Origin: Marchantia polymorpha subsp. ruderalis
Taxonomy: Eukaryota > Streptophyta > Marchantiopsida > Marchantiales > Marchantiaceae
Assembly: GCA_037833965.1 (NCBI GenBank)
Contig: AP031359.1
Location: 5,142,001-5,206,000, forward strand
Direction of reading: 5' to 3'
Length of the DNA stretch: 64,000 bases
A model generated the notes under the pieces. The model searched no databases and had not been told where the DNA came from. It saw nothing but the letters and a program-made list of their open reading frames with translations. The position numbers and the translations under genes were made by a program. This document shows positions 1 to 64,000 of this stretch, piece after piece. Position 1 is the stretch's first letter. Each line of letters opens with the position of its first letter.

Positions 1-1608
1 AATCCCACGCAAGAGGAGATAATTGCGCAGATTCTAGGGAAGTCGACAAATACCTCTGCGCAGAAGGCACCAATGCCTTCGGAAGGAGATGGACGGACTG
101 ACAGTCGGGCGACTGAAGGTCGACAAGCGGAAGGAAGGCCAACTTAGCGGCGCGTTGAACCGGACAGTAGGCAAGAAGCAGAAGAGAGTTTGGCTGACGA
201 GCCAACAACCCTAAGAAAGTCGTCTTCGGCGGAAGGCACTTCTGGGAAAACGCCGCCAGCAAGCAGGCCAAGTGGAGTAAAGACGCGCAGGGTGTATCCG
301 ACTCCCAGTCGGACAACTGCTAGTCGGCCGACTGCGAGTCGGTCAAACGAGAGTCGGCCGGATTCGCCGACTGCGAGACGGACAGGACCGGCGACCAGTG
401 TGCGAACGCCTTTGGCGGACGCACCTTCAGCGAAGACACCTTCCGCGCAGATTGCGCCGGAAGGGCAGGCAGCAGAAGCGGGCGGTGCAAGGGTGACAAG
501 AGTCACTGCGGCGTCGACCCCTTCGGAGACCGAAGATCGAGCCGGAACAGGGGCTCAAGCAGTGGGATCCCCCACTGCCCTGGATATTTTAGCAAGCAGT
601 GGTGTGGCAGTCGCAGCGGAAGCTGCTGCGCGCCACAGTTCCAGGGAGTCGCCAAGGGATTCGGTGGCGACTGAAATCCTCGAGACTGAGGATGAGACGA
701 GCTCGGAAGAGCAGGAAGCGGACTCTGTGCAAAAAACGCCAACAGGGGTGTTGTGCGAGCAAATAGTCCCTCTCCTGCGATATCTATATCGCAAGACATC
801 CAAGTACTCGGGTACTGGAAAACCGCAGTCTTATGTGGAGACTGTCAAGCGCTGGACGAGGAGCAAGGTGGCCACTTGGGCCTCTAGGTGCCAAGTATAT
901 GTGGAAAGGAACACCGTCCTCCGACAACACCTGGCGGTCACACAGAAGCTATACCAAGCCTTGCAGCAGCAGAGGGAGGATGCGGCGACGAAAAGCCAGG
1001 CGGAGGCCGAGCTAATGCGGGCAAAGATCGAGTCAGAATTGCAGGAAGAGCGGAGACAAAACCGCATCCTAGCAACAGAGCTTGCGCGCCAGACGCGCGC
1101 CTTGGAAGAAAGTCAAAGAGCCCGCAAGGAGGATGAGGAGTTGTTGCGCAATTTGCAATCCGAGTGCTCAGATTTGCGGGCGCAGCGTGCGGAAGCGGAA
1201 ATGCAGCTAGCAGAGGTGGAAGGCAGCTGCCGGGCGCGAGAAGAGTTGGCGACGCGGGTGACTCACTGTCTAAAAGGATACGCCCATTGGGAGGTGGCAG
1301 CTCAAGAGAGGATCACACTAAGGGAGTTTGAGCTTCGGGCGGCGGCTTTGACGGAGGATGACAGTCAGAGTCGGCGGCGAGTAGCGAGAAAATTAGAAAC
1401 CTTCTTGTCGGGTGCGCGCGACACTATGGCGCACTTAGAGTCGGAAGTCACTGCAGCCCTCCGACGCCTGGGGTTGCGCAGCCGGTCGGAAGACTGGCAA
1501 GGTAGAGACAGCGAGCGGAGCAGTCCGGCGTGCAGGAGGCGCAGCACCGGATCCGCCGAGTGCAGTAGTATAGTTTGGTTTCGCGCAGGTGTTGCGAGTA
1601 GTAGATAG
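1..1608 (+). pseudogene. LTR-encoded coiled-coil protein, C-terminal part (element A LTR)
   Basis: The reading frame is open from base 1 to a TAG at 145-147, then from about 148 to the TAG ending at 1608, so this is the 3' end of a longer gene with one nonsense change. An ATG at 190 gives 472 codons but is unlikely to be the true start. Visible in order: an S/T/P/A-rich linker with repeated 'PSA' motifs (190-500), an acidic stretch (about 660-730), the family block 'LLRYLYRK...SYVE' (about 750-850), a long heptad-like coiled coil rich in Q, E, A and L (about 900-1250), and a C-terminal block with 'SRRRVARKL' and 'LRRLG' (about 1260-1480). Copies at 12330-14850, 30831-32551 and 46453-47118 share the same order. 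The function is unknown. Confidence 0.75.
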
Positions 1609-2285
1609 CATAGCGTAGTGTTAGTTAGGACCTTTGAGGGTATAAAGTAGATCAAGGCGTTTTGCCTTGGGACTCTTCCAGTTTCAGAAGTGCAGATCAG
1701 GAACTCACTTTCTTGACGTGTTTGTGCATTTTGGTCCTGGCACCACGTAGAGAAGCTGCAGCATAGCGAAGTTACCGTATGTTGTAGTTGAAGGCCTGCG
1801 GCTGAATGTTCAGAGCTAGCACCCGGTTAGAGACTTGAGTAGTGCGGATCTGCACCTGCGGGTGATTTCTGATGCTCAGAGCCGGCTGCGAGTTAGAGAC
1901 TTGAACAGTTCCCCCTTACTCCTTCGAGTGACATATCCTAATGCCAAAGTGAAGTTTTATTACTTCGTGTAAGCCTTGGTTTGCAATTCAGGTTGTGTGT
2001 GTGTGTGTTATTGGATTGGATCTCAGTCAAGTTCTCAGTCGGGCCTGCACTCCCTGCGTTTGGTGTGAGAGTCGAGGGTGACGTCCACGGCGTATGAAGA
2101 GGCTTCGTTCCGAAGTGGGAAGTCCAGTCCGGGTTCCCTACGCTAGTTCCTGGCGAGAGGGCAGTAAAAGCCGGAGTGGGAGTCACTACCTGCAGAACCT
2201 CTGAGTGAACTTTTGAGACACTTTCCTCCTGAAATCCGAAGCGGAGGTCCTGACCGACCTCCGAGTTGTGCTTTTGCCAGTTTTC

Positions 2286-2287
<2 letters not shown>

Positions 2288-2317
<30 letters not shown>
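2288..2317. repeat. (GT)15 microsatellite inside the LTR
   Basis: Thirty bases of pure GT lie about 250 bp before the LTR end. The inverted LTR copy has (AC)11 at 35464-35485 in the corresponding place, so the tract belongs to the LTR family rather than having arisen at this locus. Confidence 0.95.
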
Positions 2318-2318
<1 letters not shown>

Positions 2319-2574
2319 GAGTGACCACGCTGTAACGTGCATCCTCCGAGCATCCTCCGAGTCGAGATCCTCCTCCGAGTCGAGCCTCCGAGTCGAGCAT
2401 TGCAGTATTTCTGGGAGTGACAGTCGCCTAGAATTCAAACTCTACAAAAGTCTGTTAAACGTGACACTTTTACTCTGTGTGTTGCCTTTGTCCCTGTGGG
2501 TTTGATCTTTTTACCACCATACTGCAGTTTTAGCCTTTGGTGGGTTATTACATAAGGAGCCGACAACTTCTTTT

Positions 2575-2592
2575 TGGCGCCGCTGCCGGGGA
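2575..2592 (+). other. Primer binding site, tRNA-Asp type
   Basis: TGGCGCCGCTGCCGGGGA is complementary to the 3' end of plant tRNA-Asp with one mismatch. It starts nine bases after the LTR end at 2565. A tRNA-Asp primer is typical of Tat/Athila Ty3/gypsy elements, which agrees with the reverse transcriptase and integrase downstream. Confidence 0.85.
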
Positions 2593-2635
2593 CAGTGCGT
2601 CAACACCAGAATACTTGAGCAGCAATGCTCGGTGA

Positions 2636-4546
2636 ATGTCGACGAGCGATAGTGTGGGAAACCTAAGTGCGAGAGCCACACGAAAACTCCGTCGAGATTC
2701 AGAAAAAGCCGTAGAAGCAAAACGGCGAACTAAAAAGAAGACTCCCGGTGAGGACTCTGCAGAAAGATCGCCATCACCGACTGCTGGAAGACAAAGGCGT
2801 TCTAGTTCACCTACCGCGAGCATTGAGCTAACAGTTCTATTGGAAATTCCTCCGACAGAAACTCTTCCTGAGTTTGGCCAACCTAGGATCAGTCCGTTGA
2901 CAGGATCACCAATGGCAGACCATCAAGCCAATCTCCGCCAGGTGTTTTCCCAACCTATCACGAAACATTCGTATCCAAGATACACGGGAACGGGCGACGA
3001 CGATGATGCAGATTCATACATAAAGCTCTTCGAGTCTGTCTCCATCGCCAATCGTGAGACCAGTGATGAAGACAGACTGCGAATCTTTCCTAGCCTGCTA
3101 CGCAGGAGAGCTCGTAGCTGGTACAACCATGAGAGCACCGACCCCACTGGCATCCGGACCTAGGCTCAGCTCAAGGAAAAGTTTCTGAGGCGGTTTCGCG
3201 AACTCGGATATGACAGTCGAGTACTGACCCGGCTTCGAAATCTTCGACGCGAGCGGAAGGAGAATCTTTGAGACTATACTGAGAGATTCCAAGACCTCCT
3301 AGATCGAATTCCGAAGACAGGCCCAAAAGAACCATTTTCGGTGCAACAAGCACTGGATTGGTATGTGACAGGGCTCTCAAGAGAAATGGAGACCTTCTGC
3401 AGGAGAGGCAAGACTGACACAATCCAAGATGTGATAGCTTCGGCAGAGACCTTTGAAACGTCAACCCTTGACACTCGAAGACGCGACCGACGGTCGACGA
3501 AGAAGAAATCGCAAGGCGGACGTCGGAAGAGAAGAAACTCGCCTTCCTCGACAGAAGAATCAAGCTCCTCCGAATCAAGTTCTTCCTCGGAAGAGGAAGA
3601 GGACTCGTCATCTTCAGAAGAAGAAAGACGGAAGAAGAAACGCAGTACGATCAAGAAGAAGGATCGAGGTAGGGGAATCCCAATGAAGAGTCAAGGGGAC
3701 ATCGCAGCCAAGGTAGACAACCTGGTGAAGAATTTTGCGGACCTGAAAGTTCATGTAGTGGGAGGCCAAGACCGACGTAAATCACCTGCGAGACAGCGAG
3801 CGAATCTCTGGTGTACTACGTGCGGACAGGTGGGACATGCCAACACGGAGTGCATGTCCGCTCGCCCAACTTACCCAGTGAATGCGGTCGAATGGGCACC
3901 ACAGTGGGAGAATCCCATGTATTATGCTGAGCCGGTTGAGGACACCGCCTACGCGGTGCAGACAGCTCCAGCTACACCTCCGAACCCACCTGTGCATATA
4001 CCGCGCTTTGTTCCGAGAGAAATGGCGGGTACGCTCCCACCGAGACGCATGGCACCTCCAGGCAATTACAACCGACCTCCACCACAATTCAATGGTTGCT
4101 ACAACTGCGGGGACATGGGACATTACACGCCAAGCTGTCCCCACCTTAGGAAGCAAATGGGGTATGCACCGTTGTGCAGCAATTGCAAGAAGTCTGGACA
4201 TACGGCAGCCGAATGTGATCAGCCACCAGTTCCTAGGCAAACCGTGCGTTTCGTATCGACACCTGGCAAGGAAGAGGTGCAGGTCAACCAGGTAGAACTG
4301 AGCCCGGACCCAGCTGAAGAAGACGAAGTATGGCCGGAAGAAGAAGTAATGTGCGGACGGGTAGAGACCCGAAGTTCGAAGAGGAGGGGAGAGGACCACG
4401 AGGACACTCGCCGCCTCGAGCGCAGGGAAGAGAGGAGGAAGTCTAAAGAAGTTAGAGAAGGCCGAAGGAGAAGGCCAGGTACACCTCCGGCGATGCGGAA
4501 CATCCAGCCGGAGCAGAACTCAGAGAAGGCGGACAGGTCTTCATAA
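2636..4546 (+). pseudogene. Ty3/gypsy element A: Gag
   Basis: The Gag frame starts 43 bp after the primer site at ATG 2636 and stays in one frame to 4546. It is broken by TAG at 3161-3163 (where family members have W before 'AQLKEKFL') and TGA at 3269-3271. The N-terminal part is basic. The middle has the retrotransposon gag core ('YTERFQDLLDRIP', 'IASAETFE'). A Ser/Glu run (about 3530-3630) follows, then a Lys/Arg patch, then three CCHC zinc knuckles: CTTCGQVGHANTEC near 3810, CYNCGDMGHYTPSC near 4100 and CSNCKKSGHTAAEC near 4175. A charged Arg/Glu tail ends the frame. The protein would coat element RNA in virus-like particles. The stops make this copy non-functional. Confidence 0.88.
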
Positions 4547-5443
4547 GAGTTCCGGACCCGAGACTACCTTCCAGACATCAAAGATGAGGTGAGTCACCTC
4601 ATCAAGGAAGCACTGGGCGCCGGAACGATATCCGACGACCGGAAGGCGGCTAGGCCCCCTACACCACTTCCGACCGCGAGTTCAGAGAGAGTGGCGGCTG
4701 TGACTTCCAACACTTCCTACGACATAGTGGAGGACATAGGGAGTCAGAGGGCAAATATTTCCTTCCACCAGCTGTTGGAGGACAATAAGACGTACAAAAG
4801 GATGCTGATGCTTTCGTTGCGCCGACCACGCAAACCCCGAAAAGGGAAACTTTCGGCTGTGTACAGAGTGGAAGGAGGAGACCTAGGACCTCCAGAGATC
4901 GAAGTAGAGATCGGAGGCTGCGTCATACAGAAGGTACCAGTGGACTCCGGCTCGGGCGTGAACATCATGACCGAGGAGACAGCGAACTCCTTGGGGTTCC
5001 AGACCTTTGAGCCTACATCCCGAGTGTTGCGAGTGGCCGATCAAACGCGCAGAATGCCGCTAGGAATGTTGAGCAATGTGAGAACCAACATTGGAGGTGT
5101 GGACTTTCAACTGTCCTACATAATATTGCAACCTCTAATGAAGAAAGGTTATGATGTGCTGCTTGGCAGACCGTGGCTATACGATGCCAAAGCAAGGTGT
5201 GACTGGAGGAGGAAGAGATTACAGTTCCGGAACCCTGCGGACCCTCCGACTGTCATTACCGTACCATGGACCAAGGTACCACATGAGGGCGAAACACCTT
5301 TGACCACCTCCGGTTACACGACTAGAGGGGAGACCAGCTCGTCATGCACTTCAAAGACAGAAATGTCGGATGAGTTTGTGGGTTACGTCACTTGCTGCTC
5401 CATCGAGGAGGAAGGAGACGGTGTGCATCCGGATGACGAATAG
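4547..5443 (+). pseudogene. Ty3/gypsy element A: aspartic protease
   Basis: This continues in the Gag frame after the TAA at 4544-4546 and ends at TAG 5441-5443. The retropepsin active site is 'VDSGSGVNIM' at about 4939-4968, and the second conserved strand is 'YDVLLGRPWL' at about 5150-5180. Because gag, protease, RT and integrase share one frame, element A was probably translated as a single polyprotein cleaved by this enzyme. The nearest ATG (4589) is internal and need not be a start. Confidence 0.82.
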
Positions 5444-6904
5444 CAACTAGCAGCCGGACTGGGCAGAAGCGAGATCAGTCACACAGAGGGGATTGTCGAC
5501 CCAAGTGACTGCTGCGAACTGCAGCTCAGTCCAGATAAAGGCTTGAAGGTGTCAAGCCAGGTACAAGGAGAAGAGTTGAACAGGGTACATGCGTTTCTTC
5601 GCCAGTATGAGGATGTCTTCGCATGGAAGATTGAAGACATGAAAGGCATACCTGCAAGGTATGGGGAGCACAGGATCGACTTGTTGGACGAGGCAGTTCC
5701 GGTTCGCCAACGCCAATACAGGCTCAACCCAAAATATTCATTATTGGTGAAGGACGAAATCGATAAGTACCTGAGCGCATGGATCATCTACCCGGTACTC
5801 AGTAGCGAGTGGGTGTCGCCTATCGTAATCGTGCCCAAGAAACTGACGGGTAAGATCCGGGTGTGCCAGGACTTCCGAAAGCTGAACGCAGCAACGAGGA
5901 AGGACCATCACTCTCTTCCTTTCACGGACTCTATTTTGGACCATGTCGCAGGGCATGAATGCTACAGTTTCCTAGACGGATTCTCCGGCTACAACCAGGT
6001 GTCCATCAGGGAACAGAACAAGGACAAAACAACCTTCACGACCGACTGGGGAACCTATGCTTATCACAAGATGCCTTTCGGGCTGTGCAACGCACCAGCG
6101 ACGTTCCAACGGATGATGACAAACATCTTCCAAGAGCACCTGAGGAAGTTCCTGGAAATTTTCATCGATGACTTTTGTGTCTTCGGTAAGAGGTCGGAGC
6201 ACCTTAACCATCTTCGGCAGACGTTTAACAGATGTCGGGAGAGCAGCTTGTCCTTGCACCCTGAGAAGTGTTTTTTCTTCATGACCAGCGGAATGGTGCT
6301 GGGGCACCGAGTTTCGTCCGATGGCATTGCAGTGGATGTAGAGAAGGTGAAGATTATTCTCGAACTTCAGCCGCCGACGAACCTGCGTGAGTTGAGGGCC
6401 TTCCTTGGCCATGTAGGCTATTACAGAAGGTTCATAAATATGTACGCCATCTTGGCAGCCGATCTGATGAAGCTGCTTAAGAAGGAGGAACCCTATGTGT
6501 GGGGCAAGGAGCAACAGCTAGCCTTTGAAACACTCAAAGCCAAACTAACGACTGCTCTGGTTCTGAGAAGTCCGGATTGGAACAGACCTTTCCACGTCTA
6601 TGTAGACACGTCGGCATTTGCAATCGGAGTGGTTCTCAGTCAGAAGGACGACAACAAGAAGGACTACCCGATTTACTTCGCGAGCCGTCGGTTGTCAGCA
6701 GCAGAGAAGAAGTACACGACAACTGAGAGGGAGGCGTTGGGAATGGTGTACTCCTGTAAGAAGTTCAGACATTATTTGATCTGCTACGAGTTCGTGTTTC
6801 ACGTGGATCATTACGCCTTACAGCACCTGGTGAAGAAGGCGGATCTGTCCGGACGAATTGCCAGGTGGGTACTACTGCTGCAGGAATTCACCTACACGGT
6901 GTAG
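5444..6904 (+). pseudogene. Ty3/gypsy element A: reverse transcriptase and RNase H
   Basis: The frame is the same as the protease and ends at TAG 6902-6904, where CAG is expected ('FTYTV[Q]TRKG'). RT motifs appear in order: 'GKIRVCQDFRKLN', 'PFTDSILD', 'FLDGFSGYNQ', 'PFGLCNAPATFQ' and the catalytic 'FIDDF' near 6160, with F replacing the usual Y. RNase H follows with 'HVYVDTSAFAIGVVLSQ', 'YTTTEREAL' and 'HVDHYALQHL'. The style is that of Tat/Athila lineages. The enzyme would copy element RNA to cDNA. Apart from the terminal nonsense codon the domain is intact, so the copy is not very old. Confidence 0.9.
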
Positions 6905-7849
6905 ACTAGGAAGGGCGTTCACCATGAGAACGCGGACTACCTCTCCAGACTATGGACCGAACCCATAGAAGAGGAAGTAGTGGATGATTTTCCCGACGAA
7001 CAACTTTTTCAGTTGTCCGCCAGCCATGAGTCCAGGTACGCGGACTTATACAGGTTTCTGCTCACACTCCAATGTCCGGAAGGATTGGATGCGGAGCAGC
7101 GCACAGTCTTCGTTCATAAAGCGGGACCTTACCAGCTCCAACAGGGGGTCTTATTCAAGAAAATGGCAGATGAGAGGCTATGCAGATGCTTAGAGGAGTC
7201 CGAAGTTCCGCGAGTCGTTAAGGCCATGCACACAGAGGACGCTGGTGGTCATTACGCCACCAGGAATACAATGACCAAAATTGTGAATGCAGGATACTGG
7301 TGGCCGACGATGTTCAAAGATGTACACGACTACGTTCGCAAATGCGATAGCTGCCAGAGGACGGGAAGGCCGACTCCGACCACGAGATGGCCTCTGACAC
7401 CGATCATGCCCTTGGCACCATTTGAAAAATGGGGGATCGACTTCGTGGGACCAATACAACCTGTCACTAAAGGCACGCGCAGGCGCTACATATTGGTAGC
7501 AACAGACTATGCGACCAAGATGGTGGAGGCAGAGGCCACAAGGCACGACGACGCAGCAGCAGTAGCACGGTTCCTATTCGAATCAATCATCACACGCTAC
7601 GGGTGCCCACTAGAAATAGTCAGTGACAGGGGAACGCACTTTCTGAATCAGGTGATAGAAAATTTGACGCGGCACTTCCAGATTAAGCATCGGAAGACTA
7701 CTCCATACAACCCCAAGGCGAATGGTCTGACAGAGAAGTCCAATGGATTGCTCTGTAAGATACTCCTCAAGGTGACTGTGAATCATGCTCACGACTGGGA
7801 CACCAAGCTACCGGCCGCCTTATGGGCAGAGAGATTTGATTTGGAGTAG
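6905..7849 (+). pseudogene. Ty3/gypsy element A: integrase, 3'-truncated
   Basis: The same frame continues after the TAG at 6902. The HHCC zinc-binding module is present (H...GGHYATR...'CDSCQR', about 7227-7360). The catalytic DDE residues lie in 'WGIDFVGP' (near 7434), 'VSDRGTHF' (near 7620) and 'NGLTEKSNG' (near 7725). The protein then runs to 'LPAALWAE' and switches to unrelated residues before TAG 7847-7849. At that point the DNA becomes RT sequence of element B in another frame, so the integrase C-terminus, any 3' UTR and the 3' LTR of A are missing. Confidence 0.88.
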
Positions 7850-9536
7850 GACGTTGGACCTACTGGAGGCTGGATTAGTGGAGTTATCGCATGGTGAGTA
7901 TGCGTCAGCCACTGTCATGCCGGTGAAGAAGGATGCACATGGCAACTACACGGATAGACGCATGTGTGGAGACTACCGTCCTATCAATTGGCAGACGAAG
8001 TCCGATAAGTATGCCATGCCTACACCTGAGGAGATCTTCGATGTGGTGGGACATGCGAGGATTTTTAGTACTTTGGATCTTCAGGCAGGATACCATCAGT
8101 TGCCAATTCGGGAGGAAGACAAAATCAAGACAGCGTTTTGGGGCGTCAACTCCCACGGCAAGGATTGTTTGTATCAGTGGCGATTCTTACCATTTGGGTT
8201 GAAGAATGCACCTGCCGAGTTTCAGAGGGTTATGGACAGAATCCTGGCGGGGCTGGATTTTGTCAGATGTTACATTGATGATATCTTGGTGTTTAGTGAC
8301 ACTGTGGAGCAACACCAGATACATTTGCAAATTGTGTTTGAGCGATTGAGGGCTCATGGTTTGAGGTTACATCCTGGAAAGTGTAAGTTCTTCCAGGAGA
8401 AGGTTGAGTACTTGGGTCATGTGATATACCCAGGTGGTTTAGGAGTTCAGCAAGCAAAGGTGGAAGCTATTGCACGCATACCTCGTCCCACGGATGTGAG
8501 TAGAGTTCGTGCATTCATGGGTTTGGCGAACTACTACCGGAGGTATGTGAAGGGGTTCAGTGCTATATCCAAGCCTCTGAACCAGTTGCTGAAGTCAGAT
8601 CAGGAGTGGCAATGGGGAGATGAGCAAGAGAGAGCTTTTGTTGAGCTCAAGGCCAGGTTGGTGGCTGCTCCCATCTTGAGAAGACCTATCAAAGGTCGTC
8701 CATACCAGTTGCACACTGATTGGAGTATGTTGGGACTTGGAGCGGTGTTGACGCAGCGTGATGATGAGGGCAAGGAGTTTGTGGTTGCGTACGCTAGTCG
8801 TTCGAACAATGCAGCGAAGTCGCGGTATAGTTCGTACGAGGGAGAGTGCTTGGCAGCGGTGTGGGATGTGGCACACTTAAGGTGTTACTTGTTTGGTACG
8901 CAGTTCACCCTTGTTACTGATCATCAGCCGCCGCTCAAGTGGTTGATGGAGTCCGACAAGCTCACAGGGAAGCTTGCACGGTGGGCTCTGATCTTACAGG
9001 AGTACAATTTTCAGGTAGTGCATAGACCTGGAGTTGCGAACCTGGATGCCGATGGTTTGAGTCGAAACCCATGCACTAGCCAGGAGGATGACACTGGAGC
9101 TAGATGGCATGGTGTGGTTGACAAGGAGATGGTGCCTGGTTGGCATGCATCTGCCTTCATGTGTTGGTTATGTGGAAACTCCAGCAGAGAGGATCATCTG
9201 TCATCTTACTCTAGTCAAAGAGTAGATGGTCGATCTTCAGATCCTGAGGTTGAGGACGGTGGTGTGGATCAGCGTGATGTTCACGATGATGCATTGATGT
9301 TGAATATCCTACGGACCAGCATGGTGCCATGCACAGTGGGTGCCAAGGAGCGAGATCGTGTTCTCCAACGAGCGAAGAGATACCGATTGGAGGGATCACA
9401 TGTTCTCCGAGTGTGGGAGGACGGTAGGGTACGAGAAGTACCACATCCAGCCCAGAGAGCACGCATTGTGAGGCATGCTCATGAGGAGTTGGGACATTTT
9501 GGAGTGAAGCGTACATACAGTTTACTCCTTCGTTAG
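7830..9536 (+). pseudogene. Ty3/gypsy element B: reverse transcriptase, RNase H and integrase zinc finger
   Basis: B starts abruptly inside the RT N-terminal region ('RDLIW...EAGLVELSHGEYAS') at the junction with A. Its LTR, gag and protease are absent. RT motifs are complete: 'RRMCGDYRPIN', 'FSTLDLQAGYHQLPI', 'PFGLKNAPAEFQ', and 'YIDDILVFS' near 8270. RNase H follows ('LHTDWSMLGLGAVL', 'YSSYEGECLAAVW', 'VTDHQPPLKWL'). Integrase begins with the first His residues of the zinc finger ('HEELGHFGVKRT'). A single in-frame TAG at 9534-9536 interrupts the ORF; family members usually have Q or R there. B is clearly a different lineage from A. The ATG at 7785 is within A and is not a B start. Confidence 0.9.
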
Positions 9537-10718
9537 TATTGGTGGCGTGGTATGCATACACAGGTACAGCAGTTGGTATCACGTTGCATGGTTTGTGATC
9601 GAGTGATGGCATCATTCAATGCTCCGACACTAGTGTTACATCCATTACCCATCATGGGGTTGGGTTACCGTTGGAGTTTGGACTTTGTTGGACCACTATC
9701 TTTGACTGTACGACATCATCGGTATGTGTTGGTGATGGTGGAGCATTTCTCCAAGTGGATTGAGTTGGTGGCATTACGTGACAAGGCAAGTGAGGGAGTA
9801 GCATATGCTTTCCTTGATAGAGTGCTTAATCACTATGGTGCACCAGCTGAGGTGTTGACCGATCAAGGGAGGAAGTTTCAAGGTGAGTTTCAGGTCTTGT
9901 GCGACAGGGCACTGATTGATCATCGGACCACGTCACGAGATCATCCAGAGACGGATGGTTTAGCTGAACGTGTTGTACAGACGGTGAAGAGGTCATTGCG
10001 CAAGTATGGCCTGCAGAAAGGTCATCTTGGGAACTGGGATATCCAATTACCGTGGTTGGCCATGGGATATCGGTTCAGTCGGCAAGCATCCTTGGCTTCC
10101 TTCTCACCATATTTTCTATTGTACGGCCGAGATCCAGACTTGCCAACATCGATTTGTCGTGAGTCTAGCGAGGTGGTGAACCTTGATGACCCGAATATGT
10201 GGGTGAGAGTATGTTCTCAGCGTGCAGAGCTCTTTTGGAGAGTTATGCCTGCAGCGTTTGAGAATCTTGCGATTGCTCAACATAGAGATACGTTGCGGTA
10301 TGCAACCATTCGGGGAGGAGGTTATCGACCATCGATTCGTAGATTCCATGTGGGAGACTACGTCTATCTACAGCAGACTGCACCGACGACATTGGATTTG
10401 ACGGCGGGACGCACAATCTTGCGGGTGCGGGAGGTGTTACCTTCTGGAGTTCTCCTGTTGGAGGGTCGTGACGGCGTTGTTTGGAAGGATCATGTGCGCA
10501 ATTGTGCGCCATGTCACCTCCCAAACATAGATGGTACTATGGACCCAAGCTTAGCAATAGTACGTGCTAGCTTGAGGTGCATGCTATGTGGGTCAGCTGG
10601 TGAGGCGGCCCGTATGTTGGTGTGTGATAGGTGTTCTAGAGGATGGCACATGTTGTGCCTGACTCCGCCTATCGATGTTATTCCGGCTGGACGATGGGTC
10701 TGTCCTCGATGTACTTAA
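9537..10718 (+). pseudogene. Ty3/gypsy element B: integrase with C-terminal PHD finger
   Basis: This continues the B frame directly after the TAG at 9534. The rest of the zinc finger ('CMVCDRV'), the catalytic core ('SLDFVGP' near 9676, 'VLTDQGRKF' near 9853, 'TDGLAERVVQ' near 9954) and the C-terminal SH3-like region ('FHVGDYVYLQ', 'GVVWKDHVRNCAPC') are all intact. A C4HC3 PHD zinc finger follows the integrase C-terminal domain and ends three bases before the stop. Integrase inserts cDNA into the host genome. A terminal chromatin-reader domain on Ty3/gypsy integrases, usually a chromodomain, guides where insertion happens, so I infer the same job for this finger. Confidence 0.9.
10578..10712 (+). 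other. PHD zinc finger at the integrase C-terminus
   Basis: The metal ligands are CMLC, CDRC, then H and C in 'GWHMLC', then CPRC, in C4-H-C3 order, with the conserved W two residues before the last CxxC pair ('RWVCPRC'). PHD fingers commonly read the histone H3 tail. The right edge of a 702-bp duplication starts inside this finger at 10670. Confidence 0.88.
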
Positions 10719-10880
10719 GAGGGGTAGATGACTTGATCTTCACATGTTATGAATTGCAGATAGGCGACTAACGATGGGGCGACATAGCACCCGGCCTACT
10801 GGTTCGCGCACCCACGAAGGTGTATAGCATGTAGTTGTAGATAGGGCTACCTGGGAGTCAGAGGGACCTGACCGCCAGCT

Positions 10881-10892
10881 AGGGGGGCAAGT
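10881..10892 (+). other. Polypurine tract of element B
   Basis: AGGGGGGCAAGT lies directly before the 3' LTR start at 10893. A purine run in this position primes plus-strand cDNA synthesis. The duplicated copy is at 11583-11594. Confidence 0.75.
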
Positions 10893-11302
10893 TGTGACAT
10901 TTTGAGTGTGTACTCTCTCGCGCCTTATATGTGTGTATGTGTGCGTATGTGTATGTGAGTAGCATGTCAGCGATGTAGAGTGTATGGCGATATGTATTCG
11001 CACGACAGCTGTCATGTAGTTACGAGTCGGCTCACGCAGTTTGAGCACTTACTATATTTAGACGTGGAAATAGGATTCGGGTCACGAGGGGTATACAATC
11101 GGGGACGGCTCAAAGAACGTTAGTTCTTCAAGTCGAGCCTGGAAGCGTTGGGAGCGTAGAGCGACTTACCCCTTTGCGTCGACCTGGATTCTCCGAGTGT
11201 GGAGTGGGTTGGGCTTGTCTCATGTTTGTGACTGTAACGGTTTGTTGCCAGTAGGGTAATTGACCGACGGGAATTCCAGTGGAGAATCTCCCGTTTATTT
11301 CA
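10893..11302 (+). mobile_element. Element B 3' LTR, first copy
   Basis: The LTR is 410 bp, begins TGTGAC and ends TTTCA. It contains a GT/AT-rich stretch (10925-10958) and a hairpin AAGAAC-GTTA-GTTCTT at 11113-11128. A second LTR start follows after only two bases (GT). No 5' LTR of B exists in the window because B is truncated. Confidence 0.8.
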
Positions 11303-11594
11303 GTTGTGACATTTTGAGTGTGTACTCTCTCGCGCCTTATATGTGTGTATGTGTGCGTATGTGTATGTGTGTATCGATGTTATTCCGGCTGGACGATGGG
11401 TCTGTCCTCGATGTACTTAAGAGGGGTAGATGACTTGATCTTCACATGTTATGAATTGCAGATAGGCGACTAACGATGGGGCGACATAGCACCCGGCCTA
11501 CTAGTTCGCGCACCCACGAAGGTGTATAGCATGTAGTTGTAGATAGGGCTACCTGGGAGTCAGAGGGACCTGACCGCCAGCTAGGGGGGCAAGT

Positions 11595-12004
11595 TGTGAC
11601 ATTTTGAGTGTGTACTCTCTCGCGCCTTATATGTGTGTATGTGTGCGTATGTGTATGTGAGTAGCATGTCAGCGATGTAGAGTGTATGGCGATATGTATT
11701 CGCACGACAGCTGTCATGTAGTTACGAGTCGGCTCACGCAGTTTGAGCACTTACTATATTTAGACGTGGAAATAGGATTCGGGTCACGAGGGGTATACAA
11801 TCGGGGACGGCTCAAAGAACGTTAGTTCTTCAAGTCGAGCCTGGAAGCGTTGGGAGCGTAGAGCGACTTACCCCTTTGCGTCGACCTGGATTCTCCGAGT
11901 GTGGAGTGGGTTGGGCTTGTCTCATGTTTGTGACTGTAACGGTTTGTTGCCAGTAGGGTAATTGACCGACGGGAATTCCAGTGGAGAATCTCCCGTTTAT
12001 TTCA
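11595..12004 (+). mobile_element. Element B LTR, second copy
   Basis: It is the same 410-bp LTR, displaced 702 bp from the first. Another LTR start follows after the same GT dinucleotide. Confidence 0.85.
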
Positions 12005-12006
12005 GT

Positions 12007-12120
12007 TGTGACATTTTGAGTGTGTACTCTCTCGCGCCTTATATGTGTGTATGTGTGCGTATGTGTATGTGAGTAGCATGTCAGCGATGTAGAGTGTATG
12101 GCGATATGTATTCGCACGAC
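12007..12120 (+). mobile_element. Element B LTR, third partial copy
   Basis: This is the first 114 bp of the LTR. It is cut at 12120 and joined to the cut 3' side of a minus-strand long LTR (12121 onwards). Both partners are truncated at the joint, which indicates a deletion rather than a clean insertion. A 67-bp partial LTR start also lies at 11305-11371. Confidence 0.8.
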
Positions 12121-12329
12121 ACTTCAGCTACGAAATGCGGTATCTTCGTCAAGATGTAGCTCTTCTTGCGCGGTGACAAAACTAAGGACACAAACACGCA
12201 GAGAAAATGAGTTCCTGATCTGCACTTCCGAAACTAGAAGAATCCCAAGTCAAGACGCCTTGAACTACTTTATACCTCATAAGTCCTAACTAACACTCTA
12301 CACTACACTACGCTGCACTACACTGCAGC

Positions 12330-14850
12330 TCATCTGCTATGTCTCCTGCGCGACGGACTACCGCGCACTAACTCCCTACTCTCCTCGACTCTACTGGGCA
12401 TTCCCAGCCGCCGCAACACCGCAGTCACCTCCGCCTTGAGGTTCGCAATGGCGTCTCGCAATCTCGCCAGGGTGGCATCTAACCTCTTCGCGACCCGCCG
12501 TCGGCTCCGACTGTCATCTGACATCAAGTCCGCCGCACGAATCTCTAACTCGCGCAGGGTGATTCTCTCCTGCGCAGCCACTTCCCAGAGAGTGTAACCT
12601 CTAAGACAATGGTTCACTCGCCCTGCCAACTCTTCTCGCGTGCGATCTGCCGCACGCCGGCGATCACTCTCGATCTCTACCAACTGCAGCTCTTCCTCTG
12701 CACGCTGCGCTCTCAATTCGCCGCACTGCGATTGTAGGTGACGAATTAAGTCTTCATCGATTTGACGTGCGCTCTGACACTGCTCTAGTAACCGTGTCTA
12801 TCGCACGAGCTCTTCTGACAAGATGTGATTCTGAGCTTGCTCAGAATCGATTTCCGCCTCGAGCTTCTCCCGCTGCTTCGCGAATTCCTTCTCCGCTTCG
12901 GCCGACTTCTCATCACGCATCTTGTTGACTGCCTTTTGCAATTTCCGCACAAGTGCGAGGTGTCCGCGGAGGGCCTCGTTCTTTAACTTCAAATCCTTGA
13001 TTGTCTCGTCCAAGGAAGCCAACAAGCTATTGGTCCTTACCTTGGTGCGCGTTCGCCTGCGCACCAATTCGACGTAGGACCCAGGGTGGCGTGGATCAGC
13101 ATACTTCGCCACCTTGCGATCGAGGTACCTCAACAGAGGTACCACCTGTTTGCACAATGCCGTCGTCGACATGCCTTGCACTGACTCCTTCTCCTGCTCC
13201 TCCGAGCTCGATTCATCTTCTTCATCCTCCGAATTGAGGATTTCGGTCGCCACGAAATTCCCCGGCGATTCCCGGGAGTTGGGTTGCGCAGCTTTTGCTG
13301 CTGCTGCTGCCGCCGCACTACTCCCTGCCAAAATGTCCAAGGCAGTGGGGGACCCTGCTCCCGACAAGCCCGCACCTCCCGTCTGATCTGCTACCACTAA
13401 AGGTGCAGCGCTGAGGGCGTCCATCGCCGGAGGCGCTTGTGCCGAAGGCACACGTGCCTCCTCCTTCCGTCCTTCGTCCGTTTTCTCACATTGGGTCTGC
13501 GCCGAAGGTGCTTCCGCCGAAGGCATACCGCCAAAGGCGTCTACCGCCGAAGGCGCTTGTCCCGAAGTCGCTTCACCCGAAGTCCGTTGACCCGAAGTCG
13601 CTTGGGCCGAAGGCTCTTGACCCGAAGGCTCCTCCTCACTTCTCTGCTGCGCCAAAGGCTCTTGACCCACAGTCGAGTCATTGAATGGTACTTGCTCGGA
13701 AGCGAAGCACCTGTCAGTCGTCGGCACATTTGTCGGTGCCGCGTGTTGCCTCCCTTGACCCGAAGGCCTTCTCGCTTCCGCCGAAGGCGTCCGTGCCTTC
13801 GGCGCAGGGAGGTCCGCTAACCTCTCTACAGTTCGTGCACTCACATCCTCCCCCAAGGATGGCCAGTTTCTTCCCTTTGCAGCACGCCCCATCTCTACGC
13901 TGCTTGCAGGCAAGACAAGCCTGCATGCCTTCTGCTTGGGCCGACTGCAGAGCTCTGTCAGTGGCCGCTTTCGATTGGGAGCAGCAGTCTCGCGTTGCTG
14001 GCTCTTCTCCGCTTCTCCTTCCCACCTTCGCTTCCACGGCACTCGTGCTGCGAGCGATTCTCCCTCTGCCCTCGGTTGAGCTGGTGGCGTGCAGGCAGGT
14101 GTATCGTCTTCGTCGGTATCAACTTCGACGTCCTTCACATACCGGCTCGGATTGCTGCGTGACAGCAATGGGAATTTGCACTCGCTCTGTCGCAGTCAGA
14201 CATCCCATCGACCGATAGAAATTGATCAAGAAGGGGGAGAGGTAATTGATCGATCCTCCCTTCTCCTCGAACGCATGTTGTCTCGTCGCCTTCCACAGAA
14301 TGCGAGCCCAATGAATCGGAGCTCCAGCCAATGCCAGCTCCACGAACGCCACTTGCCAAGAAGTCATGAAGGTGGTCCTGTGCGGCTGCAAAAGTTGAAT
14401 GAGGGCTACCGCGACATTCCTGCGGAAGCGATCCTTGTAGTCCCGGGTCTTGTACCCGTTCTTGCTGTACTTGCTGCTCTTGAATAGGGCCCTGAAGGAA
14501 ATCTCTTCGTCCTTCGTAACCTTGATATTCTCGCTGTCGAACAGAAGATGGCCTTCTTCTCCCGCGCATCTTCCCAGCACCTGCTCCCAGTCGCAGACTT
14601 CCCATTGCTTTAGGTGCGGTCAAAATCCGCGCGTAGGTTGATCCTTGCCCTTCTGCCACTCGCGAACCATATCCTGGCACACCCAATTCCATGCCCACTG
14701 GAGCAAATCAAGTTTCACTGCAGTCAGCTCTTGCTCGAATGCACGCAACCCAATTTGCAGTAGCTTCAACGGAATCATCCGCAGCTGTGTAACCTTTGAC
14801 ATCGCGTTCTTGAATTCACTCGCGCTCGTCAGAAGTCCGCAAACTTTCCT
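12330..14850 (-). pseudogene. LTR-encoded coiled-coil protein (copy C), most complete copy
   Basis: Reading leftwards, N-terminal block 1 runs from about 14850 to 14170: 'WAWNWVCQDMVREW', 'WEQVLGRC', 'FDSENIKVTKDEE', 'RRNVAVALIQLL', 'SWQVAFVE', 'HWARILWKATRQ' and 'NYLSPFLINFYRSMG'. A frameshift near 14165 leads into 14168-12798, which holds a basic/acidic part, a 'PSAQ/PSGQ/TSGQ' low-complexity region (about 13430-13810), an acidic patch, the 'VVPLLRYLDRK...SYVELVRRRTRTKV' block (about 13060-13160) and a coiled coil. TAG at 12798-12800 interrupts; the frame resumes to 12330 with the 'SRRRVAKRL...VLRRLG' C-terminus. TGA at 14620 is the other nonsense change. No enzyme motif is visible. A Gag-like or DNA/RNA-binding structural role is possible but unproven. 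Confidence 0.72.
13430..13810 (-). repeat. Coding minisatellite of short GCC-GAA-GGC hairpins ('PSAQ' region)
   Basis: The nonamer GCCGAAGGC and close variants (CCCGAAGGC, GCCAAAGGC) recur roughly every 15-30 bp. In the coding strand they read CCTTCGGC within P-S-A/G codons, giving runs such as 'EPSGQEPSAQATSGQ'. The motif is a 3-bp inverted repeat around GAA, so coding and structural constraints overlap. Confidence 0.8.
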
Positions 14851-15059
14851 TTGCTATCTCCAAGCTTCTTGCACGCGGACGCAATCCCTCCGCGAGCTTC
14901 TTTCTCACTCACTAGCAAGTCCCTCGGGCGCACTCAGCTGCTGCGCGCTATCCTGCAATTCCCCGCAAGTCGCGACTCTCTCTGATTTCTCTCCGCCAAA
15001 TTTCTTGCTGCGCAGTCGCCGCTCGAGAAAAATCAAAATTGCAATTTCAAGAATGAGAC

Positions 15060-15600
15060 GTCCGCCTTCGGCGAACAAGATTTCACCGTTCGACACTTGG
15101 GCGTGGGTATCGACCCACTTGATTGTTGCGCCGGCTTGGAGGCGTAACGGCCTCCTTCGCACGCTCGGCTTCATGCTCGGCTTCACGCTCCGCCGCTATG
15201 CGGACTCACACGCACGAGAATTGAATTTGATTTCCGCAGTCGTCCGTCGACTTAGCCCGGCTCGCGCAGCGCCGAAGGCGTGGCGGCAAAGGACTTCGCC
15301 TTTGGCCGATTCCCGATTTTTCTCTCTCCGCATTGCCAAAGGCGTACGGCCGAAGGCGTATGTCTTCCGCACGAAGGCACTTTCCCGTTCCGCCGAAGGC
15401 GCACGTGTCCGTCGAGGACGTACCGCCGAAGGCGTACGACCGATGTCGCTTGCCCCGAAGGCGTTGATCTAATATCGATGCGCTGGCGCCGAAGGCGCTA
15501 AGGCAAAGGAGTACACCGCCGAAGGCATTGTCCCGAAGGCGCTTGAGCCAAAGGCGTATCGTCCGTTACCGAAGGCGTTCCGCCGAAGGCGCTTCATATC
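15060..15600. repeat. Dispersed GCCGAAGGC hairpin cluster upstream of the copy C ORF
   Basis: About ten copies of CGCCGAAGGCG or one-base variants are scattered at irregular spacing, for example at 15270, 15350, 15395, 15425, 15490, 15518 and 15582. Single further copies lie near 15751 and 15777. ORFs on the plus strand here are by-products of the motif and were left out. Confidence 0.8.
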
Positions 15601-15614
15601 AGTAACACCCGACA

Positions 15615-15737
15615 CTCATAACTCAGTGATCCCTTATCTGTTTCAAGAGTTCTTGGGCTCGTTAGAACAAGCGCGTTAAGCTTTTTCTAACAAGACCCTA
15701 ACCAGATCAAGGAGTAACGAATTGGGACAGTCATGAG
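15615..15737. repeat. ~123-bp unit with inverted ends (family of five)
   Basis: It starts CTCATAACTCAGTGA and ends near GTCATGAG, so the ends are short inverted repeats. The middle has 'GTTAGAACAAGCGCG' and 'TAACAAGACCCTAAC'. Four relatives lie at 36733-37752, again between hairpin clusters. Confidence 0.78.
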
Positions 15738-16249
15738 GGATTCACTCTAGCGCCGAAGGCGTATTCTCCGGCTCGCGCCAAAGGCATATCCCCTCAGTAG
15801 GAACCGTCCGTTCGGGCCAGGGCGCCTGTCCTGGATATTGCGCCCAACTCTTGGATTCTCCTGGACCCGCGATTGCCCATTTTCACTCTATTTTAGTGTT
15901 TCGATTACTATTTACAATTGCTGATGCGGTACCGTTTTCCAAAAATGTTTAAATTCCGCACAAAAACAAAAAGTGGGTTACCACAGTCAGCATCTTATGA
16001 CTACCTTTATTGGATACATCATCATAAGCCTTCCCCTAGTGCTAGTCAGTTATGCTAGTATCTCATGCCCATTGACTTTGTATGCATCTCATACTTTGCT
16101 TGTGGGAGTGGCTTAGTCAACGGATCTGCAATGTTTAGGTCGGTGTGCACCTTGCATATCTTCACATCTCCTCGATCGATGATATCTCAAATCAGGTGAT
16201 ATCGCCGTAGCATGTGTTTGGCCTTCTGGTGCAACCTAGGCTCCTTTGC

Positions 16250-16435
16250 CTATGCAATAGCACCACTATTGTCACAATAGAGGTCTATTGGACTGGAGCA
16301 ACTAGAAACTACGCCCAACTTAGAAATAAATTTTCTGATCCATATATCTTCCTTTGCAGCTTCCAAAGCTGCAATATACTCGGCTTCGGTTGTCGAATCT
16401 GCAACTGTCTCTTGCTTGGAACTTTTCCAGCTCAC
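16250..16435 (-). pseudogene. Ty1/copia element D: RNase H end
   Basis: The minus-strand frame reads 'SWKSSKQETVADSTTEAEYIAA' split over the conserved copia RNase H region, then 'CDNSGAIA'. It ends at 16250. Sequence to the left shows no clear 3' LTR, so the element is truncated or its LTR has diverged. It belongs with the other copia pieces up to 19991. Confidence 0.85.
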
Positions 16436-16566
16436 TGCCCCACTATTGAGGCAGAAGACATATCTCGATTGAGATTAACTATTGTCCTGGTCGGTTTGGA
16501 AGCTAGCATCAGTGTAACCCTTTACAATAAGCTCCTTCGAACCACCATAGACTATGAAACATATCC

Positions 16567-17762
16567 TTAGTTCTTTGGAAGTACTTTAGGATTTTTTTTT
16601 ACTGCAACCCAGTGATCATCACCTGGGTTGGATTGGTATCTGCTCGTAACACTTAGAGCATACAAAATGTCTGGGCACGTGCACAACATGGCATACATGA
16701 TAGAGCCAATAGTCAAAGCGTATGTTACCCGACTCATCCTTTCTTGCTCATCAGGCAACGACGCACACTGAGTCTTGCTCAAGGTTACACCATGTGACAT
16801 AGGTATGAATCCAATCTTGAAATCATTCATGTTGAACCTATTCAACACCTTGTCAAGGTACATGCTCTGGCTTAATCCAATTAAGGTTTTAGATTTATCT
16901 CTATAGATCTTTATACCCAGTATGTAGGCTTCTTCTCCAAGGTCCTTCATAGAGAAACTCTTTCTCAATGAGGCCTTGACATCTCCATAAGCGGAATATC
17001 ATTTCCAATCAATAATATGTCATCCACATACAAGGTTAGAAATACGAGTGCGCTCCCAGTAGCTTTTTTGTAAACACATGCCTCTTCTTTATTTTGTGAG
17101 AAGCCAAACGATTTGACTACCTAGTCGAAACAAAGATTCCAGCTCAGGGATGCTTGCTTTAGCCCTTATATAGACTTCCTAAGTCTACACACTTTTCTAG
17201 CATTTTGTTGGTCGACAAAACCTTCAGGCTGTGTCGTGTACACATCCTCACTTAGGTTTCTACTAAGGAAAGCCATTTTGACGTCCATTTGCCAAATCTT
17301 ATAGTCATAATATGCAGCAATTGCTAGAAGGATCCGAATAGACTTTAGCATTGCGACGGGCAAAAATGTCTCGTCATAGTCAACACCTTGAATTTGAAGA
17401 AAACCTTGCGCTACTAGTTGTGCCTTATAGATGTAAACCTTTCCATCAGCGTCCATCTTTTTCTTGAAAATCCATTTACACTCAATGGCTCTCACGCCAT
17501 CGGGTGGATCAAACAGGTTCCAAACCTAATTCTTTCTCATGGACTCCATCTCAGATTGCATGGCATCAAGCCATCTCTCAGACTCCGATCCCATCAATGC
17601 TTCTTTGTATCTTTTAGGCTCCTCATTGTCCAACAATAGGATGTCCTTCTGCCTTGTAGTCAGTGGCGTGTACTTATCAGGTGCGCGACGTGCCCGTATT
17701 GATCTTTGTGGTTGAGGTTCATCATGTTGGTCAGCGACCATTGCTGATTCATCATGTTGCAC
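16567..17762 (-). pseudogene. Ty1/copia element D: reverse transcriptase
   Basis: Broken frames carry copia RT order on the minus strand: 'ERWLDAMQSEMESM' (17526-17762), 'KWIFKKKMDADGKVYIYKAQLVAQGF' split around 17450, 'WQMDVKMAFLSRNL' (about 17250), then 'KDLGEEAYILGIKIYRD' (about 16930), 'YLDKVLNRFNM' and 'GSIMYAMLCTCPDILYALS' (about 16690). The YVDD region between about 16980 and 17160 is disrupted by stops and frameshifts. The many frame breaks show an old, inactive copy. Confidence 0.88.
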
Positions 17763-17950
17763 CTCATCAATGGGCCAAAAACATTTTCTTGTGTTTCTTG
17801 AACTTCTTCAAGTTGCACTGTGCTTTCACTAATTTCTTTCGAGAGAAACTCTTTCTTAAGAAAGACAGCGTTTTGAGCAACAAACACTTTAATCTCTTGA
17901 CGATTATAAAAATAGTATCCTTTGGTTTCTCTAGGATACCCCACAAAGAC

Positions 17951-18600
17951 CTATTTATCAGATGGGGGCTCGAGTTTAGTGGAAGTCAAACGCTTCACAT
18001 AAACTTTGCAGCCCCAAATCTTCAAGAACAACAAACTGGAACACTTCCTAGTCCATATCTCATATGGCGTCTTCTTTACAGATTTAGATGGTACACGGTT
18101 TAGTGTAAACACATCAGTCTCTAGTGCATAGCCCCAAAAATACAATGGAAGATTAGTCTGACTCATCATAGACCTCACCATGTCCAACAAGGTTTGGATC
18201 CTCCGCTCGGACACACCGTTGCATTGCGGTGTTCCTGGGGAGTCAGTTGTGGAACAATTTTGCAACTCTTTAGATGATCGCTAAACTCATGGCTCAAATA
18301 TTTTCCATCACAATCCAATTGTAGGAATTTAATTGTCTTGTTGGTATGATTCTGTACTTCATTTTGGAATTCTTTGAACCTTTCAAAGGATTCTGCCTTA
18401 TTCCTCATCAAATAGATATAGCCATATCTACTCAAGTCATCAGTAAAGGTAATAAAGTACTGAAAACCACCTCTTGCGACCGAGTTCATTGGACCACATA
18501 CATCCAAAGGTATTAGGCCTAATAACTCGCTTGCTCTCTCGCTTTGTCCAACAAAGGAAGTCTTAGTCATTTTTCCAAGTAGGCATGACTCACATGTCTC
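17951..18600 (-). pseudogene. Ty1/copia element D: integrase core
   Basis: Two overlapping frames (18570-18175 and 18265-17951) carry the copia integrase. 'LDVCGPMNSVARGGFQYFITF' has the first D, 'LQLDCDGKYLSHEF' the second (near 18310), and 'CNGVSERRIQTLLDMVRSMM' the catalytic E (near 18215). 'PLYFWGYALETDVFTLNRVP' then leads into the C-terminal 'GCKVYVKR' region. A frameshift sits near 18240. Confidence 0.87.
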
Positions 18601-18975
18601 AATTGATTCAAAATCAAAAGAATCGAGAAGATCATCTTTATGGAGCCTCTATGCATTTCTTGCCTATATGGCCTAAACGACAATGCCACATGTAAGTAGG
18701 ATTTGAATTATCTACGTGAGTTATCTTATTACTAATGCTATAATTTCTGCATCTTCCAGATCAAGAACTTAAAGCCCATTCACAATAGTACATCTTCCAT
18801 AGTACATGCCATTCATAAAAATGGAACAACACCTGTTCTTTATTATGAATTCATAACCATCATCCTCTAAACATGAGGACGAAATAATGTTCTGATTCAA
18901 TGCAGGAACAAAATAACAATTATTGAGTTCTAGCACTAATTCAGAAGGCAACGACAATGGATAAGTGCCGACAGC

Positions 18976-19991
18976 CTACACGACAACCTTTGCTCCATTC
19001 CCGACACGCAAATCCACTTCGTCTTTTGCAAAGCGTTTAATTATTTTCAGCCCCTGCAAAAATTTGCAAGTTTGACTCATTGCATCACTATCAAACACCC
19101 ATGCATTATTAGAACGCGTAGCAAGATTAATTTCAATAACATTAATACCTTGAGTGGAGGTTGCACCTCCTTTTTTCTTTTTATCTTCCAAGTACTTCTT
19201 GCAATTTCTTGACCAATGGCCCTTTACACCGCAGTGAAAGCAAACATTGTCAGAGGAGGCACCATCTTTCTTTTCTTTGGCCTTGGACGCCTGCCCGGAA
19301 GTTCTACTTTTTGCAGGTTCCTTAGCCTTCGTTGGGGGCTTACGCTTCTTACCCTTATGGACTATCATCACATGACTAGGAATCTTCCTAAGATTCGCCA
19401 CTGCCGTCTTAAGCATCCCATGCAACTCAGTCAGCGATTTCTTCAAACCATTCATGTGATAGTTCAGGATGAACAGTTTAAAGCGGTTCAATGAACGGTT
19501 CAGTATCACATCGGTGGTGAGATCGTCATCGAGGGGAAAACCAAGTCTCTGCAAACTCTCAATGTATCCAATCATCTTAAGCACATGAGAGCTGACTAGA
19601 GCACCTTCAGCAAGCTTGCAACCAAACATGGCTTTTTTGAGGTATTAAACCTGTCGACCCTTGCTTGGTTTTTGAACATGCAACGTAACCCCAAGATCAT
19701 ATCATACAGGTTAGTGCTCTCAAATTGCTTTTACAACTCAGAGTTCATGCAAGCAAGCATCAGGCACTGCACATCCATCGCATCATCAGTATGCTTCACA
19801 TAAACACAATATGCACTAGTGGTGTGTGCGACATTCTGAGGCTCTTCTGGGTAAGGCATATCGAGAACGTACCCATTTTTTTCTTGTCTAAGAACAATTC
19901 TCAAATTCCGATTCCAATCAACAAAGTTTGTTCTGTTTAGCTTTTCTTTATCTAAGATCGATCGCAGATTGAAGTTTGATCCACTCGACAT
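18976..19991 (-). pseudogene. Ty1/copia element D: Gag and protease
   Basis: The Gag start 'MSSGSNFNLRSILDKEKLNRTNF' begins at 19991 and its first frame stops at 19731. The frame at 19629-18976 continues with 'KMIGYIESLQRLGFPLDDDL', a Lys-rich stretch, one CCHC knuckle 'CFHCGVKGHWSRNC' (near 19230) and a damaged protease site 'WVFDSDAMSQTC' where D-T/S-G-A is expected. The wording is strikingly like angiosperm copia elements I know. Whether that reflects conservation or horizontal transfer cannot be judged here. Confidence 0.86.
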
Positions 19992-20771
19992 TTTCTACAA
20001 CAGTTTGATACGCAACGGTTAGCACTTCTTTTATTGACACTTTTAATAAATTGTGCTAACCGTTGTTGCTATGTTGTGCGAACATCCTTCGGCGTTGTAT
20101 AGAATGACAAGATCCAACATGCCTGTGATACTAGTGAGCTTTGGCATCACCGCTAGCATCATAGTGAACAAGGTAGGCAACACTTGCCAATCGCATCCAA
20201 TGCGACTCTCGTTTGTTGGGCGACGTCATATGTCTCGGCTCCCAACACTTATGCCCTAAAGCCCAAGTCCAACTTGATAGCTCTGTCAAGTAAACCAACA
20301 CTATGCTGTGGTGTCCAACACCACCCAATGAATTAAGGTAGAAGATGACAGCCTGCTTTGGCAAACCCATCACCTACTATCAAGATCCCAATGGTGTTGT
20401 TGTTGGAAGGGCATAAATCTTAATTTTATGAGAGGGATTCATCATTCGCATCACAGGCAGTGCATAAAATTAATCATCACAAATAATAAAACTACTGTGA
20501 TAGTATGGCCTTTTCTTTGACCAACATAAAACAGCTTATGTTGACAAAAGCCAATTTGCACGCCTACGCCGAGATGTCGCATCTTGGGCACCTTCTTCAA
20601 GATACGACAATCGCCGAGTCGTTTTGCTCGTGTCGATGAATTACATAATCTAATTCAGCTAATACACGCTAGTAGCTAAATTTAAATTATAAATTACATC
20701 ACAGGAGTGGCATGCAGGCCAAAAACAAATAGCCTCAACCCGGCTTCTAGATCAAAAACAGCACAAGACCA
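19992..20771 (-). other. Leader of copia element D, no gene
   Basis: This lies between the primer site and the Gag start. Short ORFs on either strand show no recognisable domain. Confidence 0.6.
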
Positions 20772-20783
20772 GCTCTGATACCA
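20772..20783 (-). other. Primer binding site, initiator tRNA-Met type (element D)
   Basis: The minus strand reads TGGTATCAGAGC, the standard plant copia primer site, one base after TGTTAG on the plus strand (the LTR end at 20785). It places about 780 bp of 5' leader between the primer site and Gag. Confidence 0.88.
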
Positions 20784-20784
20784 A

Positions 20785-21530
20785 TGTTAGATGACGCGGA
20801 TATGCTACTTGCTAGCACACAATGAAATAACCGCGTAAACAAGATCACTTGCGAGTAGATTATCATAGATTATACCTTCGCTCGCGCGTCGCAGCGGAAG
20901 TCTTGATGAAGCGCGAGTTGTCGATCTGATCGACGTTGAGGAGGTTGTCGTACGATTTGATGAAGTACGCAACCGAGAGACCCCTCTATGGCAGTCCACA
21001 CGTACGGGATGGATTGACGAACCGGAGCGTGCTAGCACTCTTTGGCCCCTACTCAAAGATCCCTGCAATCAACCTTTGATCCGGGAGGGAAGATTGCCGC
21101 GGCGCACTAGAGGTTGCATGTGGGCTGGAGCCCCCACGCGGCAGGCAACAGCAGCCTTGCAGCACCAGGCTGGTGCGGCAGTAAGTAGGTGTGCGGCGGC
21201 TGGCCAAAAGATTCACCTCCATTGGGGTTAAATCTAATTAGGATTTATAGACTTGCTAATTGAGCCAGCTCCTCTTGGGCATTACCAACACTGGGCTCCT
21301 CATACACCACGCCAGTGAAATTGACTGTAGACAAACTCCTACTAATTCCACATCGTCTGCACTGAATGTTCGCCTCATTTGTTGTAGATTTTGTAAGACG
21401 GGTCGAAAGTACAAGCGTACCAAAGACTCTTGTTACCGTACACATCTCACACACATGATGGAATCTCGTCATCAATTGAATACGTCAATCTGTCCACTAA
21501 TGAATGATGAAAAGTTGAATAGATACTGAT
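20785..21530 (-). mobile_element. Probable 5' LTR of copia element D (far end uncertain)
   Basis: The inner end is fixed by the primer site. The outer end could not be placed because no second LTR copy was found near 16000 to compare. No coding sequence is recognisable here. Confidence 0.4.
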
Positions 21531-22489
21531 CTATAGTGCTTCTTCAATGTTCCTTCACTCATTTACCATTGCTATGTTCTTTTCTTAGGGCATCGATTAT
21601 AATGGAAAAGACTCAATCTATGAGAAGACCAAAAAAGAAGAAATTCAACCTGAAGTCTGGCGAGGTCAACCAGGGCCAAAACTGATCAACCGACGCAACA
21701 ACTTAAGCTCTCTACAGGAAAACATTCAGTTTTCCAGCCAAAAACTTCATTACCCAGCGCGGTTGCGATCTTTGTTTCAAGGGACCACTGTAGGCCTCAA
21801 TATAAGTACATTTTTCTGCTCTGTTCAATTATATTATTTAAATTTGATGAACATGTCAACGTGCTAGTTGACTGATCTTTGCCCATGAATAATCTCTATC
21901 CGAAGTTAAGGATGTAGAATTCTGACTCTTGAGAAATAAGATCTCGTTAGTCCTTGAATCGTCTTAATGTCAATGTTATCGGTGAACTTGATAGGGCTTT
22001 CGTCAAAGTTTAAATTCTATCTTCTCTTGACATTCTAATTGCGTTATAGATTTGTCCAGGTTCCTATATTTTATGAATATATTGTGTTTGTTTGTTAGCA
22101 CGTGCCATATCCATATGACCAGGCCTCTCTATATAGGGTGGTCAATGGGTTGAATAGGTTGAAATCCTTATGTTCCGTATCTTAACAATAAGGAATATTT
22201 TCCAAACAAAAAGAAGAACTTCATAGAAATCTGTCATGTTTTCTTCAATAAACTCCAATTTGACGACAGTGGAAAATACCTTCAAGAGAAATATGAATTA
22301 TTTTTTATCTCTGAATGTCTTTTTCCCATTTCAAAACTGAGAAGTCACTTTGCACCGTTTCAGTAGTAGGAAATGGACAAGCTAATACTCCTACAAACTC
22401 CATAAGTCGAGTAAACCTATTCTTTATAGTGGAGTACTCCAAGCTTCGCTAAAATCAGACTGCTCAGTCAACCTATTCAAGGCATTTCA
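21531..22489. other. AT-rich stretch without a recognisable gene
   Basis: I see no ORF of note, RNA gene or clear repeat. It may be decayed transposon sequence belonging to the hAT remnant on its right. Confidence 0.5.
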
Positions 22490-24306
22490 AAGACGATGTT
22501 CTCTGTTTACAACAACCAAAAGCTCCTTGTGTTCTTCCACTATTTTATCTATGTACTCTTCTTCCCAAGAAAACTGAGACGATCTTGATATTTTAGAATT
22601 AATTGAAAAACTTCTCTTCTTTTCAGAGCTACAAGTTCCCGAGGCAAGCAAGGTGGCAAAATACAAGAAGCCGCCTGGTTCAACTCATCACGTGTAGCTT
22701 CTACCTTGCTCAGATTACAAATTGCTTTAAAAAACAGGTTGCCAACTGCATGCAACACTTCAAGTTTAGACTCTGCCAATGATTGGGTAGCGAACAGACC
22801 TTGATCTTCGATTAATCCAATTAATTAGGCAAGACTAACTTGCCAACTGTCCAAGGTAAGGATGTCAAACGTAGGAGATGAGTTTAAATCAATCCCAACT
22901 CACTCTACACATGCAAAACGCTATAAGTTAGCTAGCAGATCTTGGAGATGTGACTTTTGCTATTGCAAAGTGGTTCTTCTTCCTTGTAAACTTTCCACAC
23001 AATCGCTCACATGGCCTGAAAGCTCGCTTACAACTGCAACCAAAATCCACCAAGATAATGAAAGCATGTCGCGAAACCTTTGAGAAGCATCACTCTGTTC
23101 AAAATAAGCCATGATTTCATATCTTCTTTTGACCAAAAAATGAGATACACGTGACATAGAGGCCCAACGAGTAGCAGATAAATTTGAACAAATAGCTTGC
23201 ATTTCATCTATCAAAATTTTTTGACGTCGTAAAACAGAAATCACAAAATCCACAACCAGCATTTTTATGAATCTTTTGCATCACAATATCTATCAAATGC
23301 AACAAACACCATACACAAATGAAATATGGTCTAATCATCTCTTAAATATGTGTCACAACTCCATATACATGTTCTGTCATATTTGTAGCACCATTAGTTT
23401 AACATCCTATTAGCTTATCTTTCCATAAGGAACAAACTGCATCAGTCAACTTGCAAAACATCTCAAACATAGCCAATCTTGTATGTCTACCAGAAAAAGT
23501 AAGTGTGATAAGGTGAAGATTTTCAATAGAAGAATTTTAAAAAAATCAAATTTGAACATCAATCCAAGAAACTACCTGTAGGTCACAGGAAGCATCAAAG
23601 GCCACAAAAATTCTCCATGCGGAGTAGAGTATCAGAGCAATATTTTTGATGATTATGGCGCATGCGGTTCTGACATAAAAAGCAAACAGATATTTGCTAC
23701 AAAATCAAAGTATTGGAATATCACATACCTCTCTTGCATCCTAAACTGCGTCAACAGCCATTGAGATAGACAACAAAATGTGCAACAAAACAAGTCACCA
23801 GCTCAAACTGTTTTTTTTTGGCTAATTTGAATACATTAATTGCCATCTTCAGTCAGTTTAAAGAATAACATTGCATTTGCTTGAGATTGAGCATACAAAT
23901 CATTTTCATTCTAAAGCATGTCTCCTATAATCACGTCAACAATTAAATTTGTGATTATAAAAGTACTCATGTCAGACTGATTTTCCATGAAGTGACAAAT
24001 AGTTTCGGCATGTTTAATATAAACAACAAAATAATTGTACTTATCTTCTATCAAAAGCTTCTAATACTCTCTCCACCTCACCTGATGATTGATGCGAAGA
24101 TCCTACATATAGTTGTCTGTTCTGCAAGGAGACCCCTCTAATGTACAAGATGTAGAGGATTTTTTAGCAGGTTCTTTGCGTCCGAAACATACACAGGATT
24201 TACATCTAATCACCCCTACTTCAAAAGATCTAGCATCACAAACCATACTGTAATAGATGTTTTGGCTCAAATGGAGTTTTGCAAGGTCGTTTAAAAGCAG
24301 GTTCAA
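22490..24306 (-). pseudogene. Decayed hAT-like (zinc-finger) transposase
   Basis: The minus strand holds scattered frames of one protein. An N-terminal zinc-finger-like piece has 'RCKSCVCFGRKE' (24103-24306). A central transposase region around 23300-23600 has 'WKDKLIGC', 'TNGATNMTEHVYGVVTHI' and 'WCLLHLIDIVMQKI', which resemble the conserved core of hAT-type transposases and 'zinc finger 862-like' host proteins. The C-terminal side has 'LSATRWASMSRVSHFLVKRRYEI' split near 23160. Stops and frameshifts are frequent. Terminal inverted repeats and an 8-bp duplication were not found. The hAT assignment rests on recalled family wording. Confidence 0.6.
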
Positions 24307-24369
24307 TAGATTATATCAAAGTTAAGGCAAGAAAAGTCCAAAATTGTACTAAGCAAAGTACAAACCCGT

Positions 24370-24640
24370 CTTGTTCTTGCAGAATGATCGGACTCCATTC
24401 TCTATGTGCCCCGTTTCACACTCTCTCGGTCAATTACTTTTGCACTATCTTGTTCCTGCGTAATTATCGGATTCCACTCTCTATGTGCTCCAAAATTGTA
24501 CTAAAGAAAGTATCAAAGGTTCAAACTCTCGCTCTGCCTATTACTTTTGCCCCGTTTTTTTCTTGCGGAATGATCAGACTTCACTTACTACGTGCCCGGT
24601 TCCTCTCTCTCTATCGATTACTTTGGCAATGTCGTGCTGT
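24370..24640. repeat. Three imperfect tandem units of about 80-105 bp
   Basis: The phrase TTGTTCTTGCAGAATGATCG, then 'CTCTATGTGC' and 'ATTACTTTTGC', recurs at about 24371, 24449 and 24553 with substitutions and length changes. It is not coding as far as I can see. Confidence 0.6.
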
Positions 24641-25950
24641 TGGACCTGCACAAACAGATGGATTGGGAACAAATTTCTTGAAGAGTGCATGAAAAGAAGT
24701 GGAGTGGGGGAAGGATCTCAATGCTAGTAGATAGTGCAGATCAGGATTGGCACCCTCGAAACATGGCCTCAATCTTTGATAACTTTTAATCACTATAAAC
24801 TTTTATGGTGCGGTGTGCGAAAGTAATTGTGCGTAAAGACAAGTAATGTCCGAATCGATCAAGCGCAGTTTTGGTTAGCTAATACCGCCTCCAAAATGAA
24901 CAAAGGCATATATGTTGTAAATTTGGAACTTTATTAAAACAAAATACAGAACTTTGGCTCTCAAGTTTCGTATGTGCCGTATTTAGAGAGGCCAACATAT
25001 GACTTAGCACCTGTTGGTAACCTAAACCCACCACCTGGAAGAGAATCTGCACAACTTGACCTTACTGAACGATCTCACTCTGACGTCAAAGTGACCCACA
25101 CTCTTCAAAGGCTATGTCTTAAAAGTACAACAAGAGTATCCATACAACTCTATTAGACTGCAAGACTTCATGCGACATCAAACTAGCCCACAAGGTTTGA
25201 AATCTGCGCCAAAAAATACAGAAACATATAATCATTATGATACAAGAGCCAAAAACCTTGATGATCTCCATTTAAAAGTTAGGATCTCCAGCTCGAAGTT
25301 TTCTTCGATAATTTTTGCTTTTTTAAAAATGTATCTCAAATTAAGATTAAATTATACTCTGTCCCATTGGCTTTAGTTATAATACTCGTGCTTTTGACCT
25401 TTATGCTCCACAAGACCTCATGTTCTTTGAAGACCAAATTCATAATTTGAAATTTACATGAATATCATTTTATGAGGTCTAGTATATATCATTAAAAGAT
25501 TAAAATCTTTTAAATTTTTTCAAAAAGCGATTGAAATGATATTTTAGTTGCATCAATAAGTTATTAACTTGTTAAATGCTTCAAACATGATTTGAAAACA
25601 ATTGTCACTACTTTGTACACATTTGGTATGTGTGTGACTTCATTTAGTCACATTTTTACTATTCTGAGATTTTCTAATTGATCTTAATCAAAATACTTCA
25701 ATATATGTCAAAAGTTTTCATATGAATTGTTGATTTCAACTCCATCATTTTGCTAATAGCAATGTATGGATTGTTAGCCTAAACGAGCGTGTAATGTATA
25801 CAAATTTGTTGACTAATAAAATTAATATTCATATTGATTTTAGTAGATTTCATGTACATATATAATCAAACATTGCATTTATAATATATTTTGTATTATA
25901 CAATGTAACATTAAGATTTAGAGAAGATTTCACTTGAAGATGGAGACATA
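24641..25950. other. AT-rich stretch without a recognisable gene
   Basis: Only short random ORFs are present. Runs of A/T increase from about 25400. It is probably old repeat sequence flanking the chromodomain element. Confidence 0.5.
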
Positions 25951-25954
25951 AACT

Positions 25955-26560
25955 TTGAAAATGAGAGATTTCAACAATGATTTTACTCTCCTTTATATAA
26001 ATCTTACCACCAAATACAAAGAGATAAGATCTTATCCTCACCATCCAATTCACTTCTATTGGATTGATGACATGGTGAATATACCTATAGAAATCTACAA
26101 TAAAACTCAATATTACACTGCACAAGTCAACTACACAAGAAACACAAAAAATACACGTATAACATAGTTCACCATCAAGGGTTACGTTGACGGAGTAATA
26201 CACTTGAGAGAGTTAACCAATTCAAGATGAAAACACAATTTCACCCGCAAAAGCATTTTAATATCTATACCCAAGGTAGGCAACTCATCTTAGTTATAAA
26301 TAGCTACTTAGCTACACATAAAGTTTACTCCTTAACCACAGTTAACCTCAACATAGAACACACAAATTGTTGACGTGTTGCTATCAACTAACACACACTC
26401 AATCGGTATCTAACAAGCACACGGATTGATGAAGATGAGAAATACAAACAATGGTTCTCCTCTTCCTTATATAGCTCTTACCAACAAGAACAATGACATA
26501 AAATTTTATCCTCACTATCCATCCCACTTCTAGTGGATGAATGACGTGATGGATAACCCT
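25955..26560. repeat. Diverged direct repeat of about 130 bp
   Basis: Bases 25955-26090 and 26425-26560 share the same order of words: 'GAGA..T..AACAATG', 'CTCTTCCTTATAT', 'ATCCTCAC.ATCCA', 'CACTTCTA.TGGAT' and 'GA.GTGATGGATA'. They may be internal repeats of the chromodomain element's LTR region, which lies just right of here on the minus strand. Confidence 0.6.
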
Positions 26561-26576
26561 AACAAACACACGGATT

Positions 26577-26710
26577 GCTGACGTGGCACTCCCAACTAAC
26601 ACATTCAATTCTTACCTAACAAGCACACTGATCGCTGACGTGACACTATCAACTAACACACATACTCTCTATCTATCAAGCGTGCGGATCGTTGACGTGG
26701 CAGCTATGAT
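26577..26710. repeat. 57-bp tandem repeat
   Basis: Units start at 26577, 26634 and 26691 with G(C/T)TGACGTGGCA, 57 bp apart; the third is partial. A further related unit lies near 26368. The units are 70-80% alike by eye. Confidence 0.72.
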
Positions 26711-26821
26711 TACTGTACGTTAAACTATCTATATCAACATTTAGAATTTTCTCTACTTTAGTTCTAACTAACTAAAGATGGTTACAAAATTTCCTCTTTT
26801 TAAGATGCAATGTCCTTGTTG

Positions 26822-27000
26822 CACATATGTTCAATCTCCTTAATTATCAAAGGTGCATTTGTTAATTTTTTTGCTAGTTCCCAAGTCGATTCATATGATG
26901 GATAGCCTTTTCATTGAATCAAATACTCTACTTTGAAATATTTATGACCTCGAATAAATTTCTTGAGTATCTTTTTTATCTCAAACTCATCATGATCTAC
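26822..27000 (-). pseudogene. Chromodomain of a chromovirus-type Ty3/gypsy element (E)
   Basis: Translation of the minus strand gives 'DHDEFEIKKILKKFIRGHKY', then 'FKVEYLIQ', a stop, and 'KGYPSYESTWELAKKLTNAP'. This is the classic chromodomain pattern, with the aromatic cage region and the 'KGYP..ESTWE' signature. It is too broken to appear as a long ORF. In chromoviruses this domain follows integrase and directs insertion to methylated-histone chromatin. It identifies element E as a chromovirus. Confidence 0.82.
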
Positions 27001-28370
27001 TATCAAGGTTGCAAGAGAAGATGATGCTGGTTGGTTGGTGAATTATTTTGGTTGTGGTACATGTTTTTACACTCGTGATACATAAAATACCGGATGTATT
27101 TTCATATGTGATGGAAGTTGCAACTTGTATGACACTTCACCAACACGCTTCAAAACCAAAAATGGATCAATGAACCTAGGGTTTAACTTTGGTGTTACAA
27201 TAGACAAATTTGTTGTAGATAATCAAACATGATCTTCTATCTCAAAAACCACTTCTCTACAATGAGCATCGACTTACTATTTTTGCCAATTTTGAGCTAT
27301 CACCAACTTTTCCTTGGCCTAATGTAGTACTCAATGAATATGCTCCACATATTTGTTGACTGCTACAACTTTGATAAAAAACTTCTCTCTTTTCAAAAGT
27401 CTCATCAAACTTGAAGGAGTTATAGGATGAGCTCCATCCATGAGATAAAATGGAGACACTTTTATACATGCATTTACACAATTGTTATATGCAAATTCCA
27501 CAAATGGCAAAAGGTTGTCTCACTCTTCTTGCTCTTCTAATGTAAAAGCTCGTAGCATATCCTTTATGGTTCTATTTGACCTCTCCGTTTGTCCATCAGT
27601 ATGATAGGCCGTTGATATTGCTAGTTTTGTTTTGAAAAAACTGAACAAAGTTTTCCTAAACAAATTAGTGAAATGAGTTACTCTATCCGTGATTAACACT
27701 TTGATTAAGCCATGATTCACAAATCATGGCTTAATCAAAACTAGATCTAGATACAATTGAGTTAGTTCAGGAGCTCTTACCATTTTTGTGATTTGCCTAA
27801 TGTAAATCATCTTACTCAATTTGTCTACAAAAATCACCACTAAATCATATCCTAACAAAGTGTTTGGTGACTCACATACGAGTACCATATTGACATGTTC
27901 CCACCGTTTTTTGGAGATAGAAAGAGGTTGTAATAAACCTATTGTTTTTTTATTACTTGCCTTGTTTTGTTGACAAGAAACACAACTTCAAACATAAGAC
28001 TCTATATCTTTATGTATATTGAATCAATAGTACACTCGTTGTATGCTCTCCACGATATTCTTCACTCCCACATGACCTAGAATGGCTGTGTCATGACTTT
28101 CAGCCAAAATCATTGTGTGCACATCTTGATCTTGTGGAATTCATATACGTTGTTTGCAGAACGCCAAACCTCAAAACTTCTCCGCCTTTTCATTTTGTAG
28201 TGCTCGAGTGATCTCTTCATCCTCCTTTGTGGCTTGTGTCATCTTGTTCCATCAATTAGCCTAAATTTTACTTCTGCAAAATGATTGAAACAATGCATGC
28301 GTGTGAGAGCATATGCAAGTTTCTTCTTACCCTCCACATACACAATCCTCATGTTGAAGCGTTGGCGCCA
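27001..28370 (-). pseudogene. Ty3/gypsy element E: integrase
   Basis: The clearest piece is at 27720-27520: 'ITDRVTHFTNLFRKTLF' with the second catalytic D, and 'STAYHTDGQTERSNRTIKDML' split at about 27610 with the catalytic E. Further right, broken frames hold the zinc-finger part ('CFLSTKQGK' region near 27960-28060). Left of 27500 are remnants of the integrase C-terminal region leading to the chromodomain. All frames are disrupted. Confidence 0.8.
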
Positions 28371-29560
28371 TCATGCTCATCGAATTTGTGGTTTAGACAG
28401 ATACTTTTGAGTTTCTAAATAAACAAAAGATTTATGATCGGTCTCACCACAAATTCATTATCACCCAAGTAATGATTCTAATGTTTGGTTGCCAACACAA
28501 TGACTAACTCCTTCCGTTCTGTGGTGTGTTAATTTTGTTCCGCCGCCACCAACTTTCAAGAATAGAAAGCAACTGGATGCCATACATCCTCCCATTCTTG
28601 TTGAAGTATGCCACCTACCGTTGTACCTGATGCGTAAGTAGCCACCTTGATAGGACGGTCATGATCATACCACTTGAGTATAAATGCGTGTTACAAAGCA
28701 TTTTTCAATGCTTGAAAAGCTATCTCTTGAGCTGTTCACCATCTCCATTTTTGACCTTTACCTAACATGGAAGTCAAGGTCTGAGCGAGACAAGCAAAAC
28801 CTTTCACAAATCTATGATAGATACCCGTAAGCCCTAGAAAACCTTCAATTGAGTTTGATCCTCAAGTGCTGTCCATTTTTGAATGACATCTATCTTTTCA
28901 CTAATCACTTGGATTCCTACGGCTGTAACTCTCTGACCCAAGTAATCTACTTCTGATTTGTCAAATTCACATTTTGAAGCTTTGGCATACAATTGATTGT
29001 CTTTCAAAACTTGAAGTAGCTCTTCAAAATGACTTCTATGATCACTCAAAGGTTTGCTATCCATCAATATATCATCTAGAAAAATAATGACAGATTTATC
29101 TAGATAAAATTGAAAGATATAGTTCATTAATTCCATGAATATAGCTGATGCATTAGTGAGACCAAAAGGCATCACTAGATAATCAAACTGACCATACCTA
29201 GTACAAAAAGTTGTCTTGTGGATAACTTTGTCTGCAATTCAAATTTGATTGTAGCCGCTTCTCAAATCTAGCTTGGTGAAGTACTTCGCTCTTTGAAGTT
29301 AATCAAACAAATCATTCATACTAGGTAATGAATATTTTTTTTTCATCATTTGCTGATTCAACCCCGATAGTCGATGCATAGTCTCATGGATCAATCTTTC
29401 TTCTTTACAAAGAGCACTGGAGCTCCATAAAGTGAAACACTTGGTTGAATGAATCCTTTGCTCAACATCTCCTCCACTTGAGCTTTGCATTCTTCCAATT
29501 TGTTTGGAGCCAAACAATATGGAGCTTTGCAAATTGTTGTACTTCCAGGTATCACTTCAA
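28371..29560 (-). pseudogene. Ty3/gypsy element E: reverse transcriptase and RNase H
   Basis: The frame 29175-28834 carries 'MMPFGLTNASAIFMELMNYIF', 'VIIFLDDILMDSK' (the catalytic DD) and 'KASKCEFDKSEVDYLGQ'. Upstream frames near 29300-29500 hold 'GFIQPSVSLYGAP' and 'CIDYRGLNQQMMKKKYSLP' pieces. RNase H remnants include 'HKSFVYLETQKYLSK' near 28410. Indels and stops separate every motif, so this is the oldest of the three Ty3/gypsy elements in the window. Confidence 0.83.
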
Positions 29561-29569
29561 TCTTGTGAT

Positions 29570-30094
29570 CTACTCGCCTTTTTGATGGAAATCTTGTAGG
29601 TAGATTATATGGAGTACATCTTTATACTCCATTAAAATGTCATTCAAGAACTCCGGGATGTAAAGTTTGTCCTTGGACCCAATATCTCTTATAAGTCCAA
29701 CAAAACATACATCATCTCTAGAAATTTGTGTTTTACCTATCACAAAGAGGGCTAAATTTATATTCTGAAATCTAATTCTATCTCCATAGATCTTCCAACC
29801 ACTACTTGTAATCACTTTTCTTCTCAAACCTACCTGCAAATTATATTGCTCCATCCATGGCATTTCAAGTATGACATCTTATCAAGCTAAACAAATTACT
29901 CTCCATTCAATGCTCTCCTTGTATCTATTCATGGATAATTTTACACTTCGTGGTAGTGTTTCTATCACTTCAGTTTGCCAGTTTGGAAATTCAACTTCCT
30001 CACTCACGTCCTTTGTCAACATAAAATCTAACTTCATAGCAACACTCTTTGATAGAACATTTTTTGTTGCTCCAAGATCAATTAGAACGCTCAC
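29570..30094 (-). pseudogene. Ty3/gypsy element E: protease remnant
   Basis: The minus-strand frame starting at 30094 has 'VLIDLGATKNVLSKSVAMKL', a damaged retropepsin site (D-L-G-A-T where D-S-G-A-T is expected). The next frame, to 29570, has 'MPWMEQYNLQV' as in the strand after the flap. Gag is not recognisable to the right; sequence at 30240-30310 leads into a long LTR instead. Confidence 0.72.
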
Positions 30095-30309
30095 CTTATG
30101 TCTTCCATCAAATCATCAATGACAATAAGTTTAACTTGCTTCTTACTCCTTCCATGAGCTCCCAACCATTGCTTTCTTCCAACCTCGCCTTTTATTCGCT
30201 TTGTAAAACCAGTAAGGCCGTGAGTCAAGTTTGCTAGTGATCTTCGTTTCTCAAAACTTCTTTCTCCACCTATTCATATTTTATTCTCTCCATGTTGTTG
30301 AACGGTCGT

Positions 30310-30727
30310 TGTGGTGACTAGTTTTTTTGTTTTTCTTCAAAAATCAACAAAACTTAAACATATTTGTGTAGAAGGTAGACATATGAGTTAGAAGCCAGTA
30401 GATTTAGAGGAGTTATGATAGAATTAGTTAGAAATCGCCTTCGGCCGAAGATCTTTGGATCTTTGGTGCCGCCTTTTCTGGACAGTGCAAGATCTGAGTC
30501 TTTGGCAAAGACATTGAAATCAATTCAAAATATGCAACGGGCCAGACAACGTTTGCACGCGTTGAGAATTCTACTGGGCGCTGGAGGAGGCAATGTTAGA
30601 GCATCGAGGGAAAAGCAAGGCAGAAGCGAGTGCGCCGACATTGCAATACCAAACGAAAGCGAGCGCAGAGAGAAACGGAGAGATCAATCGACATCGATTC
30701 CACGTAGATGCGAATCGGAGACATGGC
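30310..30727 (+). mobile_element. Long LTR copy M, 5' piece
   Basis: It starts TGTGGTGACTAGTTTTTTTG and continues through the 5' non-coding region to a point just before the ORF start codon, where copy N is inserted. It resumes at 33079. The 5' flank is GTCGT; the expected right-hand duplication was not found because the 3' end is rearranged. Confidence 0.8.
30448..30463 (+). other. Hairpin AAGATC-TTTG-GATCTT (copy M)
   Basis: A 6-bp perfect stem with loop TTTG, at the same place as the TTCG-loop hairpins in copies N and O. The loop differs by one C-to-T change. Confidence 0.75.
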
Positions 30728-30830
30728 TGTGGTGCCTAGTAATTTTGTTTTTCTTTAAAAATCAACAAAACTTAAAGATATTTGTTTAGAAAGTAGTTGT
30801 TAGAGTTGAATAAGGAGCTCCTGAGGAGAA

Positions 30831-32551
30831 ATGATAGAATTAGTGAGAATTCGTCTACGTCCAAAGATCTTCGGATCTTCGTGTCTTCGGCGCAGCCTAA
30901 GTGGAGCCAGGCCGCACAGAGCTCGCGCAAGACCAAAGAAGAGGGCGAAACGGAGGATGGTGACAGTTGAGGTGTCGGACAGCAGTGTGGAGAAGACGGT
31001 GGCACCAATTGTAAACACATCCAAAGTCGAGGTAATGCGGCTTGTGGAGATAGGAGTACCTTCGGAGGTGTTAGTTGAAGTCTCGGCAAACCTACCGGCA
31101 GAACCTTTGAAGGAGGAAACGGAGTTGGTAAGTCCGATATCTCTGTCTTTGGAGCAGACGCGGTTTGCGCAGGGCGAAGAGACACCACAGATGAAGATGA
31201 ACGAGGACCTGGAGAAGGAGTTCACTTTGAGCGAGGAGATTCTAGAATAGGTTGTCGCACGGGTACGAGGGACGGTGGTAGAAGCCAAAGGCATTACACT
31301 GCCGACATCTCCGGTGGAAGAGGTGAGACCCGAAGAAGGGAAGAAGACTTCGGGCGAAGATGTGAAGACATTAGAAATTACATTTCCTGAATTTTTGCAT
31401 GATAGTGTAGTTCCATTGTTGAAGTACTTGGACGGAAAGAGAGGGAAGTATGCTGTAACGGAGGAGACAGGATTCTATGTACCAATGATCAGGAATAGGA
31501 CAAAGCGTAAGAGAGTAGTTGCAATAAAGAGGGAGTGGAATTCTGCAACTGCATTGGTACGGGAGCGAGAAGCCCAGCTTCGGGAGAAGGAAACTGTGTG
31601 CGAAGTACTGCTGCTGAATCTAGAGAAGGAATCCGGGCGCTATGCAGAGTTGGAGGAGACCTGTGGAGGACTTTGTATCTCAATGAGAATGCCCAGAAGG
31701 TAATAGTGGATTTGATGGAGAGATTGGAGAAATCCAGAGAAGGTTACGAGGCGGCAACCAAAAGATCGGAGCGGTTGATCACTACTACGGAGAAGCGAAA
31801 GAAGAAACATGTCAAGGAACTTGCCACATTAAAAGCCCGAAGAGCCGAAGAAGCTTGTATTGGCGAAGAACTTTGGGGCAAAATGGCAGAGGCGAAGACG
31901 GCGGAGGAAAATCTTTGTAGCAAAATTTCGGAGATTGAGGCGAAGTGTGAGATGGAAACCCATCGTGCGGAGGAGCTATCAGCAAGTCTGTCGGCGGGAA
32001 ACCAGAAGCATGAGGAGGAATTAGCGGATTGGGCCAAGAAATTGGTAGTTTGCGAGTCGGCCAAGTCTTTGGAGGTCGAATGTAAATTAAAGATTGAATC
32101 CGACTGTTGACAGTTACGAGAGCAGTTAGGGAAGGCAGAGATGAGATCGGAAGAGTCGCAAAGGAGAATGGAAAAGGCAAAGGAGGCCTACCGTCAGCTG
32201 CGGGAGGATTCAACCGACGTGTTGAAATTGCGGTTAGAGAAGTGTCTGAACGAGTTCACGATATGGGGATTGGATTCGGTGAAGTGGTTGAAGCTAGATC
32301 TACTCGAGCGACGGCTGATGAGCGCGAAGACCAGCGGATCCGCAGGACACAAACAAATTGTAGAGTTAGTTAATTTATTTTTGGAGGAATTGAATGAGGC
32401 GCGCCAGAATGTAGAAGTAGAGATTGTAAACGTGTTGCGTAGATTAGGAGTAGAGAGTAGTTCAGACAATGCTGTAACCGTTACATTGGACGGCACAGCC
32501 CTTGAGACCGATTCGCCTCAGGCGGTTGATATCCCAGAGTTGCCATTGTGA
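30831..32551 (+). pseudogene. LTR-encoded coiled-coil protein (copy N), N-terminal block deleted
   Basis: After the 5' deletion the frame enters at 'HRARARPKKRAKRRMVTVEVSDSS'-type sequence (30900-31000). TAG at 31248-31250 is a C-to-T change, since copy O has CAG at the matching codon. 'SVVPLLKYLDGKRGKYAVTEE' lies near 31410. A frameshift near 31680 leads into a long coiled coil (to 32108, TGA), and the same frame resumes with 'LEKCLNEFTIWGLDSVKWLKL' and 'VNVLRRLGVES', ending at TGA 32549-32551. This copy has the best-preserved coiled coil and C-terminus of its subfamily. The two blocks after the coiled coil match those in copies A and C, though the words differ. Confidence 0.72.
30864..30879 (+). 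other. UUCG-tetraloop hairpin in LTR 5' region (copy N)
   Basis: AAGATC-TTCG-GATCTT forms a 6-bp stem closed by C-G around UUCG, the very stable cUUCGg tetraloop class in RNA. It lies about 135 bp after the LTR start. Confidence 0.8.
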
Positions 32552-33078
32552 ATAAAGAGGCCCAAGGCTCTATCCTTGGAGGGCTTTTCTGTCAATTGGA
32601 TTGTCTTGATTGTGAATCTGTATCCACTATGTCTTTGCGCTGGTGTGTGATCCAGGCTTGAGGCACGGTGCGTTCATGTTTGTCGAAGTTACCGCATCAA
32701 GAGTTGTGAGTATTCGGTTCGAGTGTCTTGAGCAGTTGAGGCTCCTTGGGATTTAAGCAAATTCGAGTTTGAGAATTCGGGTCAGTGAGTTGAGATGTAT
32801 GCGATGCTAGGAAGTTTCCTGCCTGAAATATAAGTGTGAAGTTGCAAGCGATTCCTACAGGCGTTGTTTGGAAAAGTTTCAGGTTGTGAGTGAGGTTATG
32901 CACTACTTTTCAGGTCTTCGGCTCTAGCTGGGTAGTGTCTTCTGGGAGTGGCATTGGCCTAAGAAGTGAAACTCTTTAATAGAATGTTATTCTGTGACAA
33001 ATCGTGACTTTTGTGGTTGTTTCTGTCCTCGTGGGAACTGTCCATTTTGCTCCATTTTGGTATTTGTTTGTCATTACA

Positions 33079-34845
33079 ATGGCGCCGCCCAAGAACAGTG
33101 ACAAGGTGCAGAAATTGGTTCCCTTGAAGGTACCCTTTGAGGAATTGCAACCCTTCAGGCGCAAACTCAGCGAATTGTGTCTTGATTTCCTCTTACAGAA
33201 TTGGAATTGCATCTTGGCGAGCATTTGCAAAGAGATTATGGATAAGAAGAAGACCGAGGGCGAGGTTCTTTGAGGCAATCCAATGATGTGGACGATTGAG
33301 CATTGGGCGTAAGTGATGGGACCGTGTGCATGCAACGACGGGGACCTCTTGTTTGAGAAGAGTAGCGTGAAGCTTACTCGCATGGAAGAATTCTCTTACG
33401 GGCCACTCTTCAATAATGGGAGGCCGGGGACGAATGGATGGAAGACCGCCGACTACAAGGATCCGAAGAGACGGGCAATGGCGTTGGGCATTATGCACAT
33501 CCTGAGACCGGCGCGAACGACTTATGTCACGGCCTGGCAAGTGGGGTTCTTTGAACGAGTCATGACGGGACAGCGGGTGCACTAGGCAAGAATCTTTTAC
33601 GATCTTGTCTGCGTGAGTGCGAGCTCCCGGTGAACAGGGCCGTTGGTTCATCATTTGACTCCCTTCCTTGTGAATTTCTATCGAGGCATGGGATTGCGCA
33701 CAAGGGAGGAGGAGAAGCGATTTCCGATGGAGCGGGATATCTTAGCAGTTGAGTCTAGTGAAGGGACCAAAGAAGAGGATAACAGTCAACCTCAAATTCC
33801 ACCGCAGACGACAGCACGTGGACCTATTAAGGTGGAAGTTCTGCCGAATCAAGAGAAGCCAGAACGGCGATTGGCGAAGACGCGGAAGGTGGTGACAGAT
33901 GACGAGGAGGATTTGATGCTAGAGGTAAGAAGAGCGGAAACGGAGATAGAACAAATCAGGCAGTCGAGAACTCGCGCTAGAGCAAAGAGGAAAGCGACTC
34001 AAGGGTTGGTGATCACCGAAGCTTCGGACAGCAGTGTGGAGAAGACAGTTGCCTCAATCATCGCCTCACCCGAGGTAGTATCTAGCAAGTCGACACAGCC
34101 TGTGGTGAACGAGGGACCTTCGGCGGTACTAGTCGAAGTTCCAACAAACGTGATAGTGGAACCTTCGAAGGGGGGAACAGAGATGGTAAGTCCGAATTCT
34201 CTTTCTTCGGAGCGGACGCGGTTTGTGGAAGTGAGGATGTACCTTAGCCAAAGATCGGGGGAGAAGTAGCGACAGAAGTTACGTTGAGCGAAGCAATCTT
34301 GGAACAGATTGTGGCAGAGGTTGGTGGGACTTTGGAAAATCAAGTAGAAGAACCAGGGCCGCCATCACCAGAGGAGGAAGTAAGATTGGAAGTTAGGATG
34401 AAGACTTCGGGCGAAGAGGTGAAGACATTGGAGATTACCTTCCCCGACTTCTTGTAGGATAGTGTGGTTCCATTACCGAAGTATTTGGACGGAAAGAGAG
34501 AGAAGTATGATGTGTCGAAGGAAGCAGGGTTCTATGTACAGTTAGTGAGGAATAGAACTAAGATCAAGAGAGCAGTAGTAGTGAAGAGGGAGTGGGATTC
34601 CGCAATTGAGCTGGCGAAGGAGCGAGCTGCAATCTTGTCAGCCGAGTGCGTAGCAACGAAGGCGGCATTAAAGGAGCGAGAAGACCAACTCCGGGAGTTG
34701 GAGAGTGAGTGCGAAGTGTTGCAGTTGAATCTAGAAAAGGAATCCGGACGATGTGTAGAGTTAGAGGAGACTTGTGGCGGACTTCGTATTTCTACTGAGA
34801 ATGCACAGAAGGTGACAGTTGATCTGCTCGAGAGATTGGACCGAC
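33079..34845 (+). pseudogene. LTR-encoded coiled-coil protein (copy M)
   Basis: The ATG at 33079 begins 'MAPPKNSDKVQKLVPLKV', parallel to 'MAPKKSEKVRKLVPLKL' in copy O, so this is the true family start. TGA at 33271-33273 interrupts the first block. 'GPCACNDGDLLFEKSSVKL', 'NGWKTADYKD' and 'RPARTTYVTAWQVGFFERV' follow to a stop near 33585. The frame 33643-34269 has 'HHLTPFLVNFYRGMG', a basic/acidic linker and an S/T/V-rich part. The frame 34464-34859 has 'VPLPKYLDGKREKYDVSKE' and the first coiled-coil heptads. The sequence breaks at about 34845 inside the coiled coil. Confidence 0.72.
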
Positions 34846-35184
34846 GTGGTATCATATGATCTCCAAAGAAATACTGATACCACGTCGTGCTACATATGAT
34901 CCGGAAGTCCCAGCTATCTCTTGATCTACTTCTTCTATAAATTCTACTCTAGTAGTGACGAAAGGCCGGACCTCCTACTCCTATTCTTCCTTCTTCCTAC
35001 TAGATCTTCTCAAACCTTCCGTCTCTTTAGAGTTCGGATTCATACGGTTTTACAACCTGATCCCAACTGAGACCCGACTTATGAATAGTTTTCTTCTCTG
35101 TAAGGGAAAAAATCATATAGATCCCCGGCAGCGGCGCCAAAAATCATATGTAGCACGACGTGATATCAGTATTCCTTCGAAATC
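34842..35184. repeat. Inverted LTR ends facing each other around a short internal segment
   Basis: The 41-bp arm at 34860-34900 is nearly the reverse complement of 35143-35184 (about five mismatches). Both arms carry the LTR terminus GTGCTACA followed by TATGAT, but on opposite strands. Between them lie about 240 bp, including the minus-strand primer site at 35122-35139. A second, perfect 12-bp inverted repeat, GACGTGGTATCA (34842-34853) and TGATACCACGTC (34876-34887), overlaps the left arm. Confidence 0.8.
35122..35139 (-). other. Primer binding site, tRNA-Asp type (minus strand)
   Basis: The minus strand reads TGGCGCCGCTGCCGGGGA, identical to the site at 2575-2592. It begins nine bases after the LTR end at 35149, the same spacing as in element A. 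Confidence 0.85.
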
Positions 35185-38014
35185 ACTTAGTTTACACTAA
35201 ACATTTCCCAAAGTAAACCACTCCGCGTTCGTTCCCACGAAGATCTACAGTTTTCCCCCTTTAAGACTGTAATAACCCACTAAAGGCTAAACTGCAATAT
35301 AGTGGTAGAAAGGTCAAACCCATAGGGACAGAGGAACACACAGGGTACAAAGTGTCATATTTAACAGACTATTGAGGAGTTTGAATTCTCAGGCGACTGT
35401 CACTCCCAGAAATACTGCAAGTGTTCACTCGGAGCTCACTCGGAGGTCGCACAGTGCAGCATAACACACACACACACACACACCTGAAACTACAGAAACA
35501 CAACCTAGAGATCGGTTAGGACCTCTACTGAAGATTTCAGGGGGAAAGTCTCTCGCGAGTACACTCAGCGAAGCTGCGGGTAGTGACTCCCAACTTTGGC
35601 TTTTACAACCCTTCCACTAGTTTTCTGCTAGCGTAGGGAACCCGGTTTGGACTTCCTACTTCGGATCGAAGTCACTCACACGCGGTGAACAACACTCTCA
35701 CCTCACAAAACGCGCAGAGAACACAGGTCCGCACGGAGGTACTCACTGAGAAACGTTTCAGTAACACACCATAACAGTCTATTGAAGAGTTTGAATTCTC
35801 AGGCACTTGTCATTCCCAGAAATACTACAGGAGTTACTCCGTAGGCACCTGCTGTAGCGTAACCTGAATTTACAACCAAGGCTTACACGAAGTAGCAAAA
35901 CTTCACTTTGGCACTCGAAAGTGTAAGGGGGAAATTGTTCAAGTATCTAACTTGTAACTGGCTCTGAGCATCGGCAATCACCCGCAGGTGTAGATCTGAA
36001 CTACTCAAGTCTCTAACCAGCGTACTAGCTCTAAACATTTGGCCGAAGGCCTTCAGCTACACCTTGGCGGTCCGCCAAGGTGTAGCTTCTCTTGCGTGGT
36101 GACAGAACTAAGGACACAAACACGCAAAGAAAATGAGTTCCTGATCTACACTTCCGAAACTGGAAAAATCCCAAGGCAAGACGCCTTGAACTACTTTATA
36201 CCTTCTAAGTCCTAACTAACACTACACTGCATTGCCATGGTGCGAGCCGCAACAGATCCTACACCTGAGGAGTCGGCGGCTGCCTTCTCCTCTAACTTAC
36301 AACCTAAATCTAACCCTAATCCTAATCTGAATAAGCCTACTGTACAGAGCCGGCAGCGCCTTTACATCCAAGATCCGAGGCTGAAAATTTGTAGGCATGC
36401 GTGAGATCAACGGCCCCACCAAATTTCAGATCCATCCGACCGTTCATCGCAAAGATATGGGCCCCGCAAGATCTCTGAACCTAGGCCAAAATTCCTTTTC
36501 CAAAATCCGAGGTCCGGGGGATCCACATGCCGCTTGAATGCCGTTCCTGCGATTATGGGTAACGGCCTGCTCCTCACGTGCGACTTCACGCCCCGCCAAT
36601 CTGCGTCCCACACTTGACATAATCCCGCCAACTTCCGCCATCGGGAATCTTCTGCCACGTGGCGCCGAAGACATCCTCCCGCCAAAGACACCCTTCCGCA
36701 CCTTTGCCTATCTATAACAATTAACCCCGACGCCTACTAACTCACAGATCCTTACAGATCACTTATCCCTCGTTGGAACAAGCGTGTTGTGCTCTTTCCA
36801 ACGAGCTCCTAACTAAGTCAAACCGTTAAGAATTGAGAAAGTTATGACGGTTTTACTCTTCCGCCGAAGGCGTTTGCCTATGCACAGGCTTCCACTCGCA
36901 ACTCGCCTATGCGCAGGCCCTTGGGCCGAAGGCCTCTCTATCTGTTAACGCCGAAGGCCTCTCTATATGTTAACGCCGAAGGCCTCTCTCCCAATCATGA
37001 CAACCGCTTTCGACGCTCATAACTCAGTGACGCCTTATCTGTTTCAAGAGTTCTTGGTTTCGTTGGAACGAACGTCGCGAGTTCTTTCCAACAAGACCCT
37101 AACTGAGTCAAGGCGTTACGAATTGAGAAAGTTATAAAGGATTCACTCTTCCGCCGAATGCACTCTCCCGCATCGCCGAAGGCGTTGACCCGAAGACGTC
37201 TGTCGCCGAAGGCAAACATCTAGGGCCGAAGGCGGATATTCCGCCGATGGCGAAGTGCCTATGCGCAGGCGAATTCTTTCTGCCGAAGGCGGATTTCCCG
37301 GCGGACTTCCCGCCGACCACGAACTCCTTCCGCCTATTCGTATGCGTTCTCCTTCGCATCTTTCGACAGTGACAACTCCCTGAGTCCTCATCCATTCCAG
37401 ACGTTCTTGGGCTCGTTAAAACAAGCGTGTCAAGCTCTTTCCAACAAGACCATAACCAAGTCAAGGAGTTGTGAATTGAAAAAGTTATGAGGGATTCACT
37501 CTTCCGCCGAAGGCCCTTGCCCCGAAGGCGTCTACCGCCGAAGGCGCATCTTCCGGCGGTTCTTCCGCCGAAGGCGTACCGCCGAAGTCGCTCTACCGCC
37601 GAAGGCCACCCATCAGTAACTTCCGACACTCATAACTCAGTGACCTCTTATCCGTTTCACAAGTTCTTAGACTCGTTAGAACCAACGCGTCAAGGTCTTT
37701 TTAACAAGACCCGAAGTAACTCAAGGCGTTACGAGTTGAGAAAGTTATGAGTGATCTACCGCCGAAGGTGCTTGAAGCGGATCCTCCAGCATGAACCGCC
37801 CGTTCCGTCCCAAGCGTCCCACTGTGGCCTAAGCCCAAAACCCCTTGACTGTCCTCGATGCTCTTTTTACTCTGGTTTCTAGTCCCTAGACCTGGTTTGA
37901 CAACCGTTCCACAGATAAAAGCTACAGGTATGTCTCAATTGAAAAACTCAAAACGGAGTACAAAAAGAGGCCCTCGCCTTGAGAAAAACCGAGGTTTAAA
38001 TACTATCTCCCACA
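35149..38014 (-). mobile_element. Long LTR, minus strand, adjoining a primer site (ORF mostly deleted)
   Basis: The inner end at 35149 is fixed by the primer site. Bases 35200-36240 match the LTR of element A (1609-2565) in reverse, including the GT tract. Right of that, 36340-36700 matches the 5' coding/leader part of the copy at 58740-58960. Four ~125-bp units and hairpin clusters fill 36733-37760. The proposed start (TGTGGGAGATAG, at 38014) is the least certain point; a second TGTGG start is possible at 37913. The coiled-coil ORF has been removed by deletion. Confidence 0.65.
36733..37752. repeat. Four ~120-bp units with inverted ends, interspersed with GAA hairpins
   Basis: Units lie at 36733-36848, 37016-37140, 37366-37492 and 37629-37751. 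They open with variants of CTCATAACTCAGTGAC, hold 'CGTTGGAAC' or 'CGTTAGAAC' and 'CCAACAAGACC', and close with variants of GAGAAAGTTATGAGG. Between units are clusters of GCCGAAGGC or GCCGAAGGCG (for example 36861, 36931, 36973, 37183, 37206, 37508, 37535 and 37569). The fifth unit is at 15615-15737. Confidence 0.8.
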
Positions 38015-38869
38015 AGTGACCAACTAGTATCCCGTCCATTCCGGATCGATGGCCACCGCTAACTTTCCGGATTGGCAGCCGGGTGCAACTGAGCCGCATC
38101 GTTAATCGCTGCCATTCTACTCGATGCCTAACCTACTCCTAGAATTACTCAACCTCCGCCAGACATCATGAAAACCCTGGTGGAGCTTGCTCATCCGGTC
38201 CCTTGTGAAACCTAGATGCTCCTCTTTCTTCGGTTGGTACTCAAAAGCGCATCAGGTCTCCAAGGTGAACTGCCTCTAGTCGAAAAAATGTAGGTAAGGG
38301 AAGTTAGCGAAACAGATCTGTAATTTAGGGATTAGCATTGGTTGTGAGGATCGGGTTTGGGGGTCTGCTTCTAGAGCTCGGCGGGCGGTCGGTGATCTGC
38401 CCAAAACTGCTCTCGCGGTGAGCGAACGGCCGGCATGTAGGCTCTGTGCTTCCACACTACGTCAAACACGGGGACCTAACAACAAGAATGCTGGCGACCT
38501 GGCTGGCATCAAACATACAACTGCCACCTCTCCTCATCCTTCATCTCAGCTAGCAAACATCTACTTATCTTCCTACCTGCCTTCCTTCCTTCCTGTTTCT
38601 CTATCTATCCTCCACCCAAACGGCATACTTCATTGACATATTCAGTACGATACCAACCTAGTTTGTTGACACTGCATTTTCTAGTTTCACACTAACTGCC
38701 GGCAGAACAAAGACTGCGCGATTTCATGCCCAACTGCTGTTCCAAAGAAGTTTCCCCAAGAGATGAATCTTCCTTGCACAAGAAGGGATTGTCGCGACTT
38801 ACCCTTGAACAGAGCTCACTCAGCACATCTCTGCTCGTCTTTGCCTCTGCATGCTCTATCTCTATTTTG
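38015..38869. other. Stretch without a recognisable gene
   Basis: The right part (about 38640-38869) may be the 3' untranslated tail of the ATPase fragment. I see no poly(A) tract (poly-T on the plus strand) at its edge. The pyrimidine-rich run TTCCTTCCTTCC lies near 38585. Confidence 0.45.
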
Positions 38870-40745
<1,876 letters not shown>

Positions 40746-40755
<10 letters not shown>

Positions 40756-41003
40756 TCCCACATAAAACAAAAAAATCCCTTTGGAGGTTTTTCCGGATAC
40801 GTGTTTGATCCAAAGACTTCCTTCCTCCTCTGAATGTCAGTCTCATCTTCGCTTATGCCTCGCTTCTCAGTCACCTGCAGCTTGGCTACGAGTTCATGAA
40901 TACGTCCAAGACGGATCAAAGTATCTTTCTCGTTCTTCTCGTCTTCTCCCTCTCGAGCCCCGCAGAAGGTGGAACAAAAACTGAACTCTAAAGTGAATAG
41001 CAT
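40746..41003 (-). pseudogene. Autoinhibited-type (ACA) Ca2+-ATPase, N-terminal fragment
   Basis: The minus-strand frame has 'IHELVAKLQVTEKRGISEDE' followed by 'RRKEVFGSNTYPEKPPKGFF' and 'FMWE'. This is the cytosolic N-terminal segment before membrane helix 1 of plasma-membrane/vacuole-type ACA pumps, not of ECA pumps. It changes to ECA sequence at about 40750, within the shared bases TGGGAGTGCCTGATGCAAGA, and loses frame. It covers about 85 codons. Confidence 0.72.
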
Positions 41004-42662
41004 AGAATACGGAACGTCATCCTCAGTGTCAGTAAGTCCGTCTTCCAGCCAATACTCCTATGAATCGAGGGCTCCTTGGCATGTCCCGGAAATCCTGAAT
41101 TTTGTAAAATTTCAGATTTGTCTATGGTGGTCTTTACGCGTGTGCTGACGCTGATAATGCTCACCCGATCCCGCGGCAAAAACTGTCCCTCTTCTTTACC
41201 ACCTATGCCACGACCACGACCACGACCTTTACCTCGGCCTGGTCCATCTTGAGCGGCCAATCGACTGCGGCCAACTGTAGTCACGACCGTGGTAGAGTTA
41301 TCCTTTCCAGTGGAGTTATGCACGGCTCCGCTGCTAACAATCTCTCCCTTCCTAGTCCCTTCTAAGACAACCTCCTCTTCCATATCAAGAGGGAAAAAGG
41401 CAAGAGGCTCCAGGACTTCCAATTGCATAAGCTGAGGTACTTCCGTAAATCCTTCCGGATATCTGGTGAAAGTCGATGAGCTCCCAACCTTCCTATAAAC
41501 ATCAAGAAGCTTACCCCTCGGGTACCGAAACAAATTGTCATGGAGAGGACTAGATTTCCCTTGACTACTATCCCATTTATCAGGAACAGGTGGAGCACCA
41601 ATAGGACCTCCAGCCGGGGGTCCATGAAGTAGACCACTTTCAGAAAAATTTGCACGACCGCGACCGGCAGCAAAACCTACATTTGGCCCATCTCCTCTTC
41701 CCCTTCCCACACCAAAACCAGGTGCAAATTTTGGTGGGGTGGCTCCCGGAGGAGGAGCTTCTCCAACTCCGCGACTCATAAAAAAGTGCGGACGCCATGC
41801 ACGATCTCGAGTAGCATTGTCAGATTCCCTCTCGCCTTCTTTATTATTTATTGGATTTGGAGTGTGTCTATCTCAGTGGCCCTCTCCTTCTTTCTCCGGC
41901 TCTGACCATTTCTCTCTCCGATACTCTTTGTCCTTGTCTTCTGGACCCCAACAAGTGCTCCACTTACTGTCTCTCCGAGCCTCAAAGCTAGTCTCCCTGT
42001 TAGCTGTGTCGGTCCACCTATCGGACGGAAGGCGACGGAGTTCTGAGGCGTCTCTACCTGCATTATTTTCAGCCCATCTCTCCCCTCGACAAGTTTCTGC
42101 AGTCTCCCTCTCTCCCTCTTTCCATCGATCCCTACGCGCGGCAGTGTTGTTTTCTCTTTCCTCTTCCCGCCAGCGATCACGACGACTGTTGTCAGCATTG
42201 CGTTCCAATGATATGGATCTCCACTAATCCCGCTTCCTCTCTGCGTCTCTAGTCACATCCCGCCCTCCGTCACGACCGCCATCTACCGCCTTCTCTACCG
42301 ACATCTCGTCCTCCATCCCCACGGGCAACACCATCACCCCGCCATCCCTCCTTTATAAGAGCTTCACTAGTGAGCCCACCATGACTTGGGGTCCCCGGTG
42401 TCCGCGGGGGTTCCATGGTGGCAATGGGTGGATTGCTTTCTGTAGGCTTGGAAAAGAGCCACTGCGGCGACAGGGGTATGATATTTTCAGAAGCGGCAAT
42501 ATCTGCACCCACTTTGAAATCAGAATCAGCTCCAAGTAACACCTTCGATGACTCCAGTATTCCGCTACCTTCGTCGCGTAGCTTCCAAGACTCGAGCCGA
42601 AGAGGCGTACCGCCACCACTCTCCCTCATTGCTTCACCTTTACTTTCCGTCATTGTGCTCAA
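41004..42662 (-). pseudogene. GYF-domain protein (EXA1-like), N-terminal region, no visible introns
   Basis: The ATG at 42662 ('MSTMTESKGEAM') precedes 'NIIPLSPQWLFSKPTESNPP' and 'SEALIKEGWRGDG' (42270-42560). It continues with Arg/Glu-rich 'RRDRWREEERE', 'ERWAEN' and 'DRWTDT' repeats (41873-42208), then 'WGPEDKDKEYRREKWSEP', the RGRG-rich part and 'YPRGKLLDVYRKV' (41779-41040). This matches, block by block, the region before the GYF domain in plant EXA1-type translation regulators. The GYF domain itself is missing; sequence changes near 41000. TGA at 41873-41875 replaces an Arg codon, and there are frameshifts near 42230 and 41860. It is a broken retrocopy-like fragment. Confidence 0.8.
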
Positions 42663-43085
42663 AGCGCTTTAACCCTAAAAAACCAAATAAAAAATATAAG
42701 CCTATGCACTCTCGTATCCTCGCGCTCTTCCGCCCAGGTTCCTCTCGGCCTCTGCGCCTGCGCCTGCACACGAAGAGGAAATTGCAGAACCGGGAACTGC
42801 GGACGACGAGCCAGCCCAAAGAGCCAGCAGCCACAAGACTAGGACTAGAGTCTTCTATACACTTCCCACCCGTCCTCTGCCCTCCTCCTCCTTCGTCTAC
42901 CACTGCCACCATCACCACACAACTCTCCACTCCGAAGGACACCAAATTGCTCCCTGTTGTATGCTTCCTCTGCGCGTACTCCATCCGGCCACAACAACGA
43001 CACTCAAGATTTCTCTCCAGAGTGAATCTCGAGCAAAGCTCATACCCAATGTGATTCTTGCTCGTCCCCCTCCTCAACCTTCTTA
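42663..43085 (-). other. Probable 5' UTR of the EXA1-like fragment
   Basis: The sequence upstream of the ATG at 42662 is non-repetitive, rich in short Pro/Arg shadows and has no other domain. Its presence fits a copy taken from a transcript with a 5' UTR. The outer limit is uncertain. Confidence 0.5.
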
Positions 43086-43189
43086 TCGGTAGTTACTACA
43101 CACTAACCTACAAACTTACTTTTTCTATTACAAAAACTTCATCTTTTTAAAATTTTTTTGGCCAAAATTACTTGTTCGGCCAGTAACCA

Positions 43190-44945
43190 GTGGAATTCAC
43201 TTTCCACAACGATTGAGCAATGGGCTCAAGTCTTAGAGCCGTGTGCAACTCAGGCAGGCGATTACTATATGATCACAAGAGCGTGAAGGTGACATAGAAA
43301 GAGGAGACGACGTTCGTGAAGTTGTTCAAGTCAGCTCGATCGACCAAGAATAGTGGCAGACGATAGATTACCGTGATCCGCTGAGACACAATGTGGCAGT
43401 GGCGCTGATGCAGATTTTGAGGCCTTTGCGAACAACGTACATGGCGTCTTGGCAAGTAGGATTTGTGTAACACGCGGTGACGGAGAAGCCAATACACTAG
43501 GCTCAAATCTTGTGGAGTGTCAAGGACATGAATGTCAAGGACAAGTTTGAGGGATTGATGATTTATCTATCCCCGTTCTTCATCGATTTCTACCAAGGTA
43601 TGAAATTGTTGACAGAAAAGGAAAATAAAAAATTCCCGCTCAAAAGTAAAATTGTTGGAACAAAGGACAAAGGAGCTCTTGGGAGGCAACAGAATTGTCA
43701 ATGTTGATGATGACATTGAACTTGTGCGGTCTTTGGCCAAAGTTGACATGTCCAATGACAAAATTGAGGAACAACTTGTGAAGAAGCAAAGGAAGTAGCA
43801 AACGCCTTTAGCTTAGGAAGTTGTTGGTCGCATAGCAGATTGCAGACTAAAAGACCAGCACCTGTGCGGATGAGAATGGCGAGTACGCATGCTTGTAGTA
43901 AGGTGAAGCCACGACACAAGCAAAAAGAAGTGTTGGACAGTGCGAAGTGCAGTAAGGCAACATCGCAACCTCAGCTGTCTTTGGAAAATTGGACTGCAGT
44001 GGGAGTGTAGGAAGCAGGATCGGAAGACAAATGGCTTTCGGCTGAAGACCTTTGGCCTTTGGAGTGGCAACCTTTAGAAAATTGGACTGCAGTGGGAGTG
44101 TCGGAAGCAGGATCGGAAGACAAATGGTTTTCGGCTGAAGACCTTTGGCCTTTGGAGTGGCGACCTTCACATATGCTTATGGAGAGATCGTTGGCATAAG
44201 GCAAAGAAGGAGAAGATGAGACCGAGATCAAGACTTCAGGTCAACGCCTTCGGCCTTTGAATTAAGCATCTTCGGATGTGCGTGAGGAGTTTACAAAGTT
44301 GGTGGAGGTTTCTCCTTCAAAGAAGTACCTTTAGAGCAGATTGTGGCAGAAGTTGAGAAGACCGTCACGGAGCAACCGACGTTGCCTTCGTGCCAGCTGT
44401 ATATGGGAACAGTGGAGTTTGACTGTGGAGAAGGGTCTGCGGCTAACGGGCCGACGTTGGCAAAGTTTAGTTTGTGTGATCTTTTGAGTGATAGGATAGT
44501 TCTATTAGTGACATACTTGGATAGGAAGATGGAAAAGTACTCGGAGCCAACGTCTTTGGCGGGATCCTATGTGAAATTAGTGCGCAGACAGACGAAGGCA
44601 AAGGCGGTAGCAACCGCTAGGGTGATCGAACGGATTGCAATCTTCACTTTCAGGTGTGCAACCATGACATGGTCACACACTTGAAACTTCCCGCTCTTAC
44701 CTTGCAAGAGCAAGAAGAGCAACTTCGTGCAAAGGAGTTGGAGTGCAAAAAACTTTGGCGAGAGTTAGCTGCAGAGAAGAGCCTCCATACGAAGGAGGAG
44801 CTAGAGTGCAAGGGCCTGTTGGAAGCGTCTCGGGTAGCATATTAGAAAGAATTTTAGCACGCAGAGGAGCTGACAGTGCATCTGGCAGCATAAGAGCGGT
44901 TTGTGGCTGCCAAATTAGCTCGTTGGGATAGTCGATTAGCTAATT
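43190..44945 (+). pseudogene. LTR-encoded coiled-coil protein, copy I (both ends truncated)
   Basis: It enters inside N-terminal block 1 ('WAQVLEPCA', near 43205). Broken frames carry 'LMQILRPLRTTYMASWQVGF' (43400-43470) and 'YLSPFFIDFYQGMKLLTEKE' (43560-43620). A basic/acidic linker, an in-frame 31-residue tandem duplication and 'LSDRIVLLVTYLDRKMEKYS' (about 44490-44540) follow, then 'SYVKLVRRQTKAKAV' and coiled-coil heptads ('LRAKELECKKLWRELAAEK'). It stops near 44945, where copy H begins inside its own 5' coding part. The LTR start and end are absent. Confidence 0.68.
43984..44169 (+). repeat. 93-bp in-frame tandem duplication (31 residues)
   Basis: Units at 43984-44076 and 44077-44169 encode 'ENWTAVGV.EAGSEDKW' followed by 'SAEDLWPLEW'. 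The first has TAG where the second has TCG. The 93-bp length keeps the reading frame. Confidence 0.85.
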
Positions 44946-47603
44946 GAAAGGCTATGGGAATGGGAAACCGTTGCAGCGGCGGGTATACTCAAGGAGGCAA
45001 GAGCTTGGTGCCCACATTTCACGAACACATTTTGCAATCGACGCGAGATTGGGGCACGGAGGCTTGAACAAGAGACTGCAGCGATCAAATTACACACTCT
45101 AAGAGTTCTCCAAGTAGGGGATTACGAGCTCATCGTAGTGCTTTGATTATCGCAAAGATGGACTTCCAGTTGTGGGGTTGGAATTGAACGAGCGAGGCGA
45201 TGATGCAGGAGTGGGATAACAATAGATTGCCAAAGCCGTCGAGCTATCGAGGCAATCTCGATACATTGCAAATTTGGAACTAGAAGAAGGTCCTTGGTCG
45301 TTGCGCGGGGGATGATTGCAATCTTACTTTTGACAGCGAGAGTGTTAGAGTGACGAGAGAGGAGGAAAGAGCTTATGCCACTTTGTTCAAGCATCCTCGC
45401 AATGGGAAGAATGGTTATCGTACCGTTTGGTACCACGATCGATTGAGGCGAAATGTCGCAATGGCGCTGATGCAGATTCTCCGTCCGTCTTGACCCACAT
45501 ACATGATGACTTGGCAGGTTGGGTTTGTGAAGAAAGCATTGAGGGAAGATCAGATCCATTAGGCGCGCATCTTCTGGACAGCCACCCGGCAACACATTGG
45601 GCTGATTCCAGGAGGGTCCGCCTGTTACTTGTCCCCCCATTCTTGATCAATTTCTATCGAGGTACTGACTATCAAAAAGAGTAAAGACTTTCCAATTCGA
45701 GAGTTGGTATAGGAAGGAGAAAAGGTGATGACTGCCAACGAGGTCGACTTGGATCTTGAGGGCAAACCACGTAATTTGCCCAGCAGAGGAGAAAGCGGCC
45801 CAGAGGCCGACAAGACTCACAGCCAAGGAAGAGAAGGAGGATCGAGGAGGCCGCCGTAGCAGAAGAATGTTCACAACGGGCAACTCCCGTCAAAATGCAA
45901 TCGCCAAACTTTTGAGCCAAGTCAAAGATGAAGGCCATGAGGTTGATACTAGAAGAGGAGAGCAGCAAAGAGAGTAGATGTGTTGCGTTAAGAGGACGTC
46001 CCACTCGAGAAGAGGGACCAGTGGCGATTACTGTAAGAGAGAAGGAAGTACCGGCGGAGAAGAAGCTTTGGACTACGGAGGTCAGGGTGACACCTGTAAA
46101 GCCAAGCCAGGCTTCAAGGAAAGACAAAGGGAAAGCAATTTTGACTGAGGAAGTACTCTAGAGGCAGAATGAGGTTCCTTCAACGGATATAAAGATGAGA
46201 ACTCCTTGGAAAAGAACTGCTGAGATGTTGGCAGTGTCGTCGGACACTGAGGAGGACCTTGTGGCCTTGGAGGAAGTTGCATCGAAGGCCGTAGAGGAAG
46301 TAGGAGCAGCCGAGTGTGGACCATAGAAGGTGGCATCACCCCGGACTTCCACCGGAACAGTCATTTTGGAGACGGGTGAGGATCCTTCAGCGGAAGAGGC
46401 ACAGTTGCAAGCCCTCATTGCCGCTGATATGCTAAGTGTGTAGATACTTCCGTTGGTCCAGTACCTCGATCGGAAGCGGGAGAAGTATGCGGAAGCAAGC
46501 ATCACCGGGTCTTACGTGAAAATAGTACAAAACCGGACAAAAACCAAGGTAGCAGCGGCTACTGAGGTCGCCGCGAAGGAATGCAAGAGTCAGCCAGCGG
46601 AAGCAAAGTACCAGGCACTCCAGAAGAGGCGAGCTGAGGAAATTGAGAAGCGAAGGTATTCGGAGAAGGTCTGCGAGGATCTTTGTAAGGACGTGGAGAG
46701 GGCCTAGTGCGCAACGGTGGATCTTCTAAAAAATTTGGAGGCGTGCCGGACTGCTTATGACACTGAGTCACTGAGGGTGGATGAGCTGACGGCAACAGCG
46801 GAGAAGAAGGAGCAAGAGTACAAGGCTGCACGGATCTCAGACTTGGAGTTAAAAGAGAAGCTAGAGGCTCGGTGCAGCGAGCTGAGGACGCAACGGTCGC
46901 AAGCTGAGGAGCAGTTATGCGAGATGAAGACGAGATTGACGAAGGCGGAAGGGAAGAATTGGCAATTATTCAAACAGAAGCGTGATGCCTTAACTGCAAG
47001 GGTGAATCGGTGTTTATGCGGATATGTTTTATGGCAGATTGAGACGCAGAACAGTTTTTGGTTACGAGAATTCGAGCAATGTGCGGCGGAATTGATAGCA
47101 AGGAGCGGTCGAAGGTAGCGCCGGTTAGCCAAGAAGCTCAACATGTTTCCTTCTGCATTCCTCCGCACGTTTGTGAGTTGTGTATTTTGTCACTATGGGA
47201 GAGTAGCTTTGTTTGTCAAAGATACCACATATGAAGTAGAGTAGCTTATTAAGGTATTTAAAGTGGTGCATAGTGTAGTTGAGGATGTAAGCAAAGCTAT
47301 AGATTGGTTGCTTGGTGCAGCAGGCTGAGCGTGTAATCTTAAAAAATTTCCCACTTGAATATCAAGTGCAAATTCGCTTGCGACATTTGTGGTGTTTATT
47401 GGATGAATTTCAGGGTTTGGATGTGATTACACCTTGCATTTGTATTGCCTTCGGGTCAACATTTGTAGATGCTTATGGGAGTGACATGTGTGTGAGTAGT
47501 AAAACTCGTCAATAGATTGTTAATCGTGACAAGATTTGAATATCTGATGTTGTTTCTCTCTCTTTGTACCATAATGCTCCATTTTGGTATTTATCCGTTA
47601 TAA
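44946..47603 (+). pseudogene. Long LTR copy H with coiled-coil ORF (5' end missing)
   Basis: N-terminal block 1 is at 44990-45640: 'MDFQLWGWN', 'KKVLGRCAGDDCNLTFDSES', 'REEERAYATLFKHPRNGKNG', 'LRRNVAMALMQIL', 'TWQVGFV' and 'CYLSPHS'. The linker includes 'KAMRLILEEESSKESRCVAL' (45928) and 'SSDTEEDLVALEEVASKAVE' (about 46240). 'LPLVQYLDRKREKYAEASI' lies near 46450. The coiled coil is at 46510-46980, with TAG at 46705-46707, and the C-terminal block ('VNRCLCGYVLWQIE') ends at 47118. The LTR tail then runs to about 47603, whose end differs from the usual TCATTACA. At least six stops or frameshifts are present. Confidence 0.72.
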
Positions 47604-47745
47604 GATAAGGATCAGTTGAAATCCATGATTAGATACCTTTCTGCTGGAGTTAGTGTTTTCATTTACAGTCAATGAGGTTAAATTAGATAGATCATGATCT
47701 GCTAGAGTAGTAACCTCATAACGTTGTCAATTAGTGGCAAATTGA
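47604..47745. other. Short spacer between copies H and G
   Basis: About 140 bp with no feature I can name. Confidence 0.4.
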
Positions 47746-48852
47746 ATTAATAAGAAGTTGATCAAGAGTGGGGACAAGTAACAGGCGGACCCTTCTGAAA
47801 TCAGCCTGATGTGTTGCCGGGTGGCTGTCTACAGGATGCGCGCCCAATGAATGCGATCTCCCCTCAATGCTCACTCCACAAACCCAAACTGCCAAGTCAT
47901 CATGTAAGTAGGTCAAGACGGATGAAGAATTTGCATCAACGCCATCGCAACATTTTGCCTCAATTGGTCGTGGTACCAGACTGTGCTATAACCATTCTTC
48001 CCAGTGCGAGGGTGCTTGAACATAGTGACATAGGCCCTTTCTTCCTCTCTCGTCACTCGGACACTCTCGCTGTAAAAAGTAAGATCACCATCATCTCCCT
48101 TGCACCGACCAAGGACCTTCTTCCAATCCCAGATTTGCCATGTATCGGGATTGCCTCGATAGCCCGGCGGCTTCGGCAACCCATTGTTATCCCACTCGTG
48201 TACTATCGCCTCGCTTGTCCAATTCCAACCCCACAACAAGAAGTTCATCTTTGAGAGAATCAAAGCACGATAATGAGCTCGTAGTCCTACTTTGGAAACT
48301 CGTAGAGCGTGTAATTTGATTGGTTGCGCCATCGCTGCTATTTCTCGTTCGAGCCTCCGCGCCCCAATTGCGCGTCGATTGCAAAATGTGTTCGGAAAAT
48401 GTGGGCACCGAGCTCTTGACTCCTCGGGTATACCCCGCCGTCGCAACGATTTTCCATTTGTGTGAATTGAAGATGCATCCATTCAAAATTCTTTCCTGTG
48501 CGGCACTATCTTTTACGTCCCTGGGCCTCCTTCAGTGCTCATGTGACTGCGGAAGCTCCGAGGTCCTCATTTGCAATTAATGAATACCTCCGCCCGAATA
48601 CCCGCCTAGGTACTCGGAGGAACTAGGTCTTTCTACTCCCCGATCCGCTCCTCTGCATTGGGACCTTGCTAGCCTTTAAAGATTGGCGCTTCTGCTGAGG
48701 TTCCCTCAGGGTTGCTACTACTACCTCACTTCTAGCATAAAAGACCTATTCTATTCTAATCTAATTACTTCTACTCTAAAAGTTAAAAACGACGTGAATT
48801 TCAAATCCTACTACTCCGTTTCTGGGAAAAACAAAAAAACTGGCCTACCACA
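47746..48852 (-). mobile_element. Long LTR copy G, minus strand, 5' third only
   Basis: On the minus strand it starts TGTGGTAGGCCAG at 48852. It then has ~370 bp of leader and N-terminal block 1 of the ORF at 48482-47770: 'MDASSIHTNGKS' start region, 'LLWGWNWTSEAIVHEWDNNG', 'WQIWDWKKVLGRC', 'YSESVRVTREEE', 'GKNGYSTVWYHDQLRQNVAM' and 'CYLSPLLINF'. The frame 48482-47913 is unbroken for 189 codons, one of the best-kept N-terminal blocks. It is cut at about 47746. It was inserted into copy J: the bases right of 48852 continue J sequence. Confidence 0.75.
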
Positions 48853-51115
48853 ACACTATGCACCACTTAGAAAATCCGAATTGGACTCTCTACTTCAAAT
48901 GCGGTATCTTCGACAAACTGAAGCAACTTGCGCACGGTGACAATACACACAATTCACAAACGCGCGGAGGAATGCATACTAACAACTAAACACTGACTCA
49001 TGAAAAAGCCTCCCAAAGGCAAAGCCTTGGGTCTCTTTATTCACAACGAACACCCGAAGACATCACCAGCTAGCTTCAAGCCTCCATTAGGTGCAACGTC
49101 TACAGATGCGGCAATTGCCACACCCGCAGAGCTCCTCTCTACTCCTATCCCACTCAAAATCGCTGCGAGCTCTAACTCTAAATTCTCTTTAGTCTCTTCT
49201 AAACCGAAAATGAAAGAACTGACCATTCTACATAACTGCCAATGTCCTTCGGCTCCGCTGGCTTCCAATTCCTTCACTCGACGCTCCATCTCATCCAATT
49301 TCATCCACTTCAGGGTCAAGATCTCCCATTTCACATAACTGCAAAAACATCGTTCTAATATCGCGCACAATGCAGCATCCATTTGCTGTTCCAACTGCTG
49401 GACTGTCACCTTTGTCTTCGCCAACTTTGTTTAAGCCGCAACTAGCTACTCCTCAACTGTCGACAGTTGAGAACGCAATTTGTTGCAATTCGCGTCCAAT
49501 TCCTTACTACGCTCTAACTTCAAAGTCCAAGCAGCTTTGCAATCCTGCAATTCTTTCGCCTTGAGAGCCAATTCAACAACATGCGATTGATCTTGTGCCT
49601 TTAGAGTTACCGTCAGCTCCTACGCGTGCTTGAATTCTCTTGCAAATTCATTCTGAAATAATTCCAATTTGTCCTTAAGTTCCATCGTTACCTTCTGCAC
49701 ATTGCTGATGTCGAGCCGAAGGCACTTGCACTCAAGCTCGGTCTTCGTATGAAGGTTCTTCTATACTGCTTAACTTTTCCAAAGTTCTGCACACTCCAAC
49801 TCCTTATGCCGAAGTTGCTCATCCCGCTCCTACAAGGTAGCTCTCTTGGCCGCACACTCAGAAGTCAAGCTCGCCACTCTTTCTGCTACCTCCGCAGATG
49901 CTGCCATCTTTGCCTTTGTTCAACAACGCACTAACTCTACGTGGATCTTGCTAACTCTAGCTCAGCGTACTTCACCATCTTCCCATCTAAATATCTGAGT
50001 AAGGAAACTATTCGATAACTCAAATTGTCAACTACACTTAGCTCCATTGTCTTTGGTTCTTCGGCCGAAGGCCCTTCAACTCAGTCAAAATTGACGGTAC
50101 CCAAAGAAACTAGACACAAATGCATCGCTTGTGGCTCCGCGACAATCTTTTCTACTTTCGCCACCACTCGATCCAAAAACTTTTTTGACCGAATTGGGCT
50201 CCACTGCCCGCTCTTTCAACTCTACAGGTACATCCGAAGTTTTCTTACCCGAAGGCCAGAGATCTTTGGCCGAAGTCGCTGATGGTTGTTTCGAAGGCCA
50301 AAGACAATGATCCGAAGTCTTTGTCTCAGTATCACCTTCTTGTTCTTCTCCTTCCTCCAACGGGCCTTCCATGGGCCGAATGCCATTCGTTCTTCCATGA
50401 CAAATGGCATTTACTTTGACTTTATTATCAAAAGTCAAAGGCCAATTGTCTTCTGTCAGCGAATCAATCAAAGCCGAAGGCCATTCGTCTTCTGTTTCCA
50501 CTGCCTGCACTTTCATTTCAGCTCACTCCGCCGAAGTCACTAGATGCTGCAAAGTTGCTTTGCTACACCATGTACTATCTTCTTCCTCTATCCGTTGGCG
50601 TTGCACCTTTATCTTGCTTGGAGAATGCACACTCGCTATTCTCATCTGCGTAGGCCCTCAATCGATCCAGGATTTGGCCTCAAATCCTCAATCGCCACCA
50701 CTCGATCCAGGATTTGGCCCTCAATCCTGCATGCCGACCTACCATCTACAAAGTCGTAGTCCTTTGCAATCTTCGTCGCTTCTTCGCTGGTTTTTCATCA
50801 ACGTCTTCGTCCAACTTGTCCAATTTGGCCGAAGGCGATGTAGGTTCAATGTTGTCCTCCTCACTGGCAACTTCATTGCCTCCTAGCACTCCTTTGTTGT
50901 CTGCAATCTCCCTCTCGAGTGAGAATCTTTCCTGCTCTACTGCAGTCAACAACCCCATACCTCAGTAGAAATTGATGAAGAACAAAGACAGATTGTTCAT
51001 CGATCCTCCGAATATCTCTTCGATGTTCTTGCATGTAGTACTTCAGAGAATGCGAGCCCAATGAATCGGCTTTCTTGACACCGCGCGTTCCACGTACCTG
51101 ACCTGCCATGTTGCC
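48853..51115 (-). pseudogene. Long LTR copy J with coiled-coil ORF, minus strand (interrupted by G)
   Basis: Reading leftwards: N-terminal block 1 end ('TWQVRYVERA', 'SFFINF'-like words near 51000), then 'GMGLLTAVEQERFSLEREI' (50958) and the basic 'KKRRRL'. The linker (50516-50085) has repeated 'E-D-x-W-P' words such as 'TEDEWPSAL', 'TEDNWPLTF' and 'AKDLWPSGK'. Coiled-coil remnants lie at 49950-49430, and the C-terminal block at 49424-49041 ('EQQMDAALCAILERCFCSYV', 'KWMKLDEMERRVKELEASGA', 'AILSGIGVERS'). The LTR 3' region runs to 48853, where copy G starts. A partial match with copy H (47210-47275) shows what should follow. Confidence 0.7.
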
Positions 51116-51803
51116 ATGTAAGTCTGGGAAGTAAGAACAAGCAACTTTAAACTTTTAGAACAGTAGTAGTAAGAAGAAGAATAAATATGGAATTTTAGAG
51201 TAGATGCTGAGTAGGAGTATGAGATAGAAGGAATCTCAATAGGTAGACCTTGGCAAGGTAAGGTAATCTTTTAGGGTTACCCGATAAAAGAGTAAAAGGT
51301 AAGGGTAAAAATTTGGAGATTTGGCTATAGGGTAAGGTAAAGGTAGAGCCAAATACCCGCAAAACACAAAAAGGTGGACACTCTCAAAATTGTTCAAAAT
51401 GTTATTCTGCACATTCAGTTGACGATATCTAGAAAACAACAATGTAGGTTAAAGTCGAATCCGACCGCAAGAGCTATTCTGCATAATCTAGTGAGAGCAC
51501 AAAGTGTAGATAAGGAGTTAAAGGTTAAGCTCTTGCATGTGACGGCCTCCGACAGAGATGATTTGGAGAGTTTTCATTTCATCACAAAATTTTACTAAAC
51601 GGGTAAATTACCCTATTATCTCTACCATTTACCTTAAAGAGTAGACTTACTCGGTAATTCCGATGTAAAGATAACTTTTAAACCTTTAAGAATCCGTATC
51701 AGGTAACCAGGTAATTACCTAGAGGTAGAAGCAAAGGGTAAAGGTAGAAAAAAATGACACGAGTAAGTTAGAAGGTAAGGTAAAGGTGACAGCCCATGGC
51801 TTA
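51116..51803. other. GGTAA-rich stretch, no recognisable gene
   Basis: GGTAAGGTAA, GGGTAAAGG and the reverse TTACC recur on both sides (51240-51360 and 51595-51790) of an ordinary middle part (51370-51590). The first ~100 bp (51140-51220) resemble the leader of copy F near 60440-60520. The origin is unclear. Confidence 0.5.
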
Positions 51804-51944
51804 TCCGGTGTGGGGTCTACTTTTTTGTTTTTCTTTAAAAATTAACAAAACATAAACATATTTGTGTAGAAGATAGTTATATGAGTTGGAAAGAGTAGAT
51901 TTATAGGAGTTATGATAGGATTAGTTAGAATTTGTCTACGTCCG

Positions 51945-51960
51945 AAGATCTTCGGATCTT
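51945..51960 (+). other. UUCG-tetraloop hairpin in LTR 5' region (copy O)
   Basis: AAGATC-TTCG-GATCTT, the same stem and loop as at 30864-30879, about 136 bp after the LTR start and 270 bp before the ORF start. Confidence 0.8.
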
Positions 51961-52231
51961 TGTGTCTTTGGCGCAGCCTTTCATGGACGTACGAAGAGCT
52001 GCGTCTTTGGCAAAGACATCGGAATCAATTTCAAGTCATGCAACGGGCCGGACGATGCTCGCACGCGTCGGGAGTTCTACGAGGCGCGGAAGAAGGCAAT
52101 GTTAGGGCTTCAAAGTTAAAGGCAATATGAGGAGACTTTGCGCCGACATTGCGATATCAAGCAAGAACAAGCAAGAGAGAGAGGAATTGCAATCGAGCCA
52201 ACCTGCGATTAGCGAAACGCAAATTAAAGAT

Positions 52232-53927
52232 ATGGCACCCAAGAAGAGTGAGAAGGTGAGGAAATTGGTTCCCTTGAAGTTGCCTTACGAGGAATTGAGA
52301 CCTTTCAGACACGAGTTGAGGGAACTGCGGCTTGAATTCCTTTTGTGGAATTGGAATTGCGTCTTAGCGAGTATCTGCAAGGAAGTTATGGACAAGAGCA
52401 CGGTCGAAGGCGAGGAGCTCCGCGATAATCCCTTGTTGTGGACTATCAAACATTGGACAACGGTCCTGGGACCCTGTGAGAGCAGCGAAGGAGACCTGCT
52501 ATTTGAGAAGAATAGCGTAGGACTTACGTGCGGCGAGGAATTCTCTTACGGGTCTCTCTTCGAGACTGGAAGACAGGGAACGAATGGATGGAAGATTGTC
52601 GATTATAAAGATCTGAAGAGACGGGCGATCGCGTTAGGGATCATGCACATCTTACGGCTGGCGCGCACGACTTATGTGACGGCCTGGCAAGTAGGATTCT
52701 TTGAACGCATTTTGAAGAGACAGCCCGTATATTGGGCAAGGATCTTTCACGATCTTGTTTGGATGAAATGTAGGTTCCTGGTGGACAGGACCTTTTACCA
52801 ATCACATCACTCCCTTTCTGGTGAATTTCTATCGAGGGATGAGATTGCTTACGAGGGAGGAAGAGAAACGATTTCCGAGAGAGCGGGAAATCCTGACGGC
52901 TGAGTCCAGTGAAGGGACAAAAGACGAGAACCGACCCCCCTCAATTTCAACACACACAACCGCTCGAGGACCAATGCAGGTGGAGGTGGTTCAAAGACAG
53001 GAGCAGCCAGAGAGACGATTGGCAAAGAGAAGGAAGGTTGTGAGTGATGACGAGGAGGAATTGGCCCACGAGGTAAGAAGGATGGATATGGATGTAAGTG
53101 GAGCCAGGCAGCACAGAGCTCGCGCAAGACCAAAGAAGAGGGCAAAACGGAGGATGGTGACAGTTGAGGTGTCAGACAGCAGTGTGGAGAAGATTGTGGC
53201 ACCAATTGTAAACACATCCAAAGTCGCAGCTAGCGAGGTAATGCGACATGTGGAGATAGGAGTACCTTCGGAGGTGTCAATCGAAGTTCCGGCAGATATA
53301 CCGACAAAACCTTTGAAGGAGGGAACGGAATTGATAAGTCCAATTTCTCTGTCTTCGGAGCGGACACGATCTGCACAAGGCGAAGGGACACCACAGATGA
53401 AGATGAACGAGGACCTAGAGAAGGAGTTTACTTTGAGCGAGGAGATTCTTGAACAGGTTGTCGCAAGGGTAGGAGGGACGGTGGTAGAAGCCGAGAGCAT
53501 TACACTGCCGACATCTCCGGTGGAAGAGGTGAGATCCAAGAAGGGAAGAAGACTTCAGGCTAAGATGTGAAGACATTAGAAATTACATTTCCTGAATTCT
53601 TGCAGGATAGTGTAGTTCCATTGTTGAAGTACTTGGACGGGAAGAGGGGGAAGTATGCTGTAACGGAGGAGCCAGGATTCTATGTACCTATGATTAGGAA
53701 TAGGACAAAGCTCAAGAGAGCACTTAAAGTAAAGAGGGAGTGGGAGTCCGCAACTGCGTTGGTGTGAGAGAGAGAAGCCTAGCTTCGGGAGAAGAAAACT
53801 GAGTGCAAAGTACTGCAGCAGAATCTAGAGAAGGAATCCGGGCTCTGTGCAGAGTTGGAGGAGACCTGTAGAGGACTTTGTATCTCCAATGAGAATGTCC
53901 AAAAAGTAACAGTGGATTTGATAGCAA
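52232..53927 (+). pseudogene. LTR-encoded coiled-coil protein (copy O), best N-terminal block
   Basis: The ATG at 52232 starts 'MAPKKSEKVRKLVPLKLPYE'. The frame upstream is open to 52127 but differs between copies, so I chose the conserved ATG. Block 1 continues 'LRLEFLLWNWNCVLASICKE', 'TVLGPCESSEGDLLFEKNSV', 'EFSYGSLFETGRQGTNGWKI' and 'ARTTYVTAWQVGFFERILKR', then 'VYWARIFHDLVW'. A frameshift near 52790 leads to 52821-53570: 'NFYRGMRLLTREEEKRFPRE', 'RRLAKRRKVVSDDEEELAHE' and an S/T/V-rich linker. Another frameshift near 53560 gives 'DSVVPLLKYLDGKRGKYAVT' and early coiled coil, ending at TGA 53765. No signal peptide, membrane segment or catalytic motif is apparent. The Trp-rich block with R/K-rich patches could be a Gag-like or nucleic-acid-binding fold. 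Confidence 0.75.
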
Positions 53928-54479
53928 GACTGGAGAAATCCAGGGAAGCTTGTCTCAACTGTCATTTTGTCTTCGCTGTGTGTCTATGTGCTGGTGTGTG
54001 ATCCAGACATTGAGCACAGGGCGCTCTTGGTTGTCGAAGTTACCGCATCGGGAGTTGTGAGTATTCAGCTTGGATGTCTTGGGTAGCCTAGGGTTACTAC
54101 GGGATTTAAGCAAGTTAAGGTCCGAGTATTTGGGTCAGTGTGTTGAGATGTATGCAGTGTTGGGAAGTTTTCCCCCTGAAATATAAGTGTAGGATCGCTT
54201 GCGATTCTCACAGGTTTTGATTGGAAAAGGTTCAGGTTTTGAATACGGTTTTGCACTACCCTGTGAGTCTTCGGCTCTAGCTGAGTAGTGTCTTCTGGGA
54301 GTAGCATTGGCCTAAGTAAAACTTCGTAATAGAATGCTATATGGTGACAAATCGTGACTTTTGTGTTTGTTTCTGTCCTCGTGGGATCGGATCTATACCA
54401 TTATGCTCCATTTTGGTGTTTATCTGTCATTACATCCGGTTACCTTTAACCTTATCTTGCCAAGGCCTACTCGGCGTGC

Positions 54480-55095
54480 TCATTCCAAGGAGCCCAAGAA
54501 TGTGAAAAATGGACAAGAGAAACACAAGCTACGAAGGGATGCAGCGGAGCCCCTTCTTTGACAAAGGCCTAGTGCAGTCTTTGGTGAAGAGTCTTTGAAC
54601 TTCGGCGTTAGTGTGTTGGGAATTACATACGAAGGATCTAGGGCAAAGGATCCTTGGTGAAGTAAGAGATTGCGTTGCACAAGAAAGAAATTCAAACCTT
54701 TGTTCTTTCAATTCGCACGCGTCTACAATGTCGTTAGGGTGGTGGATTACACCAAGAGGAGCGCGAGCTCAGTGCCAACATTCCATGAGATTGCATTCGC
54801 AAATTGAGAGCACAACGAGGTTTGTGAGTGAAAAATTGCAGAAGCAGCGATGGGGCAAATTGAGGAAATGTGTTTGTTTTGAAGGTGCCAGAAGTGGGAT
54901 TGAGAGCTAATCGCAACGAGCTGATCGTTGCCCCGCTTGATTTCTTGTTGTGGGGCTGGAACTAAGTGTGCGCGGCGATGGTACAAGAGTGGCATGACAA
55001 TCGCGCGCCGGATGCTTATGGACTTCGAGGCAATACTGCACTCTGGACAATTGACGACTAGGAGAAGGTCCTACGATCGTGTGTAGCAATCTTGT
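54480..55095 (+). pseudogene. LTR-encoded protein, copy K (5' fragment)
   Basis: Leader-like sequence (GTGTTGGGAATTACAT region) precedes broken N-terminal block 1 words: 'PLDFLLWGWN' near 54945, 'VQEWHDN' near 54990 and 'LWTIDD' near 55050. The text follows copy F (60660-61130) closely. It is cut at about 55095. Confidence 0.55.
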
Positions 55096-56299
55096 AAATT
55101 AGTATTCCTTCGGCTTGCATCTAATTTGCGTTAAATGCGCTCTAGAGCAAACCGCTCCAATTTTGTTCCCACATAGACCTACAGTTTTCTTCTAAATCCA
55201 ATAGAAACCTCTCCTATACTCCCTGAAGATGTACCTTTTTGGATGTTACACTGATCCAAATTGTTCTCGATCCCGATGAAACTAAACCTGAAACTTTAAC
55301 TTTTTGCCAAAGTTTTAAACAAGTGGCTGGAACCACTGAGCAATTGATTTAGAGTGGCCAATTTCACCATTGACCCGGAAATTTTAAGTGATCGGATCCT
55401 CACTGCCCCATATGTTTTAAGTGACTAGACACCCACTATCTCCTAACCCGCTACTCGATATTTTAGTAATTGCAATTGATCTACTCTCACATGCTTTTAC
55501 GCCTTTGATGGGGGAATTTTGGCCTTAGCTCAAAATCTGGAACACAAGCAATCGTGCGCTAAACACCACTATGAACACCGCGCAATGCGTCTCCTCCTCT
55601 CTAAGCTACTTCAGACTTCTGGATTGAACTAGGTTCTCCCGCCTGCATCCGCCTCCAATAGCTCCGGTGATCTCTTGCTATCGATTCCAACCGGCTCTCC
55701 TCCAGATATATCTACGAGAGAATAAACAAAGTAGAAGATATACAACATTTCTCCACAACGGACCTTGCCGCAAAACTCATGCCTTGTATCTTGTCACAAA
55801 AGAACCACTTTTCTTTGCTGATTGGAAAGTACACAAACTCCACACGAAAAACAAGATACTAAACTACTAAGCTGCTTGGCTCAAAATACTAATTTCTATA
55901 TAACCTTATCCAAAAAAAGCCTCACTGGAAATTCCCGGAGATCAAGGACATGAGCCCGTGTTGACCCTAAATTTTAAACCCTAATACTCCAAACCTTAAT
56001 GGCAACTTCCGGCGCACTGTCTTGGTTTCGGTCGGGGGCAAAAATATCCATGTGGAAGCTTCTAGGGAGGCTTCTTCTCCTTCAAACCGTCCGCTTCCGG
56101 TTGTCTTCGGCTTCAAAGTTTTGACCTTCTTCTCCAAATTGGATTCTGGCCTCTTTATTAGTATCGTCCTTTAGCCGCTATTTGAGTTTAAGGAGCTCCA
56201 CTGGACACCTAACTCCTAATTGTATTAACTAACCTAATTCTAGCATAATACTACCTAGCCTAGTTCTTATTCATTTCTTTTGTCCAGTTTGTTAGTACA
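55096..56299. other. Mixed repeat remnants, no recognisable gene
   Basis: Bases 55101-55200 resemble 35168-35265, the terminal part of the minus-strand long LTR, so a minus-oriented LTR end fragment is present. The remainder to 56299 shows no domain. Confidence 0.5.
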
Positions 56300-57862
56300 A
56301 AAGCGGAACTGTGTTGGAATTGGTTCCACACCGTGTGCGGGGGAAGATGGCAATCTCACCTTTGATAGTGAAAGTGTGAAGGTGATGAGAGCAAAAGAGA
56401 AGACATACGCTTTGCTATTCAAGAAACCGCGTTCGGGCAAGAATGGATACCAAACGACAGGGTATCGTGATCAATTGCGAAGGAATGTGATAGTGGCTCT
56501 AATGCAAATCTTTAAGCCCTCGCGTACGACCTACATGACAACATGGCAGGTCTGATTCATCAAGCGCGCGTTAGCAGGACATTGAGCGCGCTTTACCATC
56601 ACATTGGTGAATCTTGGGGAGGATTGGTGAATTACTTATCTCCCTTCTTCATCAATTTTTACAGAGATATGGGGTTGCTGACCAAAGTTGAGCAAAAGCA
56701 ATTTTTGTTCTTGAGAGAGGCAGGGGATGAGGACGAGACGCTGGGTGGTAAAGAGGTCAACATAGAGAAGGATGACATTAAGCTCGCGTTGCCTTTGGCA
56801 AGAGTCGACAAGTTAGAAGACGAGGTTGAGGAACGGGCGTAGAAGAAGCAAAAATTACATCAATTTTGGAAATGACTGATCACCGTGCTAGAATTTGTGT
56901 TCGGAGGCCTCTTCCCATGAAGCTAAGATCGGCAAATGTACGTGCTCGCAGCAAGATGAAGGCGTGACATTCACGGATTGAGGAAGAAGATAGCACAGAG
57001 TGCAGTGAAGCCGCCTCTCATGGCCTAATCACTTCGGCGGAGTGGGCAAAAATCGAAGCAGAAGTCGCAAGCACGAAGGAAGAGGGACCTTCGGCCTTTG
57101 GAGTGAAGACCTTTAGTAGTTGTAGTGGAAGATCCGCAAAAGTAAGCAGAAGAGGAGAGAGTTAAGATTAAGGTGTAGATCTCAAACCAAAAACAGGGCC
57201 TTCAGGCCAATTCATTGTTTACATGCCTTCGGAGAAGGTAAGTTTGGAGGAACCAACGGAACCAGAGCCGGCGCCTTCGACTCAGATGACTTCAGGTACA
57301 GTCATCGTGGACAGTGACGAAGATCCTTCGGCAGAAGAACCTAAGTCGGTCGGACTAAGTGCAGCAAACATGCTGAGCGAGTAGGTTATTTCCTTGGTCA
57401 GGTATTTGAACGGTAAGTTGGAGAAGTATGCTGAGCCATCAATCGGGGGATCCTACGTGGAGTTAGTGCGTAGTAGGACGCGGGCGAAGGTGACAACATC
57501 TGCAAAGGCAACCAAAAGAGTGGTGAGTTTGACCACTGAGTATGCGGCGGTGAAGGCTACTCTACATAAGAAGGAGAAGCGACTTTGGAAGTCGGAGTCC
57601 GAGTGTGCTGAACTCCATAAGAGTTTGGCTGCAGAGAAGGAACTTTTGACATCTTTGGAGAAGGTTTGCGACCCTACAGAGTGACATTGAGACTACGCGA
57701 AAGGCGTCAATCGATCTTTGGAATAGATTTCAGGCGTCTAGGATGGACTTTAATGAGAAATCGCATCGCGTAGATGAGTTGACTGCAGATCTTGCAAAGA
57801 GAGATCAGTTACATGCAGCGGAGTTAGCGGCAAAGTCAAAGTATTTGGCAGAATGTGAAGCT
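56300..57862 (+). pseudogene. LTR-encoded coiled-coil protein, copy P (both ends truncated)
   Basis: It enters block 1 at 'AGEDGNLTFDSESVKVMRAK' (about 56340), then 'YRDQLRRNVIVALMQIFKPS' with 'RTTYMTTWQV' (to a TGA at 56553) and 'NYLSPFFINFYRDMGLLTKV' (56630-56690). A charged linker follows. 'SLVRYLNGKLEKYAEPSIGG' with 'SYVELVRSRTRAKVTTSAKA' lies at 57390-57510, and coiled-coil heptads run to about 57862. There the sequence meets copy Q head-on. Confidence 0.7.
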
Positions 57863-59272
57863 GGTCGGTCCTCCTCTCCCAATTTCCGCCACCTGGGTGC
57901 TTGCGCACTCCGATGCTCTTCCTCTACCCTCAGTCGGCCCCGCGGTGTGATTGCAGGCACTTCGTCGAGGTCCGTATCAACCTCGACATCCTTCATGAAC
58001 TTCCCCGGATTCATCCGCGACAGCAAGAGAAATTGTTTCTTCTCCTCCGCCGTCATACACTCCATCGACCGATAGAAATTTGTCAAGAACGGGGAGAGGT
58101 GATTAATCGATCCCCCCTTCTGCTCTCCTGCATGCTCACGCGTGGCCTTCCACAAAATGTAAGCCTATAGAATTGGTGTACCCGCCAACGCCAGCTCCAC
58201 AAATCCCACTTGCTAAGATGTCATGTACGAAGTCCTGTGTGGCTGCAAAATCTGGAGGATCGCCACTTCAACATTCCTCCGTTTCCGATCAACGTAGTCA
58301 CGGGTCTAATACCCATTCTTGCGCGAGCGGCGATTCTTGAAAAGGCCGTCGAAGGTCGACTCCTCCTCCTTTGAGAGCTGAACACTCTTGCTGTCAGACA
58401 AGAGCTCATCCTCGGACCCCGCAAATCTCTCCAAGACCTGCTCCCAATCGCTAACTTGCCATCTCTCCGGGTGCGATCGATACCCTCTCAAATTCCGGTC
58501 TTTCTCGCCCAGCCACTCCCGGACCATCGCCGGACACACCCAATTCCTCCCCACAAGAGGAAATTGAGCTTCACCGTTGTCAATTTGTCTTGGAATGCCC
58601 GCAATCCGATTCGCGGCACCCACAGTGGTACCATCCTTAATGGCGCAAACTTGGCCATCGAATTCCTTCCAATTGCTGCTTGCTCCTGCTGTCACTGCGC
58701 GTCGATAGTTTGGGTAGACGCAAAATTGATAATGGGCGAGTGAGCTCCTTCTTTGTCCATCAAGAATCGTCAAGTTCAACATTTGGACTTGGCAACGGGT
58801 CGCTTGGAAGTTGTTCTGGCAATGAGGTGTAACAGCCTGCTTTCCACGCGCGACTTCACGGTGTGCCATCGCGCGGATTCCCGCACTTGTACATTTGACA
58901 TAATCACGCCGATTTCCGCCGGAGTAGACCGCTAGTGGCGAAGTCGTTACTGCCGACGGCGCTTGTGACAAAGGCACTAGCGACGAAGGCTTTAGTGGCA
59001 AAGGCGTTAGTGGCGAAGGCATCTCCTTCAGCCATTTGCCTTCCTCCAAAGGCGTCAGCGACGAAGGCGCTTTGCTCAAAGCCCTAAAGCTTGAACCGCC
59101 CCCGCTCAAGGCATCTTGACTGCCTTCGGAGGAGACACTTCCTCTTATCCCACTGTTGTCTCTTATTTGCTTCTTCTTGTGTACCCCTTCTTATCTACAG
59201 TTACTTCCACGGTACTTACTATTCCAAAAACGCTTTATTTCCGGAAAAAAAAACAAAAATTGTACCACCACA
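57863..59272 (-). mobile_element. Long LTR copy Q, minus strand, 5' half only
   Basis: On the minus strand it starts TGTGGTGGTACAATTTTTG at 59272. The leader holds variant hairpin motifs (58930-59070: CGACGAAGGC, GGCGAAGGC, GGCAAAGGC). ORF 59109-58306 is open for 267 codons and contains 'RIAGIPRQI', 'PLVGRNWVCPAMVREWLGEK', 'WQVSDWEQVLERFAGSEDEL' and 'SKEEESTFDGLFK'. After a frameshift come 'NHLSPFLTNFYRSMECMTAE' and 'FMKDVEVDTDLDEVPAITPR' (58155-57930). It is cut at 57863, so the VPLLRYLD block and the coiled coil are lost. Its protein words are closest to copy C. Confidence 0.75.
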
Positions 59273-60378
59273 CCTACACGGGCGCGCACCAGTAAGCAAG
59301 ATTGAAGAGGATCCAAACACAAGCAAATAGCTAGCAACAACTCTCCAGTCTAAAAGAAACACAACACAAAACAAGACAACACACACGGGACATCGCGTCG
59401 CATTGCGATCCCATTTTGATCTCCATCGCTCCTTATCACCTTCCACCAGCAACTTAACACCTACAAGTGGTAGCTTGCTTGCTAGCCTTTTCCTTGCTCT
59501 CACGTCCCCAATAGTAGGTTGGTCACGAATCCATCACCAATTGAACCTTGAAAAAACATCTCCAACTCAAGCAGTGAATCTACTCTACTATTCAAAATGT
59601 AAAACGATATGAGGATAGAAGTTACATTCATTCTATATTTAACTAGGAGACTATTAGGCTATGATTTTATGAGAAAATCACTCACAGAGATTTTCAGTAC
59701 ACTAACCGGCTAATCACTAAAAATCATAATATTTCTTGATCACGTCATATACAAAAACAATAATTGCAATATCGTACATACGGGACCTTCAAACTACTGT
59801 GAGTGACACCGGATGCAACTTCAGTCTCTTCAAAATAACTTCAGTAATAAACCTTACACTTTTTCTTTTCTCAACTTGAAATAATGTGCTTGGACAGTCA
59901 CACCAACTTGTGAAAGTACGTTGGCATTCCAAGTATCAATTTGTCAAAGCAACATTCCATAACTATCTAAAATGTTTAGAATCTACTATACTAAACTCTA
60001 TGATGGATCAAACAAACTACAAGACTAAGCCTACACTTCAGTCTCTCTTCCATTTGCACTTGTGTATGTGTGAAGAACAGCTAGAATACTGATCAGCTAA
60101 CACTAGACCTTCTTGTTTTAAAAAACAAAGAGTGTATAGATATCTAAATATTGATATAGATATCTAAAACTGTATACTAATCTGAATTATTAAGGTGTGA
60201 ACAAAACTTCACTTACGTGTTTATCTATGTATGTGAAAGAGTCCTACTACTCCACCTTCTTTGACACAATTTGTGGAGCAATTACAATTTCAGAGCTTGA
60301 AGACTGTTGCCAAGTCTGAAAATGTGACCTTCTGCTGCTGGTGGTGAGGTGACACAAGCCGTTCAGTGATGCATCCAA
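59273..60378. other. Stretch without a recognisable gene
   Basis: AT-rich from about 59600. Only short random ORFs are present. It may be original host flank of copies Q and F. Confidence 0.5.
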
Positions 60379-60383
60379 ATTTG

Positions 60384-63029
60384 TGTGATAATGCAGTTTT
60401 TTTGTTTTTTCGGAAATAAAGTAATTAGGAAGGGAAATCCACACAAGTTTTAACTTTTGAGATTGTAGTAGTTAGAAGAGAAGAGAATAAGTCCTTTTAG
60501 TATAGATGCTAAGTAGGAGTAGGAAATACAAAGGATTTCCTTGGAAAGAGCTTGGCCTGCGGAGGCGGATTAGTGGGACTCGAGCTACGGAAAGAAGGGG
60601 TGAAAACCCAAGTTCTCCAAAGACCTAGATCAGTATTTGAAAAAGGGTATTTGGTATTTGAAGATGACTTTGGATTTACTTCCAAAGGCCTTCTGGCAAA
60701 GGATCTCAAGTGAAGTAAAAGATGGCACCGCAGCAGAAAGAAATGTGAATGGCAGCACCTTCAATTTGCACAAGTTGACTCTACCGTTGCGACGACGGGT
60801 TACACCAGCAAGGGCGCGAGTTCTGCTCCCACATTTCACAATCACACTATTGCAAATCGCAAAGAGATTGTATTGCGGAAGGTCAAAATAGAGGAAGCAG
60901 CTATGGAGCGACAGATTTGATTGACCGCACTGAGAGTTTTGGAGTCGGAATTGCGAGCGTATTGTTGTGAATTGATTTTTGCAAAGATGGATTTCTTGCT
61001 TTTAGGTTGGAATTGGGTGTGTGCAGCGATGGTACAGGAGTGGGACAACGGTGACGCTCCGAAGCCACTGGGCTATTGAGAAAATCCTAAGACTTGGCAA
61101 ATTTGGGACTCAAAGAAAGTCTTGGGGTGTTGCACATGACATGATGGCGATCTTACCTTCGATAGTGAGAGCATCAAGGTAACACAAGCTAAAGAAAAGT
61201 CATATGCAGCCTTATTCAAGAACCCGGGCACCGGCAAGAATGGATAACGAACCATCGGATATCACAATTGTTTTAAGAGGAATGTGGCGATGGCATTGAT
61301 GCAGATACTTTGACCTTCTCGGACCAGAAAATAAAATGACTTGGCAGGTTGGGTTCGTGGAACGAGCGCTGCGAGGGGATTGAATTCACTAGTCGCAAAT
61401 TTTTTGGACTGCCACCCGGCAAAACATTGGTGTACTTCTGGGAGTATCAGCCAATTACCTGTTCCGTTTTTTATTAATTTCTATAGGAGGATGGGGCTGT
61501 TAACTGCTGCAAAGAGAAAAGAGTTTTTGATGCAAACTCATGCACGGGAGGGAGAAGAGGTTCTAAGTGCCAACGAGATCAACACCAATCCAAATAACGA
61601 GCAAATTAAATTGCCTCCAAGGAGAACAGAGCTACTTAGGGACAGACGAGAAGAGCGACCACGGAAGAGATGGAAGCTTCAAGAGATCGCAGTGACTGAA
61701 GAGCGTGAGCGCAGAGCAGTTTCCACCAAGTTCAGAATGCCTAATGCTTGAGCTAGGAAGAAGATGAAAGCTAGACAATTGATACTAGAGGCTGAAAGCA
61801 GCACGGAGAGCAGCGTTGCTGCGTCGCAAGGTTTTACCCCACCAGGAGACGGGGCAGAGTTGGAAGTAGAGACCGATGTTAGAAAGAAGAGTGTGCTTTT
61901 GAAGAAGTACCTTTGGACTTTTGAGATGAGACCTTTGCCAGTGGTGAAGCGCCGTGCAACAAGGAAGGAAAAAAGGAAGGTCATTATGACGGAGTAAGGA
62001 ATCACAAGAAGAGATCAAGTTCCTTCGGTTGGCGCCAGGGTAAGAAGCGTGCGGAAGTACTGACATTATCATCGGACATAGAGCAGGATCCTATGGCTCT
62101 AGAGAAATTGTTGGAGGCGAGAAGAAGAATCGACAGCTAGCGGAGCAGACGAACGACGCCTTGACTGAGAAGGTGAATAAGTGTGTGTATGGGTTTGTAT
62201 TTATTATGACAAGTCAAGACGCACAAGTGATTGCAGTTACAAGATTTGGAGCGTCACGCGACTGCAATGATAGCATGTAGTGTTAGTGGGCAGCGTAAGT
62301 AAGCTAGGAAGTTAGATGTGTTTCTTACAAGTTAGTGTGAGGCGATGGCAGACTTGAAATTGGAGCTGACGGTTGTTTTGCACATGTTAGGTTTAGATCA
62401 AAATTCGGATAGCAAGGCAACTGCCGACTCTGCGGACGTTATGCCTGTTTGGAGCTCGCATCAGAGCAAGTGACATCTCAGAGTGTTAGTTAGGAATAAA
62501 CAAGCTCAAGGCTTCTGTCTCAAGGGGATTCTTGATAGTTAGTTTTCTCAGTTTTGAGCTTGCGTTCTTCGCTCGTCTATGTATTGAGAGTTTTGTCACC
62601 GCGCGAGAGGTACTTCGGTTTGACAAAGATACCGCATCCGAGGTAGTAACCCAATTCAAATGTTCTGAGTAGCACTTGGCTAGATCAAGATTTAAGCAAG
62701 TTCATAACTAGAAGCTTCGTGCAGTTCCTAAGTGTATCCTTCAGGAATTTTTCCCCGAGACAGGGTCGCTAATACTAAGACAGGGTCGCGATCGACCTCT
62801 GTGATGCTGGATTGAAGAATTTCAAGATTGATTGTGTAATTTATGCTGCATTGTGCCTCCTTCGGACTTAGCACCTATAGTATTTTTTGGGAGTGATAGT
62901 TGCCTGAGAGTTCAAACTCATCAATAGACTGTTAAATACGTGACACTTGTTGCTCATTTTGTTGTTTCTGTCCTCGTGGGATCAAATATTTGCCATTATG
63001 CTGCATTTTGGTATTTATTTGTCATTACA
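60384..63029 (+). mobile_element. Solo long LTR copy F, with 5-bp target duplication (one mismatch)
   Basis: It begins TGTGATAATGCAGTTTTTTTG at about 60384 and ends TCATTACA at 63029. Flanks are ATTTG (60379-60383) and ATCTG (63030-63034), a 5-bp duplication with one later change. The length is 2,646 bp with no internal region. Bases 62880-63029 align well with 32930-33078 and 54290-54434. Confidence 0.8.
60740..62480 (+). pseudogene. LTR-encoded coiled-coil protein (copy F), heavily decayed
   Basis: Pieces of block 1: 'FAKMDFLLLGWNWVCAAMVQ' (near 60990), 'WQIWDSKKVLG' and 'GDLTFDSESIKVTQAKEKSY' (61140-61210), 'FKNPGTGKNG', 'FKRNVAMALMQIL', then 'FFINFYRRMGLLTAAKRKEF' (61470-61530). The linker has 'RKRWKLQEIAV' and 'KARQLILEAESSTESSVAAS' (61764). 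Much of the coiled coil is deleted; C-terminal block words ('VNKCVYGFV', 'VLHMLGLDQ') appear at 62170-62400. More than ten stops or frameshifts make it the most decayed copy, which fits the mutated target duplication. Confidence 0.65.
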
Positions 63030-63073
63030 ATCTGGTATTGTTAGATATTTGTCAAGAACTTTGAAGGCGATCA

Positions 63074-63568
63074 ATGGATTTGAGCAAATCTAAATGCTTT
63101 CTCCTGCCCGTGTGGTGGGGTCCCGGCGCTGGAGGACACAGCCATGATGCTTTACAGAAATCGTTTTTACTTTCTCACAACAAAAAGGAGCCTTCAGCTA
63201 GGCTTGTTATATGGAGGAATTATCTGGGTTTTGACAACAATGTTTTAAGGACAAAGCCAGGCGATTTTATTCGAGCCCATCACGCCAAAAGGCAAGTTTC
63301 TGAAGTTGATGAAATCAAGATCGAGAACCAGAGCTTTCTTGGTTCATTACTAGGGAAAGCTCTAGCCACCTTTGTTAGCCCTCAGTTGGAAGATTGTGGC
63401 AATGTAAAGGTCCACATTGCTGGAAGTAATCAAGATATATCCCGTGGAGAGGTTAAGAAAGTAAAGTTCTCAGCAAAGCGGGTTGTGTACAAGGGCATTT
63501 TGATATCAGATGTGGATATTTCAGCTACTTCAATTCGGGTCAGACGCCATCAGAAGAGGCTTTTATAG
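63074..63568 (+). CDS. ORF resembling DUF2993 (LmeA-like) plant protein, possibly a truncated gene
   Basis: This is a 164-codon ORF 45 bp after the end of solo LTR F. The N-terminal ~85 residues are basic with few acidic residues until 'EVDEIKIE' and could be a plastid transit peptide. The second half, 'FLGSLLGKALATFVSPQLED', then 'VKVHIAGSNQDISRGEVKKV' and 'VVYKGILISDVDISATSIRV', has the alternating pattern of DUF2993 lipid-binding proteins. After TAG at 63566-63568 the same frame continues with 'VQVTASISIGEEDFKLNLES', which also fits that family, so the stop may be premature or the reading frame may be interrupted by an intron. Family assignment is from memory; the alternative is an unrelated or decayed host gene. 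Confidence 0.42.
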   Translation: MDLSKSKCFLLPVWWGPGAGGHSHDALQKSFLLSHNKKEPSARLVIWRNYLGFDNNVLRTKPGDFIRAHHAKRQVSEVDEIKIENQSFLGSLLGKALATFVSPQLEDCGNVKVHIAGSNQDISRGEVKKVKFSAKRVVYKGILISDVDISATSIRVRRHQKRLL

Positions 63569-64000
63569 GATTCGGTGCAAGTGACAGCTTCAATTTCAAT
63601 AGGGGAGGAAGATTTTAAGTTGAATCTTGAGAGCGTCCTACTTTTTTAATATCTAGAAGAGTTTCTACCTAGACTATTCACCACAGCCAAAAGTTTTATC
63701 AGAATTCAAAGTCGTTCTCTAGGATGGAGTACTTCTCTTGAGCCTCAACAAACAATGAAGGTAGAATTTTGAACTCTACTGTCCAACTATTATATAAATT
63801 GCAGAGGCCGATAACACGAGCCTTTACCAGGGTTAGTTCTTTACTAGAACGCAAGGATTGAGTAACAGAAGTGGCTACTAAGCACTGATGGTTTAGGGTT
63901 TAGAATGGATGGTTCTATGATTGCATGTGAACACAACTGCTCGTTCAATCATGTCTAATGCGTAGTCATGGCTGCCGAATCTACTTGCCAGACACTACGC
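63569..64000. other. Right edge, continuation of the DUF2993-like region then no gene
   Basis: The first ~80 bp read in frame with the ORF on the left. From about 63650 I see no coding sequence, RNA gene or repeat. Confidence 0.45.

Follow-up and report, generated by a model that had tools for sequence, protein, structure and literature searches.

Our genome comparison supports the following picture: an open reading frame (ORF) sits inside the LTR of a Ty3/gypsy LTR retrotransposon of Marchantia polymorpha, and full copies of the element hold the gene twice. The order of the parts is an LTR made of about 1.4 kb, the ORF with its 850-1,040 codons, the motif TATAAA and a further 0.9 kb or so; then 22 nt, the primer binding site (PBS), gag-pol, the plus-strand primer (PPT), and the same LTR again. 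The stretch of DNA under study, called the window in what follows, is 64,000 nucleotides long and lies on a contig of 5.59 Mb; the genome searched comprises 241 Mb in nine contigs, labeled C1, C2, and so on. A preliminary description of the window had already placed the ORF inside the LTR, twice in each full element, and had named the observation that would speak against it: an ORF present once, between pol and a short 3' LTR.

The LTR at both ends of the element

With window positions 1-2592 as query, the genome yields at least 46 matches, the majority at 91-99% along almost the full query length, 40 of 4,376 candidates being scored; sequence matches below 100-200 bp are omitted from the genome comparison. 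In a protein search, the best match is a Marchantia polymorpha protein, with 90% identity and 58% of the query covered; M. polymorpha is the organism named for 8 of 8, 14 of 15 and 42 of 51 matches in three protein searches. The full LTR, read from a solo copy on C2, has 4,884 bp, TGTGGT...TTATTACA, and is flanked by the 5-bp duplication TGAAG. The same LTR ends lie between matching duplications at C3:3.15 Mb (ATTCC) and in two nested copies, on C7 (GCTAT) and on C5 (CAGTC); the flanks of the LTR-long copy at C8:6951496 are mismatched (ATACG vs ATATG). An LTR in 5' position is followed by TAAGGAGCC..., with the primer site as a rule 22 nt further, and an LTR in 3' position is preceded by GAGGAGGGGGGCA. 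A single LTR at C6:2367521 lies between a PPT, to its left, and the primer-site side, to its right.

An ORF-bearing LTR stands at each end of two complete elements whose 5-bp target duplications match. The first, C6:30195844-30216254, has outer flanks GAAAA on both sides and two complete LTRs, with one nested solo LTR (duplication CCTAT) ahead of the PPT; the second, C7:22306560-22329405, has outer flanks TCATA on both sides, and a nested solo LTR in inverted orientation and a further insertion interrupt its 3' LTR, the ORF region being unbroken. Flanking sequence was retrieved for eight gag-pol copies beyond the window. Four of them have both LTRs: these two, at C6:30.2 and C7:22.3 Mb, the copy at C8:23.0 Mb, and the one at C4:10.26 Mb, whose 5' LTR is interrupted by another LTR. 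For the four others, no 3' LTR was found within the stretch read: those at C4:3.96, C5:4.72 and C5:25.4 Mb have truncated internal regions, and the last is at C5:19.86 Mb. The 5' LTR of the element at C3:12.36 Mb was not found at the expected place.

One architecture was rejected, and one LTR pair was set aside. The inverted LTR copies behind gag-pol on C7 and C5 are not the mark of an architecture with inverted terminal repeats: each is a complete solo LTR between duplications of its own, GCTAT on C7 and CAGTC on C5. The copy at C8:23.02 Mb was not counted as a true LTR pair, its flanks being TCCTC vs CACTC and its LTRs differing at 296 of 4,826 sites.

Genome-wide, the exact pattern of LTR end, 5 to 34 nt, and primer site occurs 1,200 times (622 + 578), and the exact pattern of PPT and LTR start 911 times (460 + 451); the backwards control gives 0 for each. 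Pairing covered C1 and C2, where 91 primer-site junctions and 58 PPT junctions are listed. On these contigs, 44 PBS-PPT pairs on the same strand have a start-to-start distance of 5,747-5,793 bp, and two further same-strand distances are below 15 kb (9,103 and 12,135 bp); on C2, six distances from PPT to PBS, of 4,877-5,419 bp, enclose roughly one LTR. A 1.2-kb query over the internal/LTR junction is matched across the junction by all 40 candidates scored, out of 2,561. With LTR-long queries, at least 14 places common to both lists (28 and 29 candidates scored) are without internal sequence on either side, a pattern such as solo LTRs would produce.

Some junctions are regularly repeated. At about 2.34-2.88 Mb of C1, four LTR/PBS junction pairs recur at an offset of 406,367-406,369 bp, which suggests a large tandem duplication. 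LTR and internal region form a tandem array at C2:31.345-31.385 Mb, with four PBS and four PPT junctions, each spaced by 11,184 bp.

In the C7 copy, the internal region has 5,769 bp and contains one frame, from an ATG at 84 to 5,729, with three stops between its pieces; Pfam recognizes in it Retrotrans_gag, zinc knuckles, protease, reverse transcriptase (RT), RNase H and integrase, and only about 40 bp separate the end of pol from the 3' LTR. Since gag-pol fills the interval between PBS and PPT in this copy, the ORF cannot be internal, as no space is left for it outside the LTR. No element with a single ORF, placed after pol and ahead of a short 3' LTR, was found, and the earlier claim of a gene held twice is borne out by the two elements with matching duplications, the 44 pairs and this end of pol.

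Direct LTRs, a 5-bp target duplication, a PBS, a PPT, and the domain order gag-PR-RT-RH-INT identify the element as a Ty3/gypsy LTR retrotransposon. The Pfam scan of the C7 copy (E 0.1) detected neither a chromodomain after the integrase, as in non-chromoviruses (Tat/Athila), nor a second RNase H. An additional RNase H marks most Tat elements; Tat-related Ty3/gypsy elements of the same host genus are likewise without it, and the label Tat is plausible for the element.

The protein and the selection on its frame

In the LTR at C4:10266206, the frame is open over 1074-3929, and an ATG at 1377 yields a protein of 851 amino acids (P0001). It has an N-domain of some 210 residues, a middle that is rich in Pro and Ser and contains clusters of basic residues, and a long helical C-terminal part. 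The long C-terminal helix of a relative is modelled at pLDDT >80; two AlphaFold models have a mean pLDDT of 48 and 51, and the N-domain models are unreliable. Pfam scans of 16 members give as best matches a single CENP-K (E 0.0018) and a copper amine oxidase domain (E 0.0037), both taken as chance, and no match to TRP28 (PF04195), the plant mobile domain or the Athila ORF-1 domain; a PDB sequence search found no relative (best E 0.26). Among 16 aligned copies of the LTR family of P0001, two are open over the ORF frame (C4 and C8:23029997), one is without in-frame stop and has a 1-bp insertion, and 13 have at least one in-frame stop.

A second subfamily shares the LTR-ORF plan of the first. Its copy L040 (C2:31362-31368 kb) has an LTR of 5,385 bp, with the PPT on the left and the primer site on the right, and an ORF open over 1,049 codons whose protein is 51% identical to P0001 over 816 codons; a second copy, L022, has an LTR of 5,389 bp and a frame open over 1,054 codons. 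In a third family, L041, with copies of about 3.47 kb (for example C4:7573445-7576918), the N-domain is diverged (41%) and the C-terminal part matches weakly (26%); both lie upstream of an LTR end and primer site. A public gene model, P0009 (MARPO_0006s0274), combines a section of the LTR ORF with a charged repeat and the gag of the family: it may be a hint at splicing, or an annotation artefact.

Pooled over the ORF, pN/pS is 0.335 within the main group (66 pairs), from which the C8:23.02 Mb pair is excluded, and 0.273 when the main group is set against two copies from a diverged lineage (24 pairs). Both alternative forward frames have ratios of 0.87-1.16, and adjoining DNA translated as if coding, 0.47-1.11. 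On the reverse strand, the frame whose third positions coincide with those of the ORF has low ratios too (0.46 and 0.40), a point against the reading as selection; the other reverse frames range over 0.87-1.55. The N-domain yields 0.215 and 0.089, transversions only, 0.35 and 0.30, and non-CpG codons, 0.35 and 0.23; the highest bootstrap upper bound on the ORF ratio is 0.57. Between L040 and L022, dN/dS is 0.22. On these ratios, the coding frame has been under purifying selection.

Pairs of LTRs from the same element can also be compared. The young C6 pair (51 of 4,870 sites differ), an internal control, has a ratio of 1.63, with 25 nonsynonymous and 5 synonymous differences; a ratio of 1 is compatible with it (P = 0.40). 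For the C7 pair, with differences at 102 of 3,340 sites, the ratio is 0.44, with 46 nonsynonymous and 34 synonymous differences (P = 0.0006 vs equal rates): this misfits the neutral decay expected after insertion, and counts against the simple picture. Its origin may lie in gene conversion or recombination.

A putative promoter, a proposed mechanism and its rivals

The C2 LTR contains a single TATAAA, at position 3952, which is 33 bp past the ORF stop; all 16 aligned copies retain it. In L022 and L040, the only TATA[AT]A is 37 bp past the stop. No TATA[AT]A occurs in the 3.8 kb read of L041, and in the unit at window 51809-54434 the only TATAAA is at unit position 796. Assuming that TATAAA, a consensus match, is indeed the promoter, the ORF belongs to U3, because the sole TATAAA follows the ORF stop. 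With this presumed promoter, the layout is the one predicted for a U3 gene, an ORF between PPT and TATAAA in both LTRs.

We consider it likely, from these sequence comparisons, that the ORF is an accessory gene in the U3 of a Ty3/gypsy element, kept by purifying selection and placed in the position that sag has in MMTV and nef in lentiviruses. If TATAAA is the promoter, the genomic RNA would begin just after the ORF of the 5' LTR, and would bear the ORF once, at its 3' end; reverse transcription would then put the ORF into both LTRs, because the plus-strand primer is upstream of the gene. Solo LTRs arising from recombination would retain a copy of the gene without gag-pol. The preliminary description had the ORF spreading as solo LTRs: solo LTRs do keep copies of the ORF, but movement of their own is not to be expected. 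The protein would be made from spliced or 3'-terminal RNA, and we tentatively propose, from its composition, that it may act as a nuclear, self-associating regulator of the element.

A different reading is that the LTR is a self-contained cassette: a promoter in its first 1.4 kb would drive the ORF, solo LTRs would express it too, and the ORF would be in R, not in U3. There are indeed some 1.4 kb of LTR upstream of the ORF, LTR-long copies without internal sequence are common (the 14 or more places above), and many M. polymorpha gene models overlie such ORFs, 42 of 51 matches being named M. polymorpha. However, the first 1.4 kb of the C2 LTR contain neither TATAAA nor TATATA, and its single TATAAA comes after the ORF; this argument is weak, because plant promoters can be TATA-less, and we regard the reading as unlikely. 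The ORF could also be a passenger, a gene captured once and without present role, whose low dN/dS would be the trace of older selection. The in-frame stops in 13 of 16 copies are in line with this, as is the lack of a Pfam or PDB relative, but selection is seen both between lineages and between the two open copies of the second subfamily, and frame, length and TATAAA distance are conserved across subfamilies at 51% identity, which makes a passenger highly improbable.

The role of regulator has a rival of its own, a structural protein, which would be a second Gag or resemble env. In retroviruses, env likewise lies past pol, where this sense ORF stands, and a coiled coil is able to assemble; on the other hand, a hydropathy scan found no transmembrane-like segment, the highest 19-residue means being 1.35 and 1.14, and the element has a separate Gag, with a capsid-like domain and zinc knuckles. 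A structural role is, in our opinion, quite unlikely. Returning to the accessory gene in U3, we also mention a conjecture to which we give little credit: the LTR would be a gene cassette, and solo LTRs, of which this genome has many, a lasting reserve of a protein under selection, which would act in trans on the LTRs that carry its gene, by anti-silencing or activation. If this were true, a recombination that deletes gag-pol would leave the regulator of the element in the genome.

The genes sag of MMTV and nef of lentiviruses lie past the PPT and before the promoter, in U3, and are hence in both LTRs (nef in part). The Marchantia ORF has the same position, given its presumed promoter; MMTV and lentiviruses are animal retroviruses, and their proteins are unrelated to it by Pfam and PDB sequence searches. 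To our knowledge, a selected gene inside U3 is otherwise known from retroviruses such as MMTV, and our literature search found no report of a gene inside the LTR of a plant element.

Among plant non-chromovirus Ty3/gypsy elements, Retand, Ogre and Athila are described, in the parts of the literature drawn on here, as having an extra gene beyond gag-pol and large LTRs, of up to about 5 kb (PMC11963269, PMC7264820, PMC6317226). Surveys of additional ORFs in plants place them, in the same parts, in the internal region (PMC7264820, PMC6317226), whereas the Marchantia ORF is in the LTR. The ORF of Retand, as described there, is antisense and has a TRP28 domain; the Marchantia ORF is sense, with no matching Pfam domain. 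If the finding holds, LTRs can be coding, solo LTRs can retain coding capacity, and such genes may be overlooked or wrongly annotated by pipelines that assume noncoding LTRs. Marchantia being a genetic model plant, the role of a plant retroelement accessory protein becomes testable.

The copies in the window

In the window element, the LTR begins 450 bp ahead of the window and is without LTR positions 269-2242; by genome comparison, 1..2552 (+) is the 3' part of its 5' LTR (LTR positions about 2297-4884). Because of this deletion, the window ORF is the C-terminal part only: the coiled-coil region at 1..1608 (+) is 94% identical to P0001, with an in-frame stop before 190, and positions 1-1605 align to residues 312-851, the first 290 residues or so being missing. 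At 1641..1646 (+), 33 bp past the ORF stop, is the consensus match TATAAA, presumably the promoter of the genomic RNA. The primer binding site, at 2575..2592 (+) by its junction pattern, we take to be that of tRNA-Asp, and gag-pol (zinc knuckle, protease, RT, RNase H, integrase) follows at 2636..7828 (+), until another retroelement interrupts it near 7828. The frame ending at 1608, the 18-nt primer-site sequence and the gag-pol behind it are all as first described; the ATG of gag is at 2636. The LTR end, earlier put at 2565, has to be moved: the target duplications of solo and complete copies place it at 2552, with ATTACA at 2547..2552 (+) and a 22-nt spacer at 2553..2574 (+) before the primer site. 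Primer site and LTR end are thus 22 nt apart (17 in a different type of junction), yet 3' LTRs stop exactly at ATTACA; with such an offset, reverse transcription should leave extra bases that would have to be trimmed before integration.

Upstream of the window, C1:5136997-5139307 is an inverted, head-to-head copy, 99% identical to the window LTR and with the same internal deletion. The second retroelement, at 7785-12081, encodes an RT of its own and, where its integrase frame ends, a PHD finger; after it comes a direct repeat of about 710 bp (10670-11380 and 11372-12081, 99%).

A diverged relative of the LTR ORF, not intact, is found at 12420..14802 (-), its N-domain at 61% and the rest at 41%. 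Three solo copies with 5-bp duplications, all containing the ORF, had been reported. The duplications are exact for 30728..33078 (+, ATGGC), which has a C-terminal remnant only, and for 51809..54434 (+, TCCGG), which belongs to L041, lacks about 0.85 kb found in other copies, and has both N-domain and C-terminal matches; the third, 60384..63029 (+), is a probable solo LTR-like unit with an N-domain match, whose flanks agree at 4 of 5 bases (ATTTG/ATCTG). On the minus strand, where the same LTR end and primer site had been read at 35149/35139, position 35139 does carry an identical 18-nt primer site. What directly precedes it, however, is other sequence, and the closest LTR 3' end lies 129 bp off, at 35268.

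Two opposed copies of the ORF N-domain are covered by an inverted repeat of 518 nt (45119-45636 / 47770-48287, 86% complementary), which, if transcribed, could form double-stranded RNA. Finally, ORFs at 39595-40770 (-) resemble, to judge from a motif, pieces of a P-type calcium ATPase.
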